Positions 1 to 64,000 of a stretch of DNA of 64,000 bases are shown here, in pieces. The notes beneath the pieces were generated by a model, which was not told the DNA's origin, did not search any database, and worked only from the letters and a program-made list of their open reading frames with translations. Source of the DNA: Cellulomonas fengjieae (GTDB taxonomy: Bacteria; Actinomycetota; Actinomycetes; Actinomycetales; Cellulomonadaceae). A program made the translations under genes and the position numbers. Position 1 is the stretch's first letter; each line of letters begins with the position of its first letter. The stretch spans positions 3,472,001-3,536,000 of the forward strand of contig NZ_CP074404.1 of the NCBI RefSeq assembly GCF_018388465.1, written 5' to 3'.

Positions 1-468
1 CCGCAGGCCGTGGGCGTCGGCGCGCGGGCAACCTTCCGGGCCCGGTCCGACGACCCCACCGCCATGATCCAGTGGCAGGTCAGCACGGACGGCGGACGGA
101 CCTTCACCGACCTGCCCGGCCAGGTCGGCGACGAGCTCACCTTCCTGACCACGAGCGACCAGAACGGCAACCTCTACCGGGCCCTGTTCACCACCACCGG
201 GGGCATCACCGCCACCACGCCGGTCGCCCTGACACTTCCGGCCGTCGCGCCCATCGCGCCGGTCGCCCCGGGCACTCCCGCACCGGTCACCGCGGTGACC
301 CCTGACACGGCCACGGCGACGGCTACGCCCGTCACGCCCAGCGCCCGGGGTGCCGCCCTCGCGGTGACCGGTGCGGACAGCGGGCCGCTGGCACTCGCGG
401 CGGCACTGCTGCTCGCCGCCGGCATCACGGCCGTCACGATCCGACGCCGCAGGCACACGGCGTCCTGA
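1..468 (+). CDS. 3' end of a surface protein with LPXTG-like sorting signal (5' end outside window)
   Basis: The reading frame is open from base 1, so the start lies upstream. The visible part has an Ig-like beta-sandwich stretch (WQVSTDGGRTF, then YRALFTT), a Thr/Pro/Ala-rich spacer, and a classic wall-sorting tail: LAVTG (a sortase E-type LAxTG variant), an Ala/Leu hydrophobic segment and a final RRRR cluster. The protein is probably exported and covalently attached to peptidoglycan. Its adhesive or enzymatic function cannot be told from the C-terminus. A strong hairpin follows the stop. Confidence 0.8.
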   Translation, partial: PQAVGVGARATFRARSDDPTAMIQWQVSTDGGRTFTDLPGQVGDELTFLTTSDQNGNLYRALFTTTGGITATTPVALTLPAVAPIAPVAPGTPAPVTAVTPDTATATATPVTPSARGAALAVTGADSGPLALAAALLLAAGITAVTIRRRRHTAS

Positions 469-478
469 CGCGGAACAG

Positions 479-517
479 AACGACGACGGCCGCCCGAACA
501 GGGCGGCCGTCGTCGTT
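479..517. terminator. Bidirectional hairpin terminator between convergent genes
   Basis: A perfect 17-bp inverted repeat (479-495 and 501-517) with loop GAACA lies between the convergent surface-protein gene and nrdF. The left arm begins AACGACGACGG and the right arm ends CGTCGTCGTT. There is no long T-run, as is common in high-GC actinobacteria. It can serve both strands. Confidence 0.8.
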
Positions 518-532
518 CGTGCAGCGTCGGAC

Positions 533-3689
<3,157 letters not shown>

Positions 3690-4174
3690 AATCTTCCCAA
3701 TCCCTCACGGACGCGGATGACGTCCTCTGTCGTTCCCATGAGCTCGAACCCGTACAGGTAGGGGACGTGGCACTTGGCCGCGATGATGTCCCCTGCGATG
3801 CAGTAGGCCTCGCCGAAGTTCGTGTTGCCGGCCGCGATGACGCCGCGGATCAGCGCACGGTTGTCCTCGTCGTTGAGGAACTTGATGACCTGCTTCGGTA
3901 CTGCGCCACCTTCGTTCCCTCCGCCGTACGTCGGCACGATGAGCACGTACGGCTCGGGGGCGTGCAGGAACGGGTCCGTGGGCCGCACCGGGATGCGGTG
4001 GGCGCCCGGACCGAGCTTCTGCACGAACCGGTGGGTGTTGTCCGAGGTGGAGGAGAAGTAGACCAGGGAGCTCATCGGTCCTGTCCCTTCACGCTCGGGT
4101 CGCTCGGTGGAACCGGGCGGAGCGCCCGCCGAACCGGCGCGGCGTCGAGACCGGCGCCGGCCCGGGGCGTCCGC

Positions 4175-4420
4175 TCAGGCGACGGCCGTGGCCATACGGT
4201 CGGCCAGCGCCTTGATGCGGTCGGGGCGGTAGCCCGACCAGTGCTCGCCGTCGACGATCACGACGGGCGCCTGCAGGTGACCGAGCGACATGACGTAGTC
4301 GCGCGCGTCGGCGTCCTCGCTGATGTCCACCACCGTGTACTCGGCGGCGAGCTTGTCGAGTGCGCGGTAGGTCGCGGTGCACTGCACGCACGCCGGCTTG
4401 CTGTAGACCGTGATCGTCAT
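4175..4420 (-). CDS. nrdH: Glutaredoxin-like electron donor NrdH
   Basis: This 81-residue NrdH redoxin reduces NrdE. It begins MTITVYSKPACVQC, with the CVQC redox pair at residues 11-14, and ends with the NrdH signature HWSGYRPDRIKAL. I chose the ATG at 4420 because it gives the exact family N-terminus, although the frame stays open far upstream. It is the first gene of the leftward nrdHIEF operon, with the NrdR boxes about 150-200 bp upstream. Confidence 0.95.
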   Translation of the reverse strand: MTITVYSKPACVQCTATYRALDKLAAEYTVVDISEDADARDYVMSLGHLQAPVVIVDGEHWSGYRPDRIKALADRMATAVA

Positions 4421-4572
4421 GGTGGGCTCCCGGTTGTTCTGTCTGCGGCACACTCCCCGGGGAGCGTTCGCGAAGCTGTTCGTGTGCTGTTCGTGCGCTG
4501 GTGGGCCCGTCTCCGAGCCTGGACGCGGGGCCGAGAACCCGTCCTGCGATCTCTGCACTGCGTCGTTACTAG

Positions 4573-4620
4573 ACACTACACCTAGGGGTCCCACAAGCAA
4601 TGGACCACTAGGGGTTGTAG
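4573..4620. promoter_or_regulatory. Pair of NrdR boxes upstream of nrdHIEF
   Basis: Two 16-bp sites fit the NrdR core CwA-N4-TwG: ACACTACACCTAGGGG at 4573-4588 and CCACTAGGGGTTGTAG at 4605-4620. Their starts are 32 bp apart, about three helical turns, as usual for NrdR pairs. NrdR is known to repress ribonucleotide reductase operons when dATP is abundant; its gene is not in this window. The sites lie in a 437-bp gap (4421-4857) in which I saw no gene. Confidence 0.8.
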
Positions 4621-4857
4621 TGACAGGTGTGTCATTCTTCACCCTGTGGAGAACTTCAAGGCTATCGGCGACCACTGACACGGCCCCCGACCAGCGCCTA
4701 TGCGCGGTCGTGCACAGGCGTCCACAGGGGGCCGTCCGGCGCCCACAGGGTGCTCCACACGGCAGTGCACACCCGGGCTGTCCGGTTCGTCGGGAATGCC
4801 TCGCACGACACGCCCGCGTCGCCGTGACGATGCACTCGAACGGATGACGGTCGGCCC

Positions 4858-5742
4858 TCAGGGCGTGGTCGGGGGCCGGCTCGCGAGCAGCCGGGCGATC
4901 GCCGCCTCCAGGGACGCCCGCGTCTGCGCCTCGAGCTGCACCTGTGCCGCCTGCCACGCCGGGTCCACGCCGGACATCCCCGCCACGCTGCGGGACTGCT
5001 TGGACAGGTTGGCCTTCCACGAGAGCCACTGGAAGTTCACGGGTGAGCGCGTGACGACGTACATGTACTCGGGCGGCAGCTGGAGAAAGCCCGGCATGTT
5101 GAGCTGCTCCGCGATCGGGACGATGTGGTCCGGCGACGCGGCGGACGCACCCTTCTTGTTGGCACCGAAGACGAGGTTCGGGTACGCCGGGTCCTGCCCA
5201 CCGACGACCGGCCGGGGGCTGCCCTGCAGGACCGCGTTGCCCAGGTTCCCCGGGTTGTCGGCCCGCAGCGCGTCGTACAGGTCCCGCGGCGGCGAGTTCT
5301 TGGGCACCCGCCAGTTCTTGCCGACGACGGGCGGCGCCGGTGGGACGAAGCCGTTCGGGATCTTGTCCTTGGCGTTCTGCAGCGTGGCGAGCAGCCGCTC
5401 GGGGGGAGGGTTGACGTCGAGCGTCGAGTTCCCGGACGCGAGCGAGCTCATGGCGTCGACGCATGCCTGCGCGTTGGCCTGCGCGGAGGCCTGCTCGGCG
5501 GTGAGCTGGGCCGCCTCGGCGTTGTAGGCGGCCAGCGCCGCCGTCTGGTTCTGGTCGAAGACGTTGGGCTGCGCGTTGTGCACCACGATCCGCTGGCGCA
5601 CGGCCTCGAACGCCGCGATGAGCGGGGCGCAGACGTCGGTCGGCGCCGCCGTCGTGGGCGCCGCCGGGGCGGCAAGCACCAGCACCGTCGCGAGCACGGT
5701 GGCGACCACCGAACGGACGCGCGCAACCATCGCCTGCCCCAT
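4858..5742 (-). CDS. Secreted protein with HNH-nuclease-like C-terminal motif
   Basis: The 294-residue protein has a signal peptide: a charged MVARVRS, a Val/Leu/Ala hydrophobic run, then Ala-Pro-Thr-rich sequence. The middle is Ala/Gln-rich and probably helical. The C-terminal part contains SPDHIVPIAEQL, then VNFQWLSWKANLSKQ, which resembles the D-H...N...N-x2-K layout of HNH (His-Me finger) nucleases. Nuclease function is inferred and unproven. ATG 5742 and ATG 5730 are both possible starts; neither has a strong ribosome-binding site. It is divergent from the next gene. Confidence 0.65.
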   Translation of the reverse strand: MGQAMVARVRSVVATVLATVLVLAAPAAPTTAAPTDVCAPLIAAFEAVRQRIVVHNAQPNVFDQNQTAALAAYNAEAAQLTAEQASAQANAQACVDAMSSLASGNSTLDVNPPPERLLATLQNAKDKIPNGFVPPAPPVVGKNWRVPKNSPPRDLYDALRADNPGNLGNAVLQGSPRPVVGGQDPAYPNLVFGANKKGASAASPDHIVPIAEQLNMPGFLQLPPEYMYVVTRSPVNFQWLSWKANLSKQSRSVAGMSGVDPAWQAAQVQLEAQTRASLEAAIARLLASRPPTTP

Positions 5743-5816
5743 GGTCGAGAAGTACCAGATTGTGGCGGTTCCCGTCGATCTGATACACCGGGACCGCCGT
5801 CCGAGGGGAGACGCAC

Positions 5817-6248
5817 ATGTCGCCACCACCCGACCCGCCACGCCGACGCCGCTGGCCGTGGGTGGTCGCCGCGGCCGCCGTCGTCCTGGTCGTCGCGGCC
5901 GCGGTGGTGCTGCCCGGCATCCTCCGCCGCGCGTTCGGCGACGAGGCGCAGATCCGTGCCGTGGTCGAGGACTTCGCGCGGGCCGTGGACCGCGAGGACC
6001 AGGCCGCCGTCATCGCGCTGCTGTGCGACGAGGAGGCCTCAGCGATCACCGAGGACGACGACTACGACCCGGCCAACGACGGCGGCGTCGCCGATCCCCC
6101 GTCGCCGCGACCGGTGCGGACGTCCGAGATCCGCGTCACCGGTGGCGTGGCCAGTGCGCGGGTGGCCCGATCCGGGCAGCCGACGATCACGCTCTGGTTC
6201 CGGCAGGAGGACGACCGCTGGACCGTGTGCGCGCCCGCCGAGCAGTGA
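5817..6248 (+). CDS. Small membrane-anchored protein, NTF2/DUF4878-like
   Basis: The 143-residue protein starts with a Pro/Arg-rich cytoplasmic tail and one transmembrane helix (residues about 14-34). An extracellular domain follows: a helix (IRAVVEDFARAVDREDQAAVIALLC), then beta strands ending LWFRQEDDRWTVC. That order matches the cone-shaped NTF2/SnoaL-like fold of actinobacterial membrane-anchored proteins. Two cysteines in the outer domain could pair. Function unknown. It is preceded by GAGGGGAGACGCAC, a good ribosome-binding region. Confidence 0.7.
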   Translation: MSPPPDPPRRRRWPWVVAAAAVVLVVAAAVVLPGILRRAFGDEAQIRAVVEDFARAVDREDQAAVIALLCDEEASAITEDDDYDPANDGGVADPPSPRPVRTSEIRVTGGVASARVARSGQPTITLWFRQEDDRWTVCAPAEQ

Positions 6249-6313
6249 GTGTCGGCCCCACCCTCCCGCCGGACCCGCCCACGACAAGGTCCGACCGCGT
6301 GCGGACGGCGGGG

Positions 6314-6748
6314 TCAGTTGCGGTTGGGCTTGAGGTCGGGCTTCCACAGGACGACCGCGCCGCGGTCCTCCGGGGTCCTGGGCCGACGGTTGCGCCCGGG
6401 CACGCGGTTGACCGCGACGACGTCGCCGCGGGGGTCGGCCGTGAAGATGCGGCGACCGGGGTCGACGAACGCCCGCAGGTACTCGACCTGCCGCCTCAGG
6501 CCCTCGACCTCACCCTCGAGCTCGAGGATCCGCTTGATGCCGGCGAGGTTCACACCCTCGTCCTGGGACAGCCGCTGCACCTCCCGCAGCGTGGCGATGT
6601 CGCGCAGCGAGTACCGCCGGCCGCGGCCGCTCGTCCGGCTCGGGCTGACCAGGCCCAGTCGGTCGTACTGCCGCAGGGTCTGCGGGTGCATGCCGGCCAT
6701 CTCCGCGGCGACCGAGATGACGTAGACCTTCGCGTCCTCGGCAGGCAT
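6314..6748 (-). CDS. hspR: Heat-shock repressor HspR (MerR family)
   Basis: The 144-residue MerR-type repressor binds HAIR sites and, from the known family, uses DnaK as co-repressor. The N-terminal winged helix is clear (AAEMAGMHPQTLRQYDRLGLV, then GRGRRYSLRDI), followed by a coiled-coil helix and a basic C-terminal tail. It is the last gene of dnaK-grpE-dnaJ-hspR, starting 2 bp after dnaJ. Two HAIR sites upstream of dnaK close the feedback loop. Confidence 0.96.
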   Translation of the reverse strand: MPAEDAKVYVISVAAEMAGMHPQTLRQYDRLGLVSPSRTSGRGRRYSLRDIATLREVQRLSQDEGVNLAGIKRILELEGEVEGLRRQVEYLRAFVDPGRRIFTADPRGDVVAVNRVPGRNRRPRTPEDRGAVVLWKPDLKPNRN

Positions 6749-6750
6749 GG

Positions 6751-7713
6751 CTACTTCCTCGCCGCGGCGAGCAGGTCGGCCCGCACGTCCTGTCCGGAGG
6801 TGGCGATGCCGAAGGCCTGGACGGCCTCCCGCGCCGCGGCGTTGAGCCGCTGCGGGACGACCACCTGGACGGTGATCAGCAGGTCACCCTTGCTCCCGGG
6901 AACGCCCTTGCCCTTGACGCGCAGCACGCGACCCGACGGGGTGCCCTCCGGGACGCGCACGCGCACGGTCGACCCGTCGAGCGTGGGCACCTCGATGGTG
7001 GCGCCCAGCGCGGCCTCGTCGAAGGCCACGGGCACCGTGATGCGCAGGTTGTCGCCGTCCAGCGAGAAGACGGGGTGCGGCGACACGCGCACGGTGATGA
7101 CGAGGTCGCCGGCGGGACCGCCGTTGGCACCCGGCCGCCCCTTGCCGCGCAGCCGGATCTTCTGACCGTCGCGCACGCCCGCCGGGATGCGGGCGTTGAT
7201 CGTGCGGCCCTCGACGGTGAGCGAGACCGTCGACCCCTCGACCGCCTGCCGGAACGGCAGGGTCGCGCTGGTGGCCAGGTCGGCCCCCTGCTGCGGTCCC
7301 TGCGAGAACCCACCGGCGTTGCCGAAGAGCCCGCCGAGGATGTCCTCGAACCCGGCGGCTCCGCCGGGGGCGTTGGTGTACCGGACGCGTCCGCCACCCT
7401 GCTGACCGCCGAACATGCCGCCGAACACGTCCTCGAACCCGGCGCCGCCGCGTCCGCCCGCCGTGAACCGCGGGCCGCCCGCCATGGCGCGCAGCTGGTC
7501 GTACTGGCTGCGCTGCTCCGGGTCGGACAGCACCGCGTACGCCTCGCCGACGTCCTTGAACCGGGCCTCGGCCTTGGGGTCACCGGGGTTGTGGTCGGGG
7601 TGCTCCTTGCGGGCGAGCTTGCGGTACGCCTTCTTGATGGTCGCGGCGTCGGCATCCTTGGGGACGCCGAGGACCGAGTAGAAGTCCTTCTCGAGCCAGT
7701 CCTGTCCGGTCAC
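6751..7713 (-). CDS. dnaJ: DnaJ co-chaperone lacking the zinc-finger domain
   Basis: The 320-residue Hsp40 stimulates DnaK ATPase activity. The N-terminal J domain has the HPD motif (KEHPDHNP), followed by a Gly/Phe-rich linker and two C-terminal substrate-binding beta domains. The protein contains no cysteine, so the four CxxCxGxG zinc repeats of standard DnaJ are absent. This is the CbpA or type II architecture, yet it occupies the dnaJ position in the operon. It is separated from grpE by 109 bp that contain a strong hairpin. Confidence 0.93.
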
Positions 7714-7769
7714 GCCGCTCCTTCCTTCGTCTCGTTCTTCGTCGTCTTCGTCGTGCCTCGTGCTGGGGT

Positions 7770-7809
7770 GTCCGAGGATCCACGGGTCGGAACCCGTGGA
7801 TCCTCGGAC
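7770..7809. other. Perfect 18-bp inverted repeat between grpE and dnaJ
   Basis: Arms 7770-7787 and 7792-7809 are perfectly complementary around the 4-base loop CGGA; each arm contains a GGATCC core. On the transcribed strand it would form a very stable RNA hairpin between the grpE stop and the dnaJ start. It could act as a partial terminator or mRNA-processing site that lowers dnaJ-hspR output relative to dnaK-grpE. There is no clear T-tract. Confidence 0.7.
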
Positions 7810-7822
7810 GGTACTGGGCTTC

Positions 7823-8382
7823 TTACGCCTCGGGGTCCACCACGGCGACGCGCGCCGCCCGCAGGATGCGCTCCGGGGTGCGGTACCCCGGCTGCAGCAC
7901 CGTCTGCACGGTGGCCTCGGTCACGTCCGCGGAGTGCGAGTGCATGAGCGCCTCGTGCACCGCGGGGTCGAACGCCTCGCCGGCCTCGCCGTAGCGGACG
8001 ACGCCGAACCGGGCGAGCGTGCCCTCGAGCTTCTCCGCGATCGCCGCGAACGGACCCGTGAGGTCACCGTGCTGGCGAGCCAGCTCGATGTCGTCCAGCA
8101 CCGGGATGAGCGCCTCGACGATCGTGTGCACCCCCCGTTCGTGAGCGGCCAGGGACTCGGCCTTGGACCGCTTCACGAACCCGGAGTACTGCTGCTCGAG
8201 GTTGTAGTACGCCGCCTGCGACCGCTGCAGCTCCTCGAGCCGCTCGGCCGCGAGCTTCTCCGCGGCGACGAGACCCTCGAGGACGACCTCCTCCTCGGCC
8301 GAGGCCGCGATGGACTCGGCGTCGGCGAGCACCTGCTCCTCAGGCGTCCGCTCGTCGCCCGGCTCCTCGGATGGGGTTGTGG

Positions 8383-8386
<4 letters not shown>
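7823..8386 (-). CDS. grpE: Nucleotide exchange factor GrpE
   Basis: The 187-residue GrpE releases ADP from DnaK. It has an acidic disordered N-terminus, a long coiled-coil helix (about residues 55-105), and the conserved beta-domain region ending with a hydrophobic strand and the [10 protein letters not shown] signature. The start overlaps the dnaK stop by 4 bp (ATGA), so translation is coupled. Length is typical for actinobacteria. Confidence 0.95.
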
Positions 8387-10245
<1,859 letters not shown>

Positions 10246-10289
10246 GTGTGTTCCTTCTTTCGTGTCGTGCGTGGGTTCTAGGTCTCGGT

Positions 10290-10374
10290 CTTGAGTCCGG
10301 CTGGCTCAAGTCTGCGGCCGGAGCGTGGCCGGCGCAAACGCTTAGCAGTCGAACTTGAGTCTATTGGGCTCAAC
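10290..10374. promoter_or_regulatory. Two HAIR operators (HspR sites) upstream of dnaK
   Basis: HAIR consensus is CTTGAGT-N7-ACTCAAG. Site 1 at 10290-10310 is CTTGAGT-N7-GCTCAAG, one mismatch. Site 2 at 10354-10374 is CTTGAGT-N7-GCTCAAC, two mismatches. They are 64 bp apart and 45-130 bp upstream of the dnaK start, so HspR bound here would repress the operon. No gene is seen in 10246-10428. Confidence 0.9.
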
Positions 10375-10428
10375 CCTGGGTCGGTTCGGTGCATTCCCGA
10401 GCGCGTCCAGCCTCTTACCGTTCGCATC

Positions 10429-10506
10429 TGTGGGATCTCATCTGAGTTGTCCAAATCTCACGTACTTGTCCACGGCGTGTCCGAATCTCACCGAGTTGTC
10501 CACGGA
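10429..10506 (+). repeat. Left transposon end with three TnsB-site-like repeats
   Basis: Three direct repeats of the form TCTCAC-n-AnTTGTCC lie inside the left terminus: TCTCATCTGAGTTGTCC (10436-10452), TCTCACGTACTTGTCC (10456-10471) and TCTCACCGAGTTGTCC (10484-10499). Arrays of such sites are the expected TnsB-binding sites. The array runs right up to tnsA, so TnsB bound here could also repress its own operon, as known for Tn7. Confidence 0.8.
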
Positions 10507-10508
10507 GG

Positions 10509-11240
10509 ATGCTCATCTTCGTGGGACCGAGCGCGGCTCGAGCCGCGTACGTGACAGCTGAGGGGCGCGAGCTCGAAGCCGACCTCTCAGCAGTCGACAT
10601 GTCCCTCGTGGCGCATGGGGTCCCCGTCCGCATCCCCCCGTCCTACGCAGGCCAGCGCCACTACCCTGGCCTGTTCTGGTCGACGACGAACCAAGCTCAC
10701 GTCGTATACGAAAGTCTGCTTGAGTTGTCATGGCTCTGGCTCGCGGACTTCGATCCGTGCGTGGTGCGGCTGGCGGCCCAACCGATGAGGGTGACGGGCC
10801 TTGACGGGAGTCGCACCAGGGTGCGGTATCCGGACTTCGCAGCGCTTCACGCAGACGGTCGCGCGCTCGTCGTCGATGTGAAGCCAGTCGACATGCTCGA
10901 GGACGACGATGTCCGCGCATCGTTGGCGTGGACGGCGCGGGTGTTCGGCGACGCCGCTCTGGCGTACTCGGTGTGGTCGGGCGCGCCGCGGGAACAGTTG
11001 CGGAACGTGCGACTCCTGGCGTCGGCCCGCAGGCCGGGCTTGGTCGCCGACGGAGACATCGAGGCGGCTGTGCATCTCTGTTCGGAGGAGGGCACCCAGA
11101 TCGGCCACCTGGAACGTCAGCTTGCTGCCGAGACCAGTGCACCTCCGCGCGCCGCGGTCTTCGCCGCGATGTGGCGTGGACAGCTTCGCTGCGACATGAC
11201 CCGTCCGATCTCTGCACTCACCGAGGTGGTGCCGGTATGA
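10509..11240 (+). CDS. tnsA: TnsA-like transposon endonuclease
   Basis: The protein of up to 243 residues cuts the 5' strands at the transposon ends together with TnsB, so that transposition is cut-and-paste. The restriction-enzyme-like site is visible: Glu68 in VYESLLEL, Asp109 in RYPDF, and Lys125 in VVDVKP (numbering from ATG 10509), matching the Glu-Asp-x-Lys pattern of Tn7 TnsA. GGAGG at 10504-10508 touches ATG 10509, so GTG 10521, in the same frame, may be the real start. The stop overlaps tnsB (ATGA). Confidence 0.88.
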   Translation: MLIFVGPSAARAAYVTAEGRELEADLSAVDMSLVAHGVPVRIPPSYAGQRHYPGLFWSTTNQAHVVYESLLELSWLWLADFDPCVVRLAAQPMRVTGLDGSRTRVRYPDFAALHADGRALVVDVKPVDMLEDDDVRASLAWTARVFGDAALAYSVWSGAPREQLRNVRLLASARRPGLVADGDIEAAVHLCSEEGTQIGHLERQLAAETSAPPRAAVFAAMWRGQLRCDMTRPISALTEVVPV

Positions 11241-13234
11241 GCCAGGCGGGGACGTTCGAGATCCGACCGGGTGGCCGCGTCTGGTGGAGTGGAGCGGTCT
11301 GGCAGGTCGAAGCAGTCAGCGCAAGGGATGTCGTCCTCCGTCGCGACCTCGAGGTTGTCCGTGTCGTGGCGGAGTCGCTCATCGACGGATCGCGCCATCT
11401 GAACAACGACGAGCATGCCCGGTCAGACCTTCCGGCGGTACTTGGGTCGGTCGCGCTCGATGCGCTTCCTGCGTCAGCTCGGCGCGTCGTTGAAGCGGAG
11501 GCTCGTGCGATCGCAGGCGTCGTCGATGGCGAGGGGAGTTTGGGCTCGCGAGTCGCTCGGGCCGCCGACGAGCTTGGTGTTGACGTTCGTACCGTGAGGC
11601 GCCGCGTCGCTGCCTATCAGCGCGCCGGCATCGACGGGTTGGTGGACGGGCGTTGGGCCGGAAAGCGGTCGGCCAACGTCGATCCGCGATGGGATGCCGT
11701 GCTCGTCGCCGTCCTGAGGAGTTACACCAATGCGTCGACGCCTTCCGTGTTGGCGGTGATCGACGAGACGAACCGGCAGGTCGTTTCCGTGCATGGATCC
11801 GACGTCGAACTGCCGTCTCGCGCGACGGCGTACAGGCGAGTCGATTCGCTGAGCAAGGGGCGGCACACGTTTAGGTCGGCGAAATCTCGTCGCTCTGTGG
11901 CGAAGCGGCCCAACGGGGTGCTCGGCCGGCTTCGTGCTGACCGCCCCGGCGAGTACGTCGTGCTCGACACGAACTCGCTCGACGTGTTCGCGATGGAGCC
12001 GGTGACGCGGCGATGGGTGCCGGTGCAGCTGACGGTTGCGATGGACCTCTTCTCTCGCTGCATCCTCGGGCTGCGCCTGACTCCGGTGTCGACGAAAGCC
12101 GTCGACGTGGCGAACGTGCTGTTCCAGTGCGTGCTGCCACAGAGTGACGGCCGAGAGCCATGGCCGTACCACGGGGTGCCATCGAACGTGCTCGTCGGCA
12201 CCGAGGAGCCCGACGGTGTGCACCAGCAGCGGCGCGGAGGACTGCCAGCGATCATCCCGGACACCATCGTCACGGACCACGGCAAGCAGTACCTATCGGC
12301 GCACGTGATCGGCGCATGCGCTCGTCTGGGGATCTGCGTGCAGCCGGCGATCAAGGACAAGCCGACGGACAAACCAACTCTGGAGCGGTTCTTCGGCACG
12401 TTGCGCCTGTCCCTGTTGCAGCACCTGTCCGGCTACAAAGGACCCGACGTTTACTCGCGCGGCAAGGACGTCGAGGACGGAGCTTTCTACTACGTCGCGG
12501 AGTTGGAGCAGATCATCCGCGAGTGGGTTGCGACGGTCTACCACCACTCGCTGCACGACGGGCTGGCGGTCGCCGAGCTCCCGCGGGCTCGGTTCACGCC
12601 GGCGCAGATGTTCGAGGTCGGCCTGGCCCGTATGGGAGGCCTGGTGCTGCCCTCCGCACGCGACCTGGCGTTCGAGTTCCTTGATGTGAAGTGGCGGACC
12701 ATTCAGCACTACGGGGTCGAGGTCAACGGCTTGCGCTACGACGGTGAAGCCCTCAACCCGTACCGCAATCTGCGGTCTGCGTACGGCGGTGCCTACGCGG
12801 GCAAGTGGCCTCTGCACGTGGACACGCACGACGTGCGGCACGTGTGGTTCCGAGATCCCGTCGATGACTCGTGGCACGAGCTGACATGGGAGCACGCACC
12901 TTCTCTCGACGCACCCTTCAGCCTCGACGCCGTCGACTACGCGAAGAAGGTTGCACTCCAGGGCATCCACGTCGACAACCCCTCGGCAGCCGTCTATGAG
13001 CTGCTCGCCTCGTGGCAGCGCGGTGAAGTGACGACGCGCCGCCACCAGAGCCTTGCCCGTCGCCTCGCGTCCCAGCCGGCGCAGGACGCCCAAGGCGATG
13101 CGCGGCAGGTCGCGGCACTGCCTGGAGTCATCGATCTGCTGGAACGTCGTGCGGCTCGTCAACAGCCGGCGGACGATCTGGACGTGTTCGAGCGGTATGC
13201 CCACCTCGAGTCGCTAGAGGTGTTCGACGAGTGA
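11237..13234 (+). CDS. tnsB: TnsB-like DDE transposase
   Basis: The 665-residue transposase of the TnsB/MuA family binds the end repeats and catalyses strand transfer. After an N-terminal helix-turn-helix region (VDVRTVRRRVAAYQRAG) comes an RNase-H-like core with Asp244 (VVLDTNS), Asp347 (IVTDHGKQY) and Glu383 (PTLERFFGT). The 35-residue D-to-E spacing is classic. A Mu-type C-terminal beta-barrel follows, then a basic tail that would contact TnsC. It is start-coupled to tnsA and overlaps tnsC by 4 bp. Confidence 0.95.
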   Translation: MSQAGTFEIRPGGRVWWSGAVWQVEAVSARDVVLRRDLEVVRVVAESLIDGSRHLNNDEHARSDLPAVLGSVALDALPASARRVVEAEARAIAGVVDGEGSLGSRVARAADELGVDVRTVRRRVAAYQRAGIDGLVDGRWAGKRSANVDPRWDAVLVAVLRSYTNASTPSVLAVIDETNRQVVSVHGSDVELPSRATAYRRVDSLSKGRHTFRSAKSRRSVAKRPNGVLGRLRADRPGEYVVLDTNSLDVFAMEPVTRRWVPVQLTVAMDLFSRCILGLRLTPVSTKAVDVANVLFQCVLPQSDGREPWPYHGVPSNVLVGTEEPDGVHQQRRGGLPAIIPDTIVTDHGKQYLSAHVIGACARLGICVQPAIKDKPTDKPTLERFFGTLRLSLLQHLSGYKGPDVYSRGKDVEDGAFYYVAELEQIIREWVATVYHHSLHDGLAVAELPRARFTPAQMFEVGLARMGGLVLPSARDLAFEFLDVKWRTIQHYGVEVNGLRYDGEALNPYRNLRSAYGGAYAGKWPLHVDTHDVRHVWFRDPVDDSWHELTWEHAPSLDAPFSLDAVDYAKKVALQGIHVDNPSAAVYELLASWQRGEVTTRRHQSLARRLASQPAQDAQGDARQVAALPGVIDLLERRAARQQPADDLDVFERYAHLESLEVFDE

Positions 13235-14295
13235 CGAACCGATGGGCGGAGTGGCTGAGGCGCAACGGCACCACGCGGTTCGACATGGCTCGCAAGGCGG
13301 GTTGGGATGCGTTCGTGAACGCGGCTCCGCGCGAGCCTTTGGAGCGCCTGGATCGCCGCCAGATTGCGGCGCTCGACGAAGAGGAGCTGGAGGACTACAA
13401 CGAGGCACGGATCGTGTGGAACGCGAACCTGCCTACGGTGCAAACACCGCAGCTGCTCGCCGCGTACGCCGTCTTCGAGCAGGTGCTGGCCTCGGGACGT
13501 CGTGACGGCGACCGGCAGCGCGGATCCGTGGTGGTGAGCGCCGACGCCGGTCGTGGCAAGTCAACGACCGCCCAGCAATTTGGGCGGGATCTGCATCGGC
13601 GCATCTGCCGGCGCGAGGGTGCGCTAACGGCGGAGGGTCATCAGAGATGGCCAGTCGCCTTCATCCCCCTCTCTGCCGGGATGACCCTCAAGGGATTGAA
13701 CCAGAAGATCCTCGAGTTCTACGGGCACCCAGCCGCGGCGAGGTCATCGACATCGTCGCTGGGGTCGTTCGCGGTTGACTGCGTCCTGTCGTGCCAGACC
13801 CGATTGATCGTGCTCGATGAGCTGCACTTCATCGACTTCCGACACCGGCACGGGATCGAGGTGTCCAACCACCTGAAGTGGCTGGCCAACGAGATGCCGG
13901 TGACTTTCATGTACGTCGGGATCAATCTCGCCGAGAGGGGGTTCTTCGATGACGGGCTCGCTGGCGAGCAGGCGATCTATGCGCAGACCAGCAGGCGGGC
14001 AACGCGCTGCACTCTGTCTGCGTTCAGCCTCGACAGCGACGCGAGCCACGCGATGTGGATTAAGACGCTGCGGGCTCTCGAGGGCGGCATCGTGCTAGCC
14101 GAGGCCCGCCCGGGGATGCTCACTGACCACGCCCGGGAGATCTTTCGCCGCACTCAGGGCAACATCGGCTCGCTGACCAACCTCATCGACGGCGCCTGCC
14201 TCCTGGCGATTACCAAGGGCGCCGAGACTATTGACGCGGACATCCTGGCCGCGGTGGTTATGGACAATGCCGCGACTCGCAGCGCAGCACGCTGA
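13231..14295 (+). CDS. tnsC: TnsC/TniB-like AAA+ target regulator
   Basis: The 354-residue AAA+ ATPase links target selection by TniQ to the TnsAB transposase. It has Walker A SADAGRGKST (Lys110), Walker B LIVLDELHF (Asp196) and a helical C-terminal lid with RRTQGNIGSLTNLIDGA. The start is GTG 13231, overlapping the tnsB stop (GTGA). Length fits the family. Confidence 0.93.
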   Translation: MTNRWAEWLRRNGTTRFDMARKAGWDAFVNAAPREPLERLDRRQIAALDEEELEDYNEARIVWNANLPTVQTPQLLAAYAVFEQVLASGRRDGDRQRGSVVVSADAGRGKSTTAQQFGRDLHRRICRREGALTAEGHQRWPVAFIPLSAGMTLKGLNQKILEFYGHPAAARSSTSSLGSFAVDCVLSCQTRLIVLDELHFIDFRHRHGIEVSNHLKWLANEMPVTFMYVGINLAERGFFDDGLAGEQAIYAQTSRRATRCTLSAFSLDSDASHAMWIKTLRALEGGIVLAEARPGMLTDHAREIFRRTQGNIGSLTNLIDGACLLAITKGAETIDADILAAVVMDNAATRSAAR

Positions 14296-14338
14296 CCGCG
14301 CTACGCGCTCAGATGACCGTCCGCGACTGCGTGTCACG

Positions 14339-15964
14339 ATGGCGGGATACGACGTCAATCAGTGGCCGATCGCGGTGCCTCCCTACGACAATGAACTGCC
14401 GCAGTCCTGGCTGTCGCGTGTCGGAGCTCGCTACGGAGTTCCGCCCTCGACGGTCGCGCGGCTCGCCAAGGACCCGTCCGTCAGATTGACGTCGTTGACC
14501 GCCGGGCAACTGGCCCCTTCAGTGGCGCTGCTTCTTCGAGTCCAGGCCCCTCCTGCATCACCTACCTACCGGGAGATGGAGGTCGACCGGTGGGCCGCCA
14601 CCTACGGCCGAATGCGACGGAGTCGGCAGGGCGCGTCGTTCTGCCCACTCTGTCTAGGCGATCCTGACCCCTTCTGGCGCACGGAGTGGACCGAGCCCTT
14701 GCGCCTCGTGTGCCGACGTCACCGGGTTCTATTGGTCGACGTCTGCCCAACGTGCGGTAAGCGACCGTTCGGCCCGCACTCCTCGTGGTCGCAGCGGATC
14801 GCACCGGCGTGGATGTGCCCGTCGCGACGCGACGACGACGTCCGCATCCACCGGACTCGCCGCGAGTGGTGCAGAACGGACCTGCGGGCCGGCGGGACAT
14901 CCGTGGTGAGCGACGCTCAGCTTGACGCGGCCGAGCACCTCGATCAGGCGCTGGAAGCTGCCGCTCGCGATCCGGGTGGCCCGACTGCGCTGTGGCAGTG
15001 GATGACGACGTCTACCGAGTACGCCCATGCGTTGTTGGAATTGATCGACGAACAGGTACCGGCGAACAGATGGGCGCATGCCAGTTCGCGTGAGCTCGTC
15101 ACGGCCATCGATGTCGCGTCGCAGGTCATGACAGCCGCCTCCCCAGAGGCCGTCGAGGCCATCGCGGCGCGTCATGGTGTTCTTGATCCCGTCGGTACCC
15201 ACACGCCGATTGCGCCCAAGGAACACGACTACCACCCGCGAAATGCCCTGCTCGTTTCGCTACGCCTCGCGTCCCTGGCACCGCACCTGTCGCTCGGGCA
15301 GCAGCTCATGTTCCGCACCGCCTCCGGATGCCCGCGACCTCCTGTGAGGACCGAGCGCCGCGATGGTCCCCGCCGCCTGACGGAGGGCACGTGGCCCGCC
15401 AGGGGATGGGTCCCGCCGGCGCTGTGGGCTGGCGAACTGACCGACCACGTCAGCGTCGACGACAGCTGCGGCCGGGCGGCACTGTCGCTGGCACTCTCCA
15501 AGGTCGGGTCGAGCGTCCCGTTGCGGGCGATCGCGCTCGATCTCGGGCTGCCGTCGTGGCTTGCCGACCGGATCGCGAAGACTCTGAGCAACCGCACGCG
15601 CAACGAGCTCGAACGACTGACTGCTGATCTTGAGCGGCTGTTCTCCCGCCTCGAGGCGGCTCCTCCCCCGATCGACTACTCGCATCGCGTTGCCGTCGGG
15701 CGCGATCTCGCGACGGTTCGGGCGGCGGCCGTCGAGGCTGCGAGCTTTCAAAGCATCGCGTTGGACGAGGCCGAAGAGGTTGCGGCCTCAGTCGCCTTAT
15801 GGGTCGCCTACACCGGTTCGCACCCACGATTCTGCCCGATGTCCGTCAGCGACGGACTGCAGCCACCGTGGCCCTCCGGACTCGATCGGGCGGAGTTCCT
15901 CGACGACGGCTTCCAGCAACTTCCCCACGACCAAGGGGAGCCAATGGCGTGGTTGCCACCTTGA
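14339..15964 (+). CDS. tniQ: TniQ/TnsD-like target-selection protein
   Basis: This TniQ family protein, about 541 residues, selects the insertion site. The N-terminal block PPYDNELPQSWLSRVGARYG and the zinc-binding block FCPLC...CRRH...CPTCG are the family hallmarks. At over 500 residues it is long for TniQ and closer to TnsD size, so sequence-specific targeting is plausible. ATG 14339 puts the TniQ motif at the N-terminus; ATG 14267 and 14231 are in frame and would overlap tnsC. It ends the transposition operon. Confidence 0.9.
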   Translation: MAGYDVNQWPIAVPPYDNELPQSWLSRVGARYGVPPSTVARLAKDPSVRLTSLTAGQLAPSVALLLRVQAPPASPTYREMEVDRWAATYGRMRRSRQGASFCPLCLGDPDPFWRTEWTEPLRLVCRRHRVLLVDVCPTCGKRPFGPHSSWSQRIAPAWMCPSRRDDDVRIHRTRREWCRTDLRAGGTSVVSDAQLDAAEHLDQALEAAARDPGGPTALWQWMTTSTEYAHALLELIDEQVPANRWAHASSRELVTAIDVASQVMTAASPEAVEAIAARHGVLDPVGTHTPIAPKEHDYHPRNALLVSLRLASLAPHLSLGQQLMFRTASGCPRPPVRTERRDGPRRLTEGTWPARGWVPPALWAGELTDHVSVDDSCGRAALSLALSKVGSSVPLRAIALDLGLPSWLADRIAKTLSNRTRNELERLTADLERLFSRLEAAPPPIDYSHRVAVGRDLATVRAAAVEAASFQSIALDEAEEVAASVALWVAYTGSHPRFCPMSVSDGLQPPWPSGLDRAEFLDDGFQQLPHDQGEPMAWLPP

Positions 15965-15985
15965 AGATCAGCCAGTAGCGCCCCC

Positions 15986-16330
15986 GTGGCCATCACCGGT
16001 CGACGGCGACGGCGGGCAATGTCGGGGTTCGGCGGACAAGATTCCGACGTCGCCTATGCGATGGAGCGGCTGATCTGGTCGACGAGCCCGTCACCCGAGC
16101 GAACCTTCGACGGCATCACGCACGTCAAGGGTGATGGCAACGGGAGCTGGTACTCGGAAAGTGGCGAAGTCGTGCGACGCGTCCTGGCCGGCGCCGCTCT
16201 CCACGGCATCACCAGTTCGCACCCGAGCTTCGCGGCGCTCTCGTACACGCTGGGCGACGGGAGCGCGGACTGGGACTTCGTGCTCGGTCGCTCACGCGAC
16301 GACGTCCTCATCCCGAAGGCGCAACGATGA
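15986..16330 (+). CDS. Hypothetical protein downstream of tniQ
   Basis: The 114-residue protein is not recognised. From GTG 15986 it begins basic; ATG 16019 (MSGFGGQDSD) is an alternative start. The body looks like a folded alpha/beta domain (VAYAMERLIWS, GSWYSESGEVVRRVLAGAAL, ADWDFVLGRSRDDVLI). It follows tniQ by 21 bp in the same direction, so it may be co-transcribed. Its 3' end overlaps a small opposite-strand gene by 23 bp. Confidence 0.5.
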   Translation: MAITGRRRRRAMSGFGGQDSDVAYAMERLIWSTSPSPERTFDGITHVKGDGNGSWYSESGEVVRRVLAGAALHGITSSHPSFAALSYTLGDGSADWDFVLGRSRDDVLIPKAQR

Positions 16331-16499
16331 TCCCGAGGCCGATCAGGCGGCCGTCACCGTCCACGAAGGCGACATCGAGGCCGTCGGGGGCCTCCAGGAA
16401 GTCTGCTACCCGCACGAACTGTCGAAGCACGCCAAGCGGCAGAGGGCCGGGCAGGTGAATAGCAACTTCGAGGTCTGCCGTCTCTGCTTCATCCGCCAT
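16308..16499 (-). CDS. Small hypothetical protein, divergent from the XRE regulator
   Basis: From ATG 16499 the frame encodes 63 residues with natural-looking composition (TADLEVAIHLPGPLPLG, then GLDVAFVDGDGRLIGLGIIV). It is convergent with the preceding hypothetical gene and divergent from the XRE regulator, leaving a 45-bp shared start region. The competing plus-strand reading through the same bases is Arg/Cys/His-rich and looks less protein-like. Not recognised; evidence is composition and layout only. Confidence 0.4.
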   Translation of the reverse strand: MADEAETADLEVAIHLPGPLPLGVLRQFVRVADFLEAPDGLDVAFVDGDGRLIGLGIIVAPSG

Positions 16500-16544
16500 T
16501 GCCACACGCCCGCCTTCCATGCCCTGCTAGCGGGGCAGACATTC

Positions 16545-16850
16545 GTGCCCTACTCGTATGACATCACAGACGTGCCGGTGGATCCCCTGACTGTCGAACC
16601 TGAACGGCGCGAAGCCTGGGCTCGCAGCCGGCGGCAGGTCGGCTCAAACGTCCGCCGGCTCAGGCTCGCCGCGGGTCTGACACAGGAGGCCCTCGCGCTC
16701 GAAAGCGGATTGAGCCGCAACATCTTGATCGAGCTCGAGCACGGTCGACGCGGCGTCCTGTTCGAGCGGCTGTTCGACGTTGCCGAAGCCCTGGGGACCG
16801 GCGTCGACGAACTGATCATCGGCCTCCCTCGCGCCGGTGCCGCAGATTAG
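16545..16850 (+). CDS. XRE-family DNA-binding regulator
   Basis: The 101-residue protein (GTG 16545) has one Cro/CI-type helix-turn-helix: RRLRLAAGLTQEALALESGLS, then LIELEHGRRG and LFDVAEALGTGVDEL. It is like controller proteins of restriction systems and phage repressors. The frame extends upstream without a good start; GTG 16455 is another candidate. It sits 359 bp before hsdM in the same direction and may regulate the type I system or the transposon. Confidence 0.7.
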   Translation: MPYSYDITDVPVDPLTVEPERREAWARSRRQVGSNVRRLRLAAGLTQEALALESGLSRNILIELEHGRRGVLFERLFDVAEALGTGVDELIIGLPRAGAAD

Positions 16851-17209
16851 GGCACACGAACCGGGACGGCCGCCAACTCGGGGCCTGACTACGCAGCCGA
16901 CACGAGCGGGTTATCGCGCACGTGGCGGGTGAGTGTGTCCGAGGTGTCCGCCCGTCGCTCGGCCGAGATGGTCGTGACGTGCACCTCGCGGTGCAGTCGC
17001 TGTTCGACGCCGCCGTTCGTCGTCGAGGGCGCGCCCATCGAGAGACCCCACCAGCAGGTCGATCTCTTGCTCGGCGACGGAACGGGCGGGCGGGCGGCAC
17101 GTCACGAACGGGACGACGTCGCGGCGGTAGCCTCGCCATGGGTCAGCGGCGATCGCTACCGGTTCGTGTAAGCCATCCAGGGCATGCCAGAGGGACGAGG
17201 GCGTACCAA
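16851..17209. other. 359-bp gap before hsdM
   Basis: I see no convincing gene here. A short minus-strand frame (17105-16911) has a protein-like opening (SVAEQEIDLLVGSLDGRAL) and then turns Arg/His-rich, so it may be a decayed fragment. The hsdM promoter must lie here, but I could not pick out clear -35/-10 boxes. GGGACGAGGG at 17192-17201 is the likely hsdM ribosome-binding site. Confidence 0.4.
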
Positions 17210-19180
17210 GTGAGCAAGCTCAGCGGTTTCGTGTGGTCGATCGCGGACCAGTTGCGCGGTCCGTATCAACAGCACGAGTACGGGTCGGTGATACTGCCGA
17301 TGACGATTCTTCGGCGGCTCGACGCGATCCTCGAACCGCACCGTGAACAGGTCGCCGAGTTGATCGCGGGCGTTGACTCGGAGATGCGCCAGGCCTCGTT
17401 GGTGCGCCAGGCCACCGGGCTGCGGTTCTACAACACCTCGAAGTTCACGCTGACGACGTTGCTCAAGGACCCCGACGGCCTTCAGGCCAATCTCACCGAG
17501 TACGTCAACTCCTTCTCCTCGGCGATCGACGTGTTCGACCGCTTCAAGTTCGACGAGGTCATCGCCAAGCTCGCCGAGAAGGACCGCCTCTTCCTCGTGG
17601 TGGAGCGGTTCGTCAAGGTCGACCTGCACCCAGATGTCATCTCTAACTCCGACATGGGCGACCTGTTCGAGGACCTGATCCGCCGTTTCGCTGAGGCTTC
17701 CAACGCCACGGCCGGCGATCACTTCACACCTCGCGATGCGGTACGCCTCGTCGTGGACCTGATGTTCGCCGAAGACAACGATGCCCTGCTCGAGAAGGGT
17801 GCTGTGCGAACGGTCTACGACCCGACGGCCGGCACCGGCGGCATGCTCTCGCTCGCCGAGGAGCACCTGCGGGCCCAGAACCCCGAAGCCCGCCTGACCC
17901 TCTACGGGCAGGAGATCAACGACCAGTCGTACGCGATCTGCAAGTCGGATCTGCTCGCCAAGGGCCAGAACCCCGAGAACATCAAGATGGGTGACACCCT
18001 CGCGGACGACCAGTTCCCCGGCCAGACCTTCGACTACTGCCTAGCCAATCCTCCCTACGGCGTGGACTGGAAGGCATCCGAGAAGGCCGTTCGCGACGAG
18101 CACAAGCGCGGCTTCGCCGGTCGATTCGGCCCCGGGCTTCCCGGTGTCGGCGACGGCCAGATGCTCTTCCTGATGCACCTCGCATCCAAGATGCGCCCCG
18201 CGTCCCAGGGCGGCGGCCGCGTCGGCGTAGTGATGAACGGGTCGCCGCTGTTCAACGGAGGTGCGGAATCGGGGCAGTCCGAGATCCGGCGCTGGCTGCT
18301 CGAGAACGACCTGGTCGAGGCGATCGTCGCCCTGCCGACTGACATGTTCTACAACACAGGAATCTCCACGTACGTCTGGGTGCTCGATAACACCAAGGCA
18401 CCCGAGCGCTCCGGCAAGGTCCAGCTCATCGACGGGTCCAAGCGGTCCACCAAGATGCGCAAGTCCCTGGGCTCCAAACGGGTCGAGATCAGCGACGACG
18501 ACCGCGCCGCGATCTTGGCCGACTACGCCGCGTTCGAGCCGAGAGCGACCTCGAAGATCTTCGACACTCAGGACTTCGGCTACTGGAGCATCACGGTTGA
18601 ACGCCCGCTGCGCCTGAACTTCGCCTGCACGTCTGAGCGCGTCGAGCGGGTAAGCAACGACCCGAAGCTCAAGGGCACCGACCGCCATCGTCTCGCTGAG
18701 GTCCTCGCCACGTTCGGCGAGCTTGTCTACCGAAACCGTGACGCCTTCATGCACGACCTGGGCAAGCACCTCGGCTCGAACGGCATCGGGCTGACCACTG
18801 CCCAGCGACGGTCCCTGTGGCTCGCCCTCGGGGAACGTGACGAGACCGCCGACGAGGTCCGCGACGTCAAGGGCGACCCGGAACCGGATTCGAAGCTCCG
18901 CGACACAGAAAACATCCCGTTCGGGTGGAACAGCACGCCCAAGACCGCCGCCGCTGAGGGCGCCACCAGCGCGGTCATCGAGGCGTACATGGCTGCCGAG
19001 GTCCTGCCCCACGTCCCCGACGCCTGGGTTGATCAGACCAAGACGAGGGTCGGGTACGAGGTCCCGTTCACCCGGCACTTCTACACGTACATGCCGCCGC
19101 GGCCGCTTTCGGAGATCGACGCCGACCTCAACAAGATCGTCGCCCAGATCCTAAACCTGCTCTCGGAGGTCGAGGCGTGA
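17210..19180 (+). CDS. hsdM: Type I restriction-modification methyltransferase subunit HsdM
   Basis: The 656-residue N6-adenine methyltransferase has an HsdM N-terminal helical domain, the S-adenosylmethionine site DPTAGTGGM and the catalytic NPPY (CLANPPYGVDW). The C-terminal third is longer than in short HsdM proteins and would pack against HsdS. GTG 17210 is chosen because it follows a GA-rich ribosome-binding site and gives the family start SKLSGFVWSIADQLRG. hsdS starts inside its last codons (GTGA overlap). Confidence 0.95.
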   Translation: MSKLSGFVWSIADQLRGPYQQHEYGSVILPMTILRRLDAILEPHREQVAELIAGVDSEMRQASLVRQATGLRFYNTSKFTLTTLLKDPDGLQANLTEYVNSFSSAIDVFDRFKFDEVIAKLAEKDRLFLVVERFVKVDLHPDVISNSDMGDLFEDLIRRFAEASNATAGDHFTPRDAVRLVVDLMFAEDNDALLEKGAVRTVYDPTAGTGGMLSLAEEHLRAQNPEARLTLYGQEINDQSYAICKSDLLAKGQNPENIKMGDTLADDQFPGQTFDYCLANPPYGVDWKASEKAVRDEHKRGFAGRFGPGLPGVGDGQMLFLMHLASKMRPASQGGGRVGVVMNGSPLFNGGAESGQSEIRRWLLENDLVEAIVALPTDMFYNTGISTYVWVLDNTKAPERSGKVQLIDGSKRSTKMRKSLGSKRVEISDDDRAAILADYAAFEPRATSKIFDTQDFGYWSITVERPLRLNFACTSERVERVSNDPKLKGTDRHRLAEVLATFGELVYRNRDAFMHDLGKHLGSNGIGLTTAQRRSLWLALGERDETADEVRDVKGDPEPDSKLRDTENIPFGWNSTPKTAAAEGATSAVIEAYMAAEVLPHVPDAWVDQTKTRVGYEVPFTRHFYTYMPPRPLSEIDADLNKIVAQILNLLSEVEA

Positions 19181-20493
19181 GGCGGCCCTACGCAAGTTAC
19201 CGGGATGAGGAAGTTCTGTGGCTCAAGCAGGTCCCAGCGCATTGGCGAGTGGCGCCCCTTTTCGCCGTGATTGACGAGCGCCTCGCACCCAACTTGGGCA
19301 TGAAAGAGTCCAACCTACTTTCACTGAGCTACGGGCGTATAATCAGGAAAGATATTGAGTCCGCGGAAGGACTCCTCCCGGAGTCGTTCGAGACTTACCA
19401 AGTTGTGGACCCTGGAGACATAGTATTTCGGTTCACCGACCTACAGAACGATCAGCGGAGCCTCCGAACGGCACTCGTGAACGAGCGCGGCATCATCACC
19501 TCGGCTTACCTCGCAGTCACTCCTCGAGACATTAGTTCTCGGTACCTTGCATACTTGATGCGAGCGTACGACTCGAACAAGGTCTTCTACGGCATGGGAG
19601 CTGGGGTCAGACAGTCTCTTCGGTTCGCTGACGTCAAGCGCATGCCAGTGTTCGTTCCGCCGCCCGACGAGCAGCGAGCAATTACAGACTTCCTCGACGA
19701 GCAAACGTCGCGAATCGACGCGCTGATCGCAAAGCAGACCCAACTCATCACCACCCTCCGCGAACGGCGCACCGCCGCTGTCATGACGGTCCTGGCGAGT
19801 GGCTTGAGAGGGGGCGAGGCTCGACCCGACGGGCGTATCAGTTGGCTCACCTCCGTACCCGTCAGCTGGACAGTGTCACGCCTGTCCTGGGTCTTCGGTC
19901 AGATTGGCAGCGGGACGACGCCAGCCAACGAGGACCAACTCGACGCTGAAGCGGGAGACGTCGCTTGGGTTACGACCAGCGAGCTGCGAGAGGCGACGAT
20001 CACAGCAACGCGTAGGACGGTTTCGCTACAAACGGTCGCGAATCTCAGCGCGCTTCAGGTCTACCCGCAAGGCTCCCTGCTCATCGCAATGTATGGAGCG
20101 ACCGTGGGTAGAATCGGAACCCTTGGGATCCCGGCAGCAACGAACCAAGCATGTTGCGCGCTCGCGAAATGCACGAGCGGCTCTGCCCGTTTCTTTTATT
20201 TTGTCCTGCTTGCCGCTCGCGAACACCTAATCGCTCGAGCGGTTGGTGCTGGCCAGCCGAATATCAATCAGGATACCATTCGTTCACTTCGCGTCCCGGT
20301 GCCGCCGCATCATGAGCAGTTCGAGATCGCAGCACATTTGGACCAGTTGACCGCGCGAATTGACAGGCTGATCGACGAGACTGAGCAGCATATCGCGCTC
20401 GCCACAGAGCGCCGCGCGGCGCTGATCGCGGCGGCAGTTGCGGGCCAATTTAACGTGCGGCTACGCGAGGGTGTGGCCGAGGAAGTGGCGTGA
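19177..20493 (+). CDS. hsdS: Type I restriction specificity subunit HsdS
   Basis: The 438-residue protein defines the split recognition sequence. It has two target-recognition domains (about 10-165 and 215-385), each followed by a conserved helix: PPPDEQRAITDFLDEQTSRIDALI and PPHHEQFEIAAHLDQLTARIDRLI. Base composition in the recognition domains is visibly more A/T-rich than in hsdM and hsdR, as expected for fast-exchanging specificity domains. It overlaps both neighbours by 4 bp. Confidence 0.95.
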   Translation: MRRPYASYRDEEVLWLKQVPAHWRVAPLFAVIDERLAPNLGMKESNLLSLSYGRIIRKDIESAEGLLPESFETYQVVDPGDIVFRFTDLQNDQRSLRTALVNERGIITSAYLAVTPRDISSRYLAYLMRAYDSNKVFYGMGAGVRQSLRFADVKRMPVFVPPPDEQRAITDFLDEQTSRIDALIAKQTQLITTLRERRTAAVMTVLASGLRGGEARPDGRISWLTSVPVSWTVSRLSWVFGQIGSGTTPANEDQLDAEAGDVAWVTTSELREATITATRRTVSLQTVANLSALQVYPQGSLLIAMYGATVGRIGTLGIPAATNQACCALAKCTSGSARFFYFVLLAAREHLIARAVGAGQPNINQDTIRSLRVPVPPHHEQFEIAAHLDQLTARIDRLIDETEQHIALATERRAALIAAAVAGQFNVRLREGVAEEVA

Positions 20494-23400
20494 TGGCGGA
20501 CTACAAGGAGCAGCCGTTCGAGTCGGAGCTTTGTGCGCACCTCGCGGCGCACGGATGGGCGTACTCATCCTCGGACCACGAGCCTGGCGCGATATACGAC
20601 CGGGAACGAGCGATCATTCCGGAGGACGTGTTCGGCTGGTTGGCGGACACGCAGCCAGAGGAGTTCGCGAAGGCGGTCAAGGCAGGGACGGCGCACGAGT
20701 CGAGCGCACGCAGAGGTTTGCTGGACCGGTTGTGCAAGGTGCTGGACACCCCGGTGGACCAGGGTGGCGGGACGTTGAACGTGCTGCGGCGCGGGTTCAA
20801 GCACGTGTCGTCGTCGCTGCGGATGTGCCAGTTCCGGCCGGCAACCGGCCTGAACGCGACCACGCTGGCGGACTACGCGAAGGTCCGCGTACGCGTGATG
20901 CGGCAGGTGCACTTCTCGACCAAGGACAACCGGTCGCTCGACCTGGTGCTGTTCGTCAACGGGTTGCCGGTAGCGACGCTGGAACTGAAGACGGACTTCA
21001 CGCAGTCCGTCGCCGAGGCGATCGAGCAGTACAAGAAGGCACGCCAGCCCAAGGACCCCGGCGGGCACGTGCAGCCGCTGCTCGGGTTCGGAAACCGGGC
21101 GCTGGTGCACTTCGCGGTGTCCAACGAGGAGGCGTGGATGACCACGCACCTGGATGGGGACAAGACGTACTTCTTGCCGTTCAACGCCGGCGACGGGCAC
21201 GGTGGCAAGGGCAACGCGCCCAACCCGCACGGGTCGGCGACCTCCTACCTGTGGGAGAAGGTGCTCGACCGGGACAACTGGCTGATGATCCTGGGAAAGT
21301 TCTGCCACGTGGAGACCAAGCAGACCCGCGACCCGATCAGCGGTGCGGTCTCTAAGTCCACGACGCTGCTGTTCCCGCGCTACCACCAGTGGGAGGCCGT
21401 CACGGCGATGGTGTCCCACGCGCGCGAGCACGGAGCCGGGCAAAGCTACCTGATCCAGCACTCGGCTGGCTCGGGCAAGACGAACTCGATCGCGTGGACC
21501 GCGCACCGCCTGGCCCGGCTCTTCGACGAGAACGACCACAAGGTCTTCGACACGGTCATCGTCGTCACCGACCGCACGGTCCTCGACGACCAGCTCCAGG
21601 TCGCCGTACGGCAGATCGACTCGGCCGACACCGGCTCGGCAAGCGGCGAGGGCATCATCGCGACGGTCGACGAGACCGAGGCCCGCAAGGCCGGGTCGAA
21701 GTCGTCGGCGCTGGCCGACGCCCTGACCGGCGGAAAGCTCATCGTCGTCGTGACCCTGCAGACGTTCCCGTTCGCGATGGACGCCATCGCGCAGAACAAG
21801 GGTCTGGCCGGTAAGCGGTTTGCCGTGATTGCCGACGAGGCGCACTCGTCGCAGTCGGGCACGACGGCTGGCAAGATCCGCGAGATCCTGTCGGACGCCG
21901 AGCTGGCCGACCTCGACGACGGCGGCGAGGTCTCGGCTGAGGACCAGCTCGCCGCGTTGATGACCGCCCGCGCGACGACGCCGAACGTGTCGTTCTTTGC
22001 ATTCACCGCGACCCCGAAGGCCAAGACGCTGGAGCTCTTCGGCACCCCGGACGCCGACAGGATCCCGCACCCGTTCCACACGTACACGATGAAGCAGGCC
22101 ATCGAGGAGGAGTTCATCCTCGACGTGCTGCGCGGCTACCAGACCTACGACACCGCGTTCCAGATCGCGCGCACAGCGGTGGACAGCGGGCTCGCCGAGG
22201 AAGCCGAGCTCGAGCCTTCGGTCCCCGAGGAGGCCGTCAAGGACCTGCTCGTCGACAAGTCCGCGGCGACCAAGGGCCTGATGCGCTGGGTCAAGCTCCA
22301 CCCGACGAACATCAGCCAGAAGTGCGCGATCATCGTCGAGCACTTCCGGGAGAACGTGGCCCACCTGCTTGATGGGCACGCCAAGGCGATGGTGGTCACC
22401 GACTCGCGCAAAGCGGCCGTCCGGTACAAGACGCAGATCGACGCGTACATCGCCAAGCGCGGCTACACGGGCATCGGGACGCTGGTCGCGTTCTCTGGGT
22501 CGGTGGACGACCCTGAGACCGGTCCCGAGCCGTTCACCGAGACCTCGATGAACCCGACCAAGATCGGCTCCCAGATCGCCACCGCCTTCGCCGGCCCCGA
22601 GTACAAGGTCATGCTCGTCGCCAACAAGTTCCAGACCGGGTTCGACCAGCCCCTGCTGTGCGCGATGTACGTCGACAAGCGCCTGTCCGGCGTGCTGGCA
22701 GTGCAGACCCTGTCACGCCTCAACCGGACCTACCGGGCGCCATCCGGTGAGCGTAAGGACGTCACGTTCGTCCTGGACTTCGTCAACGACCCCGAAGAGA
22801 TCCGCAAGTCCTTCGAGCCGTACTACACCGACGCCCGCCTCGAGACGACGACCGACCCGAACGTCGTCCACGACATCTCCGCCAAGCTCGATCAGGCCGC
22901 CGTGTTCACCGAAGCCCAGGTCGACGCCTGCGCGACAGCCTGGCTCAACCGCGCTGGCAACAATGCCCTCGCGGCGATCATCAAGCCGCCCCGTGACGAG
23001 TTCGCCAAGCGGTACACCGACGCCCTCAAGCGCGACGACACCAGCGAGATCGATGCTCTCGACCAGTTCCGCAAGGACGTCGGCACCTTCGTGCGGCTCT
23101 ACGACTTCATGAGCCAGGTCGTCGACTACGCCGACGCCCAGCTGGAGAAGCGCGCCATCTTCCTGCGTCTGCTCGAGCGGTACATCCGCCCGACTACCGT
23201 GACCGCCGACATCGACCTGACCGACGTCGTGCTTACGAAGATCAAGCACACCAAGGGCGACCAGCTCGACATCAGCCTCGGCGACGGCACCGGCCTGCGC
23301 GGCGTCGTCGCCGCCGGCTCCGGCACCACCCCCGACCCCGTGCTCGTCGCGTTCCAGGCCGTCATCGACCGACTCAACGACCTGTTCGGTGCCGAGTTCT

Positions 23401-23681
23401 CCCGCGCTCAGGTCGAGGGCTTCGTCGACACCCTCGGCGCCGTCTTGCTCGAGGACGAGGACCTCGTCGGCCAGGCACGCGCCAACTCCCGCGCCCAGTT
23501 CCTCGAGTCACCCGACCTCGGCGACGCCGTCGTCGACGCCGTGTTCGCCAACCAGCACTCCCACAACGCGATCGCCGACTACATCGCCTCCGGCCACGCC
23601 GACGCCCACAAGGTCATCGTCGAGGTCGGCGCCATGATCCACGCTGCCGTCGCCGCACAGCTGAACGCGCCGGCCAGCTAG
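20490..23681 (+). CDS. hsdR: Type I restriction endonuclease/translocase subunit HsdR
   Basis: The 1063-residue motor and nuclease subunit has an N-terminal PD-(D/E)xK nuclease (SLDLVLFVNGLPVATLELKT), then SF2 helicase motifs: Walker A HSAGSGKTNS, motif II IADEAHSSQ, motif III FTATPK, and motif VI LSRLNRTYR. A C-terminal helical domain that docks on the methylase core follows. GTG 20490 or ATG 20493 begins translation at the hsdS stop. All three subunits look intact, so the system may be active. Confidence 0.95.
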   Translation: MMADYKEQPFESELCAHLAAHGWAYSSSDHEPGAIYDRERAIIPEDVFGWLADTQPEEFAKAVKAGTAHESSARRGLLDRLCKVLDTPVDQGGGTLNVLRRGFKHVSSSLRMCQFRPATGLNATTLADYAKVRVRVMRQVHFSTKDNRSLDLVLFVNGLPVATLELKTDFTQSVAEAIEQYKKARQPKDPGGHVQPLLGFGNRALVHFAVSNEEAWMTTHLDGDKTYFLPFNAGDGHGGKGNAPNPHGSATSYLWEKVLDRDNWLMILGKFCHVETKQTRDPISGAVSKSTTLLFPRYHQWEAVTAMVSHAREHGAGQSYLIQHSAGSGKTNSIAWTAHRLARLFDENDHKVFDTVIVVTDRTVLDDQLQVAVRQIDSADTGSASGEGIIATVDETEARKAGSKSSALADALTGGKLIVVVTLQTFPFAMDAIAQNKGLAGKRFAVIADEAHSSQSGTTAGKIREILSDAELADLDDGGEVSAEDQLAALMTARATTPNVSFFAFTATPKAKTLELFGTPDADRIPHPFHTYTMKQAIEEEFILDVLRGYQTYDTAFQIARTAVDSGLAEEAELEPSVPEEAVKDLLVDKSAATKGLMRWVKLHPTNISQKCAIIVEHFRENVAHLLDGHAKAMVVTDSRKAAVRYKTQIDAYIAKRGYTGIGTLVAFSGSVDDPETGPEPFTETSMNPTKIGSQIATAFAGPEYKVMLVANKFQTGFDQPLLCAMYVDKRLSGVLAVQTLSRLNRTYRAPSGERKDVTFVLDFVNDPEEIRKSFEPYYTDARLETTTDPNVVHDISAKLDQAAVFTEAQVDACATAWLNRAGNNALAAIIKPPRDEFAKRYTDALKRDDTSEIDALDQFRKDVGTFVRLYDFMSQVVDYADAQLEKRAIFLRLLERYIRPTTVTADIDLTDVVLTKIKHTKGDQLDISLGDGTGLRGVVAAGSGTTPDPVLVAFQAVIDRLNDLFGAEFSRAQVEGFVDTLGAVLLEDEDLVGQARANSRAQFLESPDLGDAVVDAVFANQHSHNAIADYIASGHADAHKVIVEVGAMIHAAVAAQLNAPAS

Positions 23682-23780
23682 ATCCCGACCCGCTACCCGC
23701 CCAGAAGTAGTCTCGGTGTGCGTGCGCTTTGCTTTGGTACCTGCCGCTCGGGGGAGCTTCGGGCAGACGGTGACCAGCGC

Positions 23781-25160
23781 TCAATCCGGTCGGTACACCG
23801 TCATGTACGTAAAGTTGTCGCCCGGAGCGAGGCCAGGGCTGTCACTGAGCTCGACCCCTGAGGCCCGCTCATCGAGTAGCGCGCTGGCGAACTCGATCAA
23901 TGTCTGCCGCAGTGCCGCCAAAGGAACCGGCATCCACAAACCAAACTCCGCGAGTTGATGGGTGAACTTGGAGAACTCCTGCCCGTCGATGTCTATCCGC
24001 AAATCGAGCCGTCCGTTGGACCGCTCCGGCACCAGCGCGACAACCGAACCGTCGTGGTCGAACTCCGCGGCGAGACCGCCCACGTCGGCAAGCCTCACCA
24101 ATTGCAGTGCACCCTCAAGCAGTCGCGACCGGTATTCACCGCCAATCGGGTAACTGGACGGCGCCATCAGACGGTAGCTCGCAGTTTCGATCAGTTCGGA
24201 GTAGAACGCAATCGCCGTGTGCGCCGCCTCCCCGCCCTTGGGTACGACATCCATGAACTGCTCCGGCGTCGAATCGGAGATAGCGGCCACGAGGGTATCG
24301 GCTGGCCCGAGCGAGTACGCCGCGGTACCGGACGGGGATGCATCGCACCTGTCGAGCAGGTCGGCGACCGCGTCCCAGTCAGGGGTCGGCAGCGACATTT
24401 CGTATGCCTGCCGCACGATGTCGCCTTCGTCGATTCGGCTGGCAGTCAGATAGGTCTCGACCTGTTCACCACGCCGCCGCTGTCGGGCAAGCCGCCCGGT
24501 CGTCGCCTCCCGCGCCGGGACAGGCCGGTTCTTGCACTCAAGCACCACCACTCCGTCACCGCTCAAGCCGACGATGTCACCAACGCCAATGAGGGTGGTC
24601 AAGTCACTGATGATCGGGGTCAGGCCCAAGCTCAAGAGTCCGTTCGCCTGTTCAAAGACGAAGTCGAAATCCACGCCCTGCGCCGAAAGGGACGCTGGCT
24701 TGCCCGGGTGACGTGACAGCGACCGAATGGTGTGTTCGGGCAGCAGCGAATGCACTAGCCCGTCGGCAATCACCCGTAGCAGGTGTCTGTGCCACCTGGC
24801 TTCTGCCCGGTCGACGCCAGCCGGGGGACTCTCCGCGTCGATGATCGCGTCAGCCAGACGCCGCTGCCACTGCAGGAGGTCACCCTCCCGAGGTAGCGCA
24901 GCCAACTCCAGCATTAGCGCATGCCGGGTCTGCACCCAGGACGAGGGAACTGCCACGCACCCATCCTCGTCGGCGGCCCACCCGGGTACGCGCACTGACT
25001 CGCCGCGGCGAGCCAGTCGAATCAGACCGGATGGCGCGCAAACGGCCCGCGAGCGTACGACGCAGGCGCCGGACGATTCCGCTGACGAGAAGCTCGGCCC
25101 AACGTCCGCGCAGGCACGCCCGCCGGTGTGCCTTGCCCTCGAGTGCGAGACCACCCACAA
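23781..25160 (-). CDS. Putative PD-(D/E)xK nuclease-like protein
   Basis: The protein has up to 459 residues. Around the middle it shows IGVGDIVGLSGDGVVVLECKNR, the Asp...Glu-x-Lys pattern of the restriction-endonuclease fold, followed by basic RLARQRRRGEQVETYL. The remaining C-terminal half is not recognised. The first 60 or so residues are Arg/Ser/Cys-rich, so the true start may be internal. It follows the FRG gene by 76 bp on the same strand and was probably acquired with it. It is convergent with hsdR. Nuclease activity is inferred from the motif only. Confidence 0.6.
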   Translation of the reverse strand: MWVVSHSRARHTGGRACADVGPSFSSAESSGACVVRSRAVCAPSGLIRLARRGESVRVPGWAADEDGCVAVPSSWVQTRHALMLELAALPREGDLLQWQRRLADAIIDAESPPAGVDRAEARWHRHLLRVIADGLVHSLLPEHTIRSLSRHPGKPASLSAQGVDFDFVFEQANGLLSLGLTPIISDLTTLIGVGDIVGLSGDGVVVLECKNRPVPAREATTGRLARQRRRGEQVETYLTASRIDEGDIVRQAYEMSLPTPDWDAVADLLDRCDASPSGTAAYSLGPADTLVAAISDSTPEQFMDVVPKGGEAAHTAIAFYSELIETASYRLMAPSSYPIGGEYRSRLLEGALQLVRLADVGGLAAEFDHDGSVVALVPERSNGRLDLRIDIDGQEFSKFTHQLAEFGLWMPVPLAALRQTLIEFASALLDERASGVELSDSPGLAPGDNFTYMTVYRPD

Positions 25161-25236
25161 CTCTCAGATTGCAGTCACCGCCCGAGGCCACCCGGCACCT
25201 ATCCGTGCAGCAGGACGCCAGAGGATTCGTGTCGGG

Positions 25237-26214
25237 TCAGTCGCCGCGACCGAGCCGAGCGACAACGGCATAGTTGGCGAGCCGCCAGACTTCGTCGAGC
25301 GGTGGGTACATCGTGTCGCGACGTATCGAGTCCGCCTCCGCATTCAGCAGTTCTCGCAGTCGTGGCTTCCACTCTGCCTTCACAAGAACGGTCCACCCGG
25401 TCGCGGGCCAACACTGATTTCGCGTCCCCGCTCTGGTCAGGAAGTTGATGCCGAGCGTCGTCACGTCTGCATACAGCTCACTCGGGACCTTGCTGGTTGG
25501 CGCGTGCCTACTCTCGCGGGCGAACATGTCTCGCCCGCCGTACCGGCGGTTGAGCCCGCCCACGAGAAACACCCCCGCCTGCGCGACCATTCGCGGATCA
25601 AGGTCGTCGGGGTCAACGAGGGCAACGGTCTGCGTCCATGCCGAGGACGCGTACTCGTCACCGCGAGCGAGGTTCTCCCAGGGCAGTGCACGCGACCCAT
25701 CCGCCGCGAAGTCAAGGTTCACCGTCATCGAGCCTCTGTGGCCATGAGCGTGGACGACAAAAAGGCGTCCGTCGATCGTGTCGTGGTTCTCGACTGCGAA
25801 GTAGAGCGCTTCGAGCGGGGTCCGAGAGAAGTCGAGCAGCCGAGTTGGCACGCCATGGTGCTGAAGCACGGAAAGTAGTTGTCCATCGCTCATCCGGCGG
25901 CCAATGCCTTCGGCGCGCATATCGTTGATCAGCTGAGCTTCGACCCCGGCGATGGTTCGCTCCGAAACGCCGTTGGGGCGCGCCTCGCGACAGAGACGGT
26001 ACAGCGACGATGTGAGCCCGTAGGAGGATCGCGCCTGACCCCTGTAGACGACTTCAGAGCCCGACGGCAGCGCCGTTGCTCCCCCAGCCACTGGGGAGGT
26101 TGCGCCAGCCCTCACCCAGTCCCACAGCGCACCCGCGGTTCCCAGTCCGAACCGTTCGTTCACGTCGGTCCGACTGAAGAATTGCTCGGGAACTGTCTGC
26201 GCTATGAAGCTCAC
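25237..26214 (-). CDS. FRG-domain protein
   Basis: The roughly 325-residue protein has the FRG signature: VVYRGQARSSYGLTSSLYRL, then LLSVLQHHGVPTRLLDFSRTPLEALYFAV and a later basic block. FRG domains are frequent in phage-defence and mobile-element cargo, but their reaction is not well established. GTG 26214 and GTG 26235 are both possible starts; neither has a clear ribosome-binding site. It leads a two-gene set with the nuclease-like gene and is divergent from the 53-residue gene at 26355. Confidence 0.75.
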   Translation of the reverse strand: MSFIAQTVPEQFFSRTDVNERFGLGTAGALWDWVRAGATSPVAGGATALPSGSEVVYRGQARSSYGLTSSLYRLCREARPNGVSERTIAGVEAQLINDMRAEGIGRRMSDGQLLSVLQHHGVPTRLLDFSRTPLEALYFAVENHDTIDGRLFVVHAHGHRGSMTVNLDFAADGSRALPWENLARGDEYASSAWTQTVALVDPDDLDPRMVAQAGVFLVGGLNRRYGGRDMFARESRHAPTSKVPSELYADVTTLGINFLTRAGTRNQCWPATGWTVLVKAEWKPRLRELLNAEADSIRRDTMYPPLDEVWRLANYAVVARLGRGD

Positions 26215-26354
26215 GCGCCGACCGTATCGGAGCACCGCCGAGACCGGACGACAACCGAGAGCGAGCCCCCTGCAACCGCCAAACCAGTCGGGGTCGCCTC
26301 GTCAGGAGGCCGTCGTTCTGTACACGTCGAAGACTGCAGGGCTACCTTCCGGCC

Positions 26355-26516
26355 ATGACAGAGCAGACTTGGACTATGGCTGCGCTCGAGGACGAGCTCG
26401 CTCGGTTCGAGCGGGCGTTGAGGGCCGCTGGCAAGGCACCCGACACGGTGGACACCTATGTCGGCCGCAGCAGGATCTTCCTTCGGTGGCTCGCCGACGA
26501 CTACGTTCCGCGCTGA
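26355..26516 (+). CDS. 53-residue protein resembling an integrase N-terminal (SAM-like) domain
   Basis: ATG 26355 opens a 53-residue frame: LEDELARFERALRAAGKAPDT, then VDTYVGRSRIFLRWLADDYVPR. This is the four-helix DNA-binding (core-binding) domain at the N-terminus of tyrosine recombinases, ending where the linker would begin; no catalytic domain follows. The next gene starts 1 bp after its stop, so the two are probably one transcript. It may be a DNA-binding partner of that gene or a remnant of an integrase. Confidence 0.65.
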   Translation: MTEQTWTMAALEDELARFERALRAAGKAPDTVDTYVGRSRIFLRWLADDYVPR

Positions 26517-26517
26517 T

Positions 26518-27165
26518 ATGGGCCGGTACGCGCCGAGCGTGCCCGAGGGCTACTACTCAGCACTGGGCCGCCTCGTGGCGATCTCCTCACTCGCGGAGAC
26601 GCAGCTGGCGCTCTGCGGATGGGCCGCCGAGACCGGGTACGCCTACACAGATGAGTGGGCGTTTGATCGCTACCCCGGCGGTGCGACGAAGTACGCGAGG
26701 AAGCGCGTCCGCTACCTCGACACCGATCAGCGCTCCGATCTTCGACACCTACTCGCGACCTACGCGGAACTCGTCGGTGTCCGTCACCAGGCTGTGCATG
26801 GCGTGCTATTGCTCGACCCGACGCTCACGCCAGACGAGCAGTGGCTCGTGCAGAGCGCCCGCCATGGTGTTGCGGCGCTGACAGTCCTCTTGGACGCCAT
26901 GGAGGACGCGACCGTGCGACTCCATGGTTTCGTGAGGTCTGCGAACCAACTCCGAAACGCGATAGCGGCGCGACCCTCGGCTGCTCGGCGGCGACAGGAG
27001 AAGCCGCTCCGAGAGGCTGAATCTGCACTGATTACGCTGATGTCGAAGCGCCGAGAGACGCCTAACGACGAGGCACAGCTCGTCGCCCATGACCCCGCCT
27101 CCACTGTTCCCACGGTGCCCGCAGGCCCTGCTGCCGATGGACCGCTGAATGCGCTAGAGCCGTAA
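26518..27165 (+). CDS. HEPN-like protein following the integrase-domain mini-gene
   Basis: The 215-residue protein from ATG 26518 is mainly helical. Its motif VGVRHQAVHGVLL fits the Rx4H catalytic motif of HEPN ribonucleases (R-HQAV-H followed by G). The C-terminus is a Pro/Ala-rich tail. Adjacency (1 bp) to a small DNA-binding-domain protein is the arrangement of toxin-antitoxin modules, but this is inference. Family not recognised; the HEPN assignment rests on one motif and helical content. Confidence 0.5.
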   Translation: MGRYAPSVPEGYYSALGRLVAISSLAETQLALCGWAAETGYAYTDEWAFDRYPGGATKYARKRVRYLDTDQRSDLRHLLATYAELVGVRHQAVHGVLLLDPTLTPDEQWLVQSARHGVAALTVLLDAMEDATVRLHGFVRSANQLRNAIAARPSAARRRQEKPLREAESALITLMSKRRETPNDEAQLVAHDPASTVPTVPAGPAADGPLNALEP

Positions 27166-27290
27166 CCCGGGCGCGACGCGTCACCGAAAAGCGCCGCTTG
27201 GTGCGTGGACAGCGCTGCATGACCGAACGCTGGCTGCGTGCGCCCGTCACTGCCACACGACGGCGCCTCGTCGCAACGTGACGTCCTGAG

Positions 27291-27860
27291 CTAGCGGGGC
27301 AGCGTCATGCTGGCGTGGATCAGGTGCAACGTGACTTGGCGCAGGTCGGGCGCAAGGAACCGCTTAGGCGCCGTGTGGTCCACCGTGCCAATTGCTTGCT
27401 TACCATCCGGTGCCGTGTAGGTAACCGCGTGGGCGACTGCGTTGCGCCGTTTGACGGCCGGCCGGCCGACATTCGCCACCCAGTCCACCTGGTCAGCTCT
27501 ACCCGCCTCCCGGGCGAGCTGCTCAAGCGCCGCTACGGCTTGACCGAGAGTCCTTGTGAACGGCTCGTCCGAGGCAGCGCCACGGTGCCGATTGATGGCA
27601 TCTCGCACTCCAGCGTGGAGGCGTGCGGACGCCCACGTAACCCGCCCCAGCTCGAGGAATAGGTCTCCGTCACCTGGCATCGAGTCGACGTAGCTCTCGG
27701 GAGGGAGGTTCACGACCAAACACTCCCACGCGCGATTCAGCGGCATGAGCGGACTCGTCGCTACTAGATCCACGTCACCCTGATCGATTCCGAGCTCGTC
27801 GCGAGTGGCCGAACGAGCGTGCAACCGCTGGCCCGTCGCAGTTGGCCCGCTGGTCTGCAA
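27291..27860 (-). CDS. Second HEPN-like hypothetical protein
   Basis: The protein has up to 189 residues. It contains VKRRNAVAHAVTYTAPDGKQ, where R-NAVA-H again fits Rx4H of HEPN domains, preceded by predicted long helices (WASARLHAGVRDAINRH, GQAVAALEQLAREAG). The start is uncertain: 27860, or Met codons at residues 38 and 61. It is convergent with the other HEPN-like gene. Not a recognised family. Confidence 0.45.
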   Translation of the reverse strand: MQTSGPTATGQRLHARSATRDELGIDQGDVDLVATSPLMPLNRAWECLVVNLPPESYVDSMPGDGDLFLELGRVTWASARLHAGVRDAINRHRGAASDEPFTRTLGQAVAALEQLAREAGRADQVDWVANVGRPAVKRRNAVAHAVTYTAPDGKQAIGTVDHTAPKRFLAPDLRQVTLHLIHASMTLPR

Positions 27861-28052
27861 CGCTAAGCGGCTCGCACCTGAGCCTGATGGCTACGTACCC
27901 GCCTTCCCGCAGCGGCAAGGTCATCCAAAGTGTGCCCGATCAGCGACACGATCGACTCCGCTCGACTCTCTCGCCCCAGGTCTGATGGGAGCCGTCGGCA
28001 AAGATCGTGGTGTTGACTGGATTCAGCGCAGACTCGTCGAGACCGCTTCGAG

Positions 28053-29414
28053 GTGATCACGGTGGCCGCTGACGAGTTCCTCGCGCGGGACGCCTACAAC
28101 GCATGGGTGCGCCTAGTGGAGCGCGCCGAGTCCGCCGTGTGGGTCCTTACCCCGTACCTGGACGACCAGGTGGTTCGGCTGCTGAAGCGATCAAGCGTCC
28201 CGGCTGATCAGGTAACCGTCGTCACCGACCTGTCGCCAGGGAGCGGCCCAGCGAACTACCGGAAGAAGTTGCTCGCGCTCAGGAAGCTAGTAGTCGCGGG
28301 TATCCAAGTGCGCACCTTGGCGAGGTTGCACGCCAAGGTGCTCGCCGTTGACGGGTCCAGATTTGCGATCGGATCGCAGAACTTCACCGGTTACGCACGA
28401 CGCAGCCGCGAGGCGACGGTAGCGCCGCGCGAGGCAGTTCTCGACGAGAAGTTCCGCGACAAGATCCGGGAGTGGGTCGAGGCCGCTGAAGCAGTCACGG
28501 AGGATGACCTCGACCGACTGATCGAGCAGCTCAGTGATCAGATGGATCTCGTTGACTCTTCGGTGGCCGATCTGGTGGCGCATTTCGAGGCCGCTGATCA
28601 AGTCCGTCAAGACCGCCTGGCTGCGGAGCGCGAGGTAGAGCGCCAGCGAGCTAGAGCGAGGGCCCGCGCCACTGAGAAGCGACGTCGTGAAGTGGAACGG
28701 GCACAGCGCGAGCAGCAGATCGCTGATCTCCTAGCTCGCCGGGTGCGGTCCTCGCCGTACCGCCACCATCGGGGTGCCGCCTACGGCCGGCTTGTCGACG
28801 TGTGGGACCAAGGGGGCTACTTCAAGGTCGATTCGGGCGAGTCCTTGACCGCGTGGTTCGGCGCAGACGGGAGGAGCATCGACCTGACGAGGCTCGAGTT
28901 CATCCCGATGATCCTGTCCCCGACGGGCAAGCTTGCGCTCGTACGCGTGGCACACGGTCAGATGAGTTACGCGACCCAAAACTTCTCATTGGGGTCCCGC
29001 GTCTCCATTGGCGGGGAGCCCCTCCACCTGCAGATTCGATTCCCGGATCCGGTGACCACCGAAGGAGTCAACGTCATCGCCGTCGCGCGGGAGCACGCGT
29101 GGTCTACATCGATCACGATCCACATGATGTTCGACCTCGAGACGCTAGATCTCCACCACATCGAGCAGGAAGACCGCGTCCGGACCAGTCCGGTCGAGCG
29201 GTTCGATTCTGACGAACTCCGGGATCTCGCGCTGCAGATTGTCGACGACGAGGCCGAGCGCGATGCGTTCCTCGAGCGCGTCTTCCGACCGACTGCACTA
29301 ACTGGCTTCAAGTGCCGCGGCCGGACGATCGGATCATTCTTGGCCGACGGGCGGTACAAGATCGATCTCCTCGAGGCGGCCGGCGGGCTCTTCCTGACGG
29401 CACGACGCGGGTGA
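28053..29414 (+). CDS. Phospholipase-D-like nuclease with coiled coil
   Basis: The 453-residue protein has an N-terminal PLD-fold domain. The HxK-x4-D motif is HAKVLAVD, followed by RFAIGSQNFTGYARR. There is only one HKD motif, so it would act as a dimer, as single-HKD nucleases do. Residues about 175-235 are a highly charged coiled coil rich in Arg/Glu/Ala, and the C-terminal half is unrecognised. Start GTG 28053 (GTG 28062 possible). Position among restriction genes suggests a DNA-targeting defence role, which is inference. Confidence 0.7.
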   Translation: MITVAADEFLARDAYNAWVRLVERAESAVWVLTPYLDDQVVRLLKRSSVPADQVTVVTDLSPGSGPANYRKKLLALRKLVVAGIQVRTLARLHAKVLAVDGSRFAIGSQNFTGYARRSREATVAPREAVLDEKFRDKIREWVEAAEAVTEDDLDRLIEQLSDQMDLVDSSVADLVAHFEAADQVRQDRLAAEREVERQRARARARATEKRRREVERAQREQQIADLLARRVRSSPYRHHRGAAYGRLVDVWDQGGYFKVDSGESLTAWFGADGRSIDLTRLEFIPMILSPTGKLALVRVAHGQMSYATQNFSLGSRVSIGGEPLHLQIRFPDPVTTEGVNVIAVAREHAWSTSITIHMMFDLETLDLHHIEQEDRVRTSPVERFDSDELRDLALQIVDDEAERDAFLERVFRPTALTGFKCRGRTIGSFLADGRYKIDLLEAAGGLFLTARRG

Positions 29415-29703
29415 GAGGTGCCGAGCCCTCTTCGACGGATTGAATAGGTGCACGTGGCGTACGGAGGTGAGGACGCCAGCGCCGAGGCCTCTTCGACGGG
29501 ATGCAACTGCGCGCCGTACGCGTGCCTCGCCGGCCAGCACCTGCTCTGGCAGTCCGCCGCGCAAGGCCGCACCGAGGGCGTGGCGACCCACAACGAGGCG
29601 GATCAGGCTCCCAACGCCCGGCTCGCGATGTCACCGCACTACCGCCGGTCGGGACGGCAGTGCCTGGCAGCTTTGGTCTGTCTCCGCCAGGCACCACCGC
29701 CCG
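29415..29703. other. 289-bp interval without a supported gene
   Basis: A plus-strand frame from 29448 (VHVAYGGEDASAEASS...) reads into 29741, but it is Cys/Ala-rich, lacks a clear ribosome-binding site and overlaps the small membrane-protein gene, so I do not call it. Confidence 0.3.
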
Positions 29704-29907
29704 TCAGGTGCGCGACCTCAGAATGCGGGCCAGATCAGTGAGGTCATGCAGGAGCCGACGCGTGTGACGGCGGCGTGCCGGCGACGGGACGATCGCCGAA
29801 CCGAGGGCGATCAGAACGGCTGCGAACACCACGAGCAGCAGAGGCGCGACGACGGCCAACGCCGCGAGCGAGACGACCGTCGACGGATGGTCAGGAATCG
29901 GTGACAT
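29704..29907 (-). CDS. Small single-span membrane protein
   Basis: The 67-residue protein (ATG 29907) has an excellent ribosome-binding site, GGAGGG, six bases before the start. Residues about 9-37 form a hydrophobic helix (VVSLAALAVVAPLLLVVFAAVL), followed by a basic cytosolic tail (RRRHTRRLLHDLTDLARILRS). Function unknown. It is divergent from the winged-helix gene. The size and shape would suit a membrane-acting effector or a regulator, but nothing more can be said. Confidence 0.6.
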   Translation of the reverse strand: MSPIPDHPSTVVSLAALAVVAPLLLVVFAAVLIALGSAIVPSPARRRHTRRLLHDLTDLARILRSRT

Positions 29908-30111
29908 GTGGCACCCTCCAAGGGTCCGAGTGCGTTGGCTCGTTCCATCCGGTGCTTTCTCAGGGCGAACCGGTGTGGGGCGAGCCTTCGTGCGTGCTGG
30001 ACGCGGCTGCGGCAGCACGTAGAGGTCTATCGGTTTGCCTGGCTCTTTGTCGCCCCCTGGGCGTACGATGCCAATGCGTCTTGGACGCGCCGGTCGATCA
30101 ATGAGGTATCC

Positions 30112-31149
30112 ATGGAGAACCAAGAGGGATCACAGAGCGTCCAAGCGGTAGCGGTCAATCTCGCGAAATCCGACCAGCGCACGCGTCGTGATCGCACCGT
30201 CCAGAGGGTCGAGAAGCTCGATCTCCTTGCGGTCGACATCGCCAAGGCCAGTCAGGCGCTCCAACAGGTGCACGCGCACGGGGGCCTCCGGAGGGGAGGC
30301 ATCGCCGTTCGCCCGGCGTTCGTTCGGCGTCGTCTGCCGGCCAGTGGCGAGATGTCTGACAGGCGTCGCCCCAAGGCTCCCAACCCGCCGGTGATCGACC
30401 TCATCTCCCCGAACGGCGTAGCGCAGCAGTTCATGTTGGCGGCGCTCTTCGTTGCACAGATTCACGGCGTCCAGAAAGGCAACGTCGTCGATCTCGGGCT
30501 CCCGCTCGAAGGTGGCGCCGACGCTGATCAATGGATCGACCTCGTCGTACCTCACTCGGGGCATGACGAGAAGGCCGTGCGCGCTGCGTCACTGCGCGAC
30601 AACCGCCTCCGCCAGGTCAAGCAAACGCTGAAGACGCTCGCGCACAAATCGCTGGTGGAACTGCCGCACGCAAGTAACGCACGCGGCAAGTTCGAGGGAT
30701 TTCGACTGCTCGACGAGGGAGGGGCGCGACCCACGGGGCTCCCGGCGCCGTACACCGTGCCCAAGCACCCGGAGCAATCGATCGACATCCCCGTCGGGTT
30801 CTTCCTCAACGGCTGGCTCTACGCCCTGACCAAGAGCGAGATCGCCCTTTGGCTGATGCTGCGCGACCTTACGCGACTGGGAAGTGACGACGGCTGGGTC
30901 CACATCACGGGCATCGATCGTCTGCGGATCTACGGCCTGTCGCACGATGCATACAAGACCTGGCCGATGCTGCACGCTACGGGGTTGATGGAGGTATACA
31001 TCGACCCGAACCGGAGGGGAGATGGAACGCTCGAGGGCGGATTCAGCGCTGACAATCCGGCGCTGTGCCACCGGTTCCGACTGACCGATGCCGGTCTCGA
31101 TCAGCCGGCCGGGTACGCCGTCAAGGCCGCGTTGGCTGACCAGTTCTAG
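30112..31149 (+). CDS. Hypothetical protein with putative winged-helix domain
   Basis: The 345-residue protein from ATG 30112 has a charged helical N-terminus (EKLDLLAVDIAKASQALQQV), a middle segment with RDNRLRQVKQTLKTLAHKSLVEL, and a region like a winged helix: LTKSEIALWLMLRDLTRL, HITGIDRLRIYGLSHDAYK, then LHATGLMEVYIDPN. This resembles replication-initiator or regulator proteins of mobile elements. Not recognised as a named family. It lies close to the transposon's right end. Confidence 0.55.
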   Translation: MENQEGSQSVQAVAVNLAKSDQRTRRDRTVQRVEKLDLLAVDIAKASQALQQVHAHGGLRRGGIAVRPAFVRRRLPASGEMSDRRRPKAPNPPVIDLISPNGVAQQFMLAALFVAQIHGVQKGNVVDLGLPLEGGADADQWIDLVVPHSGHDEKAVRAASLRDNRLRQVKQTLKTLAHKSLVELPHASNARGKFEGFRLLDEGGARPTGLPAPYTVPKHPEQSIDIPVGFFLNGWLYALTKSEIALWLMLRDLTRLGSDDGWVHITGIDRLRIYGLSHDAYKTWPMLHATGLMEVYIDPNRRGDGTLEGGFSADNPALCHRFRLTDAGLDQPAGYAVKAALADQF

Positions 31150-31317
31150 TGTCAGCGACACGCGGCTGGCGGCGGGAACGGATCTGCCGCAGACACACGA
31201 GCGCTGGACCTGAGGCAAGCGGGGGCAACGGCGCAAGTTCGTATGCCCAGGCCCACACCGATCGCAGCTTTAGGACCATGAAGGGGTGGACGTCGGCGCG
31301 TTGCACATCGTTCGCCT

Positions 31318-31719
31318 TCAGGAACCCGCCCGTGCTCGCTTCCGTTGCCGGCGCGACCGGGATACGGCTTCGACAGACCGCTGTTGAAGGTGCGCGGTCC
31401 CTTCGGGGCGGACCCAATCGGGGATTCGGTCCCAGGGCGGCTTGCGACCCTTGACAGCCTTCGAGGTGAGATGCCACCCGTCGCAGACGTCGCACGGGTA
31501 GGTCCGCATCGGCAGCGGGGTGCGCTTGCCCTTCTTGGCCGCCTTCTCGTGGATGCTCGCCAGCGCAAGGTGCGCTGCGGCCTGGTCCGCGTAGAACGCC
31601 TTGTCGCAGGTTCGCACCGCGCCAGTCTTCACTTCCCATCGACTGCAGCTCCAGACCCACTTGGGGGACCGATTATGAGGATTGGGACAGAAACATGAGA
31701 TGTCCGTCGTCTCACTCAC
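31318..31719 (-). CDS. Cys-rich hypothetical protein at the transposon right end
   Basis: The 133-residue protein has several Cys/His clusters suggesting zinc binding: ISCFCPNPHN, WSCSRWEVKTGAVRTCDKAFY and YPCDVCDGWHLTSK. The last block is common in small proteins of actinobacterial phages and mobile elements. The tail is very basic. The GTG start (31719) and first codons lie inside the right-end repeat, so the gene is transcribed inward from the terminus. A start further downstream is possible. Confidence 0.55.
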   Translation of the reverse strand: MSETTDISCFCPNPHNRSPKWVWSCSRWEVKTGAVRTCDKAFYADQAAAHLALASIHEKAAKKGKRTPLPMRTYPCDVCDGWHLTSKAVKGRKPPWDRIPDWVRPEGTAHLQQRSVEAVSRSRRQRKRARAGS

Positions 31720-31775
31720 CTGTCCACGCGCAGGTCATGGCCAGGCCATGCGGACAACTCCGCTGAGTTCCTACA
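31677..31775 (+). repeat. Right transposon end (99-bp element, copy E1)
   Basis: Layout: GAGGATTG, then GGACAGAAACATGAGA (31685-31700), then TCTCACTCACCTGTCC (31710-31725), a spacer with GCAGGTCA, and a terminal block GGACAACTC...GAGTTCCTACA ending at 31775. The inner and terminal blocks are inverted versions of the left-end TnsB sites. It is followed directly by the target duplication GCATC. Confidence 0.85.
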
Positions 31776-32064
31776 GCATCGACGTGGGTCTGCCTCTGCG
31801 AGGCGATCCGCACCGGTCGGACGAAGCGGGACGACGTCCCGGACCACCTTCCGATGCAGCTCACCAAGACTCAGATGGTGTCGGCGCTGGCCATGAGGCC
31901 CAGGAGGACCGGCGCAAGAGGTCGATGTTGCGGTCCTTGCGTGGCTAGGGACAGGCGTTGCCGAGGGCGGCAGGCGGAGCCTGGCAACTGATCGGTGCGG
32001 AAGCGGCTTGAGGACGTGGAACCAGAGCTGGCGATCGTCCCGTCCCTGCTGCGATCCTCCGGTC
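31776..32064 (+). repeat. Upstream part of duplicated unit (copy 1), no gene
   Basis: This stretch is nearly identical to 39309-39599, with only scattered substitutions and small indels, and leads into the 217-residue gene in both places. No open frame with a good start was seen, and the two copies differ in frame, so it is likely untranslated or decayed sequence. It starts with the target duplication GCATC. Confidence 0.75.
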
Positions 32065-32718
32065 GTGACGAATGAGCCGTGGTTCCAGGACGCGTCGTGG
32101 GTCCGCGCTGCGTTCCCGGGGGCGCTGGGCCCGGAAGCCGCCGAGGTCGCGCAGCTCCTGCCGCCGTACGACGACCCCTGGGGCGCCAGCGCTTTCACCG
32201 CCACTGCCACCGCCCACGCTGTGCCCTTCGCCCTCGAGGGGGAGATGCTCGCTTTCCCGTCCCGCATCTACCACGGCGCCCTACCGGCGGACACGTCATT
32301 CGTCATGTCGCTGTCGCCGGTCGTAGCTGCGTGCGCCTACACGCGCCACCACGACGGCCACGTGCGGCAGAGGGCGCTGCAAACGCTGCTTCGCGGGCCC
32401 AGCGCCATGGCGCCGTGGGTCGTCCCGTACGTCGTCAAGCTCGTGGACGAGTACGTCGTCGAGATCGTCGAGGACGTCGCGGCGTTCCTCACCGAGGTGG
32501 GCGTCGAGGGTTCGCCGCAGCAGCGCGCCTACGGGCGGGTACTGGTTCAGAACCCCGAGATGCTGCGCTTGCTGCGGGCGCGGGCGAGCAGTTACTGGGA
32601 CTGCTACTACCGCCGGCGCTACCGCCGCCTCGAGGAGTACCCGGGACACCGCCTCGCCCTGGCCCTGTCCCGCGCCGCGGCGTTCGAGGGGGCACCATGG
32701 CCGCCCCCACGGCCGTAG
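32065..32718 (+). CDS. Hypothetical protein, duplicated family A (intact copy)
   Basis: The 217-residue protein starts at GTG 32065 (VTNEPWFQDASWVRAAFPG). It looks like a soluble alpha/beta plus helical protein: YRIYHG-type strand region (SRIYHGALPADTSFVMSLSP), HHDGHVRQRALQTLLRG, helix VVEIVEDVAAFLTEV, and a Tyr/Arg-rich region SSYWDCYYRRRYRRLEEYPG. No family recognised. A frameshifted paralogue lies at 39600-40240. A 99-bp right-end repeat begins 30 bp after its stop. Confidence 0.7.
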   Translation: MTNEPWFQDASWVRAAFPGALGPEAAEVAQLLPPYDDPWGASAFTATATAHAVPFALEGEMLAFPSRIYHGALPADTSFVMSLSPVVAACAYTRHHDGHVRQRALQTLLRGPSAMAPWVVPYVVKLVDEYVVEIVEDVAAFLTEVGVEGSPQQRAYGRVLVQNPEMLRLLRARASSYWDCYYRRRYRRLEEYPGHRLALALSRAAAFEGAPWPPPRP

Positions 32719-32748
32719 GCGCGCGGGTGGCGTGATGCGCAGCGATTT

Positions 32749-32847
32749 GAGGATCTGGACAGATAGGTGAGACGGGCCGCGTCTCACCTATCTGTCCATC
32801 AGCAGGTCAAGTGATCGCGCGTCGGACAACTCGCGCGAGTTCCTACA
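32749..32847 (+). repeat. 99-bp right-end-type element, copy E2 (perfect hairpin)
   Basis: This has the same layout and exact length as the transposon right end. The first block is a perfect 18-bp inverted repeat (32757-32774 and 32780-32797, loop GGCCG). Then come a spacer with GCAGGTCA and the terminal block GGACAACTCGCGCGAGTTCC-TACA ending at 32847. No matching left end or target duplication was found, so it looks orphaned. Confidence 0.85.
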
Positions 32848-32957
32848 GGAGTGCTGGCCTGGCACCTGCACGTACCGATCCGCCGCGGTGCTCGAACACT
32901 CTGGAGCAGCCGTCCTGTTGTGGGGACCTGCGGAGGGCGCCGTGGGACGCTCCTCAC

Positions 32958-33398
32958 GTGACGAAGCGCCCGAAGACGGATCCCCTGCACCTCGAGATCG
33001 TCCGCGCCCGCGAAGCGCAGCGGGTCTGGGTCGACGCGTGGTCGGCGCCCCTCGGGACGTCGTTCGACGATGTCGCCCGCCGCGCAGGCCTGGAGCCGCT
33101 CGGTGACCAGTGGGAGACGTTGGGCCGCGCGGCCGCCGTCGACCTCCTGGCGCTGCTGCTTCATCGTGACCTCGCGTACAGCGGAATCGCCGCCCCGGCA
33201 ACGCAGGCACGCGAGCTCGCGGAGGGTTTCGTCGGGTCGTTCGGTCCGGAGGAGTGCCGCTACGCGACCAACCGACCCCTGCGAGGCGGGCGCTTCGCAC
33301 CCTCCTGGAACCCCGCGACGTCATTCACGTTCGACGCTGGTGTGATCGTCGTCGGCCGTGAGCGGGCCGGGGTGCTCTGGGTCGCTGACGAAGACTGA
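32958..33398 (+). CDS. Hypothetical protein after element E2
   Basis: The 146-residue protein from GTG 32958 (VTKRPKTDPLHLEIVRAREAQ) is mostly helical at first (AAAVDLLALLLHRDLAYSG), with a C-terminal beta hairpin (TFDAGVIVVGRERAGVLWVADED) that suggests a small immunity- or regulator-like fold. Not recognised. It lies 110 bp after the end of E2, similar to the spacing of other genes in this zone. Confidence 0.6.
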   Translation: MTKRPKTDPLHLEIVRAREAQRVWVDAWSAPLGTSFDDVARRAGLEPLGDQWETLGRAAAVDLLALLLHRDLAYSGIAAPATQARELAEGFVGSFGPEECRYATNRPLRGGRFAPSWNPATSFTFDAGVIVVGRERAGVLWVADED

Positions 33399-33429
33399 GG
33401 AGCTTCGCGGACGTCGGCGCTGCCGTTGC

Positions 33430-33594
33430 GCCAGGTCGTCCGCCGTGGCGGCCGCGTCGTTGGCGGGCGGCGATGGTGTCGGACTTCTCGGGGATCACGA
33501 CCTGGATGCCTCGTGCGTGCAGCGCCCGCCGGTAGGCGCCGGCGGAGTAGGCCGCCCCTCGTTCGAGGGCAGCAACGGCTCGATCCGCGCCCAC
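33430..33594 (-). pseudogene. Fragment of an IS5-type transposase
   Basis: The minus strand reads AYSAGAYRRALHARGIQVVIPEKSD followed by RQRRGRHGGRP. This matches the conserved stretch of IS5-family DDE transposases (a helix, then RGI-x-x-x-IPEK-x-D, then RRG-x-x-GGRP). Only about 50 residues are present, and no other part of the insertion sequence or inverted repeats is visible. It fills most of the gap 33399-33761; I see nothing else there. Confidence 0.6.
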
Positions 33595-33761
33595 CGCTCG
33601 TGAGAGAACACCTGATACCGCGAAGTTGACGTCAGACCACAGACTGCCGCGCGCCTCACCGCAGAAATGGGAGACGCGCCCTAGTTGGCGTCGCTCTCAC
33701 CCACGGCGCGGCCAGCTCGACGGCGCACCCGCACCGGGGAGGCTCAGACCGCTCCGCGACG

Positions 33762-34286
33762 TCAGACCGAGGCTATGTTGAACTCGTCTGCTGTGATCAC
33801 GAACTGCCTGTAGTGGGTGTGCTCGCCCAGGTAGGTGCCGCCGTTCCCATTGCCGGTCTCCCGCATCCCGAGCCGTCGGAGGATGCGTACGGACGGTTCG
33901 TTGGCGTCCAGCGCTTCCGCCCAGATCTCGCGAAGGCCGATGTCAGCGAAGCCGTACTCCAGACCTGCAGCAGCGGCGACCGTTCCTACGCCTTTACCCC
34001 ACAGGCGTCGCTCGCCGATCAGGTACCCCAGTTCCCGTCGGTCGGGCTCATCGCCGTGAAGGTCGACGTAGCCGATCAAGTGACCTCCGTGAACCACCCC
34101 AAGCCGCAGGAGGTCGGCGGGAGGCTCTGAAATCGAACGACGGTAGAAGGACGAGTAGAACTCGAGGCCGCGTCCTACGGGCCACTCCGCAGCCCGGCAG
34201 AACTCCTCATCCCGGGCCCACGAAGCGATCGCTCCAGCGTCGTCGACAGTGAGAGGTCGCAGGGACACGGTCGGGGTCTCAAGCAC
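33762..34286 (-). CDS. GNAT-family N-acetyltransferase
   Basis: The 174-residue protein resembles RimJ/RimL-type acetyltransferases: N-terminal VSLRPLTVDDAGAIASWARD, the acetyl-CoA loop RRLWGKGVGT, then IWAEALDANEPSVRILRRLGMRETG. The acceptor (protein N-terminus, drug or metabolite) cannot be deduced. Length is normal. It stands alone on the minus strand within the repeat zone. Confidence 0.88.
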   Translation of the reverse strand: MLETPTVSLRPLTVDDAGAIASWARDEEFCRAAEWPVGRGLEFYSSFYRRSISEPPADLLRLGVVHGGHLIGYVDLHGDEPDRRELGYLIGERRLWGKGVGTVAAAAGLEYGFADIGLREIWAEALDANEPSVRILRRLGMRETGNGNGGTYLGEHTHYRQFVITADEFNIASV

Positions 34287-34501
34287 TCCAAGAGGCTAGT
34301 CCGGCGTACTGAACCTCACCCACGTCCGCGATGTCCTCGGCCACCGATCATGGACGGCGCTGGCTCGGCCGGCGTCCTCGAACGCGGAACGCGGTGGGTG
34401 TGTGCGCCCGGCATCGCTGAACTCGGAGCAGAGCGAGGATCGGCGCCGGATCTCCGTGACCGTCGAGAGGGAGGAACGGTGAGTGCGAGAGCAAGCAGGG
34501 G

Positions 34502-34546
34502 ATCGGGATCTCATCGGAGTTGTCCAAAACTCACGTGATTGTCCAC
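34502..34546 (+). repeat. Left-end-like repeat of the Tn7-type element (degenerate)
   Basis: GGGATCTCATCGGAGTTGTCC (34505-34525) followed by ACTCACGTGATTGTCC (34530-34545) closely matches 10432-10471, the transposon's left end, in the same orientation. The outer TGT is replaced by ATC, so it is probably a dead left end. No tns genes follow it. The surrounding interval 34287-34570 has no supported gene. Confidence 0.7.
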
Positions 34547-34570
34547 TCCGCGCCTCAGACGCCGGGCAGG

Positions 34571-35767
34571 ATGACCGTCAGGTCCCCACGGGCGGAGGTC
34601 GTGACGATGCGAGTGCTGCTGGACGAACTGGTCAGCGTCGACTACGGGTTCATGACGATCGAGCCGTTCGGCGGTGCCCTGAGCCCCAAGTTGAGCGAAT
34701 CACGAGGCGGCCAGCGGAACGGGCTGTGCGGTGCGGCGCTCCCCGGTGCGCTGTCGTTCGTCGTCGGTCTGAACACCGGATCCGTCCCGGTCCGCATCGA
34801 GCTCCACGACGACGCTCCGCCGCCCGACCCTGACTGGGAGGACGTCGTCGAGGCCTCCCTGACCCCGGTCGAGGCCGAGCCGTACCTGCTCTCCAGCTTC
34901 GACCACGCGGAGCCGCTCGACCTGCCCACCGACAGGTCCTTGCGCGCGCGCTGGAGTGCGCATGGGATGGACGAGGCCCATCAGTGCGGAGCCGAGGAGG
35001 GGGAGCCGCCGGTCGACCGGTACCTTCTGCAGCTTTGGCCTGCTCCACCCGCGGCCGACAGGGTGGTGCGGTGCGGCAGCGAGGAGGCGCGGTACTGGCA
35101 CTGCGTCGCCGAGCAGACGCCCCCGCCGCCGACACCCGAGGAACGCGAGCGTGCGCGGATCGCTCAGGAGGCGGCGGACCAGGCTCGCGAGGAGGCTGCG
35201 CGTCGCGCGTGGGACGAGCGCGAGGAGACCGCTGCCTGGGGTGGTCGGCCACCGAGCGACGACCTCCGGGCCTGGGGGTGGCGCGCCCGTCAGCTCGCGG
35301 GGCAGGACCGCGACCTCGTCGACGCGATCGCCGGGCTCGACCCCGACCAGCAGCGCGCCCTGGCGGCCTGGGCGGCGACCCGGGCGTGCGAACGGGCCGC
35401 GATCCTCGACCGGCCGGGGGTCGCCGCGGCGCTCGCCGACATCGCACGCGGTGCGACGCCGGCCGCGCCCTGGACGGGCTTTGGCGAGGCGTGGGATGCC
35501 CTGTTCCCGCCGGAGCCCGACGACCAGGACGACGCCGGGGCGCCGCTCTCCGCGGTCGTCATGACGATCTCGCTGAGTCCGGCGTCCGCGGCACGGACGC
35601 CACTCGCGCCCGAGGCCGCGGCGATCGACGCCATCCTCTCGGCCGCGGATCCGCACCCGGGCACGGCGGCGGCGGGAGCGGTCGACGGTCTCGGGTCCGG
35701 GGCACTCGACCGGGACGCCTGCTTCGCCGAGGCGCTCGCGGTCGTGCGGTCGCTCGGCGCGCGGTGA
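34571..35767 (+). CDS. Hypothetical protein with charged coiled-coil middle
   Basis: The 398-residue protein (ATG 34571; ATG 34607 also possible) has an N-terminal beta-rich domain (MRVLLDELVSVDYGFMTIEP, SFVVGLNTGSVPVRIELHDD) resembling a family of uncharacterised actinobacterial proteins. A Glu/Arg/Ala helix (PEERERARIAQEAADQ) follows, then an Ala-rich helical C-terminus (DLVDAIAGLDPDQQRALAAW). No catalytic motif seen. It begins 25 bp after the left-end-like repeat. Confidence 0.65.
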   Translation: MTVRSPRAEVVTMRVLLDELVSVDYGFMTIEPFGGALSPKLSESRGGQRNGLCGAALPGALSFVVGLNTGSVPVRIELHDDAPPPDPDWEDVVEASLTPVEAEPYLLSSFDHAEPLDLPTDRSLRARWSAHGMDEAHQCGAEEGEPPVDRYLLQLWPAPPAADRVVRCGSEEARYWHCVAEQTPPPPTPEERERARIAQEAADQAREEAARRAWDEREETAAWGGRPPSDDLRAWGWRARQLAGQDRDLVDAIAGLDPDQQRALAAWAATRACERAAILDRPGVAAALADIARGATPAAPWTGFGEAWDALFPPEPDDQDDAGAPLSAVVMTISLSPASAARTPLAPEAAAIDAILSAADPHPGTAAAGAVDGLGSGALDRDACFAEALAVVRSLGAR

Positions 35768-35977
35768 TGCGGACGGCCGCGGCGGAGCGGGTGGCGAGGC
35801 CGCAATGGCATCTCGCACGTTCCGCCGCGAACGGTCCCCGCGAGAGCAGATCGCCGTCGTCTGGTACTGCGTGCGGCAAGGCGGCGTCGGGATCAGGCGA
35901 CCGCTAAGCGTCCAACGACGGTCGCCCCGATCACAGCGCATCCGGGAAGGCGATTCGGCGTGCGAGGCGTGCTTGCC

Positions 35978-36124
35978 TCACATCCCGAGATCGGCTGTCA
36001 CCAGGCGGTAGCCGGCGTCCAGCTCGTAGAGCTCAAGGAGGTCGGCGTGCCGCTCGGCCCACACACCTGTTGCGATGTCGCTCGCAGGGTCTTCCAGCCC
36101 GCGACGGAGCTCCGCTTCGTCGAC
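35978..36124 (-). pseudogene. Short fragment of a gene, no start codon
   Basis: The minus strand reads VDEAELRRGLEDPASDIATG, then WAERHADLLELYELDAGYRLV and ends TADLGM-stop. This is very protein-like, but there is no start codon in frame upstream, so it is either a 5'-truncated remnant or begins at an unusual codon. It lies in the 404-bp gap 35768-36171, which otherwise holds only the promoter of the MFS gene. Confidence 0.35.
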
Positions 36125-36134
36125 ATGGCTCGGT

Positions 36135-36165
36135 TTGACCCTCGACCAGGTCGAGGCGCCAACGT
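36135..36165 (+). promoter_or_regulatory. MerR-type promoter/operator of the MFS gene
   Basis: TTGACC (36135-36140) is separated by 19 bp from CAACGT (36160-36165). Within the long spacer is the near-perfect palindrome CCTCGACCAGGTCGAGG (36140-36156). A 19-bp spacer with a central dyad is the hallmark of MerR-activated promoters. A closely related site controls the regulator gene at 37496-37526. Confidence 0.75.
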
Positions 36166-36171
36166 GCGGCC

Positions 36172-37470
36172 ATGACCGTCACAGACCTGCCACCGGGCGC
36201 GCTCCCCCGCTCCTACCTCACCTGGCTGACGGGGTTCACCGTCTCGCGGCTGGGCGACGCCGTGTTGATGTTCGCGCTCGGCTGGGCAGCCTCCGGGCTG
36301 GGAGGCACAACAGCGGCCCTCGTCCTCACCCTCACCGGACTTCCTCGCGTGATCTTGCTGGTCGTGGGCGGCGCTGTCGCCGACCGCGTCGGTGCACGAC
36401 GCATCCTCATCGCCGGCGAGGCCGCGATGCTCGCGCTGAGCGTTGCCCTGGCCGTGGCGCTCGCGCGCTTCGGAACTCCCACCTGGCTTCTTCTGACATC
36501 TTCGCTCGCGCTCGGCACAGTCACGGCGTTCTGCCTCCCCGCTGCGGGCTCCCAGCCGCGGCGCTTGGTTCCAGACGATCAGCTCCCCCGTGCGCTCGCC
36601 CTGCGCCAGGGCTCGGGCCAGGCCGTGCTGATGGGAGCAGCGCCGCTAGGAGGTCTTCTGGTCGGCACGGTCGGACTTCCGGCGATCGCGTGGGGTGACG
36701 CAGTGACGCTGGGCGTCGGGCTCTGTGTCCTTGTCGCCGTTCGCGACATGTCGAGCCCGGCGTCAGATGCGGTGTCGACGGCCGCGTCGCGTACCGTCCG
36801 GCTCGACCTGGTCGACGGCTTCCGCGTCGTGGGGAGGACTCCAGGCCTGCGCAGGGCTCTCATTCTTGTGGGTGCCGGCGCGGCGCTGATGCTGCCCGTG
36901 CCGTCTCTGCTCGTGCCGCTGCTCGGAAGAGCGTCGAGCTGGGGGCCGGGCTCGACGGGCGTCGTGGCCGGCGCTGTGGGTGTGGGAGTGATCAGCGCTG
37001 CTGTCCTCACGGCCCGACGCCGTCGTCCACCGCCTCGCACGGCCGGAGGGGCGCGTGCTGCTGCGGGGCTCGCGGTGAGCGCGGTCGGTGCCTTCCTCCT
37101 CGCCACTGGTCCGGCGCTCGTCGGTCCGGATGGTGTCGCGGTCGCGATCGTCGGCGCCCTGGTTTTCGGGTTCGGGAACGGGACGTTCGTCGCGCGACTG
37201 GCGCCCCTGGTCTTGGGCAGCGCACCGCGGACTCACCTCGCCCGCGTGCAGGCACTCGTCGGGCTGGTGCAGCTGGTGCCCGTGATGGTGACGAACACGA
37301 TCCTCGGCGCACTGGCCCAGCACGCCTCGCCGGGCTGGGCACTCGGGGCAACGAGCGCCGGCCTGGCGGCATGCGCCGCGTGGGCGTACCGGCTCCGGTT
37401 GTACGACGACGGTGTGTCTGCCGGCCCGGCAGCGCGGGAACAGCATGACGATCGCCTACCGGCTCGGTGA
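36172..37470 (+). CDS. MFS transporter, probable drug efflux
   Basis: The 432-residue integral membrane protein has about 12 hydrophobic helices. The start YLTWLTGFTVSRLGDAVLMF and the loop VVGGAVADRVGARRILIAGE (G-x3-D-R-x-G-x-R-R motif of the major facilitator superfamily) resemble the MFS_3/enterobactin-exporter branch. The substrate is unknown. It is followed 62 bp later by a MerR-type regulator whose promoter has the same operator, so a drug-responsive exporter is likely. Confidence 0.88.
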   Translation: MTVTDLPPGALPRSYLTWLTGFTVSRLGDAVLMFALGWAASGLGGTTAALVLTLTGLPRVILLVVGGAVADRVGARRILIAGEAAMLALSVALAVALARFGTPTWLLLTSSLALGTVTAFCLPAAGSQPRRLVPDDQLPRALALRQGSGQAVLMGAAPLGGLLVGTVGLPAIAWGDAVTLGVGLCVLVAVRDMSSPASDAVSTAASRTVRLDLVDGFRVVGRTPGLRRALILVGAGAALMLPVPSLLVPLLGRASSWGPGSTGVVAGAVGVGVISAAVLTARRRRPPPRTAGGARAAAGLAVSAVGAFLLATGPALVGPDGVAVAIVGALVFGFGNGTFVARLAPLVLGSAPRTHLARVQALVGLVQLVPVMVTNTILGALAQHASPGWALGATSAGLAACAAWAYRLRLYDDGVSAGPAAREQHDDRLPAR

Positions 37471-37495
37471 GTTCGTACCCGCATGTCGGCTCCGC

Positions 37496-37526
37496 TTGAC
37501 CCTCACCTGGGTCGAGGGCTCACAGT
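37496..37526 (+). promoter_or_regulatory. MerR-type promoter/operator of the regulator gene
   Basis: TTGACC (37496-37501), a 19-bp spacer and CACAGT (37521-37526). The spacer carries CCTCACCTGGGTCGAGG (37501-37517), which matches the MFS operator at 13 of 17 positions. This suggests autoregulation, with the transcript starting very close to the GTG start at 37533. Confidence 0.75.
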
Positions 37527-37532
37527 TGGCCC

Positions 37533-38510
37533 GTGCACGACGACCTGCTCAGCATCGGAGCGCTGGCCCGCGCCGGCGGCCCGCCCGTTTCAGCGCTCCG
37601 GTTCTACGACGCGGCCGGTGTACTGCGGCCGGCGCACGTCGACCCGGCCACGGGCTACCGCTGGTACACCTCCGCACAGGTTCACACCGCTCGGCTGATC
37701 GCCAGCCTGCGGCAGGCAGGGCTTCCGGTGGTTGATCTGGTCGCCGTGCTCGAGACTCCGCACGCGGCGGCGGACGTCCTGGCCCGTCACCGACGCCGCC
37801 TCGAGGAAGACCTCACCGCGGCTCACGCGCACCTGGACGCGGCCGTAGACATCCTGGCCCAGCCCGGAAGGTGCTGGGTCGCGGCCGAGGATCTACTCGG
37901 GGCGATCGCCGCGGTCCGCCACGCGGTGGGCGCCGACGCGGCGTGGCCTGGACTCGCCGGCGTTCTGCTGCATCTCGACGGGGCCACGCTCCGGCTCGTC
38001 GCCTGCGACCGATCACGAGTCGCTGTCGCGACGGTGCCGACGCGACAGCCCTCAGGCCCTCAGGTCCGCGTGGTGGCGCCGCTGGCGTTCCTCGACCGGA
38101 TCGCGTCTGCCGCGCTGCCCCACGACGGACAGGTCGTCCTAGGAGCGCACCGTCTCGAGATCCTGGGCGTTCATGGCCAGCCGCTCGAGGCCGGGTTTCC
38201 GGACTACCAGCAGCTCCTGCGGTGGGGCGGGTCGGTAAGCGTCACCATCGCGTCCGGGGAGCTGGTCGCAAGCGCCGAAGCGGCAGACGACATCGTCGTT
38301 GTGCGCCTCGACGGGGGTCGGGTGGATCTCGCTCCTCCGGGCGCAGGAGACGCGTTTGCCTTCTCGCGGACGTTCCTTCTGGACGCAGTCCGCGCGGCCG
38401 CGGCTGAGCACGTCGCCTTGGCACTCGACGAGCGGTACGCCCTGAGCGTGGCCCCAGCAGACCGCCCGGACGACATCGGCCTGATGATGCCGATCCGCCT
38501 GCTCCACTAA
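37533..38510 (+). CDS. MerR-type regulator fused to a DNA-polymerase sliding-clamp-like domain
   Basis: The 325-residue protein starts with a MerR winged helix (LLSIGALARAGGPPVSALRFYDAAGVLRPA, then GYRWYTSAQ) and a coiled-coil helix to about residue 110. The C-terminal part resembles domains of the DnaN beta clamp: LRLVACDRSRVAVATV, EAGFPDYQQLL, FSRTFLLDAVRAA and the terminal MMPIRLLH, equivalent to the MPxRL end of beta clamps. The clamp part would serve as ligand-binding or dimerisation domain. It probably controls the MFS gene and itself. Confidence 0.8.
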   Translation: MHDDLLSIGALARAGGPPVSALRFYDAAGVLRPAHVDPATGYRWYTSAQVHTARLIASLRQAGLPVVDLVAVLETPHAAADVLARHRRRLEEDLTAAHAHLDAAVDILAQPGRCWVAAEDLLGAIAAVRHAVGADAAWPGLAGVLLHLDGATLRLVACDRSRVAVATVPTRQPSGPQVRVVAPLAFLDRIASAALPHDGQVVLGAHRLEILGVHGQPLEAGFPDYQQLLRWGGSVSVTIASGELVASAEAADDIVVVRLDGGRVDLAPPGAGDAFAFSRTFLLDAVRAAAAEHVALALDERYALSVAPADRPDDIGLMMPIRLLH

Positions 38511-38562
38511 ATCTCCAGCGCTAAGCGATGGCGCGTGCCATGTACCCGCTCGAGCGAATCCT

Positions 38563-38660
38563 GAGGGTACGGACAAGTACATGAGACGAGCACCGTCTCA
38601 TGAAGTTGTCCCAGTGGAGGTCAGAGCGTGGCCCATGGACGAACCGCGTGAGTCCCTACG
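38563..38660 (+). repeat. 98-bp right-end-type element, copy E3
   Basis: Layout as E1: GAGGGTAC, then an 18-bp imperfect inverted repeat (GGACAAGTACATGAGACG and CGTCTCATGAAGTTGTCC, 16 of 18 paired), a spacer with GGAGGTCA, and a terminal block ending GTGAGTCCCTAC. The last base of ACA is replaced by G. It begins 52 bp after the MerR-clamp gene stop. The interval 38511-38797 holds nothing else recognisable. Confidence 0.8.
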
Positions 38661-38690
38661 CTTCTTCTCCGCCGAACGCCCTCTTGCGAT

Positions 38691-39148
38691 CGGTGCCACC
38701 TGCCGCGGGAAGACGCTCGATGAGCGATGCTGCCTGACGCCTTGAGCAGAGGTTCGGCAACGTTCCTGGTACCAGGCTCGGGAAGGACGCCGAACGAGTG
38801 GAAGGAGTTCCTTCACCGCCCTGGACCTTGCGATCATCGTTCGATGAGCTCGTCGCAGGCCGCCCGGTCGACACGGAACTGAGCGACGCGATCGTCGCGT
38901 ATGTCGGAATGATCCATGATCGCCCCGAGGTTCTCGCCGCCCACGCCGTTCGCCGATCGCCTCAGGAACTGCAGGCAGCGATCCACTCCCTGCGCTCCGA
39001 ACTGTGGAGTGTCCCGGTCGAGGCCCGGGGCATCACTGTCTGGGAGGAGTGCCGACGCAAGCACGACGTGTTCGCACCGCAGCACCCTGAGCTTTCAGAG
39101 GAGGCACTGAGCGCACTGATGATGCGCTACGCCTGGGCGAACCGCTGA
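38691..39148 (+). repeat. Duplicated unit B, copy 1 (pairs with 41261-41719)
   Basis: Starting at CGGTGCCACC, the two stretches share the same order of sequence: GATGAGCGATGCTG, GAGCAG, ACGCCGAACGAGTGGAA and CTTGCGATCATCGTTCGATGAG, then the family B gene to its stop. They diverge completely after the stop. Copy 1 directly follows element E3; copy 2 follows the MOSC gene. Confidence 0.8.
38798..39148 (+). CDS. Hypothetical protein, duplicated family B (copy 1, altered start)
   Basis: The 116-residue frame from GTG 38798 shares its C-terminal 90 residues with the copy at 41411: VDTELSDAIVAYVGMIHDRPE, QAAIHSLRSELWSVPVEA, PELSEEALSALMMRYAWANR. The ATG used in copy 2 is conserved in DNA here, but a net 4-bp deletion just after it puts it out of frame. 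This copy must therefore use the upstream GTG, or it is no longer translated. Function unknown; mostly helical. Confidence 0.55.
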   Translation: MEGVPSPPWTLRSSFDELVAGRPVDTELSDAIVAYVGMIHDRPEVLAAHAVRRSPQELQAAIHSLRSELWSVPVEARGITVWEECRRKHDVFAPQHPELSEEALSALMMRYAWANR

Positions 39149-39209
39149 GGTATCGCCTGTACGCCCGGTACCCGGGCAGCCAGGGCAAACTCAGGCGCAG
39201 TCCACTCTC

Positions 39210-39308
39210 GAAGATTCGGACAAGTAGGTGAGACGGACGCCGTCGCGCCTACGTGTCCCCTCGCAGGTCGGAGCCTCGGACCCCGGACAACTCCGGTGAG
39301 TTCCTACA
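39210..39308 (+). repeat. 99-bp right-end-type element, copy E4
   Basis: Exact 99-bp layout: GAAGATTC, GGACAAGTAGGTGAGACG paired imperfectly with CGTCGCGCCTACGTGTCC, a spacer with GCAGGTCG, and the terminal block GGACAACTCCGGTGAGTTCC-TACA ending at 39308. It begins 61 bp after the family B gene. The next bases, CGCATCGACGTGGG, correspond to the sequence flanking the Tn7-like element. Confidence 0.85.
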
Positions 39309-39599
39309 CGCATCGACGTGGGTCTGCCTTCTGCGAGGCGATCCGCACCGGTCGGACGAAGCGGGACGACGTCCCGGACCACCTCCCGATGCAGCTCACC
39401 AAGACTCAGATGGTGTCGGCGCTGACCCATGAGGCCCAGGAGGACCGGCGCAAGAGGTCGATGTTGCGGCCCTTGCGTGGCTAGGGACAGGCGTTGGCGA
39501 GGGCGGCAGGCGGAGCCTGGCAACTGATCGGGGCGAAGCGGCTTGAGGACGTGGAACCAGAGCTGGCGATCGTCCCGTCGCTGCTGCGATCCTCCGATC
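39309..39599 (+). repeat. Upstream part of duplicated unit (copy 2), no gene
   Basis: Nearly identical to 31776-32064. It begins CGCATCGACGTGGGTCTGCC. No supported gene; the frames present differ from those in copy 1. Confidence 0.75.
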
Positions 39600-40240
39600 G
39601 TGACGAATGAGCCGTGGTTCCAGGACGCGTCGTGGGTCGGCGCGGCGTTCCCGGCGCTGCTGCGCTCGGAGGCTGCCGAGGTCGCGCAGGCCCTCCCGCC
39701 GTACGACGACCCCTGGGGCGCCAGGCCTTCACCGCCACCGCCACCGCCCACACCGTCCCCGTCGCCCTCGATGGGGAGATCCTCGCTTTCCCGTACCGCA
39801 TCTACCACGGCGCCCTACCCGCGAACACGTCGTTCGTCATGTCGTTGTCGCCGGTCGTAGCCGCGTGCGCCTACACGCGCCACCACGATGGCCAGGTGCG
39901 GCAGAGGGCGCTGCAAACGCTGCTTCGCGGGCCCAGCGCCATGGCGCCGTGGGTCGTCCCGTACGTCGTCAAGCTCGTGGACGAGTACGTCGTCGAGATC
40001 GTCGAGGACGTCGCGGCGTTCCTCACCGAGGTGGACGTCGAGGGTTCGCCGCAGCAGCGCGCCTACGGGCGGGTACTGGTTCAGAACCCCGAGATGCTGC
40101 GCTTGCTGCGGGCGCGGGCGAGCAGTTACTGGGACTGCTACTACCGCCGGCGCTACCGCCGCCTCGAGGAGTACCCGGGGCACCGCCTCGCCCTGACCCT
40201 GTCCCGCGCCGCGGCGTTCGAGGGGGCACCATGGCCGTAG
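39600..40240 (+). pseudogene. Frameshifted second copy of family A
   Basis: Same start (GTG 39600, VTNEPWFQDASWVGAAFP) and very high identity to the gene at 32065. A single-base deletion near 39724 (GCCAGG-CCTTCACC against GCCAGCGCTTTCACC) shifts the frame. The remainder reads on in another frame as QAFTATATAHTVPVALDGE to the conserved end, with no other breaks. The intact C-terminal part suggests recent loss or a sequencing error. Element E5 begins 30 bp after the stop, as E2 does in copy 1. Confidence 0.8.
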
Positions 40241-40270
40241 GCGCGCGGGCGGCGTGATGCGCGGCGATTT

Positions 40271-40369
40271 GAGGATCCGGACAGATAGGTGAGACGAGCC
40301 GCGTCTCCCTTATCTGTCCCTCAGCAGGTCAGGCGATCGCACGCCGGACAACGCGCGCGAGTTCCTACA
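40271..40369 (+). repeat. 99-bp right-end-type element, copy E5
   Basis: Exact 99-bp layout: GAGGATCC, inverted repeat GGACAGATAGGTGAGACG with CGTCTCCCTTATCTGTCC (16 of 18 paired), a spacer with GCAGGTCA, and the terminal block GGACAACGCGCGCGAGTTCC-TACA ending at 40369. The 145 bp from here to the MOSC gene stop (40370-40514) contain nothing I can identify. Confidence 0.85.
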
Positions 40370-40514
40370 ATCGAGCCTGTCCGCGTCGCGTGAGCGTGTC
40401 CGGCCGCCGACCTGCTGGCGCATCGAGCGAGTCCCATCGCAGGTCACAGCACCGCGGCGCCCGAGCGCCGCCTGACGCACCCTGTCCGGTCAGATGTTGC
40501 GGCCCATCCTCGGC

Positions 40515-41198
40515 TCAGAGCACAGAGATCTCGTCACCGAGGGTGATCACACCCGGTCGGCTGACGTCGGCGTAAACCGCGAGGTACAGATCCCGCTCGG
40601 AGCCGAGCGACCGGAGCCATGGGGCACGCGGGCTGGTCCCGTCCTGCTCGACATCGATCATCCGGCACCGTGGGATCCGCTCCACGACCGTCAGCGCGGC
40701 GGACCCGAGGGCGATCTGGTGGCCGACCCACGTCTCCTCGATGAACGGCGTCTGCGTCTCCACGACGATGTTGACGCGCAGCCGCCGAGGGTCGTCGCTG
40801 CCGCCCCACCGGGCCGCGCACCATGCGATCGTCGCGGTGCCGACGAGGGAGACGGCACCGGCGTCCTGGTGCGAGACGGCAGCCTCGGGCAGGACGCGTT
40901 GCTCGCTCCCCATGGCGGTGGTGAGGTGCCGGTCGAGCAGCGGGTCGCCCACGAGCCAGCTCGTGTCGTCCGAGCGAACCTCGACCTGGCCGTCCGCCGT
41001 CGTCGACGCCGTGTAGCGCACGACGGCGTCCCGCCGGCGGAACCGGCGGGTGTCCTTGACCGACGCGAACCGGCCGTCGCCGTCCACGACGGCGTACCAG
41101 CGGTCCCTGTGGAACCCGCGATGGTCCAGCTCGGCTGAGGCCAGTGCCTCTCCACCCATCGACTTGACCGGGTAGCGGCGCAGGGAGGTGACGACCAC
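40515..41198 (-). CDS. MOSC-domain protein
   Basis: The 227-residue protein from GTG 41198 has the MOSC N-terminal barrel (VVTSLRRYPVKSMGGEAL, then DHRGFHRDRWYAVVD) and the C-terminal MOSC fold (RRLRVNIVVETQTPFIEETWVG, IPRCRMIDVEQ with a central Cys). MOSC proteins handle sulfur from molybdenum-cofactor chemistry or reduce N-hydroxylated compounds. Its exact substrate is unknown. Start chosen by family alignment, since the open frame extends into unrelated sequence upstream. Confidence 0.85.
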   Translation of the reverse strand: MVVTSLRRYPVKSMGGEALASAELDHRGFHRDRWYAVVDGDGRFASVKDTRRFRRRDAVVRYTASTTADGQVEVRSDDTSWLVGDPLLDRHLTTAMGSEQRVLPEAAVSHQDAGAVSLVGTATIAWCAARWGGSDDPRRLRVNIVVETQTPFIEETWVGHQIALGSAALTVVERIPRCRMIDVEQDGTSPRAPWLRSLGSERDLYLAVYADVSRPGVITLGDEISVL

Positions 41199-41410
41199 GA
41201 TCTCGACCCTAGCGAGTCGCTCACGGTGATCAGTGCTCCTGAGCGTCCTGACGCGCCGACCGGTGCCACCTCCCAGGGAAGACGCGATGAGCGATGCTGT
41301 CTGACGCCTTGAGCAGGGGTCTGGCGATGTTCCCGGTGCCGGGCTCGGGAGGGACGCCGAACGAGTGGAACGAGTTCCTTCACCACCCTGCACCTTGCGA
41401 TCATCGTTCG

Positions 41411-41719
41411 ATGAGTTCGTCGCAGCCTGCCGTCCCGGTCGACACGGAACTGAGCGACGCGATGGCCGCGTATGTCGGAATGGGTCGTGATCGCCCTGAA
41501 GCGCTCGCCGCCCACGCCGTTAGCCGATCACCTAAGGAACTGCGGGCGCTGATCGACTCCCTGCGCTCCGAGCTGTGGCGTGTCCCGGTCGATGCACGGG
41601 TCACCACGGTCTGGGAGGAGTGGCAGCTCAGGCGCGACGTGTTCGCGGCGCAGCACCCGGAGCTGTCAGAACGGGCACTGAACGCACTGATGATGCGCTA
41701 CGCGTGGGTGAACCGCTGA
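41411..41719 (+). CDS. Hypothetical protein, duplicated family B (copy 2)
   Basis: The 102-residue protein from ATG 41411 (MSSSQPAVPVDTELSDAMAAYVG) is helical and charged, ending LSERALNALMMRYAWVNR. It is homologous to the gene at 38798 and probably keeps the original start. Function unknown. Confidence 0.65.
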   Translation: MSSSQPAVPVDTELSDAMAAYVGMGRDRPEALAAHAVSRSPKELRALIDSLRSELWRVPVDARVTTVWEEWQLRRDVFAAQHPELSERALNALMMRYAWVNR

Positions 41720-41809
41720 CAGCATGGCCCGACCGCACAGCTGCGCCCATCGCGACTTGTCGACGCCGCGACGGTCGACTTCCTGCTCCGGGACGTGACA
41801 GCGTGAGCC

Positions 41810-42646
41810 ATGCGCCATCACATCGAGCTGAGCGCGGGCCGCATCGACTACGAGGACACGGGCGGCGACGGACCCGTGCTCGTCCTGGCGCACGGCGTCC
41901 CCATGAATGAGACGCAGTGGCGCAAGGTCGTGCCACTGCTCGTCGGGTGCCGGTGCATCCTGCCGACCCTCCCGCTCGGTGGCCACCGGCAGCCGATGCG
42001 GGAGGGTGCGGACCTGTCCCACCGCGGCGTGGCGCTGCTGCTCGGCGAGCTCCTCGAGCGGCTGGACCTCACGGACGTGACGCTCGTGCTCAACGACTGG
42101 GGCGGTGGCCAGTTCCTGGTCTCCGAGGGCCGGGCGCAACGGGTCGGGCGGATGGTGCTGGTGGCGTGCGAGGCGTTCGACAACTTCCCGCCCGCACCGG
42201 CGAAGGCCCTGGCGGCGGCCGCCCGGGTGCCGGGCGGGATCTGGCTGGTCATGCAGCTGCTGCGATCCCGCCGGTTCCGGCACAGCCGACGCGGCTACGG
42301 AGCCATGAGCCTGCGCGGCATCCCGGACGCGGTCCTCGACGACTGGTTCGCGCCCGCGACGAGGTCCCGGGCGATCCGGCGCGACTTCGCGGCGTTCGCG
42401 TCCTCGGCACCGGATCGCGCGACGCTCCTGTCCTGGTCCGACCGGCTCGCCGACTTCACGGGTCCCGTCCTGGTCGTCTGGGCACAAGACGACCCGATGA
42501 TGCCTCGCGCGCACGGGCCCCGGCTCGCGGCCCTCTACCCAGGGGGACGCCTGGTCGAGATCGCGGACTCCTCGACCCTCGTCCCGGAGGACCAGCCCGA
42601 GAGACTCGCCGAGGTGATCCTCGCGTTCCTCGGTGATCCGGGCTGA
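41810..42646 (+). CDS. Alpha/beta hydrolase, haloalkane-dehalogenase-like
   Basis: The 278-residue protein has the oxyanion HGVPMN motif, the nucleophile elbow LNDWGGGQF with Asp as nucleophile (the haloalkane dehalogenase/epoxide hydrolase pattern) and the acid residue in WAQDDPMMP. Where a catalytic His is expected, the sequence reads IADSSTLVPEDQPE, so no His is present. It may work differently or be a non-dehalogenating relative. It stands alone. Confidence 0.82.
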   Translation: MRHHIELSAGRIDYEDTGGDGPVLVLAHGVPMNETQWRKVVPLLVGCRCILPTLPLGGHRQPMREGADLSHRGVALLLGELLERLDLTDVTLVLNDWGGGQFLVSEGRAQRVGRMVLVACEAFDNFPPAPAKALAAAARVPGGIWLVMQLLRSRRFRHSRRGYGAMSLRGIPDAVLDDWFAPATRSRAIRRDFAAFASSAPDRATLLSWSDRLADFTGPVLVVWAQDDPMMPRAHGPRLAALYPGGRLVEIADSSTLVPEDQPERLAEVILAFLGDPG

Positions 42647-42811
42647 GGCCCGGGCCACCGAGCGGGGGTGCCGCGCCGAGGATTCGGCCGTCGGGCTTGC
42701 GTGCCCGGGCCGCCAGTGAGTGTTCAGGCGTCGTCGACACGCGCGGGGCGCAGGTCGGGATCGTGCAGGTTCAGCCGATGTTGGTGCGGAGCCGAGTCAT
42801 GAGGGTGTCCG

Positions 42812-43390
42812 TCATCGGAGATCGATCTGCAACGCGGGGAACCCGGTGAGGTCGCTGTCGACGAGGGACTCCGGCCCCTGAACCTCGGCACCAACGCGGA
42901 AGGTCACTGAGGTACCGGTGGCCGTCGACGGGGTGACGGCGCGGAGCTCGTCGTCCGGCACGCCGCGCCGATAGGTCTGCGACCACGCGCCGCTCGCGAG
43001 GTGGTTCTCATGGACGAGTACCGGGCTCATCGCTGACACGACCGACATCCCGCGTCGTGGCAGGCCATCGGGGAGCCGCGCACCGTCCTCCGCATCGAAG
43101 AATCGGACGTCCCGGGTCGACATCACCGGCTTGCGGATCACGTCGCCATGTTCGTCGATCCGAGTGTCAGTGCCGCGCCCGTCGTCCGCGACGGTCACCG
43201 TACCGTCGGCTCGCATCGTCACGACCGCGTGACCCATGCGCCCACGCGACTCCGCCTCTTCGTTCGCGTACGCGAGCACCTCGAGGATGAGGTGGCGTCG
43301 ACCACCCGCCCCGTAGAGCGTCGGACGCGATCGGATCTCGGCGAGGTGCGCGAGGTCGAGATCGCTCGACCACGCGTGTGTGGTCGTCAC
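42812..43390 (-). CDS. Single-domain GHKL ATPase-like protein
   Basis: The 192-residue protein from GTG 43390 resembles only the ATP-binding domain of GyrB/ParE: IRSRPTLYGAGGRRHLILEVLAYANEEAE, then VTVADDGRGTDTRIDEHG (the DxGxGT box) and LPRRGMSVVSAMSP. No transducer or Toprim domain follows. Such stand-alone GyrB-like ATPases occur in actinobacteria; role unknown. Confidence 0.75.
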   Translation of the reverse strand: MTTTHAWSSDLDLAHLAEIRSRPTLYGAGGRRHLILEVLAYANEEAESRGRMGHAVVTMRADGTVTVADDGRGTDTRIDEHGDVIRKPVMSTRDVRFFDAEDGARLPDGLPRRGMSVVSAMSPVLVHENHLASGAWSQTYRRGVPDDELRAVTPSTATGTSVTFRVGAEVQGPESLVDSDLTGFPALQIDLR

Positions 43391-43473
43391 CCATGACGCT
43401 CTGTCGCTCACGCATCTCAGGCTATCGAGGACTCCTACACGCATGTCGCGATGTCGTCACGCATGTGCCTCGA

Positions 43474-44181
43474 TCAGAGCAGGGCGAGGAACCGCTCCGC
43501 GTCGCCTACCCGCGGCAGGTTGTTGAACATGACGTAGGGCGATGGTCGGCCGTCGACCATGTCCCGCAGCCGGCGCAGCTCATCATCGGTGTGGACGTGC
43601 CGCGAGCCGGACGTGCCGTGCAGGCGGTAATAGGTCTGCTCCGGCGTCACGGTCTCGGTCTGCATCGGGTCGACGACGTGAACAAGATCCAGCTCGGCGC
43701 AGAGCTCCGTGAGCAGCTGCGGGGGCCACTCACCGCGGGGTTCCCACAGCAGCCGCGCCGCCGGCCGCTCCACCTGCGTCATGAAGGTGCGCAACCGTCC
43801 GACGTTGTCGGCCGTCGGGCGAAAGCTCTTCGGACACTGAAGTAGTACGGCGGTGGCCCGCAGGATCCGGGCACACTCAAGGGTCCGCTGCCATCCCGCG
43901 AGGACCGGAGGCGTGGTCCGGAAGGCTCCGACCTGGCCGCGCGCGCTGTCCGGCAGAGGCTGCTTCATCCGCCGGTAGGTAGGGCTGTTGGACTCGTGGG
44001 TGACGATCTGCCACGCCTTGATCGTGAACTCGAAGCTGGCTGGCACCTGGGTCCGCCACCGGGTCAGCACGGCGTCAGACGGCGGTTCGTAGAACGTGTG
44101 CTGCACCTCCACGACGGGGAAGCGACCTACATACGAAGCCTGGGAGACCGTCCACCCACACAGCCCGACGCGAACGCCCAC
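43474..44181 (-). CDS. DUF72 (YecE-like) TIM-barrel protein
   Basis: The 235-residue protein from GTG 44181 has DUF72 hallmarks: VGLCGWTVSQASYVGRFPVVEVQHTFYEPP, FEFTIKAWQIVTHES, LLQCPKSFRPT and YYRLHGTSG. The family adopts a TIM-barrel; its biochemical role is not established. Length is typical. The 221 bp upstream (44182-44402) hold no supported gene. Confidence 0.88.
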   Translation of the reverse strand: MGVRVGLCGWTVSQASYVGRFPVVEVQHTFYEPPSDAVLTRWRTQVPASFEFTIKAWQIVTHESNSPTYRRMKQPLPDSARGQVGAFRTTPPVLAGWQRTLECARILRATAVLLQCPKSFRPTADNVGRLRTFMTQVERPAARLLWEPRGEWPPQLLTELCAELDLVHVVDPMQTETVTPEQTYYRLHGTSGSRHVHTDDELRRLRDMVDGRPSPYVMFNNLPRVGDAERFLALL

Positions 44182-44402
44182 CTGCCTATCCCTCCCGGGT
44201 GTAGAGAACTCGAACCAACGCCCCACCGCAGCGAGAACCTCGCACCCTCCTGCACGCTGTCACCGTAAGAGCAGAGCGACGGGGACGCACGGTCGTCGGC
44301 ATGAGCGGCCCGACGCCCCGGGGTCGTTGACGTGTCAGCGGCGGGGCGGGCACGCTCGACGAGCGGCACCGCGCCGCGGATCACGTCCGTCGGGGGGCCG
44401 GC

Positions 44403-44828
44403 ATGACGAGGATCGAACGCCTGTGGGTGATCCAGACGACCTCGACCGCTGCGGACGCGAACACCGACGAGGGGTTCGCGCTCGAGCTCAAGCGAGAGAC
44501 GCCCGACGGGGGTTGGCTGAGCATGCCGTTCCCCGATCTCCCGCACGACGAGCGGGAGCGGGGACGCACGGACCAGTACGAGTTCGTCCTACCCTCCGAG
44601 GAGAACTTCACGCTGGGCAACATCAGCGGGTCCTTCGTCCGCATACGGATCCGAGGCGACGACGCCTGGCTCCCCTCGTCGGTCTGGGTCATCGCCCGAG
44701 GCCCGGACCAAGGCGAGTTCACCCAGTGGAAGCTGATCGCGCACGCCACCCCCTGGCCGCGGGGCGACTGGTTCAGCACCGACACCGCAGAGGGCCAACC
44801 GACGCGCCTCCTCCGCGTGCCCGAGTAG
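44403..44828 (+). CDS. Hypothetical beta-rich protein
   Basis: The 141-residue protein alternates short strands (RLWVIQTTSTAAD, YEFVLPSEENFTLGNISGSFVRIRIRGDDAWLPSSVWVIARG) and ends DWFSTDTAEGQPTRLLRVPE. The pattern is reminiscent of PLAT/LH2-type beta sandwiches, but too weak to assign. No signal peptide. The stop codon lies in the loop of a strong hairpin. Confidence 0.6.
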   Translation: MTRIERLWVIQTTSTAADANTDEGFALELKRETPDGGWLSMPFPDLPHDERERGRTDQYEFVLPSEENFTLGNISGSFVRIRIRGDDAWLPSSVWVIARGPDQGEFTQWKLIAHATPWPRGDWFSTDTAEGQPTRLLRVPE

Positions 44829-44847
44829 CGGGCACGCGGAGGAGGCG
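44805..44847. terminator. 19-bp hairpin overlapping the gene end
   Basis: Arms 44805-44823 and 44829-44847 are perfectly complementary; the 5-base loop AGTAG contains the TAG stop of the gene. It lies between convergent genes and can terminate both. The last seven codons of the upstream gene form the left arm. Confidence 0.75.
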
Positions 44848-44894
44848 CCGCGGGAGGCACTCACCGAGGGCTCCCTGAGAGCGCCGCCACCGTG

Positions 44895-45764
44895 TCAGCT
44901 GGGATCGACCGGCAGCCAGAGCTCGACCGTCGCCGTGCTGAAGTCGTCGGCGCGGTCGATCACGGCGACCACCTCGGGACCCGGCCGGAGCCGCCACGGG
45001 TTCGACGGGAACCACTCGGTCGCCGTCGCGGACCACAGCGCCTGGACGGTGCCGGGGTAGGCACCCGTTGCTCGGAAGACGGCCCACGAGCCGGCCGCGA
45101 CGGGGAGGACGTCGAGATCGTCCGGGACCTGCACCGCATCCGTCACGGCGACGCCGTGCAGGTACGTGAGCTCCGAACCCTCTCGACGGTCCGGGTCGAT
45201 GTCGGTGCTGACCGCGAGCAGTCCGTACGGCTCGGCGTCGCCCAACGCCTTCAGGCGCCGGTGCTCGTCCGGGCCAAGGGAGGTGACGTGCTCCTGGATG
45301 GCGGTGTTGACCTCGCTGTGGACGAGCGGCACGCGTGTCGCGTGCCCGGCGAGGCGGAAAGCGGGTCGAGCGGCGATTCGGACGTCCATGGGGAGTGCTC
45401 CTTCGACAGTCAGGCGGAACCTGAGGCGCGGTTGGGTTCGGAAGGGGCCGCCGTCACGTCGGGCTCGACCGGGGCTGACGCCGTGCACGGACTGGAACGC
45501 CCGAGCGAAGGCTTCCGCCGAGCCGTATCCGTACCGCACGGCGATGCGCAGCAGGTCGTCCGACCCGGAGATGAGCTCCCCCGCAGCCACGGTCATGCGC
45601 CGGCGCCGCACGTACTCCGACAGCGGCATGCCCGCCAGCGACGAGAACATGCGACGCAGGTGGTACTCGGTGGTCCCGAGCGCAGCTGCGAGGCGGACGA
45701 CGTCGAGCTCCTCGGTGAGGTCTTCTTCCACGAGGTCCACGAGCCGGTTGAGCCAGGCGATCAC
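44895..45764 (-). CDS. AraC-type regulator with GyrI-like effector domain
   Basis: The 289-residue protein has two AraC helix-turn-helices (LDVVRLAAALGTTEYHLRRMFSSLAGM; LLRIAVRYGYGSAEAFARAFQSVHGVSP) at the N-terminus, and a GyrI-like/SOUL-type ligand-binding domain after a linker (FRLAGHATRVPL, YGLLAVSTD, LPVAAGSWAVFRATG). GTG 45764 is chosen because AAGGAGG lies five bases upstream. It is divergent from the VOC gene, which it may control. Confidence 0.9.
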   Translation of the reverse strand: MIAWLNRLVDLVEEDLTEELDVVRLAAALGTTEYHLRRMFSSLAGMPLSEYVRRRRMTVAAGELISGSDDLLRIAVRYGYGSAEAFARAFQSVHGVSPGRARRDGGPFRTQPRLRFRLTVEGALPMDVRIAARPAFRLAGHATRVPLVHSEVNTAIQEHVTSLGPDEHRRLKALGDAEPYGLLAVSTDIDPDRREGSELTYLHGVAVTDAVQVPDDLDVLPVAAGSWAVFRATGAYPGTVQALWSATATEWFPSNPWRLRPGPEVVAVIDRADDFSTATVELWLPVDPS

Positions 45765-45891
45765 GGCGGCCTCCTTCCACGACAACTCTGGCGTCCGGAC
45801 GCGCCGCCGAACCCGATCATCGCTGCCCGTTGTGATCAGGGCGCTGGACCGGGCACCCATGAGCCGCGATCATGAAGCGGAGGGGGCCGTC

Positions 45892-46251
45892 ATGACCACA
45901 CTGCGCCACGGCAAGATCTGCCACGTCGAGCTGCCGGCGGACGATCCGCAGGCGGCGGCGGAGTTCTACGCCCGCGTCTTCGACTGGAAGGTGCGCTCCG
46001 CGAACGGCACGTACTTCTTCGAGGACTCGACCGACGAGGTCAGTGGCCACTGGGTCGCTCACCGGGAGCCGACCCCGCCCGGGGTGCTCGTCTACGTCTG
46101 GGTCGACGACATCGCCGCGGCCGTCGAGCGGGTCGTCGCCGAGGGGTGCGAGCTCGTCCAGCCGGTCGGCGGCGATCCGGGTGAGCTGACCGCTCGGTTC
46201 CGGGACCCCGGCGGCAGCATCGTCGGTCTGTACCAGGAGCCGCCGGGCTGA
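45892..46251 (+). CDS. VOC-family (glyoxalase/bleomycin-resistance fold) protein
   Basis: The 119-residue protein has the paired beta-alpha-beta-beta-beta modules: CHVELPADDPQAAAEFYARVFDWKV, then VLVYVWVDDIAAAVERVVAEG and RFRDPGGSIVGLYQ. Metal-binding His/Glu positions are plausible (H in CHVE, E near the end of the module). GGAGGGG sits before ATG 45892. Substrate unknown. Confidence 0.85.
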   Translation: MTTLRHGKICHVELPADDPQAAAEFYARVFDWKVRSANGTYFFEDSTDEVSGHWVAHREPTPPGVLVYVWVDDIAAAVERVVAEGCELVQPVGGDPGELTARFRDPGGSIVGLYQEPPG

Positions 46252-46373
46252 GCGAGGCCGGACCGACTCGCGCGACGACGAGCTCCACGGTCGACGCAGA
46301 GCTCCGCGGGTGCACCTAATCGATTCCGCTCCCCCAGGCCGGCCAGGCGGACCCGCACGCGGCCCTACCGTGG

Positions 46374-46387
46374 CCGGAGCGCTCCCA
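46374..46387. promoter_or_regulatory. CelR-like operator upstream of the GH9 cellulase
   Basis: CCGGAGCGCTCCCA matches 12 of 14 bases of the known actinobacterial CelR box TGGGAGCGCTCCCA, and sits 84 bp before the cellulase start. CelR is a LacI-type repressor released by cellobiose. The regulator gene is not in this window. The interval 46252-46470 has no gene. Confidence 0.75.
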
Positions 46388-46470
46388 CGACGGCCGTGTC
46401 CCAGCGCTGGGCAGGTGCCGGGCGTGGTGATCCGCCGTCCACCACGTCGCCCGCTCCGCAGAGGACCGCC

Positions 46471-49215
46471 ATGTCACCGACTACCCACCGTCGCCGCGCC
46501 GCCGGGCTGGCGGTCGCCGCCGCCCTCGCCGTCTCCGGGCTCGTCGCCTCGTCGCAGGCCGCGGTCGCGGCGCCCGACCCCGGCTCGCCGGTCAAGGTGA
46601 ACCAGGTCGCCTACGTGCCGGGTGTCGCCAAGGTCGCGACCCTGGTCAGCTCGTCGACGGCGCCGGTCGCGTGGACGCTGCGGAACGCGGCCGGCACGGT
46701 CGTGGCGTCGGGCCAGTCGACGGTCAAGGGCGCCGACGCGCTGTCCGGCGACTCGACGCACCTCATCGACTTCTCGACGTTCGACACGCCAGGCACCGGC
46801 TACGTGCTGTCCGCCGCCAACGCCAGCAGCTACCCCTTCGACATCTCGGCCGACCCGGTGAAGAGGCTGCGGTACGACTCGCTCGCGTTCTTCTACCACC
46901 AGCGCAGCGGCATCGCGATCGACGCCCGGTACGTCGGCAGCACCTACGCCCGGGCCGCCGGGCACCTGGGTGTCGCGCCCAACCAAGGCGACACGAGCGT
47001 GCCGTGCCGCCAGTCGTGCGGCTACAGCCTCGACGTGCGCGGCGGCTGGTACGACGCCGGCGACCAGGGCAAGTACGTGGTCAACGGCGGCATCGCCACG
47101 TGGCAGCTGCAGAACGCGTACGAGCGGACGCTCCACGTCGCCGGCGCCGACAAGACGGCGCTGGGCGACGGCACCATGGCGATCCCGGAGCGGGCCAACG
47201 GCGCCCCCGACATCCTCGACGAGGCGCGGTGGGAGCTCGAGTTCCTGCTCCGCATGCAGGTGCCGGCCGGGCGGACCGACGCCGGGATGGTGCACCACAA
47301 GATGCACGACGAGAACTGGACCGCTCTGCCGACGATCCCCGCGCAGGACAGCCAGCGCCGGGTCCTGTCACCGGTGAGCACCGCGGCGACGCTGAACCTG
47401 GCGGCGGTGGCGGCGCAGGCGTCGCGGTTGTGGAAGACGATCGACCCGACGTTCTCGGCGAAGGCCCTGGCTGCGGCGCAGACCGCGTACACCGCCGCCA
47501 AGGCGAACCCGAACCGGATCGCGTCCGCGAACGACGGCACCGGTGGCGGCGCCTACAGCGACAGCTCGGTCACGGACGAGTTCTACTGGGCGGCCGCCGA
47601 GCTGTACGCGACGACCGGCTCCGACAGCTACCGCGCCGACGTCACCGGGTCGTCGCTGTACAAGGGCCGGAGCTTCGCGCAGCGCGGGTACGACTGGGGC
47701 TGGACCGGTGGCCTCGGCGACACGACGCTCGCCCTCGTCCCGACCGGGCTCCCGTCGTCCGACGTGGCGGCCACCCGCGCCGCCATCGTGACGTTCGCCG
47801 ATTCGGCCCTGGCCCGCGCCACGAGCCAGGCCTACCCGGCGCCCAACAACGCCGGGTCCGTCTACTACTGGGGCTCGAACGGCCAGGTCGCCAACAACGC
47901 GAACGCCCTCGCACTCGCGTACGACTTCACCGGCCAGTCGAAGTACCGCACCGGCGTGTACGCCGCGCTCGACTACTTCCAGGGCCGCAACCCGCTCAAC
48001 CAGTCCTACATCGCGGGGTACGGCGAGAAGGCGGTGCAGAACGTGCACCACCGGTTCTGGGCCCACCAGGCCGACGCGTCGCTGCCCATCGCACCGCCCG
48101 GCTCGTTCTCGGGCGGCCCGAACAGCGAGCTGCAGGACCCGATCGCCGCGGCGCAGCTCGCGGGCTGCGCGCCCCAAAAGTGCTTCGTCGACCACATCGA
48201 GGCGTACTCCGTCAACGAGGTCGCGATCAACTGGAACTCGGCGCTCGCGTGGCTCGCGACGTGGGCCGCGGAGCACACGGGCGCAGCACCGGCGGTCGAC
48301 ACGACCCCGCCGACCGTCCCCGGCACGCCGCTGGTCTCCGTGAGCGGCATGAACTTCACGTCCGCGGGCCTCTCGTGGACCGCCTCGGCCGACCCGGAGA
48401 GCGGGATCGCCGGGTACGACGTCGTGCGCGTCGTAGGCGACTCGCTCGAAGTCGTCGCGACGACCACCGCGACGAACGCGACGGTGAGCCGCCTCCAGCC
48501 GGCGACCTCGTACACGTACGTGATCGTGGCCCGCAACGGCGCCGGTCTCTCCTCGACGTCCGCCCCCGTCACCTTCCGGACCGGGGAGGACGTCCCGCCG
48601 GTCGACACCCCGCCGACGACGCCGGGCACGCCCGTGGCCTCCGCGGTCACCACGACGGGCGCGACCCTGACGTGGACCGCCTCGACGGACGACACGGGCG
48701 TCGCGGGGTACGACGTGCTGCGCGTCTCCGGCGGTGCGTCCACCGTGGTCGCGACGTCGGCCACCCCGACGGTCACGCTCACCGGGCTGACCCCCGGCAC
48801 CGACCACGTGCTCGCCGTCCGGGCGCGGGACACCGCCGGGCAGCTCTCGTCGGTCTCGCCGACCGTCGCCTTCCGGACCCTGCCCACCGAGACGACACCG
48901 CCCAGCACCTGTGCGGTCACGTACTCCGCGAACTCATGGGGCAGCGGGTTCACGGCGTCGATCACCCTGACCAACACCGGATCGACGCCGTGGACGTCGT
49001 GGAACCTCGGGTTCACGTTCGCGGGCGACCAGAAGGTCACGCAGGGGTGGAGCGCGAGCTACAGCCAGACCGGCTCGGCCGTGACCGTGACGAACGCGGC
49101 GTGGAACGGCAACGTGCCTGCCGGCGGCTCGACGAGCATCGGCTTCAACGGCTCGTACAGCGGCACCAACTCCGCGCCGACGGGCTTCACCGTGAACGGC
49201 ACGCCCTGCGCCTGA
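46471..49215 (+). CDS. Secreted GH9 endoglucanase with two FN3 domains and CBM2
   Basis: The 914-residue cellulase has a signal peptide (residues 1-33), an N-terminal Ig-like domain (about 36-125), and a GH9 catalytic domain (about 130-610) with the Asp pair D195/D198 in GGWYDAGDQGKYV, the VHHRFW block and the catalytic acid E583 in YSVNEVAINWN. Two fibronectin type III domains (about 620-710 and 720-805) and a family 2 cellulose-binding module with conserved Trp residues close the protein. It is intact and acts outside the cell on cellulose. Confidence 0.95.
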   Translation: MSPTTHRRRAAGLAVAAALAVSGLVASSQAAVAAPDPGSPVKVNQVAYVPGVAKVATLVSSSTAPVAWTLRNAAGTVVASGQSTVKGADALSGDSTHLIDFSTFDTPGTGYVLSAANASSYPFDISADPVKRLRYDSLAFFYHQRSGIAIDARYVGSTYARAAGHLGVAPNQGDTSVPCRQSCGYSLDVRGGWYDAGDQGKYVVNGGIATWQLQNAYERTLHVAGADKTALGDGTMAIPERANGAPDILDEARWELEFLLRMQVPAGRTDAGMVHHKMHDENWTALPTIPAQDSQRRVLSPVSTAATLNLAAVAAQASRLWKTIDPTFSAKALAAAQTAYTAAKANPNRIASANDGTGGGAYSDSSVTDEFYWAAAELYATTGSDSYRADVTGSSLYKGRSFAQRGYDWGWTGGLGDTTLALVPTGLPSSDVAATRAAIVTFADSALARATSQAYPAPNNAGSVYYWGSNGQVANNANALALAYDFTGQSKYRTGVYAALDYFQGRNPLNQSYIAGYGEKAVQNVHHRFWAHQADASLPIAPPGSFSGGPNSELQDPIAAAQLAGCAPQKCFVDHIEAYSVNEVAINWNSALAWLATWAAEHTGAAPAVDTTPPTVPGTPLVSVSGMNFTSAGLSWTASADPESGIAGYDVVRVVGDSLEVVATTTATNATVSRLQPATSYTYVIVARNGAGLSSTSAPVTFRTGEDVPPVDTPPTTPGTPVASAVTTTGATLTWTASTDDTGVAGYDVLRVSGGASTVVATSATPTVTLTGLTPGTDHVLAVRARDTAGQLSSVSPTVAFRTLPTETTPPSTCAVTYSANSWGSGFTASITLTNTGSTPWTSWNLGFTFAGDQKVTQGWSASYSQTGSAVTVTNAAWNGNVPAGGSTSIGFNGSYSGTNSAPTGFTVNGTPCA

Positions 49216-49239
49216 GCAGCCTCACCGCGGTACGCCGAG

Positions 49240-49555
49240 GGCCGCCGGTCTCCTGACCGGCGGACGACTGCTGTGGAGCCGCGGCACCAGCGTCGGGGTG
49301 CAGGTCCCGGGACTGCTGCTCATCCCGCAGCGCGTGGAGGACTACCGCCCTCCGGCGTGGCCCGGCGCGTCGGTCGTGCACCTGGACCTGACGGCCGGTG
49401 ACCGTCTCGACGAGCCAGTGGAGCGGGCACTCGCCCTCGGTGCCCGGCTGGCCGATCCGCAGCCGGACGAGCGGTGGAGGGTGCTGCTCGACCCCGCGGG
49501 CCACCCCTTCTGCATCACCACCGTGTCGCCCTCCCCCGAGCTGTTCACGGGCTGA
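49240..49555 (+). pseudogene. 5'-truncated VOC-family gene
   Basis: The frame reads GLLTGGRLLWSRGTSVGVQV, then VVHLDLTAGDRLDEPVERALALGA and WRVLLDPAGHPFCITT, the C-terminal module of a VOC protein. The N-terminal module is missing: the stretch begins only about 25 bp after the cellulase stop, with no suitable start (GTG 49298 would leave 85 residues). Likely a remnant after rearrangement. Confidence 0.6.
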
Positions 49556-50585
49556 ACCGTGCGACGTCCGCGGCGGTCGGTGCCGCAGGCGGGCGCACCG
49601 CCGGCTCGAGCAGCGACAACGTCCGCTGCTGGGCGTCGAGGCGGGCACGGATACCGACCGGCATCGGCAGGTTCGGGCCTGCATGTCCGAACTGGACGTT
49701 GCCCAGTACCGGGATGTCCCGGTCGCCGAGGACATCCAGAACGATCTCGGCCAGGGTCGGCGACGCGTCGGGCGACTCGAGTCCGGCGATCTCGCGCGGG
49801 ATTCCCACGACCATGCCGGAGATCAGGTCGAGGATGCCGGCGTGCCTCAGCACGTGCAGATAGCTCCACACGTACGAGTTCAGGCCACCCATCTCCTCCC
49901 AGAACAGCACGGCACCGTCGAACCACTCGAGCGGCACGGCGAACCGCGTGGCCTGCACGAGTGCGATGCGGTTGATCACGCCCCCGATCAGCGGGCCCTC
50001 GGCGCGTCCCGGACGCCAGCACTCCCAGGACGGGCCCCCGGGCAGCGCGCCGATCGCGTCGGTGCCGGTCAGCAGCTGGGAGTAGAGCGTCTCGAGCTCC
50101 GCTCGGCGCGGCGGCGGCGCGGACTGCCAGCCGTCGCCGAAGCCCGGAGTCGCCATGTCGGCATGGAACCCGACCAGGCCCGTGCGTGCGTAGAGGGCCA
50201 GATGCAGCAGCGAGATGTCGCTGTACCCGAGGATCGGCTTCGGATCGGTCCTGATCGCCTCGAGGTCGATCAGGTCGAGGTATCCGAACGCGGTCTGCCC
50301 GCCGTCATTCGCGATGATCGCGCGGACCTCGGGATCTCGCAGCAGACCGTTGAGCTCGGCGGCGATCTCGGCGGGTTCGGCCGCGCTCCACCAGTGGCTC
50401 CTCCCGACCTCGAGCAGCGGTGCTCGACGCGGACGGAACCCCATGTGCTCGAGCACGCCCACCGTCTTCTGCACGTTGGGCTCGTACTGCGCGATGAGCG
50501 GTCCGGAGAGCGATGCGATCACGACGAGGTCGCCGGCCTGCAGAGCACGCGGTCGGAGCGGCGGAGACGGTGCGGCGGCAGTCAT
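49545..50585 (-). CDS. Peptidase S66 (LD-carboxypeptidase/MccF-like)
   Basis: The 346-residue protein (ATG 50585) has S66 features: N-terminal GDLVVIASLSG, the nucleophile Ser in ILGYSDISLLHLAL, Glu in LFWEEMG, and the His in FGHAGPNLPMPVG. The family cleaves LD-peptide bonds in muropeptides or inactivates microcin C-like antibiotics. Which applies here is open. It overlaps the end of the VOC remnant by 11 bp. Confidence 0.88.
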   Translation of the reverse strand: MTAAAPSPPLRPRALQAGDLVVIASLSGPLIAQYEPNVQKTVGVLEHMGFRPRRAPLLEVGRSHWWSAAEPAEIAAELNGLLRDPEVRAIIANDGGQTAFGYLDLIDLEAIRTDPKPILGYSDISLLHLALYARTGLVGFHADMATPGFGDGWQSAPPPRRAELETLYSQLLTGTDAIGALPGGPSWECWRPGRAEGPLIGGVINRIALVQATRFAVPLEWFDGAVLFWEEMGGLNSYVWSYLHVLRHAGILDLISGMVVGIPREIAGLESPDASPTLAEIVLDVLGDRDIPVLGNVQFGHAGPNLPMPVGIRARLDAQQRTLSLLEPAVRPPAAPTAADVARFSP

Positions 50586-50753
50586 CGAACGAAGTATCCG
50601 CGCGCGCACCCTTCCGATGCGACGGGTTTTCGGGTGCGTCTCGCTCGGCAGTCGGACCCCGTGGGTGTGTGCCGCGGTCCCTGGATACCGCCCTCGCCGA
50701 GGGGGACCGATCCATCGCGCCCTCGCTCCGCAAGGCGCTGCCCGGCGGGTGGC

Positions 50754-51302
50754 TCAACGCCGGGCGAGCACCTCGTCGACCGTCGTGATCTCGATCAGCG
50801 GTGCGTAGAGCGCCATAGCGTCGAGGGCCCGTTGGTGGTCGTCCTCGCTGGCCCCGGCGCACGCGTCCGCGACGACGCGCACGTGCACGCCGGCATCGGC
50901 CGCGGCCAGCGCCGTGGACAGCACGCAGCAGTCGGTCGACACCCCGGTCAGCACGATCTCGGTGACCCCCGGGAGCGCGGCGGCCGTCGCGGCGTCCCAC
51001 TTGCCGAAGGTCGGACGGTCCAGGACGACCGCGTCGGCGACGGGCAGGTCGGGGACCAGCTCGTACAGCGGGATGTTCGCCGGGTCCAGGGCGAACGGCC
51101 AGGCCGCGTAATACGGCCCCCACGCGCCGGTCGGACGGCCCGCCGGGCGGAACCGGGTCAGTGCCACGCGTGGGCCGAACGCTCCGCGCAGCCGCAGCGT
51201 GCCGGCGAGCGCGTCCGCGAACCGCGGCGTGCACCACGGGCTTGTCGGGTCGGCGAAGACCTGCTGGAGGTCGACGGCCATGAGCCAGGGCGACCCGCTC
51301 AC
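50754..51302 (-). CDS. Isochorismatase-family cysteine hydrolase
   Basis: The 182-residue protein from GTG 51302 has the family catalytic set: Asp in AVDLQQVFAD, Lys in RPTFGKWDA and Cys in VLTGVSTDCCVLSTALAA. Relatives include nicotinamidase and other amide hydrolases. Its start overlaps the permease stop (GTGA), so the two genes are co-translated and the permease probably imports its substrate or a related nitrogenous base. Confidence 0.9.
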   Translation of the reverse strand: MSGSPWLMAVDLQQVFADPTSPWCTPRFADALAGTLRLRGAFGPRVALTRFRPAGRPTGAWGPYYAAWPFALDPANIPLYELVPDLPVADAVVLDRPTFGKWDAATAAALPGVTEIVLTGVSTDCCVLSTALAAADAGVHVRVVADACAGASEDDHQRALDAMALYAPLIEITTVDEVLARR

Positions 51303-52816
51303 GCGACCGGGCCTGCCGCGGACCCGGCGGGCAGCGGCTGCTCGGTGGCCGGCAGGGCCTCCTGGGCACGCACCGCGCGACGGCTGAGCAGCAGCGTGCC
51401 GACGAAGCCGAGCGCGAGGGCCGCGAGCACGCCCAGGTTGGCGTACGCCCACGCGCCCTCACGCCCACCCAGGCCGAACGGCGCGAGCAGGTAGCCCTGC
51501 CAGCCGAGCCAGCCCGCGAACCCGTTGGTCACCAGGCCCCAGCCGAGCACCGAGCCCAGCACGACGAGCGCCACCGGGACGAGCCGCACCGAGCCGTAGC
51601 GGCCCCGCGGGTCAAACAGGTCCCGCACGTCGTACCCGCTGCGCCGCAGGGCGACGTCGGCCATGAACACGCCGCACCACGCCGCGATCGGGACGCCGAG
51701 GGTGATGAGGAAGCCCTGGAACGGTCCGAGGAAGTCGGAGGCGAAGAACACCACGTAGACCGCCCCGAGGATCATCAGCACCCCGTCGATCCCGGCCGCG
51801 ACGGGCCGCGGGACCTTGACCCCGACGCTCAGCAGCGCGAGCCCCGAGGAGTAGATGTCGAGCACGGCTCCTCCGACCAGGCCCAGCACGGCCACGAGCG
51901 CGAACGGCACGAGGAACCACGTGGGCAGCAGCAACGCGAGCGCGCCGATCGGGTCGGCGGCGATCGCGGCGTTCAGGTCGGGCGAGGACCCGGCCAGCAG
52001 GAGCCCGAAGACCAGCAGCAGGAGCGGGGCGAGCGAGGCACCGAACGTGGTCCAGCCGACCACCCCGGCGCTCGAGGACCGCGCCGGCAGGTAGCGGGAG
52101 TAGTCGGCCGCCGCGTTGACCCACCCCAGGCCGAAGCCCGTCATCATGAACACGAACCCGCCGATGACCTGCGGCGCGCTGCCGGCGGGGATAGCGGTCA
52201 CGGTGCCGAGGTCGATCGTGTCGAGCACCAGCACCGCGTAGACGACCGTCAGCACACCGGTGACGACGGTGATCCACTTCTGCAGCTTCATGATGAACTC
52301 GAAGCCGAGCACGCCACCGACGATGATCAGCGCGGCGACCACCGCCAGCGGGAGCAGCCGGGTCGCGGTCCCCGAGGCCCAGCCCAGCGAGCTGAACACG
52401 GTCGCCGTCGCGAGCACGGCCAGGGAGGCCAGGACCGTCTCCCAGCCGACGGTCAGCAGCCAGGACAGCGCGGAGGGCAGCCGGTTGCCGTTGACCCCGA
52501 ACGCCGCCCGGCTCAGCGTCATCGTCGGCGCGTGGCCGCGCTTGCCTGCCAGCGCGACGAACCCGCAGAAGAGGAAGGACACGACGATGCCGACGACACC
52601 GACCGCCGTGGCCTGCGCGAACGAGATCCCGAAGTCGAGCAGGAACGAGCCGTAGGCGATCCCCAGCACGGAGACGTTCGCCGCGAACCACGGCCAGAAC
52701 AGGTCACGCGGCCGGCCCTTGTGCTCGGCCACCTCGATCGCGTTGATGCCGTTGAGCTCGATCCCGCCCGCTGCTGCCTGGGGCGGGGCTGGAGGGACCA
52801 TCGGATGGGCGCTCAA
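51299..52816 (-). CDS. NCS1-family permease (cytosine/purine type)
   Basis: The 505-residue protein has about 12 transmembrane helices. N-terminal GINAIEVAEHKGRPRDLFWPWFAANVSVLGI, RAAFGVNGNRLPSALSWLLTVGWET and GWVNAAADYSRYLPARSS are characteristic of nucleobase:cation symporters of the CodB/Fcy type. It forms a two-gene operon with the isochorismatase-like hydrolase, which hints at salvage or breakdown of a nitrogen heterocycle. Confidence 0.9.
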   Translation of the reverse strand: MSAHPMVPPAPPQAAAGGIELNGINAIEVAEHKGRPRDLFWPWFAANVSVLGIAYGSFLLDFGISFAQATAVGVVGIVVSFLFCGFVALAGKRGHAPTMTLSRAAFGVNGNRLPSALSWLLTVGWETVLASLAVLATATVFSSLGWASGTATRLLPLAVVAALIIVGGVLGFEFIMKLQKWITVVTGVLTVVYAVLVLDTIDLGTVTAIPAGSAPQVIGGFVFMMTGFGLGWVNAAADYSRYLPARSSSAGVVGWTTFGASLAPLLLLVFGLLLAGSSPDLNAAIAADPIGALALLLPTWFLVPFALVAVLGLVGGAVLDIYSSGLALLSVGVKVPRPVAAGIDGVLMILGAVYVVFFASDFLGPFQGFLITLGVPIAAWCGVFMADVALRRSGYDVRDLFDPRGRYGSVRLVPVALVVLGSVLGWGLVTNGFAGWLGWQGYLLAPFGLGGREGAWAYANLGVLAALALGFVGTLLLSRRAVRAQEALPATEQPLPAGSAAGPVA

Positions 52817-52958
52817 GGCTGCCTCGTTTCACGCCGTCGGGGAGACCTGGGCGGAGGGGACCAGGCCGTGCATGCGGAAAGTAGGTCGCGGTACGGGCGG
52901 TGTCAACGGGTGTGCCGGTGTGCGCAGACGCGGGCCGCCCGGCCATCGGGCGCGCCGG

Positions 52959-54125
52959 TCACCAGTTGCGCCCGCCGCCACCCGCGCCGGTCCCGGGCTC
53001 GGTGCCACCGCCGGGAGCCGACCCGGACCCGTCGGCGGGACCCGGCTCTTGCCCGGCCCCACCGCCGCCGGCCTGCCCGTTGCGCTCGGCGAGCTGCTCC
53101 TGGCGCTCGGCCTCGGCCTCTGCCGGGCTCTGCGCGTCCTGCTCGCCGTCGCCGAGCGTCGGGGCCCCCTCGAGCGTGCCGTCCGCGGCGGCCTGCGCGA
53201 TGCGCTCGACCTCGCCTGCCAGCTCGAGCAGGTCCTGCATGCGCTGCTCGGCGGCCGCCTGGGGGTCGCCCCCCTCGCCGCCGCCGCCCTCTTCCTGCTC
53301 CTCGTCCTGCCCACCGCCGCCGCCCTGCGACGGGGGCGGTGCGCACGCCGGGTCGGCCAGCGCCTCGGCCGCGAGCGCCGCGTCGTCGGCCGCGATACGG
53401 AACAGGTAGCCCGCAAACTGCAGCTCGTCGGCGAGCACGGGCGCCTCGGCACCCTCGTACGGTGGCTCGAGGAGCTGCGCGTCGAACGGCTCGCCGGCCT
53501 CCTGCGCCGCCAACGCCTCGGCGAGGGCCTGCGTCTCGGCCAGGTGCTCCTCGGCGTACTCCAGGTTGTCCCTCTCCCGGGCCTGGAACGTGAGGGCACG
53601 GTTGGTCTGCACGTCGCAGCGGTGCGCACGAGGCACGGTCTGCAGGGCCTCGTCGAGGTACTCGATCGCCCGGTCGTGCCGGTCCGCGCGGTAGAAGGCC
53701 GTGCCGGCGTTGAACGCCCCCTTCCAGCCCTCGACGACGGCCCACACGTCGACGAGCTCGAACGCGTCGGCCGCGTCCCACGGGTCGCCCTCGTCGTACG
53801 CCGCACGCGCGTCGCGGTACCCCGGGCCGAGCGCCGCCAGGTTCCAGGCGAAGCTCAGCAGCAGCAGCGCGGGCAGCCAGCTCCACCGCAGCAGGCGGCG
53901 TCGCCTCCGCGCGTGCGGGGGCATCGCCTGCAGGCGGGCGCGCTTCGCCGCGCGGCGCCGCGCGTCGGTCTGCTGCTTCCCGCCGCGCTGGGCTCGGGTC
54001 TGCCGCTTCCCGCGGCCCGTGCCGTCGGCGATGCGGCGGCTCGTCTCGGCGGCCTCGGCCAAGGCGGCGATCTGCTGCGCAGCGGCCTCGCGTCGGGCGC
54101 GCCGGGCATCGGCGCGGCGGCTCAT
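52959..54125 (-). CDS. TPR-type membrane protein of a MoxR operon
   Basis: The 388-residue protein has a long basic Arg/Ala-rich cytoplasmic N-terminus (about 80 residues), one transmembrane helix (LLRWSWLPALLLLSFAWNLAAL), tetratricopeptide-like helices (AFNAGTAFYRADRHDRAIEYLDEALQTV) and a low-complexity Gly/Glu/Ser tail. It resembles the BatC/BatE role, a TPR scaffold in Bat systems. It is last in the operon and overlaps the VWA gene by 4 bp. Confidence 0.75.
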   Translation of the reverse strand: MSRRADARRARREAAAQQIAALAEAAETSRRIADGTGRGKRQTRAQRGGKQQTDARRRAAKRARLQAMPPHARRRRRLLRWSWLPALLLLSFAWNLAALGPGYRDARAAYDEGDPWDAADAFELVDVWAVVEGWKGAFNAGTAFYRADRHDRAIEYLDEALQTVPRAHRCDVQTNRALTFQARERDNLEYAEEHLAETQALAEALAAQEAGEPFDAQLLEPPYEGAEAPVLADELQFAGYLFRIAADDAALAAEALADPACAPPPSQGGGGGQDEEQEEGGGGEGGDPQAAAEQRMQDLLELAGEVERIAQAAADGTLEGAPTLGDGEQDAQSPAEAEAERQEQLAERNGQAGGGGAGQEPGPADGSGSAPGGGTEPGTGAGGGGRNW

Positions 54126-55201
54126 CGTCGTCCCCGCAGCCGGCTCGACGCGCGCGCCCACGTCCACGCCTCGGCGGCGAGCAGCACGCCCGCGAGCAGC
54201 GCGAACGGCCACACGAGGTCACGGCGCGTGCTCAGGTCCGTGCGGCCGTCGGCGGTGATCGCCTCGACGTCGACGCCGGCGACCAGGTCCGCCGTGCTCG
54301 TCGGGCCGTCGCGGTGCACGTACGGCACACCCAGCTCGGCGGCGACCTCGCGCAGCGCGGTCTCGTCCGCGACGGACACGGCGGGGCGTGACGGGTCGTC
54401 GGGGTCGGGGATGTACGGCGCGTCGAGATCGACGGTGCCGTCGAACACCCGCATCGGAGCACCCTGCGCCGTGCCGTACCCCAGCACCGCGCCCCCGTCG
54501 ACGAGCGGCGCGATCCGCGTGAACGACCCCGGCTCGTCGACCTCGGTCGTCTGCTCGCCGTCGGACAGGTAGAACACGAGGCGCACCATCCCGGGGTCGC
54601 GGTCCTGCGCGTCCTGCAACGAGCGCTCCAGGACGTCCAGCGCGCGGTCGCGGCTCGTGCCCGCGGAACCGGCCGTGACCTCCTGCGTCACGGTCTGGGC
54701 CCACGCCCGCACGGCCGTCGCGTCGTCCGTCAGCGGCAGCTGCGTGCCGGCCTCGTCGGCGAACGCGACCACCGAGTAGAACGCGCCCGGAACGTCGCGG
54801 GTCAGCGCGACGACGTCGTGCCGCACGCCATCGAGGCGCTGCACGGCCGGCACCGGGTCGAGGCCGGGCGCCCGCACGACGTCGTCGCCGGGCCCCCAGT
54901 CCTCGGCGGCCATCGAGCCCGTGCGGTCGACGACGAACCACAGCTGGATGCCGACGCGCGCACCGCCGGCCTGCGTCGAGGCGACCGTGGGCGTCAGGCC
55001 GACCACCGCCAGCGCGCCGACGAGCACGGCGCGCCGGGACCACGTCCACGCACCGGCACGCGGCGCATCGGCCCGCCGGACACCGCGGTGCCCCCGGTGC
55101 AGACCCAGGTGCAGACCCAGCGCCTGCCCGACGCACAGCGCGAGCACGGGCAGCGCCGTGAGGAGCACGAGCGCGACCGGGACCACCGCGCGGGCGCTCA
55201 T
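54122..55201 (-). CDS. VWA-domain membrane protein (BatB-like)
   Basis: The 359-residue protein has transmembrane helices at both ends with a von Willebrand A domain between (about 85-320). The metal site reads VVDRTGSM, DxTxS rather than DxSxS, followed by VRLVFYLSDGEQTTE. It pairs with the next VWA protein, and both overlap their neighbours by 4 bp (ATGA). Bat-type proteins form membrane complexes with MoxR ATPases. Confidence 0.85.
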   Translation of the reverse strand: MSARAVVPVALVLLTALPVLALCVGQALGLHLGLHRGHRGVRRADAPRAGAWTWSRRAVLVGALAVVGLTPTVASTQAGGARVGIQLWFVVDRTGSMAAEDWGPGDDVVRAPGLDPVPAVQRLDGVRHDVVALTRDVPGAFYSVVAFADEAGTQLPLTDDATAVRAWAQTVTQEVTAGSAGTSRDRALDVLERSLQDAQDRDPGMVRLVFYLSDGEQTTEVDEPGSFTRIAPLVDGGAVLGYGTAQGAPMRVFDGTVDLDAPYIPDPDDPSRPAVSVADETALREVAAELGVPYVHRDGPTSTADLVAGVDVEAITADGRTDLSTRRDLVWPFALLAGVLLAAEAWTWARASSRLRGRR

Positions 55202-56190
55202 GCGCGCACCCGCCACGCCAGGACGACGACCGCGAGACCGGTGACGTACAGCAGCCACACCCACGGGTCGTCGTCGTCCGTGACGACCTGCTCGGGGTCC
55301 ACCTGCATCGCCGTGAGCTGGCTGTCCTGCACGCGGTCGAGGATCGTCGGCACCGCACCGGGGTCCGCGACCGCCGCGAACGTGCCGCCCGTGCCCTCCG
55401 CCGCGATCCGCAGCTCGGCTGCCGTCGACGCACCGAGGAACTCGTCGTCGTCGACGGGGTACAGGGCGTACACGACGACGCCCCGGGACGTCGCGAGGTC
55501 GGCCGCCGCGGGCATCGTGTACACCGGGGAGCCCCACACCTCGTTGTCGGTGGCGAGGACGACCGAGCGGGACCGAGTGGCGTCGTACTGGTCGAACAGG
55601 AGCGTGCACGACGCGACGCCGTCGCCGACGAGCGAGGCCTGCCCCTCGATCCCGGCCGTGCCACGGAAGACGTCGGCCTGCTCGTCCTCGTCGTCGCCTG
55701 CGAACGCCTCGCGCGCCCTGCGCAGCTCGGACGTCACCAGCTCGTAGTCGTCCGTCAGTGGGAACACCGTGGCGGACGTCGAGTCGAACACCGACAGGGC
55801 CACGCGCTCACCGGTGAAGCCCTCGACGAGCTGCTCGAACGTCGCGACGACGCGCTCGTCGTACTCCAGCATCGAGCCCGACACGTCGAGGCACAGGACG
55901 ATGTCGCGGGTGGCGAGCTCCCGCGTGCGCTCCTGCACCGTGACGGGCCGCGCCGCGAGGACGGCCGCGGCGACCGCGGCCACCGCGACGGCCAGCGCCA
56001 CGCCCACGCGCAGCACCCGGTACCGCACTCGCCAGGCGCGCAGCGCGGGCACGCGGCGCAGGTCGTCGGTGTTGGCCACGGGCGTCGTCCCGCGTCGGTC
56101 CCGCAGCAGCAGGCCCACGACCAGGGCCACGACGACGACGACCAGGACCGCCGGCACCAGCCACGGGACCTCCAGCCCCGCGCGCGTCAC
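55198..56190 (-). CDS. VWA-domain membrane protein (BatA-like)
   Basis: The 330-residue protein from GTG 56190 has an N-terminal anchor helix, a second helix (VALAVAVAAVAAAVLA), then a VWA domain with the standard metal site CLDVSGSM and RSVVLATDNEVWG. A helix closes the C-terminus (VWLLYVTGLAVVVLAW). It is start-coupled to the DUF4381-like gene by GTGA. Confidence 0.88.
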   Translation of the reverse strand: MTRAGLEVPWLVPAVLVVVVVALVVGLLLRDRRGTTPVANTDDLRRVPALRAWRVRYRVLRVGVALAVAVAAVAAAVLAARPVTVQERTRELATRDIVLCLDVSGSMLEYDERVVATFEQLVEGFTGERVALSVFDSTSATVFPLTDDYELVTSELRRAREAFAGDDEDEQADVFRGTAGIEGQASLVGDGVASCTLLFDQYDATRSRSVVLATDNEVWGSPVYTMPAAADLATSRGVVVYALYPVDDDEFLGASTAAELRIAAEGTGGTFAAVADPGAVPTILDRVQDSQLTAMQVDPEQVVTDDDDPWVWLLYVTGLAVVVLAWRVRA

Positions 56191-56684
56191 CACGCCCGCA
56201 CCAGCTTGCGCGCCTGGTCGAGGGTCCGGCCGACCCGCGTGCGGGACGTGGAGGCGAACGCCGGGAGCGACGAGTTCTCCAGCAGCGACGCGAGCGGCCG
56301 CGTGCGGCGGTCGAGGCGTGCCGTCTCCGCCGTCATCGCCGTGGTGTCCACGCCCGTGCGGCCCGTCGCGAACTCGCGCAGCGCCCACCGCATCTCGAGG
56401 TTCACGCCACGCACGTCGATCTCCTGCGCGCGGTACCGGCGCTCGACCTCGTCGAGCCGGGCCAGCGTCGTGCCGCGCAGCGCTGCGTACGGGTCGGACT
56501 GCGCGCGCGCGTGCGGGCGGTTGGTCTGGGTCGCCGGGAGCGTGGCGGGCGGGGCCTGCGCGGGCGCACGCGTCGAGCGCACCACCCACACGTACCAGGC
56601 GACCACCACGAGGACGATCCCGAGCGCCACCCACGGCCACCAGCCGGCGTAGGGGATCGGGTCGACCAGCTCAGCGCCCGGCAC
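56187..56684 (-). CDS. DUF4381-like membrane protein of the MoxR operon
   Basis: The 165-residue protein has a short periplasmic start (MPGAELVDPIPYAGWWPW), one transmembrane helix, and a helical cytoplasmic domain with DEVERRYRAQEIDVRGVNLEMRWALREFA. Position between DUF58 and VWA genes is that of the DUF4381 subunit. The start (GTG 56684) overlaps the DUF58 stop by 14 bp. Confidence 0.75.
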   Translation of the reverse strand: MPGAELVDPIPYAGWWPWVALGIVLVVVAWYVWVVRSTRAPAQAPPATLPATQTNRPHARAQSDPYAALRGTTLARLDEVERRYRAQEIDVRGVNLEMRWALREFATGRTGVDTTAMTAETARLDRRTRPLASLLENSSLPAFASTSRTRVGRTLDQARKLVRAW

Positions 56685-57636
56685 GACGGACCCTCCCCAG
56701 CAGCGCGACCATCTCGTCCAGCACGTCGTGCGTGCTCTCCACGCTCACCGACGTCACGCCCAGGCGGCGCACGCGCTGCTGGACCTCCGCGTGCCGTGCG
56801 GTGCGGGCCGCCGCGACCGCCTCCCGCACGCCACGCCGCCCCCGCAGGTACGCGGGCAGCGACCACCCGCTGACGACGTCGCGCACGCCCCGGTCCCTCG
56901 GCGGCGCGACGACCGGCCGCCCGCGGTCCGCGGCGGTCGAGGCTCCCGCGAGCGTGCCCGGCGCCGCGCCGAGGGTCCCCGCGAACAGGTCCGCGTCCAC
57001 GACCTGCACGACCATCACCTCGTGCCGGGTGCGCAGCCGCGCCAACGCACGCTCGTCGGCGGCACCGGGCCGCGCCTCGTCCGTCACCACGACGACCAAC
57101 GAGCGGCGCGCGGTGCGACGCAGCACGCGGTCCAGCAGACGCGCCAGGTCGCCCTCGGGGGCGTCGGCGTCGAACGTGCGCTCCAGGCGGCGCAGCAGCA
57201 CCTCGAGGTGCGTGGTCCCCGCGCCAGCGGGCAGCTCCACGACGCGGCCCGCATCACCCGCGACCAGCGACACCCGGTCCCCGCGCTGGTGCGCGAGTTG
57301 CGCGACCACGTCCGCCACCAGCTGCGCGACCTCGTGCTTGGGCTCGCCGCCCGCCGACGTCGCGCACATGTGCCGGCCCGTGTCGACGACGAGGACGAGC
57401 GCGACGTTCGACGTCGCCTCGTAGCGCTTGACGACCGGCTGGGCCGAGCGGGCCGACGCCCGCCAGTCGATGTCGCCCACGTCATCGCCGGGGGTGTAGA
57501 CGTGCAGGTCGTCGACCTCGTCACCGTGACCCTTCCAGACCGCGCGGTGCCGCCCGTCGAGCAGGCCGGTGGCGCGCCGCAGCACGGGTAGCTGCAGGCG
57601 CGCGCGCACCAGCGCGAGGCGGGACCGGGCGGGCAC
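56671..57636 (-). CDS. DUF58 protein
   Basis: The 321-residue protein has the DUF58 core: HRAVWKGHGDEVDDLHVYTPGDDVGDIDWRASAR, then VKRYEATSNVALVLVVDTGRHM (a degenerate VWA strand) and LVVVVTDEARPG. DUF58 proteins act with MoxR ATPases and VWA subunits. It begins 3 bp after moxR. Confidence 0.92.
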   Translation of the reverse strand: MPARSRLALVRARLQLPVLRRATGLLDGRHRAVWKGHGDEVDDLHVYTPGDDVGDIDWRASARSAQPVVKRYEATSNVALVLVVDTGRHMCATSAGGEPKHEVAQLVADVVAQLAHQRGDRVSLVAGDAGRVVELPAGAGTTHLEVLLRRLERTFDADAPEGDLARLLDRVLRRTARRSLVVVVTDEARPGAADERALARLRTRHEVMVVQVVDADLFAGTLGAAPGTLAGASTAADRGRPVVAPPRDRGVRDVVSGWSLPAYLRGRRGVREAVAAARTARHAEVQQRVRRLGVTSVSVESTHDVLDEMVALLGRVRRAGR

Positions 57637-57639
57637 GCG

Positions 57640-58632
57640 TCAGGGCGCCGGGACGGCGTCGAACACAGACGTGACGATCGACTCGGTGGACACGTCGTCC
57701 GCGATCGCGTCGTAGGTCCGCACGATGCGGTGGCGCAGCACGGCGTTGCGCAGCGCGTGGACGTCCTCCGGGACGACGTGCCCGCGCCCGGCCCGCAGCG
57801 CGACGGCCTGCGCGACGCGCATCAGCGAGATCGATCCGCGAGGGCTCGCGCCCATCCGCACCAGCCGGTCGAGGCCCGGGACCTTCACCGGCCCGCGTCC
57901 GCGGGTCGTGGCAACCAGGTCCACCACGTACCGGCGGATGGACTTGTCGACGTACACCTGGTCGACGACGCGCTGCAGCCACGCGACCTCGTCGAGCGTG
58001 AGCCTGTCGGCGCGCAGCGCCCGCGTCATGCGCCCGTCGGAGATGCGGTCGAGGATCTCGACCTCCTCCTCCGGTCCCGGGTAGTCGAGGACCTCCTTGA
58101 GCAGGAACCGGTCCATCTGGGCCTCGGGCAGGACGTGCGTGCCCTCCTCCTCGATGGGGTTCTGCGTCGCGAGCACCATGAACGGCGACGGCACCCGGTG
58201 GACCTCGCCCGCGATCGTCGTCTGCCGCTCCTGCATCGCCTCGAGCATCGCGGACTGCGTCTTCGCTGAGGACCGGTTGATCTCGTCCAGCAGGACGACG
58301 TTGGCGTGCACCGGGCCCAGCTGCGTCGTGAACTGCGAGGTCCCGTAGTTGAAGACCTGCGTCCCGACGATGTCCGACGGCATGAGGTCGGGCGTGCACT
58401 GGATGCGGTGGAACGTGCCGGACACCGCCTGCGCGAGCGTCTGCGCGGCCGTCGTCTTGGCCAGCCCCGGGACGGACTCCAGCAGGACGTGCCCCCCGCA
58501 CATCAGCGCGACGACGAGCGACGTACGCAGCTGCGTCTGCCCGACGACTCGCTGGTCGAAGACCCCCTCGATGCGCTCGCACAGCGCACCGGCTCGGGAG
58601 CGGTCGGACGGGGACACGGTGTCGCGGCTCAC
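57640..58632 (-). CDS. MoxR-type AAA+ ATPase
   Basis: The 330-residue ATPase has Walker A LESVPGLAKTT, Walker B VVLLDEINR, the sensor motif VLATQNPIEEEGTHVLPEAQMDRF, and a C-terminal lid with GASPRGSISLMRVAQA. GTG 58632 is chosen by family length. It heads a six-gene operon (MoxR, DUF58, DUF4381-like, two VWA, TPR), a chaperone-like membrane complex thought to act in envelope stress or protein maturation. Confidence 0.94.
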   Translation of the reverse strand: MSRDTVSPSDRSRAGALCERIEGVFDQRVVGQTQLRTSLVVALMCGGHVLLESVPGLAKTTAAQTLAQAVSGTFHRIQCTPDLMPSDIVGTQVFNYGTSQFTTQLGPVHANVVLLDEINRSSAKTQSAMLEAMQERQTTIAGEVHRVPSPFMVLATQNPIEEEGTHVLPEAQMDRFLLKEVLDYPGPEEEVEILDRISDGRMTRALRADRLTLDEVAWLQRVVDQVYVDKSIRRYVVDLVATTRGRGPVKVPGLDRLVRMGASPRGSISLMRVAQAVALRAGRGHVVPEDVHALRNAVLRHRIVRTYDAIADDVSTESIVTSVFDAVPAP

Positions 58633-58816
58633 CGCGCGCACGTTACAGGCCGGTCCGGACCGTTCGACCCGTCGACAGGGTGATGTCCCGACACGTGGGT
58701 GTCCGACCGCACGGTCGGACGGCTCCGGAGTCCTACAACCCGCCTGTCGATTCCGGCAGGGCCCGTCCGTCACAGTGATGACACGCCACACGGGGCGGCC
58801 TCATGGGAGGAGCGAC

Positions 58817-59158
58817 ATGACGCAGTACGCCATCTACTTCAACCAGCAGTGGGTCGGGGACCACCCGGCCGAGTGGTTCCAGACCCGCGTGGAGCCCAGC
58901 ACGGCGGTCGTCCGTGACATGGAGGCGGCCGGGGTCCTGGTCTTCGCAGGCGGGCTCGAGGAGAACCTGGCCGACGCGTTCAGCGCCGACGCCACGAGTG
59001 GGTCCGTGTCGATCACTGACGGCCCCTACACCGAGACCACCGAGTACCTGGGCGGGATCACCATCATCGACGTGCCCGACCTGGAGACGGCCAAGGTGTG
59101 GGCGGGCCGGGTCGCCGAGGGGTGCGGCTGGCCCCAGGAGGTCCGGGTCATCAGGTAG
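58817..59158 (+). CDS. YCII/DGPF-domain protein
   Basis: The 113-residue protein (ATG 58817, ribosome-binding site GGGAGGAG) has the YCII ferredoxin-like fold with DGPYTETTEYLGGITIIDV, the DGP motif of the family. Catalytic role unknown. It is bordered upstream by a sequence like the terminal block of the 99-bp element (58717-58737) and downstream by a truncated copy of that element. Confidence 0.85.
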   Translation: MTQYAIYFNQQWVGDHPAEWFQTRVEPSTAVVRDMEAAGVLVFAGGLEENLADAFSADATSGSVSITDGPYTETTEYLGGITIIDVPDLETAKVWAGRVAEGCGWPQEVRVIR

Positions 59159-59210
59159 GTCCCCGAGGTCGGGCGTGCAGCGCGGATCGGGCTCTTGCGC
59201 GCCGACTGCT

Positions 59211-59240
59211 GAGTATCCGGACACGATGGTGAGACGACGG
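59211..59240 (+). repeat. Truncated copy of the 99-bp element (E6)
   Basis: GAGTATCC-GGACACGATGGTGAGACG matches the first 26 bases of the 99-bp element, then diverges. It starts 52 bp after the YCII stop, as other copies do after their genes. No terminal block follows. Confidence 0.6.
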
Positions 59241-59273
59241 CTCCCGCGCTCGAACCGAGCCGCTCGGGGCTGA

Positions 59274-59710
59274 TCAGGCTCGGTCGGCGCGCCCGGCCCG
59301 TCGGCCCGCGAATCGGCCGAGCAAGACGCCGCCAGCCGCGCCCACCACGCCTCCCGCCACAACCGTCGTGGCGACCACCGTCACGGGACGCGCTCACGAT
59401 CTCGGACGGGCCGCGCACCTCGACGTCGTCGACCACCCAACCCTGCGCCGCGAGCGCCGTCACCACGTCCTCGCCCGTGACCTCCGTGTCGCCCGCGACG
59501 TCCAGCATCGCCGTCCCGCGGTCGAACGACGGCATCCCGCGTCCGTCGACCCGCGGTTCACCAGCGACGAGACCGTCGACGGCGATCTCGCCCGCCTCGG
59601 CGATGAGCTCAGCGTCGCTCGGTTGCACGACGTACCAGTGCAGCGCGACCGCAACGAGCGCGCCCACTCCGGCCAGCGGGACCGCGCGGCGCTCCCGCGA
59701 ACTACCGCGG
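59274..59710 (-). pseudogene. Frameshifted membrane protein gene
   Basis: The minus strand encodes VPLAGVGALVAVALHWYVV (a membrane segment), then SDAELIAEAGEIAVDGLVAG, EVTGEDVVTALAAQGWVVDDVEV and SEIVSAS. From a CCC run near 59387 the sense continues only in the next frame as VTVVATTVVAGGVVGAAGGVLL and RFAGRRAG to a stop at 59274. One extra base accounts for it. No good start codon is visible, so the 5' end may also be lost. Confidence 0.5.
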
Positions 59711-59726
59711 GCTGATCCTCGCCTGG

Positions 59727-59951
59727 GTGGGGGACGGCGTGCAGAGCGAACTCGACGTCGATGTGGCGGACCGGGTGGAAGCAGCACAGTGGGAGTCCGA
59801 CGAGACAGCGCTCTCGGCGGCACTCGACGACATGAGGGCGACGACGGCGCCCAACACCTATGGCGAGTTTCGTGACGACGGCTCGCTCGCGACCTGGCTG
59901 CACAACCCCGAGGTGATCCACGACCTGCTCTTCGTCGGAAGCGAGGCCTGA
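59727..59951 (+). CDS. Hypothetical protein, possibly 5'-truncated
   Basis: From GTG 59727 the frame encodes 74 residues (SELDVDVADRVEAAQWESDE, then YGEFRDDGSLATWLHNPEVI). Protein-like sequence continues upstream of this codon (NYRGLILAWVGDGVQ) and then runs into the remnant on the other strand, so the gene may have lost its beginning. Not recognised. Confidence 0.4.
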   Translation: MGDGVQSELDVDVADRVEAAQWESDETALSAALDDMRATTAPNTYGEFRDDGSLATWLHNPEVIHDLLFVGSEA

Positions 59952-60078
59952 CGAGGGTTCCGGATCTGCACCGGTGCCGATCCGCCTGATCGCCGGGCCG
60001 GTGACGTCACCGTCCGATCCCTTGCCGGTGCCTCCGCGTCGCTGCCAACCTTGGGTCCTCGTCCGACCGGAGGAACTC

Positions 60079-60657
60079 ATGGGCAAGCTGATCTACGCGG
60101 CCAACACCTCGCTCGACGGCTACCTGGAGGACGAGAACGGCTCCTTCGACTGGTCGGTACCCGACGAGGAGGTGCACGCGTTCTGGAACGAGCACGAGCG
60201 GGCCATCGGCACCTCGCTCTACGGCCGCCGCATGTACGAGACGATGCGCGTCTGGGAGGACGACGACTGGCTGGCGGACGAGCCGGCCGTCGTCCGGGAG
60301 TACGCGGGGATCTGGCGCGACGCCGACAAGGTCGTCTACTCCACGACGCTCGACGCGGTGTCGACGGCGCGGACGCGGATCGAGCGGCAGTTCGACCCGG
60401 AGGCCGTACGACGGCTCAAGGAGACGTCCAGCGCGGACCTGAGCATCGGCGGCGCGGCCCTCGGGGCTGAGGCGTTCCGGCACGGGCTCGTCGACGAGTG
60501 CGTGCTGCTCCTGGCCCCGGCCGTCGTGGGCGGCGGCAAGCCGGCGCTGCCGCGGGGCATCCGAGTCGACCTGGAGCTGCTGGATCACGGACGGTTCGGC
60601 AACGGCGTGATCTACGTGCACCACGCCGTGCGAAGCGGTACCTCACATGTCGCCTGA
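60079..60657 (+). CDS. Dihydrofolate-reductase-fold protein (RibD C-terminal type)
   Basis: The 192-residue protein begins KLIYAANTSLDGYLEDENGSFDW and has GRRMYETMRVWE and SIGGAALGAEAFRHGLVDECVLLLAPAVVGGG, the signatures of the RibD C-terminal/YyaP-type reductase family. Substrate unknown; NADPH binding is expected from the family. CCGGAGGAACTC precedes ATG 60079. It overlaps the RidA gene by 11 bp. Confidence 0.9.
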   Translation: MGKLIYAANTSLDGYLEDENGSFDWSVPDEEVHAFWNEHERAIGTSLYGRRMYETMRVWEDDDWLADEPAVVREYAGIWRDADKVVYSTTLDAVSTARTRIERQFDPEAVRRLKETSSADLSIGGAALGAEAFRHGLVDECVLLLAPAVVGGGKPALPRGIRVDLELLDHGRFGNGVIYVHHAVRSGTSHVA

Positions 60658-61069
60658 GCCCGCGATCACCTTCGTCCGACCCGAGCAGCTGACGGCGAAG
60701 GCGCCCTACGCCTACGCCGCGATCACCGGGCCCGGCCAGTTCGTCTTCACCGCCGGCGCCTGCCCACTGGACGCCGACGGCAACACCGTTGCTGTGGGCG
60801 ACGTCGCCGGGCAGGCCCGCCAGGTCATGGCCAACCTCGTCACCGCACTGCAGGCGGCCGGCGCGCAGCTGACCGATGTCGTCAAGACCACCGTCTACGT
60901 CGCCTCGTCCCAGCAGGCCGACCTCGGCATCGCCTGGGGCGTCGTCCGTGCCGCCTTCGGCGCGCATGATGCTCCCAGCACGCTGCTCGGAGTCAGCGTG
61001 CTGGGCTACGACGACCAGCTGGTCGAGGTGGAGGCGGTCGCAGTTCGTCCGGGGTCGAGCGCGATGTGA
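60647..61069 (+). CDS. RidA/YjgF-family enamine/imine deaminase-like protein
   Basis: The 140-residue protein has the RidA fold features AYAAITGPGQFVFTAGACPLD, QARQVMANLVTALQAAGAQLTDVVKTTVYVA and GVSVLGYDDQLVEVEAVAV. The usual catalytic Arg of RidA near the end (R-x-x-V) is replaced by Leu-Gly-Val context, so it may be a non-canonical member. It is translationally coupled to the DHFR-like gene. Confidence 0.88.
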   Translation: MSPEPAITFVRPEQLTAKAPYAYAAITGPGQFVFTAGACPLDADGNTVAVGDVAGQARQVMANLVTALQAAGAQLTDVVKTTVYVASSQQADLGIAWGVVRAAFGAHDAPSTLLGVSVLGYDDQLVEVEAVAVRPGSSAM

Positions 61070-61562
61070 TCCCTCTGCCGAAGGCATGGTCGCGCAGACG
61101 GTCCAGCTCGGCAGCCAGCGCTCGTGCGTACCGGGCACGCTCGTCGGCGGCGACCCATCGCGCCTCGAGATCCCGTTCGTACAGGCGGTCGCCGCCGTGG
61201 CGCGGGAAGACATGGACGTGCAGGTGCCAGACGTCCTGGCCGCCCGCCGGCTCGTTGTGCTGCCGGATGGAGATCCCGTCGCACGCATAGGCCGTGCGCA
61301 TCGCGACGGCCACCTCCTGGACCAGGTCCCACACGGCGTGCCCCGTCGCCCGAGGAAGGTCGTAGAGGTTCTCGTGATGCTCCCGAGGGATGACCAGTGC
61401 CGCCCCGGGGTTGGCCGGCCACCACTTGGGCGAGACGCGGGCGAGTGCGAGGTCGGTGGTCGCGACGATGTCGCTCTGCTGGTTGTGCTCGTCGGCGACT
61501 CCGCGCTGGAGCAGGCAGAACGGGCAGTCGTAGTCGGCCGGTTCGTGGCTCGACCTGGTCAC
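60993..61562 (-). CDS. HIT-family hydrolase
   Basis: The 189-residue protein from GTG 61562 has the zinc-type CPFC, VIPREHHENLYDLP and the histidine triad WHLHVHVFPRH. HIT enzymes hydrolyse nucleotide-phosphoramidate or dinucleotide bonds. The last 30 or so residues overlap the RidA gene on the other strand and are low-complexity Arg/Pro, so the real C-terminus is poorly conserved. Start overlaps the DUF402 stop (GTGA). Confidence 0.9.
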   Translation of the reverse strand: MTRSSHEPADYDCPFCLLQRGVADEHNQQSDIVATTDLALARVSPKWWPANPGAALVIPREHHENLYDLPRATGHAVWDLVQEVAVAMRTAYACDGISIRQHNEPAGGQDVWHLHVHVFPRHGGDRLYERDLEARWVAADERARYARALAAELDRLRDHAFGRGITSRSTPDELRPPPPRPAGRRSPAR

Positions 61563-62104
61563 GGGGTCCAGCCGTCCCATCGTCTCCACCAGTGGGTGTT
61601 CGAATCGAGCTGGTCGGTGACCTCGGCGGCCGCCGCCAGAACGAGGCCGACGGTGCCCTCGTCGATGCGTCCGGTGACGCGCTGCCAGTGCAGGTCGGCC
61701 ACGTCCTTCCACTCGCGCCGGCCATCCGCGTGAACGATGAGATCGAGACCGTGGTCGTCCGTCTGGAACCCGTCGCGTTCGCGCACGATGGGCGACTCGA
61801 AGTTGATGTACCAGTGCAGGAACGTCCCGGCGGGGTCGAAGAACTTCCAGGCTCCGTAGTGGTCGCCGGCCCGGTGGAGCTGGAGCACCACGGTCGATTC
61901 CCAGGCGGAGTGCGATCGCCACGGATGGGGGCCGAACGGGTGCGGGGGAAAGGCGAAGCGAGAGCCGGGATCGAGGCGGACCGCCAGAGTCGCACCGTCG
62001 TCGGACACGACAGTCACCGGATGCTGCATCCACACGCGCTCGTGCAGCACCTCGAGGCGTTGGATGGACGATCCCGGCTCATAGGTCCACACGGTCGACG
62101 ACAC
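61559..62104 (-). CDS. DUF402 protein
   Basis: The 181-residue protein from GTG 62104 has the DUF402 pattern: DPGSRFAFPPHPFGPHPW, DHYGAWKFFDPAGTFLHWYINFESP, then DDHGLDLIVHADGRREWKDVADL. Relatives include nucleoside di/triphosphate phosphohydrolases (FomD/Ntdp type), so metal-dependent phosphatase activity is plausible. It is co-translated with the HIT gene. Confidence 0.88.
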   Translation of the reverse strand: MSSTVWTYEPGSSIQRLEVLHERVWMQHPVTVVSDDGATLAVRLDPGSRFAFPPHPFGPHPWRSHSAWESTVVLQLHRAGDHYGAWKFFDPAGTFLHWYINFESPIVRERDGFQTDDHGLDLIVHADGRREWKDVADLHWQRVTGRIDEGTVGLVLAAAAEVTDQLDSNTHWWRRWDGWTP

Positions 62105-62183
62105 TATCGGCGGGCTTCGCCGACCGTTGCGCCCACTGCGGCCGAGCGTCTGCCAACGTCGACGTGCCCTCGCTTGGGGTGGC

Positions 62184-62197
62184 GTGAATCGCTTCAC
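62184..62197. promoter_or_regulatory. LacI-type operator-like palindrome upstream of the GH5 cellulase
   Basis: GTGAATCGCTTCAC is a 14-bp near-palindrome (6 of 7 pairs) with a central CG, the form of LacI-family operators. It differs in arms from the CelR box upstream of the GH9 gene, so it may be read by another sugar-responsive repressor. It lies 98 bp before the cellulase start. Confidence 0.5.
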
Positions 62198-62294
62198 ACG
62201 GCTGCGGGCCCGACGTCCGTCTGGTGGGCTTGCCACTCCGTCGCCCGGCCGCCCGTGGCCCGTGGACGCTCACGTTCCTGAGAGGGATTCCCCC

Positions 62295-63881
62295 GTGCTC
62301 TCACTACGCAAGGTGCTCGCCGTAGCCGCGGCGTCCGCGGTCGCCGTCGTCGGTTCGATCGCCGTCACCGGTCAGGCGAGCGCGGCCGCCGGGTGCCGTG
62401 TCGACTACACGGTGACCAACCAGTGGCAGGGCGGGTTCGGCGCCGACGTGCGGGTGACCAACCTGGGCGATCCGATCACCGGCTGGGACGTCCGCTTCTC
62501 CTTCGGCGCCGGGCAGCGGGTCTCGCAGCTGTGGAACGGCTCCGTCACCCAGTCCGGCGCGGAGGTGTCGGTACGCAACGCGGGGTGGAACGGTGCGCTC
62601 GGGACCAACGGCACCACGTCGTTCGGCTTCAACGGCGCGTTCACGGGGACCAACCCTGCGCCGAGCGCGTTCACGCTCAACGGTGTCGCGTGCACCGGCG
62701 CGGTCACCCCGAGCGGCTCGCCGACGACGTCGCCGTCGGCCACGCCGTCCCAGTCGCCGAGGCCGACGACCACGCCGACAAGCGGACCGGTCACGGGCAG
62801 CGCCGCACAGCTCGTCGCCGACCTGGGCAAGGGCTGGAACCTGGGCAACCAGCTGGAAGCCAACATCAACGGGATGCCCAGCGAGACGGCGTGGGGCAAC
62901 CCGGTGGTGACGTCCGCCCTCATCGACCGGGTGAAGGCCGCCGGCTTCCGGACGATCCGGATCCCGGTGTCCTACCTGGGCAAGATCGGCTCCGCCCCCA
63001 GCTACACGGTCGACGCCGCCTGGCTCAGCCGGATCCAGGAGGTCGTGGACCTGGCCTACGACCGCGGGCTGCACGTGATCATCAACATGCACGGCGACGG
63101 GTACAAGAGCGTCGCCGGCTCCTGGCTCATCTGCGACGCGTCCGGGCAGGACACGATCAAGGACAAGTACCAGAAGGTCTGGCAGCAGGTGGCGTCGAGG
63201 TTCAGCGGCTACGGCGGACGCCTGATCCTCGAGTCCATGAACGAGAACTTCGACGGGCAGTACGGCGCCCCCACGCAGCCGTGCTACTCCAACATCAACG
63301 CGTACAACCAGGTGTTCGTCGACACGGTGCGCCGGACCGGCGGCAACAACACCTCCCGGTGGCTGCTCGTGCCGGGTTGGAACACCAACATCGACTACAC
63401 CACCGGCAGCTACGGGTTCGTCGTGCCGACCGACCAGTACCGGTCGTCCGCCATCCCCAGCAGCGAGCGCCGCCTCATGATCTCCGCGCACTTCTACGAC
63501 CCGTGGGACTTCACCGGGACGGAGAGTGGCGCCATCACGCAGTGGGGTCCCAACGCGACCGACGCGGCGAGGAAGTCGACGTGGGGCCAGCAGGACTTCA
63601 TGGACGCGCAGCTGAAGAAGATGCACGACACGTTCACCGTGAACGGGTACCCGGTGTTCATCGGGGAGTACGGCTCGATCGACAAGACGTCGTCCGACCC
63701 GTCGAACAACAGGTACCGCGCCGACTACGCACGGACCCTCGTCGCCACCGCCAAGAAGTACGGTGCGGCCACCGCCTACTGGGACAACGGGCACAACGGG
63801 CAGTACGGGTTCGCGCTGTTCGACCGGAGCTCCGCGACGGTGACCCAGCAGGGCATCATCGACGCCATCATGGGCTCGTGA
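62295..63881 (+). CDS. Secreted CBM2-GH5 endoglucanase
   Basis: The 528-residue cellulase from GTG 62295 has a signal peptide (to about residue 31), a family 2 cellulose-binding module (about 33-133), a Ser/Thr/Pro linker (about 136-170), and a GH5 catalytic domain. The acid/base Glu317 is in LESMNEN and the nucleophile Glu458 in FIGEYGS; INMHGDG carries the conserved His. Intact. It should act with the GH9 enzyme outside the cell. Confidence 0.95.
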   Translation: MLSLRKVLAVAAASAVAVVGSIAVTGQASAAAGCRVDYTVTNQWQGGFGADVRVTNLGDPITGWDVRFSFGAGQRVSQLWNGSVTQSGAEVSVRNAGWNGALGTNGTTSFGFNGAFTGTNPAPSAFTLNGVACTGAVTPSGSPTTSPSATPSQSPRPTTTPTSGPVTGSAAQLVADLGKGWNLGNQLEANINGMPSETAWGNPVVTSALIDRVKAAGFRTIRIPVSYLGKIGSAPSYTVDAAWLSRIQEVVDLAYDRGLHVIINMHGDGYKSVAGSWLICDASGQDTIKDKYQKVWQQVASRFSGYGGRLILESMNENFDGQYGAPTQPCYSNINAYNQVFVDTVRRTGGNNTSRWLLVPGWNTNIDYTTGSYGFVVPTDQYRSSAIPSSERRLMISAHFYDPWDFTGTESGAITQWGPNATDAARKSTWGQQDFMDAQLKKMHDTFTVNGYPVFIGEYGSIDKTSSDPSNNRYRADYARTLVATAKKYGAATAYWDNGHNGQYGFALFDRSSATVTQQGIIDAIMGS

Positions 63882-63914
63882 CCTCTGCTCCGTGACGTCG
63901 GGCATCCTGTGCCG

Positions 63915-64000
63915 ATGGATCCGACGACCCACCTCGGCAGCACGCCCGTCGTCCAGGCCTATCGTGCGTTCGGCGAGCGAGAAGCGCGGGGCGTCTCGGC
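63915..64000 (+). CDS. Start of a gene cut by the window end
   Basis: ATG 63915 opens MDPTTHLGSTPVVQAYRAFG, then EREARGVS. The FxEREARGxS stretch is like the N-terminus of DUF2332 proteins, but only 28 residues are visible, so this is weak. Confidence 0.4.
   Translation, partial: MDPTTHLGSTPVVQAYRAFGEREARGVS

Follow-up and report, generated by a model that had tools for sequence, protein, structure and literature searches.

An array of transposon ends beside dnaK in Cellulomonas fengjieae, very probably left by Tn7-like insertions stacked at a single site

How does a bacterial chromosome come to carry a row of similar transposon ends, all in one orientation and with genes between them? The question is raised by a 64,000-nt stretch of the Cellulomonas fengjieae genome (contig NZ_CP074404.1, positions 3,472,001 to 3,536,000; hereafter the window), in which an earlier note described five copies of a 99-bp transposon right end (E1–E5) as an array delimiting one-gene units. 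Two readings were offered: serial insertions at one hotspot, or a transposase that moves or captures units bounded by right ends only. The positions, lengths (99, 99, 98, 99 and 99 bp) and common orientation of the copies are as described (Table 1), as are the gaps of 30, 52, 61 and 30 bp that separate the last stop base of an ORF from the starts of E2, E3, E4 and E5. The motifs are less uniform: GAGGAT opens the other copies but reads GAGGGT in E3 and GAAGAT in E4, the terminal CCTACA block is CCTACG in E3, and only in E2 do all 18 bp of the inverted repeat match perfectly. The label must be reversed, since the convention given in a passage of PMC6360697 calls the end nearest tnsA the right end, which makes the copies left ends. 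Here we call the tns-distal ends E and the tns-proximal ends P.

The five copies are genuine tns-distal ends, of about 99 bp, of an actinobacterial Tn7-like element with TnsA, TnsB, TnsC and TniQ. E1 has, as the earlier note held, an opposite partner end (here starting at 10429) and a target duplication (GCATC), but it may not be the only paired copy, as discussed below. The P end has three direct TnsB-type sites and sits 30 bp past a CATTCCC box in the dnaK promoter region. Judged from sequence, the element has the hallmarks of Tn7-like transposons: a TnsB-type DDE transposase with a predicted TnsA-type endonuclease next to it, plus TnsC and a TniQ/TnsD-type protein; several putative transposase sites per end and TGT/ACA termini; and site-specific insertion, a set distance away from a conserved sequence. 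In the transposase ORF, rve and Mu-transpos_C score slightly below their Pfam cut-offs, and the real start probably lies downstream of the longest-ORF start.

Table 1. Ends, genes and target-site features of the array, in window coordinates
Feature	Position	Strand	Remarks
Conserved box CATTCCC, dnaK promoter region	10392..10398	.	Reference point for the insertion site
Target duplication GCATC, dnaK side	10424..10428	.	
P end (tns-proximal, dnaK-proximal; Tn7 right-end equivalent)	10429..10510	+	Begins TGTGGGATC...
TnsA-like endonuclease	10509..11240	+	NF033179 TnsA_like_Actin, 164.7 bits, cut-off 110
TnsB/TniA-type DDE transposase	10928..13234	+	Longest ORF; HTH above Pfam cut-off
TnsC/TniB ATPase	13231..14295	+	TniB PF05621 1.5e-12, above cut-off
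TniQ/TnsD-type target selector	14231..15964	+	TniQ PF06527 1.8e-12, above cut-off
E1	31677..31775	+	Distal end of autonomous element 10429-31775
Target duplication GCATC, far side	31776..31780	.	
E2	32749..32847	+	Distal end, first geneA unit
Worn second P end	34502..34568	+	42 nt, 90% identity to end at 10432
E3	38563..38660	+	Distal end, follows MerR-type gene
E4	39210..39308	+	Distal end, follows geneF
Second geneA unit	39317..40369	+	Worn P-like terminus CGTGGGTCT through E5 end
E5	40271..40369	+	Distal end
Rest of MOSC unit's P end, base 12 onward	40370..40413	+	Aligned to whole end in G019

Our results support a model in which the array was, with high probability, built by Tn7-like insertions that stack up at one attachment site before the dnaK gene of these soil actinobacteria. 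An element with TnsABC and TniQ would insert about 30 bp past the promoter box, with P facing dnaK and 5 bp of the target duplicated; the insertion point, the orientation of P and the duplication at the box are shown at the level of the DNA, and TniQ would be the protein that reads the site. The site would remain usable. Later entrants, whether autonomous elements or short derivatives that are non-autonomous (some of which retain part of tnsA), would use the same entry point and displace older units away from dnaK. Because this point coincides with a resident's P end, that end would be butted against, split or deleted, while the buried distal E end would survive; the units would therefore read as a gene followed by E, with no partner end. 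Since repeated insertion at one point predicts the loss of partner ends, units bounded by E ends only are not needed to account for the array, although a weaker form of that idea, capture, has support in three of eight autonomous elements. The hotspot reading, in turn, is strongly supported by the fixed insertion point, the junctions, the duplications and the split ends in the window and in a second genome, G362.

The fixed point recurs across the genus. Among 60 Cellulomonas genomes, one per species, 24 carry strong E copies (E <= 1e-5), always on the contig of dnaK, and four of these have a cognate TnsC. In all 20 genomes whose fetched region includes dnaK, the gene is on the minus strand and the array lies to its right; the remaining four carry dnaK on the contig of the array, 7–11 kb from the nearest E. 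The first P end lies 30–31 bp from the dnaK-promoter box in 10 of the 20 arrays (nine by script and that of G010 by eye), and in the other ten at 36, 44 or 149 bp, or was not found (seven arrays). The distance is 31, 31 and 30 bp in further elements in G308, G362 and G369, and 31 bp in G333, which belongs to another family. At 15 further dnaK loci a P end was detected in three, at 27, 31 and 35 bp.

Target duplications and junctions bear the marks of insertion. Exact 5-bp duplications flank seven of eight autonomous elements, the element of G369 having none. Four occurred among 85 P–E pairs, against 0.53 expected from the 5-mers of other genomes, in a test that took all P–E pairs and not just the nearest E as partner; these four are the four tns-bearing elements, and three of the four elements added later are also exact. 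A looser scan, allowing up to three terminus mismatches, was rejected over whole intervals (18/83, null mean 11.7); restricted to the 60 bp after the preceding E, it gave 4 against 0.69, and it missed G031 because the nearest E was taken as partner. Counting against the model, identical 5-mers follow two E copies within one genome in just 5/216 comparisons, against 10/3525, an excess that is commoner than chance (reached by 6 of 2000 permutations) but rare. Unit borders are also shared: G067 18777-19752 and G069 5439-6414 match at 98.7% identity over a span that opens 3 nt ahead of the P terminus and closes with the final base of E. This unit comes first after dnaK in G069; in G067 four other E copies lie between it and dnaK.

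The window itself holds remnants of further insertions. The E4–E5 unit, one of the four in the restricted scan, is flanked by ATCGA (39312-39316, then 40370-40374), and its P-like terminus CGTGGGTCT differs from the usual one at three of nine positions, which is suggestive of a second P–E pair with its own duplication. E5 abuts the P end of the MOSC unit at base 12 of that end, which an alignment finds intact in G019; insertion of the E5 unit split it here. In G362, similarly, TGTGGG stays on the dnaK side and the matching E is then followed by GTGGGATCTCATCTGAG. The worn P end at 34502-34568 has ATC in place of the terminal TGT, and its nhmmer score is circular because that end was a model seed. 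Fragments of tnsA lie inside units of G062, G081 and G003.

How often is the partner end missing? Among 87 E copies, a set that includes some weak matches (up to E 0.05), a recognised P end lies within 40 bp in 19, nine of these at 4–5 bp. The other 68 have no such partner nearby, and complete loss of P ends is therefore common, although we infer most losses from the absence of a P end. The 33 ends from which the P-end model was made come from the same arrays, and P ends are under-counted because a subtype with GGGAAGACGC repeats escaped it. Decayed P ends were also sought 5 bp past the P-less copies; the faint P-like signal there (mean 2.74 of 9, against a background of 2.50; s.e. 0.16) is not a significant excess, and this candidate was rejected.

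E scores fall with distance from dnaK when the 12 arrays with at least three scored copies are pooled (permutation 0.009). The rank correlation is positive in G000 (the genome of the window, whose own copies built the E-score model), G011 and G078, slightly so in G081, and zero in G069. This analysis covered 84 hits in 16 arrays, leaving out G064, G023, G021, G019, G030, G072, G003, G006 and the weakest hit of G016.

An extension of the stacking model concerns how residents leave. An autonomous element can probably also join its own P end to an outer E, which would turn resident units into cargo at the next move; the target duplications of three elements suggest as much. In G031, G308 and G362, the exact duplication spans 1, 1 and 5 inner distal ends, and the flank of the nearest distal end differs; the duplicated 5-mer in G362, GTGGG, is also the start of a P end and less telling alone. 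Whether elements that land directly next to residents at the dnaK site, by pairing their proximal end with a resident's distal end, then leave with one or more foreign units is a tentative proposal, to which we give slightly less than an even chance. Short junctions within such a composite, each with its own 5-mer, would record former sites.

Another possibility is that E-bounded units are true cassettes, moved integron-like as distal-end-only units by one-ended transposition or E-to-E exchange. The 68 partnerless copies fit this reading, as do a G062 unit (10055-12879) flanked by GCTTC on both sides with no P end, two units that adjoin in one of G062 and G005 and are split by another E-bounded unit in the other, and the arrays of 20 of the 24 genomes, which persist without a cognate TnsC. 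However, an identical E-only appearance is expected if insertions stack at one point and lose their P ends, the exact duplications pair P with E, and the unit shared by G067 and G069 is bordered from P to E where both termini coincide. Moreover, Tn7-type transposases require an inverted end pair, and two direct E ends provide none. We regard movement of E-only units as unlikely. Growth of the rows by homologous recombination or tandem duplication between E copies, rather than by repeated insertion, is more doubtful still: the copies are similar enough to recombine, the E1–E2 and E4–E5 stretches are 91.8% identical over 1174 nt, and the G067 array holds three related unit ends, but units of one array rarely match one another at the BLAST cut-off used, and target duplications and 4–5-bp junctions are marks of transposition.

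The least credible alternative is that the copies are REP-like or terminator elements at gene ends with no tie to transposition. Its appeal lies in an inverted repeat that is strong in single strands (z = -7.1 in E2; weakest in E1, z = -1.5), in three core pairs that covary beyond independent columns, and in the 19/87 copies that lie at most 120 bp downstream of a same-strand ORF stop, against 4.9% of random positions (minus-strand stops, 0/87 against 4.2%). As a sole explanation it is contradicted by the target duplications, a copy being the matched end in seven of the eight autonomous elements, and by genome searches that find one locus. The earlier note had named random genome-wide copies with no link to tns genes as evidence against transposon ends, and the searches found otherwise: BLAST of the 3.99-Mb genome placed all five strong full-length matches in the window, and a covariance model recovered them at E 2.5e-32 to 8.8e-26, the next full-length match outside the window having E = 0.02. 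Each array in the 24 strong genomes likewise has one orientation and one locus. E copies may serve as terminators besides being ends. Among 57 distinct 99-nt copies, just columns 14-16 with 42-44 clearly exceed independent expectation; this does not prove a hairpin function, as two co-evolving TnsB sites would give the same signal. A known structured RNA was also rejected: a search of 31600-40500 against Rfam gave nothing up to E 0.1.

Compared with known systems, the locus resembles Tn7 and its relatives with heteromeric TnsA+TnsB in its TnsA, TnsB, TnsC and TniQ genes, its TGT...ACA termini and 5-bp duplication, its several predicted transposase-type sites per end and its insertion at a constant distance from a conserved site. 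The tns-proximal end points to the attachment gene, as Tn7R faces glmS. Unlike in Tn7-like elements, however, the site is the promoter side of dnaK and not a gene's 3′ end, the distal end carries an inverted site pair, and arrays hold many E copies (up to 11 longer than 80 nt, in G067), mostly in genomes without a cognate TnsC. Integron cassette arrays string together short units that each close with a conserved, partly palindromic element, and can persist without the enzyme gene. The rows of E-ended units are alike in both respects, including to integrase-less clusters, but they differ in a DDE-type transposase, 5-bp duplications, two different ends and a newest unit at a chromosomal promoter; attC sites recombine inside GTT, whereas the readable borders here fall after TACA and before TGT. 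The array fits neither integrons nor REP elements. Neighbouring elements may jointly use their outer ends in composite and pseudo-compound transposons, and SCC elements stack by serial integration at orfX; those systems use other enzymes, and capture here would be one-sided because chiefly distal ends survive. Passages of Benler et al. describe multiple ends arising from insertion within or beside an existing element, and an actinobacteria-dominated clade without experimental characterisation (PMC8649781). A term search of the main text of Faure et al. (PMC10293859) did not find "dnaK", and in a limited literature search we found neither dnaK named as a Tn7-like target nor a description of such arrays, which does not establish priority.

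In summary, entry at one point, which wrecks one end of a resident and preserves the other, would account for end-only arrays. The arrays would then record, in order of time, the genes gained next to dnaK throughout the genus. The stacking suggests that target immunity is absent, weak or subtype-specific, and thus bears on how immunity is evaded. Searching from the transposition genes alone would overlook 20 of the 24 strong arrays. Our work also suggests a testable route by which cargo is collected piecemeal: if capture occurs, the surviving row of distal ends would be a ready cargo store, and a Tn7-type transposase would carry out integron-like gene capture.

The array of E copies in the window sits beside dnaK, and its members are ends of a Tn7-like element. 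The earlier note had reported five copies of a transposon right end; all five are present as stated, with small details corrected, whereas the name is reversed. In the passage of PMC6360697 consulted, the Tn7 convention takes the end closest to tnsA as the right end, so E, the tns-distal end, is the left one. In each copy, two opposed transposase-type sites (GGACA...TGAGAC) form an inverted repeat around a loop of 5 nt, and a third site ends in GAGTTCCTACA or a near variant; the 18-bp stem is perfect in E2 and imperfect in the remaining four. A covariance model (R1) built from the five copies and BLAST found no comparable copies elsewhere in this genome, the next full-length match to R1 having an E-value of 0.02.

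Features of the window around the array (P, tns-proximal, dnaK-side end; unit, a gene and the E copy that follows it)
Feature	Position	Description
E1 to E5	31677, 32749, 38563, 39210, 40271	Inside to outside: GAGGAT-like start; two inverted sites; AGGTC; third site
Autonomous element (P + E1)	10429-31775	Flanked on both sides by GCATC
P end	10429	Begins TGTGGGATCTCATC; three direct sites
TnsA-like protein	Left of array	NF033179
TnsB/TniA-type transposase, TniB-type ATPase, TniQ protein	Left of array	
Type I restriction system	Beyond tns genes	
Cargo	16922-31149	Partly defence-like in look: HsdMSR type I restriction, FRG-domain protein, PLD-domain protein
geneA copies	32008-32718; 39597-40240	Units ending at E2 and E5
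116/141-aa protein, family unknown	38718-39148; 41285-41719	Duplicated (86-89%)
Worn terminus	39317	CGTGGGTCT, preceded by ATCGA
NAD-specific glutamate dehydrogenase (Pfam)	8371-10281, plus	Rejected as a gene: antisense shadow of dnaK (minus strand, 8383-10245)

The association with dnaK extends across the genus. Named genomes scanned for the pattern gave 19 stretches (18 Cellulomonas and one Actinotalea), three of which carry a DnaK 95-96% identical to that of the window; this points to Cellulomonas as the genus of the window. Among 60 genomes of the genus, 33 had E matches at an E-value of 0.1 or below and 24 at 1e-5 or below. For 20 of these 24 the fetched region includes dnaK, which, with E read as plus, is in every case a minus-strand gene left of the array; in the other four it shares the contig, with the nearest E 7-11 kb off. 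No array had full-length opposite-strand matches except those overlapping a plus copy, where the inverted repeat is read backwards. Order-wide, 17 of 297 genomes had a match at 1e-5 or below, 13 of them outside the genus, and dnaK lies inside the stretch at three of 12 fetched loci (those of G333, G337 and G245, none of which belongs to the genus); one of the 12 (G308) is from the genus, and several of those without dnaK are short contig ends. Cognate TnsC (E-value < 1e-150) is encoded in four of the 24 strong genomes and in seven of 81 genomes of the genus, and remote relatives only in three of 60; the TnsB search covered 35 relatives in the genus and the window's own genome. Relatives of the window's HsdM, HsdS, HsdR and PLD protein occur in G308, and of HsdM and HsdR in G369. 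On contig C4 of G023, loci L075 and L076 lie about 35 kb apart and hold E copies that are the same in sequence and flanks but oppositely oriented, together with two matches to the dnaK promoter; this amounts to a large inverted duplication, which assembly may have produced.

Insertion occurs at a nearly fixed point. The dnaK promoter region contains two HAIR-like repeats as well as a (C/T)(A/G)TTCCC box. In 10 of 20 arrays (nine scored by script, G010 by eye) the first P end is 30 or 31 bp past this box, and in three it is 36, 44 and 149 bp past it; in the other seven it was not found with our P-end model, which does not include a subtype with GGGAAGACGC repeats. The distance is 31, 31 and 30 bp in further elements of G308, G362 and G369, and 31 bp in G333, from another family. 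Among 15 further dnaK loci, P ends (E-value ≤ 1e-3) were found in three only, at 27, 31 and 35 bp. A term search of the main text of Faure et al. 2023 (PMC10293859) found no mention of dnaK.

The median spacing of successive E copies is 1416 bp, and 45 of the 63 intervals measure 500-3500 bp. We examined 87 copies (matches longer than 80 nt, up to an E-value of 0.05, some weak; one mirrored G023 copy excluded). In 19, a P end follows at no more than 40 bp downstream, the gap being 4-5 bp in nine of them. In one shared unit both borders match the termini exactly: G067 18777-19752 and G069 5439-6414 are 98.7% identical over a segment that opens 3 nt ahead of the P terminus and closes with the final base of E; this unit stands first after dnaK in G069 and behind four E copies in G067. 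Several more shared segments stop at, or a few bases from, an E terminus, and many others do not. Fragments of tnsA lie inside units of G062, G081 and G003, which gives some of the small units the look of complete elements that have lost their interior. The 116/141-aa protein recurs in fetched regions of G067 and G081. By a crude composition-based ORF filter, a plus-strand stop lies within 120 bp upstream of 19 of the 87 copies, versus 4.9% at random, and a minus-strand stop of none, versus 4.2%; the inverted repeat of E is a possible terminator.

New insertions can hit the P end of the resident, and E copies would survive because they sit away from the entry point. In the window, E5 directly abuts ATCGAGCC..., the MOSC-domain unit's P end from base 12 on; G019 has this end complete, with 8 bp between it and an E-type terminus. 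The ATCGA before the worn terminus is also present directly after E5 and may be the target duplication of the E5 unit, although with three of nine terminus positions mismatched it is suggestive only. In G362, TGTGGG is kept on the dnaK side and GTGGGATCTCATCTGAG, the resident end without its first base, follows the matching E. Of the 87 copies, 68 show no P trace, so complete P-end deletions must be common too; the model behind this count lacked the GGGAAGACGC subtype. Repeats of CTCGGGAAGACGC type, found upstream of dnaK in G072, G008, G061 and G064 and also at L062 and L068, in places behind TGTAGG-like termini, probably represent another subtype of P end, one whose transposase sites differ. 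Scores of E drop with distance from dnaK in a pooled test (12 arrays; permutation, 0.009); the individual arrays do not all follow, with a positive correlation in G000 (the window's genome), G011 and G078, a slightly positive one in G081 and zero in G069. The second geneA copy has a frame change near its start relative to the first and thus looks broken.

Exact target duplications flank four of 85 P-E pairs (0.53 expected), and these four are the autonomous elements; of four further autonomous elements three have one and G369 has none. The matching E is the nearest in G010, although this element also contains an inner P end. Counted outward, it is the second in G031 and G308 and the sixth in G362, the nearest E being differently flanked; the G362 match is less telling alone, since its GTGGG coincides with the start of a P end. 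These three cases are most simply read as pairing of P with an outer E, the inner units being carried along. The alternative is that E copies recombined once the insertion had taken place. Had insertion struck the same host 5-mer more than once, an outer E would match as well, but the absence of a match at the nearest E would stay unexplained.

Benler et al. 2021 (PMC8649781) mention that multiple ends result when an element inserts into or next to one already present, and that the actinobacteria-dominated clade is uncharacterised. Target immunity is described in a section of a 2024 review (PMC11406308), so that stacking was unexpected; arrays of this kind were absent from the literature searched, a scope outside which the main older papers fall. 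Judged by their features, the element and its E arrays constitute a Tn7-like family, in which P paired with an outer E may carry resident units along.
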